Part shown: in pieces, positions 1-21,254 of the stretch
Layout of the letters: each line of letters begins with the position of its first letter
Position numbering within the stretch: position 1 is the stretch's first letter
Virus record (IMG/VR): IMGVR_UViG_3300049215_000811
Span: 1 to 21,254 of that record
Strand: one strand, 5' to 3'
Source of the DNA: a virus
Length of the DNA: 21,254 nt
The notes under the pieces: generated by a model
Databases searched by the model: none
What the model saw: only the letters and a program-made list of their open reading frames with translations
What the model was told of the DNA's origin: nothing
Position numbers and translations under genes: made by a program

Positions 1-819
1 GTGCTACACTTGGCACGGTCAACACCAGGTGGGTGCACGGGCATCATCAGAAACCGCGCGCTGCTTTACGCCAGCCTCCCACCACCGGCGCGCGATTTCT
101 GGACCAATCGAGCGCAACGTCGCCAACTTCTGGGGACCCTGCTTGCGGAGTGGGAGCCTCTCACCGAAGCCTACATTCCCTACGTCACGCAGATCGACGA
201 CTACGTTGCGGACTTGCTAGCGGGGGTCGGCCTGCCACGGGGAGAGATTCGCGGGATTGCTATCGACTGGGACCTCCTGGACGCTCACGGCGCCAAGACC
301 CCATCCTGTCTGATCCGGCTTGGGGCGACCTACCTGTCCGAAGCCCTTACCGAATGGGATAGCCCGGACGAGGTTATGCGGACCTGGATCCACGAATCAC
401 TCCACGCCCGCCAGCCTTTCGCGTCACACTACCGCAGCGAACTCGGTCCTCACAAAGGCTATGAGGAGGGGCTCGTCATCGGGCTGGCCGACGCGATCGC
501 GCGCGGACTTCTCGGGCTTGAGATCGAAGCAGCCGAAGAAGAGCACTACGCGAGGGCCTATCGCGCGCTCGCGGCGGTCATAAAATGCGACCCGGTGGAC
601 CTGTGGGCAGGATTGTGGCAGTGGCCGACTGGGGCGATCCGGGGCCACTTCGTTGATTTCCTGGGAACGCTGTGGCAGACTCAAGCCGGTCAGCCGCTCG
701 GATCGCGCGAGCGAGAGAAGCTTCAACCGGTAGCGGACCACCTGTTTGGCTCGTATGCGGCACCGAGAGACCTGGCGGAGCCCCAGCTGATGACCATGTG
801 GCAGGAGGCGCTCGCATGA
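1..819 (+). CDS. Putative zincin-type metallopeptidase, possibly phage-associated; left end may be cut
   Basis: The frame is open from the first base (GTG) for 272 codons, so the true start may lie upstream. Residues 131-135 read HESLH, a match to the HExxH zinc-binding and catalytic motif of zincin peptidases. A Glu pair at 155-156 (GYEEGL) about 20 residues later is placed like the third zinc ligand of gluzincins. No signal peptide or membrane segment is visible, and the protein is acidic and mostly helical in character. Its stop overlaps the next gene's start (ATGA at 816-819), so the two are translationally coupled. HExxH domains of this sort are known in phage minor head or cargo proteins, and the operon downstream is phage-like, but the kinase pseudogene lies between them, so a phage role is only inferred. 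Peptidase motif: fairly sure. Function: unknown. Confidence 0.6.
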   Translation: MLHLARSTPGGCTGIIRNRALLYASLPPPARDFWTNRAQRRQLLGTLLAEWEPLTEAYIPYVTQIDDYVADLLAGVGLPRGEIRGIAIDWDLLDAHGAKTPSCLIRLGATYLSEALTEWDSPDEVMRTWIHESLHARQPFASHYRSELGPHKGYEEGLVIGLADAIARGLLGLEIEAAEEEHYARAYRALAAVIKCDPVDLWAGLWQWPTGAIRGHFVDFLGTLWQTQAGQPLGSREREKLQPVADHLFGSYAAPRDLAEPQLMTMWQEALA

Positions 820-1112
820 CACCAACCGAGTACCTGGGCAATCTCCGTCAGTTCCTCATCGACGACCGACCCGACGAGGCGATCGCGTTCGCCCGGACGG
901 CGCGACGCACCGTCAGCCCAGCGATGACGCGCGACCAGAAACAAGAAGCGGCCACTCTGCTGGAGCATGCCTTGATGCTTCAGGACCCACCCCCCGAAAA
1001 TAACACCATGGTCGTGGTCTGTCCGCCGTCCCGGCCGGCATTACAGCGTTCTGGTTCACCGCCCGCAGCGCCATCACCGCTACCAGTTGAGCCGTCGCGT
1101 CCCGGATCGTAA
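816..1112 (+). CDS. Small hypothetical protein coupled to the metallopeptidase
   Basis: This 98-codon frame starts at ATG 816, which overlaps the preceding stop as ATGA. A strong Shine-Dalgarno (AGGAGG) sits about eight bases upstream inside the previous gene, which decides the start. Residues 1-60 look like a compact helical domain (TPTEYLGNLRQFL... LLEHALMLQ). The last 40 residues are Pro/Ser-rich and probably disordered, so the real end of the conserved part may be near residue 60. I do not recognise the family. The tight coupling suggests it works with the HExxH protein, for example as a partner or regulator, but nothing in the sequence proves that. Confidence 0.55.
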   Translation: MTPTEYLGNLRQFLIDDRPDEAIAFARTARRTVSPAMTRDQKQEAATLLEHALMLQDPPPENNTMVVVCPPSRPALQRSGSPPAAPSPLPVEPSRPGS

Positions 1113-1221
1113 TGTCGATGAACGGGTTCGGGCATTGCGCTGGAGAGGGAATCGTTCTATCACAGAGAGCATTCTCGATTCCACCACCCTGGACCGCAGA
1201 ACGTGCAGTGCCCTAATCGTA

Positions 1222-1247
1222 CCCCTCTCCATCGCAATGGAGAGGGG
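1222..1247. terminator. Perfect 11-bp stem hairpin between convergent genes
   Basis: CCCCTCTCCAT is followed by the loop CGCA and then ATGGAGAGGGG, a perfect stem. It lies between the + strand small gene ending at 1112 and the minus strand kinase pseudogene ending at 1265, as expected for a bidirectional terminator. There is no long T-run. Hairpins of this CCCCTCTCC type are, from memory, common intergenic elements in Chloroflexota genomes. The rest of 1113-1264 holds nothing else I can support. Confidence 0.55.
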
Positions 1248-1264
1248 CGCGGGGTGAGGTAACC

Positions 1265-2662
1265 CTACCCCGGCAACGAAACCACAAAGCACGTTCCCCC
1301 GTCGGCCGGGCTTTCCATGGTAATCGCGCCGCCGTGCAGCTCCCCGTCCGCCACCTGGTAGTGCCGCTCGAAAATCCGGTCGCGCTGCTCGGCCGGGATG
1401 CCCTTCCCCCGGTCGCGCACCACGATCTGAACCGCGCTCGCGCCAACCAGCCCCACCCCGACCTCGATCGGCGCGCTCGGCGGCGAGAACTTCACCGCGT
1501 TGTCGAGCACGTTAGTAACGACCTGCTCGAGGCGCGGCGCGTCGACCACCGCCGCCGCCTCCGGCGTCGCGTCAAGGACGAACTCTCGCTGCGGGTGCAT
1601 CTCGCGGAAGGCGGTCACCACCTCGGCGACGAGCGCGGTAACCTCGGTCGGCTGCTTCGCGAGAGTTAGCATTCCCGCGTCGAGGCGGGAGAGGTCGAGC
1701 AGCTCGTTCACCAGATTGGCCAGCCGCACCGACTGCCGTTCGATCTGGGCCAGCCCCTGGCGCAGCCGCGCCGGGTCCGGCGCGCCGCTGCGCTGGATTT
1801 GCCGGAGCAGCACCTGAGCGAACCCGCGCACCGAGGTGATCGGCGTCTTGAGCTCGTGCGAGGCAACCGAGAGAACCTCGTCGCGCGCCCGCTCCGCCAG
1901 GCGCTCGCGTATATCCGCGAAAGCGGCAATGAGGGTCTCGACCTCACTGCCGCCTCGCTGCGGAACGGATACCGGCGGGTCGCCCCGGCCAAACGCTCGC
2001 GACCAGAAGGCGGCCGGCCAGGTTCACTGGGGAATGACGAAGTTGACGAGCCAGGGCACGAACGGAAGGAGCCAGGCGAGGTGGACCGCGCGCTGTCCGG
2101 CGCGCGGCAGCCTGGCGGCGAGCTGAGCGATGACGAGCGCGCCCCCGGCGAGAACGAAACCACCGGCGTAGAGCGGATTGAGCGGATGGGCCGGATCATA
2201 GACCGGGACCGCGAACGCCGTCGGAAAGAGGAGAAGCATCCCGCCCTGAAAAGCGCTGATCGCGCCGAAGACGAGCGCGAAGTAATCTCCCGCGGGCGGA
2301 TCGCCGGTGAACGGCTCGGCCAGCGTTGCCACCGCGAGCAGCAGGGACAGGAGCGCACTGGCGCACGTCCGAATACTCTAACCATTGTAAACAAAGGTGA
2401 GGAAGGCGAAAACCGCGAGCGCGTGGCTGGCAATCCGCCAACCGGGTCCCGCTCCGGCGATCCGGTTGCCGATCAGCGCGACGCCCGCCACGAGCCACAA
2501 GGCACCCACCCAGCCGATCGCGCCGCGCAACGGTGTAAAGAGCGCGCCACCAAATTCGTCGGGCGCCACGAGCATCAGCGAGCCAACGCCGAAGCAATAG
2601 ACCGCCGCAGCCCACTCCAGAGTTGTGACGGGTCCGGAGGATGGCCCGCGCTTGGTGCTCAT
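1265..2662 (-). pseudogene. Sensor histidine kinase pseudogene: two in-frame stops and missing G2 box
   Basis: One uninterrupted phase on the minus strand runs from ATG 2662 (MSTKRG...) to the stop at 1265. It encodes a membrane sensor with several hydrophobic segments, then a HAMP-like linker (AFGRGDPPVS...EVETLIAAFADIRERL), the HisKA H-box (SVASHELKTPITSV, phosphoacceptor His) and a HATPase_c domain with the N box (NVLDNAVKFSP) and G1 box (DRGKGIP). Two stops break it in the same phase: TAG at 2378-2380, after FLTFVYNG, and TGA at 2024-2026, after NFVIPQ. The coding sense resumes immediately after each stop. In addition, VADG is joined directly to ELHGGAITMES, so the GLGLGL-type G2 segment (roughly 17-20 residues in relatives) is deleted in frame. 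A short 3' ORF would therefore encode a kinase domain unable to close its ATP lid. No response regulator gene is visible beside it. Confidence 0.9.
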
Positions 2663-2741
2663 CGATCGTTCCACCAACAATGAGGCAAATTACTCACCCA
2701 GCCGAGCGGCAGGCCGCCTTTATCACGGCTGCACCACTGAG

Positions 2742-2842
2742 AGCAATGAGCGGATTGATTCGGCTGGTCGGGAGCTTCCTTGTCGCAGGATCCGCCCGCG
2801 ACAAGGAAGCTCCCGACCAGCCGAATCAATCCGCTCATTGCT
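2742..2842. repeat. 45-bp perfect inverted repeat with 11-nt loop
   Basis: Left arm 2742-2786 and right arm 2798-2842 are exact reverse complements. The loop is 2787-2797 (AGGATCCGCCC). The right arm begins GCGACAAGGAAGCTCCCG. The element lies between the divergent kinase pseudogene (start 2662) and the portal gene (start 2944), upstream of the candidate promoter. It could be a strong insulating terminator, a remnant of a small palindromic mobile element, or a protein-binding or recombination site. No open frame using it is credible; the open + frame that crosses it has no good start. There is no T-tract after the stem. Confidence 0.9.
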
Positions 2843-2870
2843 GTAGCCGTTTCAACCGAAAAGTGTTGTT

Positions 2871-2898
2871 TTTACCCTCGATCGAAGCCACTTACTAT
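2871..2898 (+). promoter_or_regulatory. Candidate sigma70-type promoter for the phage structural operon
   Basis: In the only markedly AT-rich stretch of this region, TTTACC (2871-2876) and TACTAT (2893-2898) are spaced by 16 bases. They give about 4/6 matches each to the -35 and -10 consensus. An alternative pair uses TTGTTT at 2866 and TATATA at 2896. The portal start follows about 45 bases later, with its own ribosome-binding site. The call rests only on motif likeness and position after the 45-bp inverted repeat. Confidence 0.35.
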
Positions 2899-2943
2899 AT
2901 AGAACATTTATTCTATTTTGAACCCAGGAAAAGGAGACGGCGC

Positions 2944-4416
2944 GTGGACGTGAAACGCCTGGTTCGCTGGCTGGTCGAGAATCCAGCGCCGATTGCGGCC
3001 GGCGAGCCGGCGCAGCCGGCCAATGTGGCGGAGCAGGTGCAGATCAACCCGTCGACGTTCGCGCAGACGATCATCGACGAGGATCGCGGCTGGCGTTCGC
3101 TCATCTCGGGCGGCATTCGGGAGCTGACCTGGGCGCAGCTGATTGAGCGGCTGAACAATGTCACGGACTACTATCGGACGAATCCGCTGGCGTTCCGGCT
3201 GATCCAGTTGCAGGTTGACCACGTGCTCGGGGACGGGATGCGGCTGAAGAGCCACGACCCGCGGGTTCAAGCCGAGCTGGATTTGTGGTGGAGTCACCCG
3301 CTGAATAACCTGTCGGTGCGGCAGTTCGACATGCTGGTTGCGCTGGCGATGGATGGCGAGATCTTCGTGAGTATCCACACGAATCCCTACGACCTGACCT
3401 CCTACGTTCGGTTGGTCCCGGCCAGCCTGATCGACCGGATCGAGACGAATCCCGACGATCTGGAAGACGAGCTGCGTTACCATCAGACCGCGCAGCCGAT
3501 GACACCGGATACGCTGATGCGGATGCCGAGCGCGTTGCAGGCGGAAGGCCGGTGGTGGGATCGGACGGAGATGCGCCACTTTGCGATCAATCGGCCGGCC
3601 GGCGTTGTGCGGGGTCAGAGCGACCTGGCGCCGCTCCTTCCCTGGCTGCGTCGTTACCGTGATTGGCTGACCGATCGGGTGCGGCTGAACAAGTTCCGCA
3701 CGGCCTATCTCTGGCAGGTCACGATCAAGGGCGCCGATCGGCGCGCCATCTTGCAGCGGCAGGCGGAGCTGGCGATGCCACCGGCCCCGGGCTCGGTGAT
3801 CGTGTCGAATGAGAACGAGGTCTGGACGGCGGTGCTGCCGCAGATTCACGCCAGCGACGTGAGCGACGATGGCCTTGCCATTCGGCTGATGATCGCGGCG
3901 GGCGCCGGCGTGCCGCTGTTCTGGTTGGCGGAAGCCGAGCACACGGCGCGGGGGACGGCCGGCGAGCAGAGCGAGCCGACGTATCGGCACTACCGCCAGC
4001 GGCAGTTGTTCTTCGGGTGGGCGCTGCGGAGCCTGGCGCTGGACGCGTTGCACCGGCGGGGCCTGACCGACGTGCAGCTTTCGGACATTCACGCGGAGTT
4101 TCCGGAGCTGGACCCGAGTCAGGAGTTGCAGGTTGCCCAGTCGATGGCCCAGCTAACCGGGGCGTTGGTGGATGCCCGGACGCAGGGCTGGATCACCAAT
4201 GACGACGCGGCCCGGGTCTTCCAGCACTTCCTGGGTCAGGCGACGAACCTGCCGAACACGCAGGACGCTGACGATAGCCCGGCGGGGTCGGGCCAGCCGC
4301 GGCGGCGGCCAGGCCGGCCGACGCTGGATCCTCGAGACCCGCGCGCGGCTGAGCCGGTGCCGCCGGAGTTCAAGGGTGGGGGCGCGGTTGCCCCGGAGCC
4401 TATCCTTCACATCTGA
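2944..4416 (+). CDS. Phage portal protein
   Basis: The 490-residue product matches the size and pattern of HK97/lambda-type portal proteins, the dodecameric ring at the capsid vertex through which DNA passes. Recognisable parts are an N-terminal helical region, LIQLQVDHVLGDGMRLKS, the beta-rich wing (MLVALAMDGEIFVSIHTN, YVRLVPASLIDRIET), the central GVVRGQSDLAPLLPWLRRY and DRVRLNKFRTAYLW segments (stem and crown helices), and AAGAGVPLFWLAEAEHTARG. The C-terminus is Pro/Arg-rich and disordered (GQPRRRPGRP). I start at GTG 2944, not further upstream, because AGGAG lies seven bases before it and the upstream open frame crosses the palindrome and promoter. It heads the structural operon. No terminase large subunit precedes it, which is unusual, because terminase is normally the immediate neighbour. 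Confidence 0.9.
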   Translation: MDVKRLVRWLVENPAPIAAGEPAQPANVAEQVQINPSTFAQTIIDEDRGWRSLISGGIRELTWAQLIERLNNVTDYYRTNPLAFRLIQLQVDHVLGDGMRLKSHDPRVQAELDLWWSHPLNNLSVRQFDMLVALAMDGEIFVSIHTNPYDLTSYVRLVPASLIDRIETNPDDLEDELRYHQTAQPMTPDTLMRMPSALQAEGRWWDRTEMRHFAINRPAGVVRGQSDLAPLLPWLRRYRDWLTDRVRLNKFRTAYLWQVTIKGADRRAILQRQAELAMPPAPGSVIVSNENEVWTAVLPQIHASDVSDDGLAIRLMIAAGAGVPLFWLAEAEHTARGTAGEQSEPTYRHYRQRQLFFGWALRSLALDALHRRGLTDVQLSDIHAEFPELDPSQELQVAQSMAQLTGALVDARTQGWITNDDAARVFQHFLGQATNLPNTQDADDSPAGSGQPRRRPGRPTLDPRDPRAAEPVPPEFKGGGAVAPEPILHI

Positions 4417-4440
4417 CACCTTTTGGGTGGCGGGCCAACG

Positions 4441-4458
4441 ACTTTCCGTGCGGAAAGT
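4441..4458. other. Short palindromic hairpin after portal
   Basis: ACTTTCCG-TG-CGGAAAGT is a perfect 8-bp stem, extendable with a bulge by CCA/TGG outside it. It lies in the 134-bp gap between portal and the next gene. It differs from the heptad arrays seen in most later gaps, so this junction does not carry that element. It may be an mRNA-stabilising or weak terminator hairpin; no T-run follows. Confidence 0.4.
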
Positions 4459-4550
4459 TGGCGGCTGGCCGGGGCGAACGCGCCGGGCTCGGTGCACCGG
4501 GCCCGATGTCAAAATAACGGCCGGTGGGCCGGATTGGTGGGGAGGGTTCG

Positions 4551-5036
4551 ATGTCTCGGGGTCTGGTGAATGCGCGGCACGATGACCGCAACCCGTTGGT
4601 TGATCCCTGGTTTTGCATGCCCGGGCCGAGCTACGCGGTGCCGGATAGCCTGGACAATTCGGGCTATTCGCTGAGTGACCGCGGGCTGGGGAGTCGGTTG
4701 GCGGACGGGATGATCCCGGACGATGTGACGGCGCCGCTGGGCGGGCCGGTCGTGGGCCGGCTTTCGACGGCGAGCTACGGCGATGACACGGTCCACCCGG
4801 TGCCGGGCGGCGCGCTCGGCGAGGCCGGGGCCTGCAGCACGCCGGAGCGGCTGGGGCTGTCGGCCGAGGAGATGAGCGGGCTGTACCTGGGGCCGGGGCA
4901 CGCGTTGAAGCCGGCGCCGCTGGAGTACCAGGGCGGGAGCACGCCGGAGCACGCGATGAGCGCGGTTGGGGTGGGCCGGGCGGTCTTCGGGGACATGTAC
5001 GACGGCGACCGCGTCGGGGGGATCTGGGAGCGGTAG
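4551..5036 (+). CDS. Unknown phage protein between portal and capsid fusion
   Basis: The 161-residue product starts at ATG 4551 behind GGGAGGG about six bases upstream. The sequence is rich in Gly, Asp and Pro with little hydrophobic content (NARHDDRNPLVDPWFCMPG at the start, AVFGDMYDGDRVGGIWER at the end), suggesting an extended structural or scaffold-like protein rather than an enzyme. There is no membrane segment or catalytic motif. Its place between portal and the protease/capsid fusion is where head accessory or internal proteins usually lie, so a head-associated role is inferred from position only. I do not recognise the family. Confidence 0.7.
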   Translation: MSRGLVNARHDDRNPLVDPWFCMPGPSYAVPDSLDNSGYSLSDRGLGSRLADGMIPDDVTAPLGGPVVGRLSTASYGDDTVHPVPGGALGEAGACSTPERLGLSAEEMSGLYLGPGHALKPAPLEYQGGSTPEHAMSAVGVGRAVFGDMYDGDRVGGIWER

Positions 5037-5050
5037 GACCGGGGATGGGG

Positions 5051-5176
5051 GAAGAATCCAGGGACCCAAAGGGTACCCCGAATCCAGAATCCAGAAGGGG
5101 GTTACGGGGTGCTAGGCGGGGCTTCTGGATTCTGACTTCTGGATTCTGGATTCTTCGGGGGGATTCTGGATTCTTG
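5051..5176. repeat. Mirrored GAATCCA heptad array, gap 4551 gene/capsid fusion
   Basis: The left arm (5051-5097) has GAATCCA units interrupted by the 32-bp insert. The right arm starts at 5122 with CTTCTGGATTCTG and carries the complementary units, plus a further GGATTCTGGATTC block at 5161-5173. A variant unit (TTCTGAC) occurs in the right arm. The spacer reads GGGGTTACGGGGTGCTAGG and resembles spacers in other gaps. The array fills most of the 159-bp gap and ends about 20 bases before the next gene. Confidence 0.85.
5054..5085 (-). repeat. 32-bp KpnI-containing insert, copy 1 (inverted orientation)
   Basis: This is an exact reverse complement of the three later copies. The core reads GGGTACCCTTTGGGTCCC on the minus strand and is bounded by GGATTC at both ends. 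It sits in the left arm here and in the right arm in the other three gaps. Confidence 0.9.
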
Positions 5177-5195
5177 GGGTGAAGGGGGTAGGGTC

Positions 5196-7586
5196 TTGGT
5201 TGTGGATTTGGGGACTCGGGTGTTGGAGGCCGAGTTGAGCGAAGCGGAGCGCTCGCGGTTGCCGGCGGAGGATTTCGCGGTTCCGCACAAGCGCATGCTG
5301 CCGATTCACGATTTACACCACGCCCGGTTGGCGTGGGACATGCTGGACCGGACGCACGGCCTGGAGCACTACGAGCGTGAGGATGCCCGCCACCGGATCG
5401 CCCGGGCTTTGCACCGGATGGGGCACACGTTCGGCGAGGGAACCGAGGCGGAGGCGCGCCGGCAGCTGGCGGACGGCGAGGGCGGGCGGGCGCTCGAAGC
5501 GGTGGTGATTGACGAGGCTAACCACGTCGTCGAGGTGACCATTGCCCGTCCCGGTACCAGCCAGAATGGGTACATCTATTCGGAGTCGGTGCTTCGGGAA
5601 GCAACGCCGTTGTGGAACGGGGCGCCGGCGTTTCTGGATCACCCGACCGCTTTGGACCTGACGCGGGCGGGCTCGCGGAGTCTGCGTGACCTGGTGGGCG
5701 TGTACGAGGCGGCGCGCTACGAGCCGGGCCGGGGAATCCGGGCGCACCTGCGGCTGAGCGGGAATGACCACGGCGCCTACGCCACGATTCGGGAGGCGAT
5801 CGAGGCCAAGGCGGGCGGTCGGGTGTCGCCTCCGGTGGGGATTTCGGCGGACTGGCGGCTGCTGCGGGCGCCGGCGCCACCGGCGCAAGACGGCAAGCCG
5901 CGCTGGCAGGTTCAAAGCGTGCTCGGGGTGAACTCGGGCGATCTGGTGATTCGGCCGAGCGCGGGCGGTTCGTTCGATCGGATCGTTGAGGCGACGGTGG
6001 GCGAGCCGGTGTATTGGGGCGCGAATTTCCTCGGCGGAAGTCGGGGTGAAGGTGAGGGCGGTGCCTTGGGTGGTTCTGGAGCGGCCGCGGCCGGTTCGGC
6101 TGGGGCGGGGGTGGGTGTGGCTGGTGCATCGGCGAGCGCGCCGGGTGCTGGGGGAGCTGCGGCGGCGGCTGCGGCGGGTGGGGGCGTGGGCGTCCGCGAG
6201 GGCGTTACGGTCGACGCGGCGTTTCAAAGCGCCGTGGATCGGGCGGTTGAGGCGGCGCTGGCGCCGATGCGCTCGCAGTTCGCCGGCGCCCAGCTGGAAG
6301 CGAAGCTGACGGCGAGCGGTTTGCCGGAGGCGGCGAAGGTTCACCTTCGGAAGCAGTTTGCCGGGCGGGTCTTCGAGTCGAGCGAAGTGGACGGGGCGAT
6401 CGACGGGCTTCGGGGTCTGCTCGGGACGGTCTTCGGCCAGTCCAGCATTCGGGGCGTTGGCGGGAGCATTCTTGATCCGGGCGTTCGCCAGGGCATCACG
6501 CCCCTGGATAAGGTGCAGGCGGCGTTCGATCGTTTGTTTGGCCTACCGGTGCCGACCGAGCTGGCCGGGGTGCCGCGTCTGACGGGCATTCGGGAAGCCT
6601 ACGTGCTGGTGACCGGCGACAAGTTCTTTGACGGCCGGTACCACTGGGAAGAGTCGATCGTTCGTGAGTCCAATGAAGTCACGACGTCGGTTCTGGCGAA
6701 CGTGGTCTTGAACAGCATGACCAAGCGGCTGATTCGGGACTACCAGGCGCAGCCGAAGTGGTGGGAACCGTTCACGATCAAGGTGCCGGTCGTGGACATG
6801 AAGCAGCAGAATCGGATCCGGCTCGGCGACTTCGCGAGCCTGTCGAGCGTGTCGGAAGAGGCGGCCTACCAGAACGCGGCCTGGGGCGACGCGCGCGAAA
6901 ACTACACGCCGACCAAGTTCGGTAACCTGGTCGTGGTGACGCTCGAAACCTTCCTGAATGATGACCTGCACGCCATCGTTCGGATTCCGACGAAGATCGC
7001 CCACGCTGCGGTGGTGACGATCAACGAGCAGGTTGCGAACCTGTTCACCCAAAGCTCGGGTACCGGCCCGACGATGAGCGATACCTACCACGTCTTCGAC
7101 GCGAGCAACCACCAGGGGAACACGTCAACGAGCTCCACCTACGATCTGTCCAGCTCGGCGCTGCAAAGCGCGATGACGGTTCTGGAGAAGATGCAGAACA
7201 CGGCGAGCAAGCGGATCGGGGTGCGGGGCAAGTACCTGCTGATTCCGCCGGATCTCCGCTGGACGGCTGCCGTCATTACCCAGAGCCAGTACGCCTCCGG
7301 GACGGCGAACAACGACATCAACCCTCTGGCGGGGGCGATCGTGCCGATCGTCGTTCCGCAGTTCACGACGGCGTACCAGTGGTACTTGCTTGCTGACCCG
7401 GCGCAAATCGAGAGCATCGAGATTGGCTTCCTGAACGGGCGCGAGGAGCCGGAGCTGCTCGTTCAAGACAACCCGACGGTGGGGAACGTCTTCACGAACG
7501 ATGCGATCAGCTACAAGGTCCGGCACATCTACGGTCTGGGCTGGCTGGATTACCGTGGCGCGTTCGCGGCCCTGCCGACGAGCTAG
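5196..7586 (+). CDS. Prohead protease / HK97-fold major capsid protein fusion
   Basis: The 796-residue product joins two head functions in one chain. Residues 105-275 are a prohead serine protease-like domain (VIDEANHVVEVTIARPGTS...), with the likely catalytic His149 in FLDHPTA and Ser217 in VGISADW. A Gly/Ala-rich linker (about 278-332) follows, then a helical delta-like scaffold segment (about 335-420, AAFQSAVDRAVEAAL). From about 434 comes an HK97-type capsid domain (TPLDKVQAAFDRLFGL... YHWEESIVRESNEVTTSVLANVV... GLGWLDYRGAFAALP). Protease and capsid fused in one polypeptide is a described architecture in some phages; the protease presumably releases the mature capsid domain by cutting in the scaffold region. 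The start may be TTG 5196 or GTG 5202; both follow GAAGGGGGTAGGG. Identification is strong for the capsid and good for the protease. Confidence 0.88.
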   Translation: MVVDLGTRVLEAELSEAERSRLPAEDFAVPHKRMLPIHDLHHARLAWDMLDRTHGLEHYEREDARHRIARALHRMGHTFGEGTEAEARRQLADGEGGRALEAVVIDEANHVVEVTIARPGTSQNGYIYSESVLREATPLWNGAPAFLDHPTALDLTRAGSRSLRDLVGVYEAARYEPGRGIRAHLRLSGNDHGAYATIREAIEAKAGGRVSPPVGISADWRLLRAPAPPAQDGKPRWQVQSVLGVNSGDLVIRPSAGGSFDRIVEATVGEPVYWGANFLGGSRGEGEGGALGGSGAAAAGSAGAGVGVAGASASAPGAGGAAAAAAAGGGVGVREGVTVDAAFQSAVDRAVEAALAPMRSQFAGAQLEAKLTASGLPEAAKVHLRKQFAGRVFESSEVDGAIDGLRGLLGTVFGQSSIRGVGGSILDPGVRQGITPLDKVQAAFDRLFGLPVPTELAGVPRLTGIREAYVLVTGDKFFDGRYHWEESIVRESNEVTTSVLANVVLNSMTKRLIRDYQAQPKWWEPFTIKVPVVDMKQQNRIRLGDFASLSSVSEEAAYQNAAWGDARENYTPTKFGNLVVVTLETFLNDDLHAIVRIPTKIAHAAVVTINEQVANLFTQSSGTGPTMSDTYHVFDASNHQGNTSTSSTYDLSSSALQSAMTVLEKMQNTASKRIGVRGKYLLIPPDLRWTAAVITQSQYASGTANNDINPLAGAIVPIVVPQFTTAYQWYLLADPAQIESIEIGFLNGREEPELLVQDNPTVGNVFTNDAISYKVRHIYGLGWLDYRGAFAALPTS

Positions 7587-7599
7587 GACGGGGGACGGG

Positions 7600-7697
7600 G
7601 AAGAATCCAGAAGCCAGAATCCAGAATCCAGAAGGGGGTTAGGGGGCGTGTTGTGCTCGGGGCTTCTGGGTTCTGGATTCTGGCTTCTGGATTCTTC
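7600..7697. repeat. Mirrored GAATCCA heptad array, best-paired copy
   Basis: The left arm 7600-7634 and right arm 7663-7697 are 35 bases each and pair at 34 positions around a 28-base spacer. A non-consensus unit (GAAGCCA in the left arm) is matched by TGGCTTC at the paired place in the right arm. The left arm starts 14 bases after the capsid stop. The remaining sequence to 7816 (about 120 bases) holds no gene I can support. Confidence 0.9.
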
Positions 7698-7816
7698 GGT
7701 GGGACATCTTCTGCCGGTGCTTCCAGGGGAATCGGGGTCTCCTCTGGCCCGGCGCATTGGGGCCGGCTGCGTCTAGCCATCCGTGGCCGGCCATTCTTTT
7801 GGGTGAGGGGGTCGCG

Positions 7817-8320
7817 TTGTTTGGACAGTTTTTGGCCTTGGTTTGGTCGCTATTGGCCGTTGTGGCGGTTTTCCTGCTGACTCGGGGAATGGCATCGACG
7901 ACGTTCGGCGCGGTGCAGGTGACGGACTCGCACTCGGGGACGCCGACGACGCTGGAGGCGAGCCATATCTCCGAGTGGCAGGTCTTCCTCGCGGGCAACC
8001 AGAGCACCGGGACCAAGAAAGCGCAGTACCTGGTTCCCTACGCTGGCACCATCGTGGACGTTCGGGCTTACGCTGACACGGCGCCGGCCACCCAGAGCAT
8101 CGTTCTGGATCTGATGCAGAACGGGACGACGATGTTTTCGACGACGGGGAACCGGCCGACGATCGCGGCGAGTGGGCACGCCAGTACGACGACGCTACCG
8201 GACGTGGTGGCGGTGGCGGCGGGGGATCGGCTGCGGCTGGACGTGATCCAGGTCGGCACGGGCACGGTGGGCGCGGATCTCACCTTTACGGTGTCGATCA
8301 AGCGGGCGCACGTCGCGTGA
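7817..8320 (+). CDS. Small beta-rich phage structural protein, possibly with N-terminal membrane helix
   Basis: From TTG 7817 (behind GAGGGGG, five bases) the product is 167 residues. It opens with one strong hydrophobic helix (FGQFLALVWSLLAVVAVFLL), then a Thr/Ser/Val-rich beta domain (DSHSGTPTTLEASHISEW, ATQSIVLDLMQNGTTMF, AGDRLRLDVIQVGTG). An alternative start at ATG 7889 would remove the helix and give a 143-residue soluble protein, but its ribosome-binding site is weaker. The beta domain resembles the simple jelly-roll or Ig-like folds of decoration, head-fibre or tail-appendage proteins. Position after the capsid favours decoration. Exact role unknown. Confidence 0.65.
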   Translation: MFGQFLALVWSLLAVVAVFLLTRGMASTTFGAVQVTDSHSGTPTTLEASHISEWQVFLAGNQSTGTKKAQYLVPYAGTIVDVRAYADTAPATQSIVLDLMQNGTTMFSTTGNRPTIAASGHASTTTLPDVVAVAAGDRLRLDVIQVGTGTVGADLTFTVSIKRAHVA

Positions 8321-8325
8321 TTGTG

Positions 8326-8425
8326 GAAGAATCCAGAATCCAGAATCCAGAATGGGTTACGGGGGGGTGCTGGGTGGGGCTTCTGGATTCTGGATTCGGG
8401 GTACCCTTTGGGTCCCTGGATTCTC
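8326..8425. repeat. Mirrored GAATCCA heptad array, gap 7817/8450 genes
   Basis: The left arm 8326-8353 has three clean GAATCCA units. The right arm 8380-8425 has TTCTGGATTCTGGATTC followed by the 32-bp insert and a final TGGATTCTC. The spacer contains GGGTTACGGG and GGTGCTGGGTGGGGC. The next Shine-Dalgarno (GGAGGGG, 8441) follows within 20 bases. Confidence 0.88.
8392..8423 (+). repeat. 32-bp KpnI-containing insert, copy 2
   Basis: Identical to the copies at 8860 and 11839 and to the complement of the copy at 5054. It contains GGGTACCC and GGGTCCC separated by TTT. Confidence 0.9.
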
Positions 8426-8449
8426 GGGGTGGGTCGGGGTGGAGGGGCA

Positions 8450-8797
8450 ATGTCGGGCGCGATGGTGACGATTACTGGCACGGTGACCGGTGGGCCGGCC
8501 GGGGGCAAGTTCTTCGGCGGCTCGGTGTTCTCGTCTTCGGCGATTGGGGAGACGCTGGACCTGGTGTTGAGCTCGGGCGACACCACGGTGAGCGTGCCGA
8601 GTGGCGCGACGGGGGTACTGATTACGCCTCCGGCGACCGGGGGATCGACGTACAAGCTGAAGGGGGCCGGGGGTGATACCGGCGTTCAGCTGCACGCCAC
8701 GAACCCGACGCTGCTATGTTTGGCGAGCGGGCAGACGAGCATCATTATCAACTCGGCGGGGGCGTGCACCGGGGCCATGGAGTTTAGCTTCTTTTGA
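8450..8797 (+). CDS. Small beta-rich phage structural protein
   Basis: The 115-residue product starts at ATG 8450 with GGAGGGG four bases upstream. It is almost entirely Gly/Thr/Ser/Val with alternating hydrophobics (SGAMVTITGTVTGGPAGG, GETLDLVLSSGDTTVSV, QTSIIINSAGACTGAMEF), the signature of a small all-beta domain. The overall make-up resembles the neighbours at 7817 and 12699, so these may be related decoration, head-fibre or appendage proteins. No catalytic motif or membrane segment is seen. Family not recognised. Confidence 0.65.
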   Translation: MSGAMVTITGTVTGGPAGGKFFGGSVFSSSAIGETLDLVLSSGDTTVSVPSGATGVLITPPATGGSTYKLKGAGGDTGVQLHATNPTLLCLASGQTSIIINSAGACTGAMEFSFF

Positions 8798-8800
8798 CGG

Positions 8801-8900
8801 GAATCCAGAATCCAGAATCCAGAGTGGCGTTACGCGGTTGGGTGGTGTTCTGGGCCTCTGGATTCGGGGTACCCTTTGGGTCCCTGGATTCTGGATTCTG
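8801..8900. repeat. Mirrored GAATCCA heptad array, gap 8450/8925 genes
   Basis: The left arm 8801-8825 has three GAATCCA units ending in a variant GAG. The right arm starts CTCTGGATTC at 8856, mirroring that variant, then continues through the 32-bp insert to two more units, ending at 8900. The spacer contains GGCGTTACGCGGTTGGGTGG, related to spacers in the other gaps. The left arm begins three bases after the stop codon. Confidence 0.88.
8860..8891 (+). repeat. 32-bp KpnI-containing insert, copy 3
   Basis: Exact copy, sitting in the right arm of the array with heptad units on both sides. Confidence 0.9.
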
Positions 8901-8924
8901 GGGGCGGGGCTGGTGGGAGGGGCG

Positions 8925-9593
8925 ATGGGCGTGACGCTGTTGACCGCGATGGAGACCAATGTTCGGACGGATCTGAAGGACCTGGACGCCTCGGCGTACC
9001 TGTGGACGACGGCGGAGATTGATCGGCACATCGCCCACGCGGTGAATGACTATCAGCGGCTGATCCCGGCGGTGGGGTCGCTGGTTCTGGTGGTGGAAAG
9101 CTCGGCGAGCGCGGGGCCGACCACGCCGATTACGACGCGGCAGGTTGTTCCGCACGGCGGGGATTACCTGTGGACGCTGCGGGTTGAGTACCCAATCGAC
9201 CAGGACCCGCCGACCTACGTGGTGTTTCGGGAGGAGCTGCCGGACGCGGGCAGCCTGTATTTCCCGGTGGGCGACCCGCCGAACGTCGGGGACAATCTGC
9301 GGATCTGGTATGCCAAGGCGCACGTTCTGACGACGGCGGAGTCGACAATTCTGACGGAGCACGAGGAGCTGATTGCGCTGGGGGCGGTGGCCTACGCGGC
9401 GACGGCGGCGACGCGGTACGCGGTGGGTCGGCTGAACGCGTCGGCCTGGACGCCCCGGGGCTTGCAGCTTTTCGCGCAAGAGCGGATGGCGGCGTACCAG
9501 GGCTGGCTGGGCGAGCTGAAGGCGAGCTATAGCGCGAGTGGGCTGCCCATGCCTCAGTGGGGGGATTACCCGTCGAACTGGATCCAGGTCTAG
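8925..9593 (+). CDS. Probable phage head-tail adaptor/connector protein
   Basis: The 222-residue product starts at ATG 8925 with GGGAGGGG just upstream; GTG 8931 is a weaker alternative. The N-terminal 45 residues (TDLKDLDASAYLWTTAEIDR, then HIAHAVNDYQRLIP) follow the pattern of phage adaptor proteins, in which a site in the genome is cut into small helices that bind beneath the portal. A beta-rich middle (YLWTLRVEYPIDQDPPTYVV) and a long C-terminal helix bundle (EELIALGAVAYAATAATRYA, ELKASYSASGL) complete it. The position after the capsid and before the hub protein fits a connector. The call rests on pattern and order, not on a firm family match. Confidence 0.6.
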   Translation: MGVTLLTAMETNVRTDLKDLDASAYLWTTAEIDRHIAHAVNDYQRLIPAVGSLVLVVESSASAGPTTPITTRQVVPHGGDYLWTLRVEYPIDQDPPTYVVFREELPDAGSLYFPVGDPPNVGDNLRIWYAKAHVLTTAESTILTEHEELIALGAVAYAATAATRYAVGRLNASAWTPRGLQLFAQERMAAYQGWLGELKASYSASGLPMPQWGDYPSNWIQV

Positions 9594-9595
9594 GT

Positions 9596-9645
9596 GAGTG
9601 ACGAGTGACGAGTGGCCGAACCGTCCTTCTCGTCACTCGTCACTC
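9596..9645. repeat. Mirrored GTGACGA heptad array
   Basis: The arms 9596-9612 and 9629-9645 (17 bases each) are perfect complements: GAGTGACGAGTGACGAG against CTCGTCACTCGTCACTC, with a 16-base spacer. The element uses a different 7-bp unit from its neighbours but the same layout, starting three bases after the stop. The next gene's Shine-Dalgarno (GGGAGG) follows within about 10 bases. Confidence 0.9.
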
Positions 9646-9664
9646 GTTTGTGGGAGGTGAGGCG

Positions 9665-11758
9665 GTGCTGAGCTTAAGCGGGACCCTGAAGGCGGCGCAG
9701 CAGGCTTATGACGTCGAGCCGTTGGTGAGCGCGTTGGTGGGCGATGTGCCGCCGGAGGTCCCGCGGCTCAGCGAGCTCACGCCCATGTATAACGGTTCCG
9801 AGCCGGACGCGCCTTTCGAGGCGTGCTTTACGGCGGCGGGGACGATCGGGCGGGCCTACCTGGGCGGGGGAACGCTCTACGTCCAGGTGGTCGCGCCGCC
9901 GGGGAACCAGACGGCGTGGTCGAGCTGGACTGCTCTCGACGCGAGCGCCGGGAATTGGGCGGGGACGCAGCAGGTGGCGCTGGCAGGCTCGGCGAGCGAT
10001 GGGATAATCACGACGTACTGGGTGGCTGCCGATGGGCACACGATTCGGTGGGCCCAGTGGAACGGTTCGGCTTGGGGATCGGTGCAGACGCTGGTGGATG
10101 CCGGGGTCGGCTTCCTGGTGTCGGGGCTAGCGGCGAGTGGGTTGGATCCGACTCCTCGGCTGTTCTACATCATTGCCGGCGGGGCGGCATACGAAACGCA
10201 TTTGGTGAGTGGGCCGAATACCTGGAGTGCGCCGGTGGGCGACGGCGGGCGCTACAGTAGCCCGATGATCGGGGCGGACTACTTGAGCGCTCCGGCACCG
10301 GGGGGCGCTGGGGACTGGTACGTCCTAATTTGCGCTGGCTCTCCGACGGCGATTTCCGTGGAGCGGTTCAACGTGACGAGCGGGCTGGCCGGCTGGCAGG
10401 GGGCGCCGGCCGCGCTGCTCTCGGCGGGGGTGGGGACTGGCTATAGCTATGCGTACCCTCGGCTGGCGGAAGCCCGGATCGATTGCCTGCGGGCGGTGGT
10501 GAGCTGGAGCGAGACGGCGCCAAGTCCGATCGGGACGGCGGCGCAGATCGCCTTTACGCCAACCCAGAGCGCCGTGCTGGGCGTGGTGCCCTGGCGTTAC
10601 GTGGCGACGCACGGAGTTCGGGTCTTTCACGACCTGGCGAGCCCAGCCTACTGGTGGATCCTGACCAGTAATCAGGCCTATCGGGCGCTGGCGGATAGCG
10701 CGAGCAACCCGGGGGCGCGGGTGCTGTTCGACCAGGACGCGATTGTCGAGCTTGAGGTTGATTTGACCGGCATTAACCGTCCGGGGCGGGGCACCCTGAT
10801 TGTGCTGAACGAGGGCGGCGCGCTGAAGGACGCCGGGATCCCGGGGCAGATTCATCAGGCGCTGCGCCAGTGGTCGCAGGTGGCGGTGAGCCTGGGCTAC
10901 CACGGGAGCGCGGGCGATGAGGTCGTCTGGCAGGCGCCGCTGTGGATCGAGGGGATTGTCTTTCACGACGAGGTCGAAGGCGAGCAGCCTCTGGTGACGC
11001 TGCATTTGGTGGACGGCTGGGGCATTCTGGATCTCGTCCGGGCACGCTCGACGATCACGTATACAAACCAGACCGTCGATTACATCCTCCAGCGGATTCT
11101 CTGGCACGTCTGCGGGTCGCTTTCCCTCACCGGTAATGCGCGGCTCACCGGGCTGACGCTGGCGAGCTTCACGATTCGGGCGGGAGAAAGCCTCGGCGAC
11201 GTCGCGCGGCGGCTGTGCGACCTGGGCGCCGTGGCGCTGGTCTTCCGGTCTCTCGCGTCTTCGGCCGACGGCACCGGCTGGGACTCGGTGGGAATTGCCG
11301 CGGTGAACCGCGCGACCGGGGCGAGCGCGTACAGTTACGGACCGAGCGGGGGGAGCCAGCACCCGGTGTTGCAGAGCGAGTTCGAGCCAATGGCGGTGCC
11401 GAGCGCGACCGGGGTGGAGGTGGCGGGGTCGAGCACCTATAGCGAGGTGCGGAACTGGACGCCGACGTGGTTGCTCTGGCGGGATTTGCGCTCGAGCGTG
11501 GTCGATAAGACGCTGGACACCCAGGACAAGACGGACTCCGTTGCGGGGTATCTGGCTCAGCTTCTTGTCCCCGAGGCGGTGAGCGGGGCGATCACGGTGC
11601 TGGCGAACGTGGGTCAAGAGCTGGCCGACCAGGTGGACGTGACGATCGCCACCGCGCCGGTGAACGGGATGGTTTGTTCGGTGTCGGGGATCCTGACGAG
11701 CTACCACCAGCGCGACGGGCGGATCCTGCAGACGATCGCGCTGGAGGGATCGAACTAG
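9665..11758 (+). CDS. Tail hub-like structural protein with N-terminal propeller-like domain
   Basis: The 697-residue product starts at GTG 9665 behind GGGAGGTGAGG. Residues 40-330 hold repeated beta blocks with Trp (TAWSSWTALDASAGNWAG, HTIRWAQWNGSAWGSVQ, NTWSAPVGDGGRYSSP), like a beta-propeller or lectin-like domain. From about 355 (DQDAIVELEVDLTG) the pattern changes to that of gp27/gpD-type hub proteins: ordered beta-strand pairs, PLWIEGIVFHDEVEGEQPLV, a helical FTIRAGESLGDVARRLCDLG element and a C-terminal ILTSYHQRDGRILQTIALEG strand. It would form the distal tail hub or adsorption platform. The OB-fold protein encoded next is the usual partner of such hubs. The hub assignment is inferred; a receptor-binding role for the propeller is possible. 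Confidence 0.6.
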   Translation: MLSLSGTLKAAQQAYDVEPLVSALVGDVPPEVPRLSELTPMYNGSEPDAPFEACFTAAGTIGRAYLGGGTLYVQVVAPPGNQTAWSSWTALDASAGNWAGTQQVALAGSASDGIITTYWVAADGHTIRWAQWNGSAWGSVQTLVDAGVGFLVSGLAASGLDPTPRLFYIIAGGAAYETHLVSGPNTWSAPVGDGGRYSSPMIGADYLSAPAPGGAGDWYVLICAGSPTAISVERFNVTSGLAGWQGAPAALLSAGVGTGYSYAYPRLAEARIDCLRAVVSWSETAPSPIGTAAQIAFTPTQSAVLGVVPWRYVATHGVRVFHDLASPAYWWILTSNQAYRALADSASNPGARVLFDQDAIVELEVDLTGINRPGRGTLIVLNEGGALKDAGIPGQIHQALRQWSQVAVSLGYHGSAGDEVVWQAPLWIEGIVFHDEVEGEQPLVTLHLVDGWGILDLVRARSTITYTNQTVDYILQRILWHVCGSLSLTGNARLTGLTLASFTIRAGESLGDVARRLCDLGAVALVFRSLASSADGTGWDSVGIAAVNRATGASAYSYGPSGGSQHPVLQSEFEPMAVPSATGVEVAGSSTYSEVRNWTPTWLLWRDLRSSVVDKTLDTQDKTDSVAGYLAQLLVPEAVSGAITVLANVGQELADQVDVTIATAPVNGMVCSVSGILTSYHQRDGRILQTIALEGSN

Positions 11759-11759
11759 C

Positions 11760-11872
11760 GAAGAATCCAGGAGTCAGAATCCAGAATCCAGAAGGGGGGT
11801 GCGAGGGCGGATCTGGCGCTGGGCTTCTAGATTCTGCTGGATTCGGGGTACCCTTTGGGTCCCTGGATTCTC
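11760..11872. repeat. Mirrored GAATCCA heptad array, gap hub/OB-fold gene
   Basis: The left arm 11760-11794 contains a variant GGAGTCA unit among GAATCCA units. The right arm 11824-11872 starts CTTCTAGATTCTGCTGGATTC and carries the 32-bp insert. The same GGAGTCA variant appears, inverted, in the right arm of the 15707-15811 array, pointing to copying between gaps. Confidence 0.88.
11839..11870 (+). repeat. 32-bp KpnI-containing insert, copy 4
   Basis: Exact copy, in the right arm of the array, about 20 bases upstream of the next ribosome-binding site. Confidence 0.9.
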
Positions 11873-11899
11873 GGTTGGGCTGTTGGGCCGGGAGGAACA

Positions 11900-12292
11900 G
11901 TGGCAAAGAGCACGCCCGGGCGTTCGCACGCGGGCAAGGGTCTGAAGGTGACCTACGGACCGGGCGGGGTGCCGACGATCACGGTACCGAAGCCGAAGGC
12001 GAGCAGCGCGTCGAAGAAGGCGACGGTCCACAAAGCGGCGAAGCCGAAGCCGACGTCGGCGAGCGCGGGGCACGAGCCGGCGATTTATCGGAGCCACGCG
12101 ACGCTGGAGAGCTTCGACGCGGCGAGCTATACGGCGACAATCCAGCTAACCCGGAGCCCGGACACAACGGTGGCGGGCGTGCCGGTGAGTCGGGCGATTA
12201 GCTCGGGGTTGCTGACGGCCGGGGTAACGGTGGCGGTGATCTTCTTCGATCACCACAACTCGGCCGACGCGATGATCGTTGGGGTGCATTAG
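11900..12292 (+). CDS. Baseplate/tail OB-fold-like protein
   Basis: The 130-residue product starts at GTG 11900 with GGGAGGAAC upstream. The first 60 residues are basic, Lys/Ala/Pro-rich and probably flexible (KPKASSASKKATVHKAAKPK). Residues 65-130 form a compact beta domain: TLESFDAASYTATIQLTRSP, then TTVAGVPVSRAISSGLLTAG, then VTVAVIFFDHHNSADAMIVG. This follows the OB-fold pattern of gpV/gp45 and related baseplate spike proteins, with the SYTATIQL strand, an I/VPVSRAI turn, and a final FFD...DAMIVGV strand pair. It follows the hub gene, as such proteins usually do. The spike needle or enzymatic domain of larger relatives is absent. Confidence 0.6.
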   Translation: MAKSTPGRSHAGKGLKVTYGPGGVPTITVPKPKASSASKKATVHKAAKPKPTSASAGHEPAIYRSHATLESFDAASYTATIQLTRSPDTTVAGVPVSRAISSGLLTAGVTVAVIFFDHHNSADAMIVGVH

Positions 12293-12294
12293 CG

Positions 12295-12357
12295 AGCAAC
12301 GCGTGACCAGAAGGCGAGGCCCTCGGGGTCTCGCCACGTGTCCGACGTTACTCGTTC
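12295..12357. repeat. Degenerate heptad-type inverted repeat with inner hairpin
   Basis: An inner hairpin GGCGAGGCCC-TCG-GGGTCTCGCC (12313-12335, one G-T wobble position) lies between CGAGCAACG on the left and CGTTACTCG on the right, which are complementary at eight of nine positions. The outer pieces resemble worn GTGACGA-type units. The gap is 132 bp. This looks like a decayed or independently varied version of the arrays in the other gaps. Confidence 0.5.
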
Positions 12358-12424
12358 GAGAGCTTTCGCGCCGAAAGAGGTCGAGCTGCGGGTTCAACCG
12401 CGGTTCAACCGTTGGGGGTGGGTG

Positions 12425-12673
12425 ATGGATCCTCGAGCGTTTTTCGGTTTGGCCGGGGCGCCGCTAATCATTGCCTTGGTGCAGCTGGCGAAGCTGACGT
12501 TTCCGGGAACGCCGCAACACTGCTGGCCAGCGGTAACCCTGGCGGTAGCGGTGGTCGGCAATCTGTGTCTGGCAGCGCTGCTTGGCAGCGACCTGGGCAT
12601 CGGGGCATTGGTGGGCGTCGTCACGGGGCTGTCGGCCAGCGGCCTCTACAGCTACGCCACGGTGGGGAAGTAG
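12425..12673 (+). CDS. Holin-like small membrane protein
   Basis: The 82-residue product starts at ATG 12425 behind GGGGGTGGG. It has two or three hydrophobic segments: LIIALVQLAKLTF near the start, AVTLAVAVVGNLCLAALLG in the middle and IGALVGVVTGLSASGLYSYA near the end. Small size, multiple membrane spans and a place in a phage operon with a lysin downstream fit a holin, which would permeabilise the membrane and let the lysin reach the wall. No sequence motif is specific for holins, so this is an inference from size, topology and context. A longer frame begins upstream but its early residues read through hairpin DNA. Confidence 0.55.
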   Translation: MDPRAFFGLAGAPLIIALVQLAKLTFPGTPQHCWPAVTLAVAVVGNLCLAALLGSDLGIGALVGVVTGLSASGLYSYATVGK

Positions 12674-12698
12674 GCCGGGGAGCCCGGGAGGGTGAGCG

Positions 12699-13064
12699 AT
12701 GCAGGGAATGTTCGACAAGCTGGGCCGGCTGGTGGTGACCGAGCAGATTGGTCAGCCGGTCCAGGGGGACGCGGGGCCGATCACGGATACCACGCCGACG
12801 ACGCTGGTTGCGGCGCAAGGGTCGGGGGTTCGGGCGTACCTGACCAATTTGATAATCAGTAACTCGTCGGTGACGGACACGGTGGTTGCCCTGAGCGGGC
12901 TGGACTCCGGGGTGACGATGCATTTCCCGGCGGCCGGGTCGATGGGTGGGTGCGCGATCGAGTTCAACCCGCCGCTGGCGAGCGCGCCGAATACGGCGCT
13001 GGTGGTGACGTGCTTGACGACCGGGACGAGCACCTACGTGTCTGGCTCGGGCTACGCGTATTGA
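12699..13064 (+). CDS. Small beta-rich phage structural protein
   Basis: The 121-residue product starts at ATG 12699, 25 bases after the holin-like stop, with GGGAGGG nearby. It is Thr/Val/Ser-rich and likely all-beta (TPTTLVAAQGSGVRAYLTNL, then IISNSSVTDTVVALSG; MHFPAAGSMGGCAIEFNPPL). The strand pattern resembles that of small phage appendage and fibre-attached domains. No enzyme motif is present. This is the one gap in the cluster without a hairpin array, so it may be tightly co-translated with the holin-like gene. Function unknown. Confidence 0.65.
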   Translation: MQGMFDKLGRLVVTEQIGQPVQGDAGPITDTTPTTLVAAQGSGVRAYLTNLIISNSSVTDTVVALSGLDSGVTMHFPAAGSMGGCAIEFNPPLASAPNTALVVTCLTTGTSTYVSGSGYAY

Positions 13065-13068
13065 GGGC

Positions 13069-13157
13069 GGGAGTAGAGAATACGGAATAGAGGGGAGAGA
13101 ATGGGACGGGGGCCAGGTTTCTCCATTCTACGTTCTCTCTTCTCTATTCTCGATTCC
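13069..13157. repeat. Mirrored GAGAATA-type heptad array, degenerate
   Basis: The left arm begins near 13070 (GGAGTAGAGAATACGGAATA) and the right arm ends at 13157. When folded, about 25 of 36 positions pair without a gap, so the layout is kept although the units have drifted. The following Shine-Dalgarno and GTG start come within 30 bases. Confidence 0.75.
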
Positions 13158-13183
13158 TGGGGGCGGTTTCTGGGGAGGGGGCG

Positions 13184-15010
13184 GTGAGCTGGAATAACGA
13201 GCATTCGACGGACTTTCACAACACGTCGAGCGTTGGCGCGGTGGGGGCCGGGTCGACGTTGTACGACGGGTGGATCGACGCGGTTGGGAGTTTGTTCTCG
13301 ATCGATAGCTCCGGGCGGCTGGTGGCGTCGGGATCGGCGAGCGGGTCGACGTCGGGCCTGGTGCGGCCGAGCGGGGAGGCGCGGATCAGCCAGCGGATGG
13401 TGCTGACGCTGGCGAGCTGGGCGAACCCGGCGGGCACGATCAATATGCGGCTGCGCTGGCAGGATACCCACAATTGGTACACCTGCGAGATTACGCAGAA
13501 TAGCCTGGCGTTCTACGGCGCGGTGAGTGGCACGATTAACCAGCTGGGGAGCACCCAGAGCTTTAGCAACCTGGTGGCCGGGCACAGCTATACGTTGGAG
13601 TTCATCTGTGCCGGTTTGAGCCCGACGCGGCTGACGGCGACCTTGACCGACACGACGACCAGCACGGTGATTGTGAACGCCTACGCCGTGGCGGATACGA
13701 GTAACGGGCCGCAGAAGGCAGGCAGCTACGGAATTGGGAGTAACGGCGGCTTTACGGAGCGGGTCCAGGCCGATTGCTACAACCAGCCGCAAACGAGCAT
13801 CGCGGTGAACGCCAGCGGGCCGTACTACTCGCCCTATACCTGGGAGTACGACGGGGGCGGGAACCCGGCCAGCAATAACATTGGCGCCTCGGCGACCAAG
13901 GTTCGGACGAACAACGCCGGCGCGTACATCAAGATCAACTGGACCGGGATGGTGCTCTGGCTGAACTACAACCAGGCGCCCTACGCGGCGGACGGGGACT
14001 ATCCGGGGCTGCTGGTGAGCACGGATTACGGGCCGTGGGGGAGCCAGATCTACCCGAGCTCGGCGGACGGCGGCTCGAAGATCCTGGTGGCGCTGCCGAC
14101 GGATTCGGCGCACGTCACGACGATCTACGTTGCCAGCTGGCAGAACATCGACGTGGCGGAGCGCTGGAGCTTGCCGGCGATTGGCGGGAGTTACTCGGCG
14201 GCGCCGTATAGCTGCCTGGAGATCACCGGCTTCGTGATTGAGGGGTCCGGGACGCTCCAGTCGTATACGCCGAAGAGCAAGAAGCTGCTGGTTTACGGCG
14301 ACTCGATCACTGAGGGTCTGCACTCGAGCGCCAACGATTTCACCAAGCAGGACGCGCGGACGACCTACGTTCTTGGACTGGCGGCGCTGTTCGGAGCGGA
14401 GTACGGCGTGATTGCCTGGTCGGGGGCGGGTATCACGGTCGGGGGTAGTGGGAACGCTCCTAGCCTGCAGTCGAGTTGGAACTACTTCCGGAGTGGGGCG
14501 CTTCGGACGTATAGCGGGCTGATCTTACCGGCTCCGGACAACGTCTTTGTGGCCGCGCAGGCCAACGATAGCCTGAACGGGGTCAGTAATAGCACGATCA
14601 CGTCGGCGCTCAATACGCTCCTGGCGGCGATCGCGACCGCGTGCGGGAGCGCGGTCGGCTACCTGGCGGTGGAACCGGGGCGGTTCGCGAAGACGGCGAC
14701 GTTGGCGGCGACGTTGCCGGCGACGTGGTACGCGATCGACGGCGGGCAGGACTCGGCCTACGGACTGACGGACAACCCGGCGGGCGACGGCGACGGCTTC
14801 TACGGGTCGGACGGCTTTGGCGGGAGCAAGCCGTTCGGGGGCGCGGCGAGCTGGCGGAGCTACGATACGGCGGGGCACGGGGACGGCGGTCACCTGAGCA
14901 TCGCGGCGCAAATGGAGTACTGCATGGCGGTGGGCCAGCAGATTCTGACGCGGATTCTGGGGCAGGCGAGCCCGCGGGTGCCGAACCTGAGCGGGGGAAT
15001 GGGGGGCTGA
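13184..15010 (+). CDS. Tail fibre/spike protein with C-terminal SGNH esterase domain
   Basis: The 608-residue product starts at GTG 13184 behind a run of G-rich ribosome-binding sequence. Residues 1-180 are Ser/Thr/Gly-rich beta (STLYDGWIDAVGSLFSIDSS, INMRLRWQDTHNWYTCEI), like a jelly-roll or concanavalin-type carbohydrate domain. Residues 180-365 form a second beta domain. From about 366 an SGNH hydrolase domain begins: block I VYGDSITEG (Gly372, Asp373, Ser374 nucleophile), block II WSGAGITVG, block III QANDS (Asn461), block V DGGHLS (Asp567, His570). Such esterases de-acetylate or cleave surface glycans during adsorption. All four blocks are present, so it is probably active. Confidence 0.8.
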   Translation: MSWNNEHSTDFHNTSSVGAVGAGSTLYDGWIDAVGSLFSIDSSGRLVASGSASGSTSGLVRPSGEARISQRMVLTLASWANPAGTINMRLRWQDTHNWYTCEITQNSLAFYGAVSGTINQLGSTQSFSNLVAGHSYTLEFICAGLSPTRLTATLTDTTTSTVIVNAYAVADTSNGPQKAGSYGIGSNGGFTERVQADCYNQPQTSIAVNASGPYYSPYTWEYDGGGNPASNNIGASATKVRTNNAGAYIKINWTGMVLWLNYNQAPYAADGDYPGLLVSTDYGPWGSQIYPSSADGGSKILVALPTDSAHVTTIYVASWQNIDVAERWSLPAIGGSYSAAPYSCLEITGFVIEGSGTLQSYTPKSKKLLVYGDSITEGLHSSANDFTKQDARTTYVLGLAALFGAEYGVIAWSGAGITVGGSGNAPSLQSSWNYFRSGALRTYSGLILPAPDNVFVAAQANDSLNGVSNSTITSALNTLLAAIATACGSAVGYLAVEPGRFAKTATLAATLPATWYAIDGGQDSAYGLTDNPAGDGDGFYGSDGFGGSKPFGGAASWRSYDTAGHGDGGHLSIAAQMEYCMAVGQQILTRILGQASPRVPNLSGGMGG

Positions 15011-15015
15011 CGTGG

Positions 15016-15111
15016 GGAATCGAGAAGAGAGAATAGAGAATAGAGAAGCGAGAACGAGGACGAGGGCTCGGTATCTCGATTCTCGATTCTCGATTCTCTA
15101 TTCTCGATTCC
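15016..15111. repeat. Mirrored GAGAATA heptad array
   Basis: The left arm 15016-15052 and right arm 15075-15111 are 37 bases each and pair at 33 positions, without gaps, around a 22-base spacer. Both ends carry GGAATC / GATTCC. The main unit is GAGAATA on the left and its variant GAGAATC on the right. It begins six bases after the stop. Confidence 0.9.
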
Positions 15112-15137
15112 TGTGGTGGGGCTGAGAGGAGGGGACG

Positions 15138-15692
15138 GTGAAGCTGGCGTTACGGCCGGGGATCACGAGCTACCGGACGCGGATCTTCGTGCAGGACACC
15201 CGGCAGGCCAACATTCAAGGGCTGACCGGGCTGGCGTACAACAGCTCGGGCTTGAAATGGTACTACTTTCGGGACGGGGACACGTCGGCGACGTCGATTA
15301 CGCCGGCGAACACGAGCCTGGGGACCTGGACGAGTGGCGGGTTCAAGGAGATCGACGCGACGAACCTGCCGGGGTGGTACGAGCTGGGGATTCCGAACGC
15401 CTGCCTCGCGACGGGCGACGTCGGGATGAGTCTCTACGGGGCGGCGAATATGGGCGTCGTGAACGTGGAGATTCAGCTGCAGGGTCTGCCGATCGACCTG
15501 GCCCAGCCGATCGGGGCGGCGGCCTGGTCGGACACGATCAAGGGCGCGCTGAACGGAGCCCTGAGCACCGCGGCGGGTCGGTGGACCCAGGCCGGCACGG
15601 ACTTCAAGACGCGCTGCGCGCAAGATGGCACGGTGTTCCGGGACTTTACGTTGGACTCGTCGACCAATCCGCAGGATCGCACGCCGAACTAG
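15138..15692 (+). CDS. Phage appendage/fibre domain protein
   Basis: The 184-residue product starts at GTG 15138 behind GAGGAGGGG. It contains a domain I recall from many uncultured phage appendage genes: FVQDTRQANIQGLTGLAYNS, then WYYFRDGDTSATSITPANTS, then SGGFKEIDATNLPGWYEL, PNACLATGDVGMSLYGAAN and VVNVEIQLQG. This reads as a beta-sandwich with a central GGF.EID.tn.PG.Y.l core. A C-terminal 45-residue tail may mediate assembly. It lies between the esterase spike and a Gly-rich protein, consistent with a tail or fibre accessory. Enzyme function is not expected. Confidence 0.65.
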   Translation: MKLALRPGITSYRTRIFVQDTRQANIQGLTGLAYNSSGLKWYYFRDGDTSATSITPANTSLGTWTSGGFKEIDATNLPGWYELGIPNACLATGDVGMSLYGAANMGVVNVEIQLQGLPIDLAQPIGAAAWSDTIKGALNGALSTAAGRWTQAGTDFKTRCAQDGTVFRDFTLDSSTNPQDRTPN

Positions 15693-15706
15693 GGCGGGGG
15701 ACCGGG

Positions 15707-15811
15707 GAAGAATCCAGAATCCAGAATCCAGAATCCAGAATGGGGTGACGTAGTTGGGTGCTGGGTGGGGCTTCTGGATTCTGGATTCTGGATTCTGACT
15801 CCTGGATTCTG
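15707..15811. repeat. Mirrored GAATCCA heptad array, longest clean run
   Basis: The left arm 15707-15741 has four GAATCCA units in tandem. The right arm 15771-15811 has TTCTGGATTCTGGATTCTGG, then a variant unit TGACTCC and a final TGGATTC. The variant matches, inverted, the GGAGTCA in the 11760 array. The spacer contains GTTGGGTGCTGGGTGG (15753-15768), a 16-base string found again inside the lysin gene. Confidence 0.9.
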
Positions 15812-15835
15812 GGGGTGGGTCGGGGTGGAGGGGCG

Positions 15836-16096
15836 ATGGCGAATATCGTGGCGGCCGGCCTGGGGACGCGGGCGCTGGTGGCCGGTGGGTTCGGGGACTC
15901 GCACGGTGGCGCGGGCGGTGGGTCGGGTGGTGGTGGCTCGGGTGGGGTGACGGGCCTGCCGCGGATGGTGCTGCTGGGGTTCGGGTCGGGGAGCCTGGTG
16001 GCGCACGGGTACGGCACGGTGATTGTGACGGGGGGCGCGGGTGGCCGGGGGCCGGGGTCCGGTGGGCGGCTGGCGAGCTTAAGGGTTGGCCGGTGA
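15836..16096 (+). CDS. Small Gly-rich phage protein
   Basis: The 86-residue product starts at ATG 15836 with GGAGGGG upstream. Two related beta strips, GLGTRALVAGGFG and GFGSGSLVAHGYGTVIVTG, flank a low-complexity Gly/Ser linker (GGAGGGSGGGGSGG). Short proteins with this LGT.xLVAxGfG pattern are, from memory, frequent near fibre genes of phages, where they may be fibre tips or adhesive caps. The Gly-rich tail ends abruptly at the heptad array, whose first unit contains the stop codon. Role inferred from context only. Confidence 0.55.
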   Translation: MANIVAAGLGTRALVAGGFGDSHGGAGGGSGGGGSGGVTGLPRMVLLGFGSGSLVAHGYGTVIVTGGAGGRGPGSGGRLASLRVGR

Positions 16097-16150
16097 CGAG
16101 TGACGCCCGCAGGAGGCCCACTCGTCACTCGTCGCTCGTCACTCGTCACT
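16092..16150. repeat. Mirrored GTGACGA array overlapping a stop codon
   Basis: The left arm GGTGACGAGTGACG (16092-16105) includes the TGA stop of the preceding gene (16094-16096). The right arm 16119-16150 carries four or more complementary units (CACTCGTCACTCGTCGCTCG...). It uses the same unit as the 9596-9645 array. The next gene starts 78 bases later; that stretch holds a small palindrome TCATCCA-TT-TGGATGA (16185-16200) and nothing else I recognise. Confidence 0.88.
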
Positions 16151-16227
16151 AACGAAAAGGCGCCTGGCAGCCGTGATGGAAGGCTCATCCATTTGGATGA
16201 CCAGACCGATCGCGAGGGGGTGGAGAG

Positions 16228-17625
16228 GTGGCGCGACCGGGGTTGCACTGGCCAAATACGAGTGGGGTCGACGGGGACGCCCGGGCGCGCTTTCGAGCCG
16301 GCCGCTTTCCGTGGGCCGTGGTGCTCACGGTGACGCCGGCGGCGGAGGCGAGCTGGGCGCGGGCAGGCGGGGCCCGGGTGGTGGCCCGAATCTACGAGCC
16401 GGCCGGGGACCTGGCGGCGCCGGCGGACGTGGCCGAGCGCGCCGAATCTTGGATCTCGGCGTTCGATCCGGCGGGCTACGTCCAGCTCTTGAATGAGCCG
16501 GACGTGGAGTATCCGAGCAAGCGCCCGGAGCAGTTTGCGGTTTGGTGGGACCAGTGCGCGGGGTATCTCCTGCGGCGGTTTCCCGCGCTGCGGCTGGGCT
16601 TCCCGTGTCCTTCGGTGGGCGGACCAACGGATTACCTGCCGCGCGTTGCGGCGGCGGGTGGCCTGACGCGCGCGAGTTTCCTCGCCGAGAGGGGTTATTG
16701 GCAGGGTGCTGGAGGTTGGGTGCTGGGTGGTGGGGCCTCGGCCCGGTGCTGGGAGCGGTCGGCGCCGTATCGGCTGCCGATCGTTCTGACGGAGTACGGA
16801 GACTCCAGTCCGACCACGCCGAAGGCGGCGAAGGCGCAAGAATACCTGGACTATTGCGCGAGCCTGCCGCGGTACGTGGTGCCGGCCGGCGCCTTCATCG
16901 GGGCGGCTGGGGATCCGCGTTGGGATAGCGAAGCGGCCGGCCGGTTGTGGATCGACGACGCGATGTGCCAGCTGATCGGAGCTGGCGAGGGGGTGAGAAG
17001 CGAAGTGAGCGAGCAGAATGTTCGGCGCTATACGGCGCTGATCGAGAAGTACGCCGGGCTGAATCGGCTGAGCGCAAGTATCGTTGCGGGGCTGATCGAC
17101 GTGGAGTCGGGTGGGAATCCGGACGCGACGAGCGCGGACAACGGGACCACGGCGGGTGGTGCCCGGCTGGGGCACGCGCTGGGGCTCATGCAGGTCCTGG
17201 AAGGCGCGTTCAAACCCGGGGAGGATGGCCACGACCCGGAGACGAATCTCCGGGTCGGCTGCGAGATCTTGCGGGCGAAGCTGGACGTGTACGGGGATCG
17301 TCTCGACTCCGGACTGGCGGCGTATTTCGGAGTGGTGGATAGCCAGGGGAATCCGACGGATGCCACCGACCTGACCGGCACGTCCGGCACGCGCTACGTA
17401 CAGCTCGTCGAAGACGCGGCGAAGGTGTTCGCCGACCTGGACGCCGCAGCGGCGTCGCTGGCCGATCCGGACTTTCGGAGCTACGCGCCCCAGACGGGAA
17501 CCTGGCGAGAGGCGGCGGTGAACCTCAAGGGGGTAGCGGACGACGCGCTGGCGCGGGGGCGGCAGCTGGTGAAGCTGGTGGACGACGCGGCGAGCACCGC
17601 CGCCGGGTTGTGGGGCGGCCGATAG
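16228..17625 (+). CDS. Two-domain lysin: clan-A-like glycosidase plus lytic transglycosylase
   Basis: The 465-residue product starts at GTG 16228 behind GGGGTGGAGAGG. Residues 1-240 resemble a TIM-barrel glycosidase of clan GH-A: LLNEPDVE gives the likely acid/base Glu90, and VLTEYGDSS gives the likely nucleophile Glu189. Residues 265-400 are a goose-lysozyme/SLT-like transglycosylase: IVAGLIDVESGGNPDATS with catalytic Glu293, then HALGLMQVL. A helical C-terminal tail (AAAASLADPDF, ALARGRQLVKLVDDAAS) ends it. Both domains would attack cell-wall polysaccharide. As the last operon gene, downstream of the holin-like gene, it is the probable endolysin or a virion-associated hydrolase. No secretion signal is visible, so a holin would be needed for export. 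An odd Gly/Trp-rich stretch (QGAGGWVLGGGASARCWE) lies before the Glu189 motif. Confidence 0.75.
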   Translation: MARPGLHWPNTSGVDGDARARFRAGRFPWAVVLTVTPAAEASWARAGGARVVARIYEPAGDLAAPADVAERAESWISAFDPAGYVQLLNEPDVEYPSKRPEQFAVWWDQCAGYLLRRFPALRLGFPCPSVGGPTDYLPRVAAAGGLTRASFLAERGYWQGAGGWVLGGGASARCWERSAPYRLPIVLTEYGDSSPTTPKAAKAQEYLDYCASLPRYVVPAGAFIGAAGDPRWDSEAAGRLWIDDAMCQLIGAGEGVRSEVSEQNVRRYTALIEKYAGLNRLSASIVAGLIDVESGGNPDATSADNGTTAGGARLGHALGLMQVLEGAFKPGEDGHDPETNLRVGCEILRAKLDVYGDRLDSGLAAYFGVVDSQGNPTDATDLTGTSGTRYVQLVEDAAKVFADLDAAAASLADPDFRSYAPQTGTWREAAVNLKGVADDALARGRQLVKLVDDAASTAAGLWGGR

Positions 17626-17641
17626 CTGGCATTTCTGTTAT

Positions 17642-17716
17642 CGTGAGGGTCCGGCGAGCGGGGAGGGGTTTCCTGGCTGAAGCCAGCAAATCCTTCCCCA
17701 CTCGTCGGACCCTCAC
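17642..17716. terminator. Long hairpin closing the phage operon
   Basis: The left arm CGTGAGGGTCCGGCGAGCGG... and right arm ...CTCGTCGGACCCTCACG pair with about four to five mismatches over some 32 bases. An inner perfect stem CTGGCT-GA-AGCCAG lies at the tip. It lies between the lysin stop at 17625 and the end of the minus strand ABM-like gene at 17724, so it can stop transcription from both sides. No long T-run follows, but an AT stretch (AATATTCTAG) does. Confidence 0.7.
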
Positions 17717-17723
17717 GAATATT

Positions 17724-18131
17724 CTAGAACGCGTAGCGCGCAGCCAGGGCGCTACCAAAAAGCTCCCGGCTCAGGCGGCGGGAGGACTGGGCCGCGCGGG
17801 TAACCGCCGGCGTCGCAACGGCCATGCGGGCGATCGTCGTCGTGGAGGGATAGCGATTATGTACCCGGCCCACGGTAACCTCGGGCGGTTGGGCCAGGTA
17901 GCCATCCAGTCGGGGCTCGATCTCGGCGTCGATCCGGGCCGTGGCCCGTTTTGCCGCCTGCTCGTCCTCGAACGTCGTCAGCCAGAGAATCGTGCCGGTC
18001 CCCAGGTCGATCAGCCGGCTGGAGACAAAGCCCGGCGCCTCGTCGGCAAGCGACCGGCTGTCCTCCTCCAGGTGTCGAACAAACTCTCCCTCGCGGGAGG
18101 TCACTGCGTACCGTCGAAGCACTCCGTACAT
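17724..18131 (-). CDS. ABM-like dimeric alpha/beta-barrel domain protein
   Basis: The 135-residue product starts at ATG 18131 (MYGVLRRYAVTSREGEF), with AGGTGG five bases upstream and AAGGAG a little further; the longer frame upstream has no better site. Residues 1-70 show the pattern of the antibiotic-biosynthesis-monooxygenase (ABM) superfamily: VLRRYAVTSREGEFVRHLEE, then APGFVSSRLIDLGTGTILWL, then TTFEDEQAAKRATARIDAEI. Such domains form dimers and include mono-oxygenases, haem-degrading and stress-related enzymes, but most small members are uncharacterised. The C-terminal 40 residues are Ala/Arg-rich and unplaced. It is host-like and convergent with the phage operon. Confidence 0.65.
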   Translation of the reverse strand: MYGVLRRYAVTSREGEFVRHLEEDSRSLADEAPGFVSSRLIDLGTGTILWLTTFEDEQAAKRATARIDAEIEPRLDGYLAQPPEVTVGRVHNRYPSTTTIARMAVATPAVTRAAQSSRRLSRELFGSALAARYAF

Positions 18132-18474
18132 CGCCACCACCTTGCTCCTTGTTCGTGAGGAGGCTCGCCGTGCTCTCCGATCGTTTGGCGAACCCGGGCA
18201 ATCAGTTATTTCCCTCAACCGTATCTTCTCAAGAAGACGGCTCAGCGGGGAGAGCAATTCTCCCCGGAAACTCCCCAAAAATCACCCTTGTTTTGGGTGG
18301 TGAGAATCGTCTTCGGCAGCGGGCGGGCCGGCGCCGCCGTCCCCGGGGTGATCAGCGGAGCGGCGGGTAAGACGGCGAACAACAGATCCGTGACGGAAGG
18401 ACTTCCTGCCAATCTACCCTACCTAACCTTGCTCGGTAGACTGCTGACTGAACGGATCGCGAATCTTCCATCGC

Positions 18475-18495
18475 CGTGAAGCGTGAAGCGTGAAG
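18475..18495. repeat. Three tandem CGTGAAG heptads
   Basis: Three exact 7-bp units sit just upstream of the hairpin and the toxin-antitoxin operon. The period is the same as in the phage-operon arrays but there is no inverted partner nearby. A binding site or slippage-prone tract are both possible. Confidence 0.85.
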
Positions 18496-18497
18496 CG

Positions 18498-18531
18498 ATA
18501 GCTCCTTGCCTACCGCGAGGCAAGGAGCTAT
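18498..18531. promoter_or_regulatory. 14-bp perfect palindromic hairpin before the toxin-antitoxin operon
   Basis: ATAGCTCCTTGCCT, loop ACCGCG, AGGCAAGGAGCTAT. It lies 21 bases upstream of the antitoxin start, where many type II antitoxins bind their own operator. Operator or transcript hairpin are both possible. It shares a CAAGGA/AGCT flavour with the 2742-2842 repeat. Confidence 0.5.
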
Positions 18532-18552
18532 GCTTGGAAGTGAGGATTACAA

Positions 18553-18813
18553 GTGAAGGGTTCGCGAAACCGAGACGAGTTCAGTCTCATTGCAAGATAC
18601 ATCGACACGAGCTGGGGACGCGCCGATGCGCGGCTCAAGCGTGCTGGGGTGTCGGTGTGGTCTCTGATCGGCTACCTTCGCGCCTATGATGGGGACTGTG
18701 AGCGAGTTCGGGAGGCTTTCGATCTCTCGTCTGAGGAATGGGCCGCGGCGCTGGCCTATTATGAGCAGAACAAGGCATATATTGAAGCTCGTCTGCTCCT
18801 CAATAGCGCCTAG
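18553..18813 (+). CDS. DUF433-like antitoxin
   Basis: The 86-residue product starts at GTG 18553. The sequence follows the DUF433 pattern: an adjusted N-terminus, then GRADARLKRAGVSVWSLIGY, LRAYDGDCERVREAFDLSSE and EWAAALAYYEQNKAYIEARL. In this family the first part is a winged-helix-like DNA-binding unit and the last part a helix that meets the toxin. DUF433 genes are typically found with DUF5615 PIN-like genes, and one follows eight bases downstream. It would neutralise that toxin and repress the operon. Alternative starts upstream are worse. Confidence 0.75.
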   Translation: MKGSRNRDEFSLIARYIDTSWGRADARLKRAGVSVWSLIGYLRAYDGDCERVREAFDLSSEEWAAALAYYEQNKAYIEARLLLNSA

Positions 18814-18821
18814 CCGACCAC

Positions 18822-19247
18822 GTGGCGAATTTCTACCTCGACCACGACGTATCGCTCAACCTCAGTCTCCTGCTCCAAGGAGACGGTCACGATGTACGTA
18901 CCGCCCAAGACGTGGGCCTGGCCCAGGCGAGTGATGATGTGCAACTCCTGGCGGCTGCCGAGCAGGGAAGAATCTCCCTCACCCACAACCGCAAAGACTA
19001 CATCCTCCTCAATAGTGCCTGGGCGCGCTGGCCTCGGTCATGGCGAGTTACCGCTCCACCCCACGCTGGGATTCCTGTGCTGGAACATCGCCCTGAGCCA
19101 GAGCTCGCCACCGCCATAGCTAAAGTCTTGAATGCTCCGTTCGCCGTCCACTTCGCCAACGCCCTGTATTGGTGGCGTCGCAATAGCGGTTGGCAGTATC
19201 AACTACCGGATAACACGTGGGTTTCCATCCCGGGACTTGAGACCTGA
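18822..19247 (+). CDS. DUF5615-type PIN-like toxin
   Basis: The 141-residue product starts at GTG 18822, eight bases after the antitoxin stop, with no clear Shine-Dalgarno, so translation is probably coupled. The acidic residues expected of a PIN-like nuclease are visible: FYLDHDVSLNL near the N-terminus, HDVRTAQDVGLAQASDDVQL in the middle, and the LTHNRKDYILL motif typical of this family. The C-terminal part (VLNAPFAVHFANALYWWRRN) is longer than the core fold needs. It is probably an RNase toxin controlled by the DUF433 protein. The same phase stays open for another 52 codons after the stop, ending at 19406, perhaps by chance. Confidence 0.75.
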   Translation: MANFYLDHDVSLNLSLLLQGDGHDVRTAQDVGLAQASDDVQLLAAAEQGRISLTHNRKDYILLNSAWARWPRSWRVTAPPHAGIPVLEHRPEPELATAIAKVLNAPFAVHFANALYWWRRNSGWQYQLPDNTWVSIPGLET

Positions 19248-19757
19248 TGGCAGACTGGAATCCAGGAAACGGTCCTGGAGGCAGACACCGGGAAGCGGGC
19301 AGTGCTGGCCGAAGCCAACAGTCTTATCCGCGCGGACACTCGCGCCTTGCTCGGTACAGGCAATCTCTGTGGCTGCCCGGCGGACTTACAGCAGCGACTG
19401 ACATAGCGTATCGATCGTCGGCCTCAAGCGAAACTGTGATCCTTGAAATTTATGAGTAGGTCGTATACGCGCACGGACGCCGTACTCGGCGCGGCCGTCC
19501 GTAGCCACCGTCACCGGGTAGCCAGATGCGTTTATCTTGGCTTGCCAACCGAGAAATTCTCCGCACGCATTTCACGGTTATTATATAACCGTGAAATGCG
19601 TTGCACGTCACGGAACTCTACCGCGGGCTTCGTAGGGTCGCTACCTCGGTCGCCTCCCAGACGTTCCGCCTAGAATCCTCGGGAGCTTCGGGAATCGGCG
19701 CGCAAGCCCGCCAGGGCAAGATGTCGGCCGGCCCTGGTCAGGCCAGCCGAACTGTCT
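19248..19757. other. 510-bp gap between toxin and NHL gene
   Basis: No credible gene is present. Short + frames near 19247, 19443 and 19601 lack ribosome-binding sites and familiar sequence. The stretch just after the toxin stop reads in the toxin's own phase as ETVLEADTGKRAVLAEANSL..., ending at 19406, which might be worn coding sequence. The 19565-19601 palindrome is its main feature, and a GGCCGGCC/GGCCAGCC-rich segment lies near 19728. Confidence 0.55.
19565..19601. repeat. 37-bp palindrome with AT centre
   Basis: ACGCATTTCACGGTTATT pairs with its complement after the mid-sequence TATATAACC, giving a 17-bp stem with a three-base loop. It lies between two convergent genes, so it may terminate transcription, but its AT-rich centre also looks like a dimeric repressor or recombination site. 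There is no T-tract beyond the stem. Confidence 0.85.
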
Positions 19758-21254
19758 CTAGCGATGCGCGCCACTCGACGCGGGAGCGAACACCTTCACC
19801 TGCTGGTTGCCCTGGTCGGTGACGTAGACGTTGAGGTTCGCATCCACTGCCACGTAGGCTGGCCCCTCGAACTGAGCGTTACCGGAGCCGAAGGACCCCC
19901 ACTGGGTCAGGTAGTTCCCGTTGGTATCGAACGTCTCGATTCGATTGTTCGACGTGTCGGCCACGTAGATCGTGCCATTCTTGTCGAGCGCGATACCCGT
20001 GAGGTTACTGAACTGGCCGTTGCCCGCGCCTTTGGTTCCCCACTGGCTCAGGTAGACGCCTTTGTTGGTGAACTTCTCCACCCGCCCGTTGCCGCTATCG
20101 ACGACGTAGACGTTCCCGCTCGGATCAATCGCGACCCCCTGGGGATTGTTGAACTGGCCGTTGCCGGTTCCTTGGGTGCCCCAGCTGCCCAAGAACTTCC
20201 CGCCTTCGAGGAACACGTCAATCCGATCGTTCCCACTATCGGCCACGTAGACCGCTTGGGCGGGACTGATCGCGAGCCCGGTCGGCCCGATCACCTGGCC
20301 GGGCCCGGAACCGACCGGCCCCCAGCGCTGGATGAATTGGCCCGCGGCGGTGAACTTCTGGATGTGACTGGTGAATCCATCGGTGACGTAGAGGTTGCCC
20401 TGGCTGTCCTGGGCGATCCCCGTCGCTTGGCGGAACTGGCCCGCGCCGCTCCCGTTCGTGCCAAACTGGCCCAGGTAGGTCCCACTGGGGGTGAAATACT
20501 GCACCCGATGGTTGGCGCGATCGGCGACGTAGATCTGATTGTTGCTGCCCACCAGGATGCCCAGCGGCGTGGCGAAGTCGCCATTGCCGGATAGGTTGTA
20601 GCTGCCAAACTGGCTCAGATACTTCCCCACGTTGCTCAGCTTCTCGATCCGATTTTTCCCGGTATCCGAGACGTAGACGTTGCCTTGGTTGTCGGGGATC
20701 ACATCGCTAGGTCCGTTGAACTGGCCAGGGCCGCTTCCCGCGGCACCAAACGACGCGAGGAAGTTTCCCGCGAGGTCGAACGCCTCGATCCGATCGTTGC
20801 CGGTATCGGCCACCAGGACGTGACCCGCGTTGTCCAGGCTGATCCCCGTCGGGTTGCTGAACTGGCCCGGTCCCGAGCCCAACGTCCCCCATTGACTGAT
20901 GTAGTTTCCGTTGGTGTCGAAGCTCTCGATCCGATCATTCAGACTGTCGACGACGTACAAGGTTCCATTGCTGCTGAGTGTAACTCCCTGCGGCCCCCGC
21001 AACTGTCCGTTGCCGCCTCCAAGGTCACCCCACTCGATCAATAGATTTCCGGATGGATCATACTTCTTGACGTCGGACGACCCATTGTCGGCGACGTAGA
21101 TGTTTCCACTCGTGTCGATCGCGAAACCTTCCGGCTGCGACATGCCTCCGAAGCTGCTAAGAAAAGCTCCCGTAGGCGAGAACGTCGCAACGGTCGGGTA
21201 AAGGCCGGCGGCGCCGCTGGTCACGACGAGGTTCCCCTCCCCGTTGAACCCCAT
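19758..21254 (-). CDS. NHL-repeat beta-propeller protein, N-terminus cut by the window
   Basis: The frame runs to the last base on the minus strand, so the 498 residues seen are the C-terminal part. They consist of about ten NHL repeats of roughly 47 residues, each with a G-IA.D..GN.YV.DS.N.RI..F...G.... pattern (for example IDPSGNVYVVDSGNGRVEKF) and a GS.G.GQF linker. Repeats of this kind fold into six-bladed propellers that bind proteins or other ligands, and are frequent in secreted or surface proteins. No signal peptide is visible because the start is missing. The first visible blade is already partly in register, so an earlier repeat lies outside. The repeats are similar but not identical at the DNA level, so recent expansion is not obvious. 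The last blade ends in a short Ala/Ser tail. Confidence 0.9.
   Translation of the reverse strand: MGFNGEGNLVVTSGAAGLYPTVATFSPTGAFLSSFGGMSQPEGFAIDTSGNIYVADNGSSDVKKYDPSGNLLIEWGDLGGGNGQLRGPQGVTLSSNGTLYVVDSLNDRIESFDTNGNYISQWGTLGSGPGQFSNPTGISLDNAGHVLVADTGNDRIEAFDLAGNFLASFGAAGSGPGQFNGPSDVIPDNQGNVYVSDTGKNRIEKLSNVGKYLSQFGSYNLSGNGDFATPLGILVGSNNQIYVADRANHRVQYFTPSGTYLGQFGTNGSGAGQFRQATGIAQDSQGNLYVTDGFTSHIQKFTAAGQFIQRWGPVGSGPGQVIGPTGLAISPAQAVYVADSGNDRIDVFLEGGKFLGSWGTQGTGNGQFNNPQGVAIDPSGNVYVVDSGNGRVEKFTNKGVYLSQWGTKGAGNGQFSNLTGIALDKNGTIYVADTSNNRIETFDTNGNYLTQWGSFGSGNAQFEGPAYVAVDANLNVYVTDQGNQQVKVFAPASSGAHR

Follow-up and report, generated by a model that had tools for sequence, protein, structure and literature searches.

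The window analysed here, meaning the whole stretch of 21,254 nt, belongs to a phage that is assigned to Chloroflexota bacteria, and its repeats occupy the structural-gene operon, from the portal gene to the endolysin gene. The description of this region as a phage operon in an earlier note on the same DNA is supported by the genes identified in it:

2944..4416, + strand: portal protein gene (phrog_10963, E 8e-32; relatives found)
5196..7586, + strand: capsid gene with fused protease (PF25209, E 9e-35; phrog_4523)
8450..8797, + strand: small gene, function unassigned (ORF; relative in L007)
8925..9593, + strand: g7, conserved structural gene (relatives in L006 and L009-L013)
9665..11758, + strand: g8, large conserved structural gene (relatives found)
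12425..12673, + strand: holin gene (phrog_1299, E 1.6e-10)
13184..15010, + strand: GDSL-lipase-like or neck passage structure-like gene (PF13472, E 4.5e-5, under the curated cut-off; phrog_7918)
16228..17625, + strand: endolysin gene with SLT domain (PF01464, E 2e-10; phrog_669)

The start codon of the capsid gene is uncertain, lying at either 5196 or 5235.

All ten places named in the note hold an array of heptads on each side of a short spacer, the right one inverted relative to the left, and the mirrored, gene-by-gene layout that it claimed is borne out in the window. The elements, together with a decayed inverted repeat, are listed below without strand; z is the RNA folding score.

5048..5168: mirrored GAATCCA element; z -4.9; insert GGGACCCAAAGGGTACCCC in left arm, at about 5062-5080
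7600..7698: mirrored GAATCCA element; z -10.1; stem of 35 bp that includes one G-U pair; both arms have the variant unit GAAGCCA at the matching place
8325..8426: mirrored GAATCCA element; z -3.1; insert GGGACCCAAAGGGTACCCC in right arm
8800..8902: mirrored GAATCCA element; z -5.0; insert GGGACCCAAAGGGTACCCC in right arm
9596..9647: mirrored GAGTGAC element; z -5.9; perfect 17-bp stem
11761..11870: mirrored GAATCCA element, imperfect; z -2.5; insert GGGACCCAAAGGGTACCCC in right arm
12293..12360: decayed inverted repeat, possibly a former GAGTAAC/GAGTGAC element; z -2.7
13072..13158: mirrored GAGAATA element, degenerate (imperfect); z -3.7
15016..15111: mirrored GAGAATA/GAGAATC element; z -6.5; 34/38 pairs
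15707..15812: mirrored GAATCCA element; z -6.3; perfect 26-bp stem
16092..16150: mirrored GAGTGAC element; z -3.2; left arm of only two units, overlapping the end of the upstream gene

In the last of these the unit itself provides the stop codon of the gene that ends at 16096. The insert, which breaks four arms in the window, was found in one other viral contig, where heptads are absent.

The unit length is constant at seven, as had been claimed: a lag scan of the window detects 13 tandem arrays at lag 7, further hits at multiples of 7 and a single array at lag 12, and none at lags 4-6, 8-11, 13 or 15, and block shuffles of the window produce a mean of 0.005 arrays and a maximum of 1. No array scoring at least 12 lies inside the genes of the window. 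In most gaps the array starts, as the note observed, just 3' of a stop codon, at a distance of 2 to about 20 nt. The three unit families that it distinguished are present, but the third is better described as GAGAATA/GAGAATC (its GTGACGA is given here as GAGTGAC). No sequence is common to all ten elements, and Rfam covariance models have no match in the window. When the RNA of the ten gaps is folded, the z-scores range from -2.5 to -10.1, the hairpins of the elements reach up to 35 bp, and the accessibility of the ribosome-binding sites is mixed (0.11 to 0.92).

The arms of the elements form a common pool, in that a GAATCCA arm fits its own partner no better than it fits the arms of other gaps. 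Within this family the true pairing is matched in score by 388 of 720 re-pairings; matching to the own partner had been expected, but arm coupling is absent within one unit family, whereas coupling between unit families is present (permutation p 0.006). The left arm at 5051 is identical to the inverted right arm at 8326 over 45 nt, spacers and flanks are common to several gaps, and the right flank of the gap at 15707 matches that of the gap at 8326 through the start codon.

Period 7 dominates, with many different units, not only in the window but also in a related phage (G004), in a host metagenome-assembled genome (G001), in G330 and in 20 other Chloroflexota samples. Across these data the arrays are anchored at stop codons, and the purine-rich strand is the sense strand. 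In codirectional gaps (n=63) the median distance of the array is 15 nt to the stop, compared with 68 nt to the start that follows, and the relative position of single arrays within the gap departs from uniform (KS p 2.5e-8). The P values given here are nominal, because arrays of one genome share units and because part of G001 and G003 was sampled on account of GAGTGAT. Convergent gaps have the array within 7 nt of a stop in 12 of 15 cases, and divergent gaps are array-poor. Of 48 mirrored elements, 45 have a purine-rich 5' arm, as do 14 of 14 unit families, compared to 104 of 208 ordinary inverted repeats used as a control. Unpaired arrays obey the same rule: behind stops 26 are purine-rich and 8 are not, and before starts 9 are pyrimidine-rich against 2. 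The bias persists in arrays that have no stop codon on either strand (17 vs 3 and 9 vs 2, respectively), so the orientation rule is not an artefact of open reading frame calling. The provision by the unit of stop codons in all three frames was considered as a general function and rejected, since a sense-strand stop is present in only 25 of the 53 genome-by-unit families that lie behind stops.

Homologous gaps in related Chloroflexota phages contain other heptads or none, with the result that no sequence family could be assembled. Searches of IMG/VR with capsid, portal and g8 produced few further phage relatives, and outside the window GAATCCA arrays are rare, occurring in 2 of 400 Chloroflexota genomes and in 3 viral contigs. 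Strong inverted repeats occur in 6 of 14 gaps in the window, in 5 of 16 in the structural part of G004, in 2 of 144 in Chloroflexota hosts and in 1 of 30 in close relatives of the phage. Heptad arrays are sparser in hosts than in the phage, the array density of this operon and that of G004 being many times that of the hosts, and arrays are absent from a guest phage of the same contig. Host arrays are mostly intergenic and strongly favour gene ends, so that the random scatter, without preference for gaps, by which the earlier note might have been refuted is not what the hosts contain.

Among the mismatches between the arms of transcribed hairpins, G-U shows no excess over A-C (24 vs 29), so selection on RNA pairing lacks support; the role in mRNA processing that had been proposed is still conceivable, but it gains no backing from this comparison. 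The scarcity of strong hairpins in close relatives argues against an essential role; the mixed accessibility of ribosome-binding sites likewise tells against a function of the hairpins, as do some host pairs in which the spacers are 100-240 nt long and the hairpins poor. In phage T7, hairpins between genes are processed by RNase III. The present elements are likewise long hairpins between the cistrons of a phage operon, but they have no common sequence or internal-loop architecture; their predicted stems of 17-35 bp are compatible with putative RNase III sites. A further candidate, the avoidance of Rho by purine-first hairpins that hide pyrimidine-rich RNA, is weakened because cyanobacteria, which lack Rho (PMC13289151), carry heptads too.

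The layout, which the earlier note did not recognise, is only partly new. Of the tandem repeats that lie between prokaryotic genes, heptamer arrays are the most abundant kind (PMC6344855), and their function and prime-number period have been described as unexplained (PMC6344855, PMC4692102). The window elements share with them the 7-nt period, the rarity of other periods and the location between genes. A close parallel is the GGGAATC repeat of Xanthomonas (Rehm et al. 2015, PMC4692102), which is mirrored in 70 of 186 patterns in one species and 75 of 183 in another, lies a mean of 28 nt behind the 5' ORF as against 160 nt from the next ORF, and, where it follows an ORF, has its G-rich strand on the coding strand. 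Here, too, intergenic repeats of period 7 form inverted pairs near the upstream ORF, with purine-rich units converging on the spacer, but G3 tracts are lacking. The Xanthomonas repeat is one unit family spread across a bacterial chromosome and discussed as G-quadruplexes, whereas here several non-G4 units build the elements that fill most gaps of a phage operon, one unit is replaced by another from relative to relative, and the orientation rule was tested on unpaired arrays as well as across families of units. The TAACTGA repeats of Beggiatoaceae (MacGregor 2015, PMC4679880) are likewise intergenic heptads at gene boundaries, but they lie mostly immediately upstream of start codons and have one unit and a single inverted case. 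Cyanobacterial STRR and Nostoc GGGGA(C/T)T repeats are also tandem intergenic heptads; as far as the secondary account in PMC4692102 goes, the Nostoc repeats form few mirrored pairs and are absent from Nostoc plasmids. A literature search found no phage case of heptads of the STRR or Nostoc type. The SAS/ESAS sites of cluster K mycobacteriophages (PMC3203893) are, like the present elements, inverted repeats with variable spacers that occupy many phage gaps and are common to different downstream genes, but their 17-bp sequence is fixed, linked to a start-associated site of 13 bp and conserved per gene family, with neither heptads nor stop-codon anchoring, while here homologous gaps of related phages differ in sequence. 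REP, BIME and REPIN elements (e.g. PMC3116915, PMC3733652), for which stabilisation of the upstream mRNA or a block to exonucleases has been proposed, are likewise short palindromes in gaps; they are conserved sequence families, whereas here the sequence is free and only the period, the pairing and the purine side are kept. What this analysis adds is the position at the stop codon, the purine-first orientation across families and unpaired arrays, and the pooling of arms; heptad repeats themselves were known.

The explanation that we favour, at a little short of even confidence, is that the elements are gene-end heptad minisatellites, in which slippage in 7-nt steps and copying in the opposite orientation, with the upstream transcript as a filter, give rise to purine-first intercistronic hairpins. 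Arrays of units of about 7 nt would originate and change length by slippage, be copied nearby in inverted form, and be exchanged between the gaps and strands of one phage, as the shared arms, spacers and flanks suggest. They would survive solely at places where they are tolerated or put to use by the transcript, in keeping with their observed position just 3' of a stop and their observed orientation with the purine-rich strand as sense, and in a packed operon such an array would usually gain an inverted array ahead of the next ribosome-binding site. The intercistronic transcript would then fold, its purine-rich 5' arm, synthesised first, capturing the pyrimidine-rich 3' arm; the hairpin may insulate the upstream message, by 3' protection or double-strand-specific processing, and may hold loose pyrimidine-rich RNA off the next ribosome-binding site. 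Since nothing beyond purine bias and pairing would count, the unit sequence could change freely.

The orientation rule could also stem from a transcription-linked mutational process, and the whole pattern might be its functionless by-product, an account that we judge rather unlikely. Ribosome-free purine-rich RNA behind the stop would pair with the template in a putative R-loop, and the exposed DNA would slip and switch templates, leaving purine-sense arrays and inverted copies. This would explain why unpaired arrays and those in convergent gaps follow gene direction, why the period is fixed while the sequence is free, why a G-U bias is absent, and why arrays turn over fast and are missing from relatives; by itself it fails to explain the high array density of this operon and that of G004 relative to hosts, or the array-free guest phage. 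Less probable again is the cassette recombination raised in the earlier note, under which boundary arrays act as linkers that promote exchange between phages and are kept since mosaic recombinants succeed. The gap modules that recur beside unrelated genes (extending, in one pair, from the hairpin as far as the start codon), the arms swapped between gaps, and the gene content of relatives, which varies from the capsid gene to g7 and again from g7 to g8, agree with it, but arrays are present at conserved adjacencies too, the relative L006 has acquired genes in gaps without arrays, and host arrays in convergent gaps obey an orientation rule that linkers do not need.

The remaining accounts are improbable to a greater degree. 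The related spacers and flanks of the GAATCCA elements are what a MITE- or REPIN-like miniature element inserting behind stop codons might leave, but we consider such an element very unlikely, given that only the period is constant while unit sequence, arm length and spacer vary freely, that similarity continues into the flanks without a clean end, and that single arrays without a mate are common. Strong hairpins directly 3' of stop codons also recall intrinsic terminators, which appear still less plausible: no U-tract (T tract in the DNA) follows the stems, a terminator scan returns 2 sites against 7.4 expected, neither of them at an element, and the operon would be cut after each gene. The least credible account, and one that we disfavour, is that the arrays are G-quadruplex elements, a proposal made for Xanthomonas and Nostoc; G-rich heptads do exist elsewhere, such as GGGGTTA in L006, but the three window units have no G3 tract, and a G4 motif matches in only 1 of 10 elements, outside the units. 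Integron attC sites were also considered and rejected: the ten elements contain two isolated GTTRRRY and zero RYYYAAC, and paired core sites are absent.

Returning to the gene-end minisatellite explanation, it may tentatively be extended, with less confidence than the explanation itself, to the proposal that heptad arrays across bacterial phyla constitute one general class of 3'-end element, which would share a rule instead of a sequence (a period of 7, a place fixed by the stop codon, purine richness in the message and, optionally, a pyrimidine-rich mate ahead of the following start) and which some phages would have made into operon-wide intercistronic hairpins. Stop anchoring and the purine-sense rule link heptads to the transcript of the upstream gene and not to replication alone, and the fixed purine-first orientation behind stops provides a simple rule for testing heptad function. 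A small operon in which ten natural variants follow one another, together with relatives that have other units in homologous gaps, is a compact system in which function can be weighed against by-product. As a side observation, the gap at 4417-4550 contains a hairpin without heptads.

On its + strand, from 2.9 to 17.6 kb, the window (21,254 bases of an IMG/VR virus record) carries a phage structural operon, whose genes were called with a simple script based on codon usage. The phage is likely a prophage, because the flanks of the window hold cell-like genes; relatives of its capsid come from MAGs of Chloroflexota and from a small number of viral contigs.

Genes of the operon (all + strand) and of the window flanks
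Portal, operon, phrog_10963
Capsid with fused protease, operon, PF25209 and phrog_4523
Holin, operon, phrog_1299
GDSL/neck-like protein, operon
Endolysin, operon, SLT domain
Conserved structural genes, operon
1265-1831, flank, cell-like histidine kinase
19758-21254, flank, cell-like NHL-repeat protein

Tandem arrays in the window are organized by sevens: 13 have lag 7, one has lag 12 and the rest have multiples of 7, while shuffled window sequence yields 0.005 arrays on average, and none of score ≥12 was found inside window genes. In ten gaps, an array on the left is followed, after a spacer of ~15-35 nt, by an inverted one on the right; the units are GAATCCA in six gaps, GAGTGAC in two and GAGAATA/C in two, and RNA folding z-scores range from -2.5 to -10.1. 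The gap between the portal gene and g3 (4417-4550) has a hairpin without heptads, CCAACGACTTTCCGTGCGGAAAGTTGGC.

The arms of these elements, which we name by gap start, are related across gaps. A 19-base insert, GGGACCCAAAGGGTACCCC, breaks up four of them; one further viral contig (L161) has it too, but with no heptads.

Copies of the insert in the window
5062-5080, left arm of element 5051
8398-8416, right arm of element 8326
8867-8885, right arm of element 8801
11845-11863, right arm of element 11760

Over 45 nt, the inverted right arm of 8326 is identical to the left arm of 5051; the left arm of 11760 has its best match in the right arm of 15707. Between unit families, re-paired arms score below the true pairing (permutation p 0.006); inside the GAATCCA family, 388 of 720 re-pairings score as well as the true one. 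The arms therefore form a common pool, swapped among gaps and strands. Spacers are shared by the GAATCCA gaps 5051, 8326 and 15707 (pairwise z 4.7-5.9), as are the flanks of GAATCCA gaps, and in gaps 8326 and 15707 the similarity begins at the hairpin and reaches as far as the start codon (z 9.9). The copies thus evolve in concert, through a copying mechanism that we infer, rather than growing separately in each gap; a mobile element is an unlikely source of the heptad elements.

Orientation was examined for 49 mirrored elements of phage and Chloroflexota DNA, some of the regions from G001 and G003 having been picked for containing GAGTGAT. Of the 48 scorable elements, 45 have a purine-rich 5' arm, as do 16/17 genome-by-family groups and 14/14 unit families; for ordinary inverted repeats of this DNA the figure is 104/208. 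P values are nominal, since arrays of one genome are not independent, and counts by family are safer to rely on. As an inverted repeat is identical on both strands, the result amounts to purine-rich units always converging on the spacer. Exact pattern scans for one family found the purine-first arrangement in two viral contigs and two genomes, and the pyrimidine-first one in none. Among unpaired arrays, the sense strand is purine-rich rather than pyrimidine-rich by 26 to 8 after stop codons, and pyrimidine-rich rather than purine-rich by 9 to 2 ahead of starts; as stop codons are frequent in purine-rich units, the comparison was repeated with arrays lacking a stop codon on either strand, which gave 17 to 3 and 9 to 2.

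Position follows the stop codon. Across 63 codirectional gaps, the median distance of the closest array is 15 nt to the stop and 68 nt to the start that follows, the placement of single arrays departs from uniform (KS p 2.5e-8), and in 12 of 15 convergent gaps an array lies ≤7 nt from a stop. Some convergent gaps hold one array per gene, with differing units, each properly oriented (L142 at 9418 and 9582; L180 at 14310 and 14357), and replication direction is therefore excluded as the cause there. Few arrays lie in divergent gaps; in the window, a lone CGTGAAG array at 18475-18497, in the divergent gap before 18553, breaks the orientation rule. Xanthomonas heptads lie 28 nt behind the upstream ORF, as against 160 nt to the next one, and have the same strand preference (PMC4692102), and because of this agreement the rule probably extends beyond Chloroflexota.

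In relatives with capsids 45-87% identical, the gaps homologous to those of the window hold different heptads or none.

Heptads in homologous gaps of related loci
L008 (related phage G004, 66606-66798), GGTGCTA outside and GGGTATC inside, nested symmetrically in one stem of ~71 positions with a 15-nt loop, upstream of the capsid gene
L009, CTAGGTT/CTAGGTG
L007 and L011, GAGTGAT
L010, ACGCAAA
L006, GGGGTTA

Before its capsid gene, L006 has a hairpin that resembles a terminator and includes a T run (3735-3790, CCGCTATTTTATAGCGGGTTTTT); the window's counterpart is a heptad element. Strong inverted repeats (score ≥17) occur in 6/14 gaps of the window, 5/16 structural gaps of G004, 1/30 gaps of other close relatives and 2/144 codirectional gaps of host samples.

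The period, position, orientation, hairpin potential, sharing of arms and turnover of the elements are all observed. The elements may have originated by 7-nt slippage and inverted copying, with the upstream transcript as the putative level at which they are filtered or used. A purine-rich 5' arm, transcribed first, could immediately trap the later pyrimidine-rich arm. Against a selected RNA hairpin count the arm mismatches, which have no G-U excess (24 G-U vs 29 A-C), the scarcity of strong hairpins in close relatives and the mixed accessibility of ribosome-binding sites. The main rival, a transcription-linked mutational origin through R-loops at purine-rich RNA behind the last ribosome, accounts equally well for most of the facts. 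When tested, terminators, G4 elements, attC sites and ESAS-type sites did not match the window elements, and no Rfam family fits.

In G004 (IMGVR_UViG_3300049215_000802), a complete second phage of ~57 kb (about 7.26-64.7 kb), with a large serine recombinase (PF07508), a terminase (PF04466), a D5 primase (PF08706) and a Mu-like protease (PF10123), splits the capsid gene of a resident prophage that resembles the window, with CTCGAAA shared at the junction; the insertion would inactivate that gene. Heptad arrays are absent from this guest, and none of 20 gaps examined in it has a strong inverted repeat, so heptads are not imposed evenly on all the DNA in a cell. An array at G004 65665-65689, within the region coding for the protease-capsid linker, is unusual in being genic; the coding sequence there is of low complexity.

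The window has 612 arrays per Mb and G004 has 145. Host MAGs hold arrays of the same kind, more sparsely: 11 per Mb in the unbiased sample of G001 and 30-41 in G326 and G284, whose samples include sites picked for GAATCCA. G330 reaches ~200 per Mb. The genome of locus L142 (G330:C110) is very heptad-rich and a good test case; at this locus, AGTAGGC, AGTGCAA, GCACTCA and GTCGTCG families share a stretch of a few kb on a single Chloroflexota contig.
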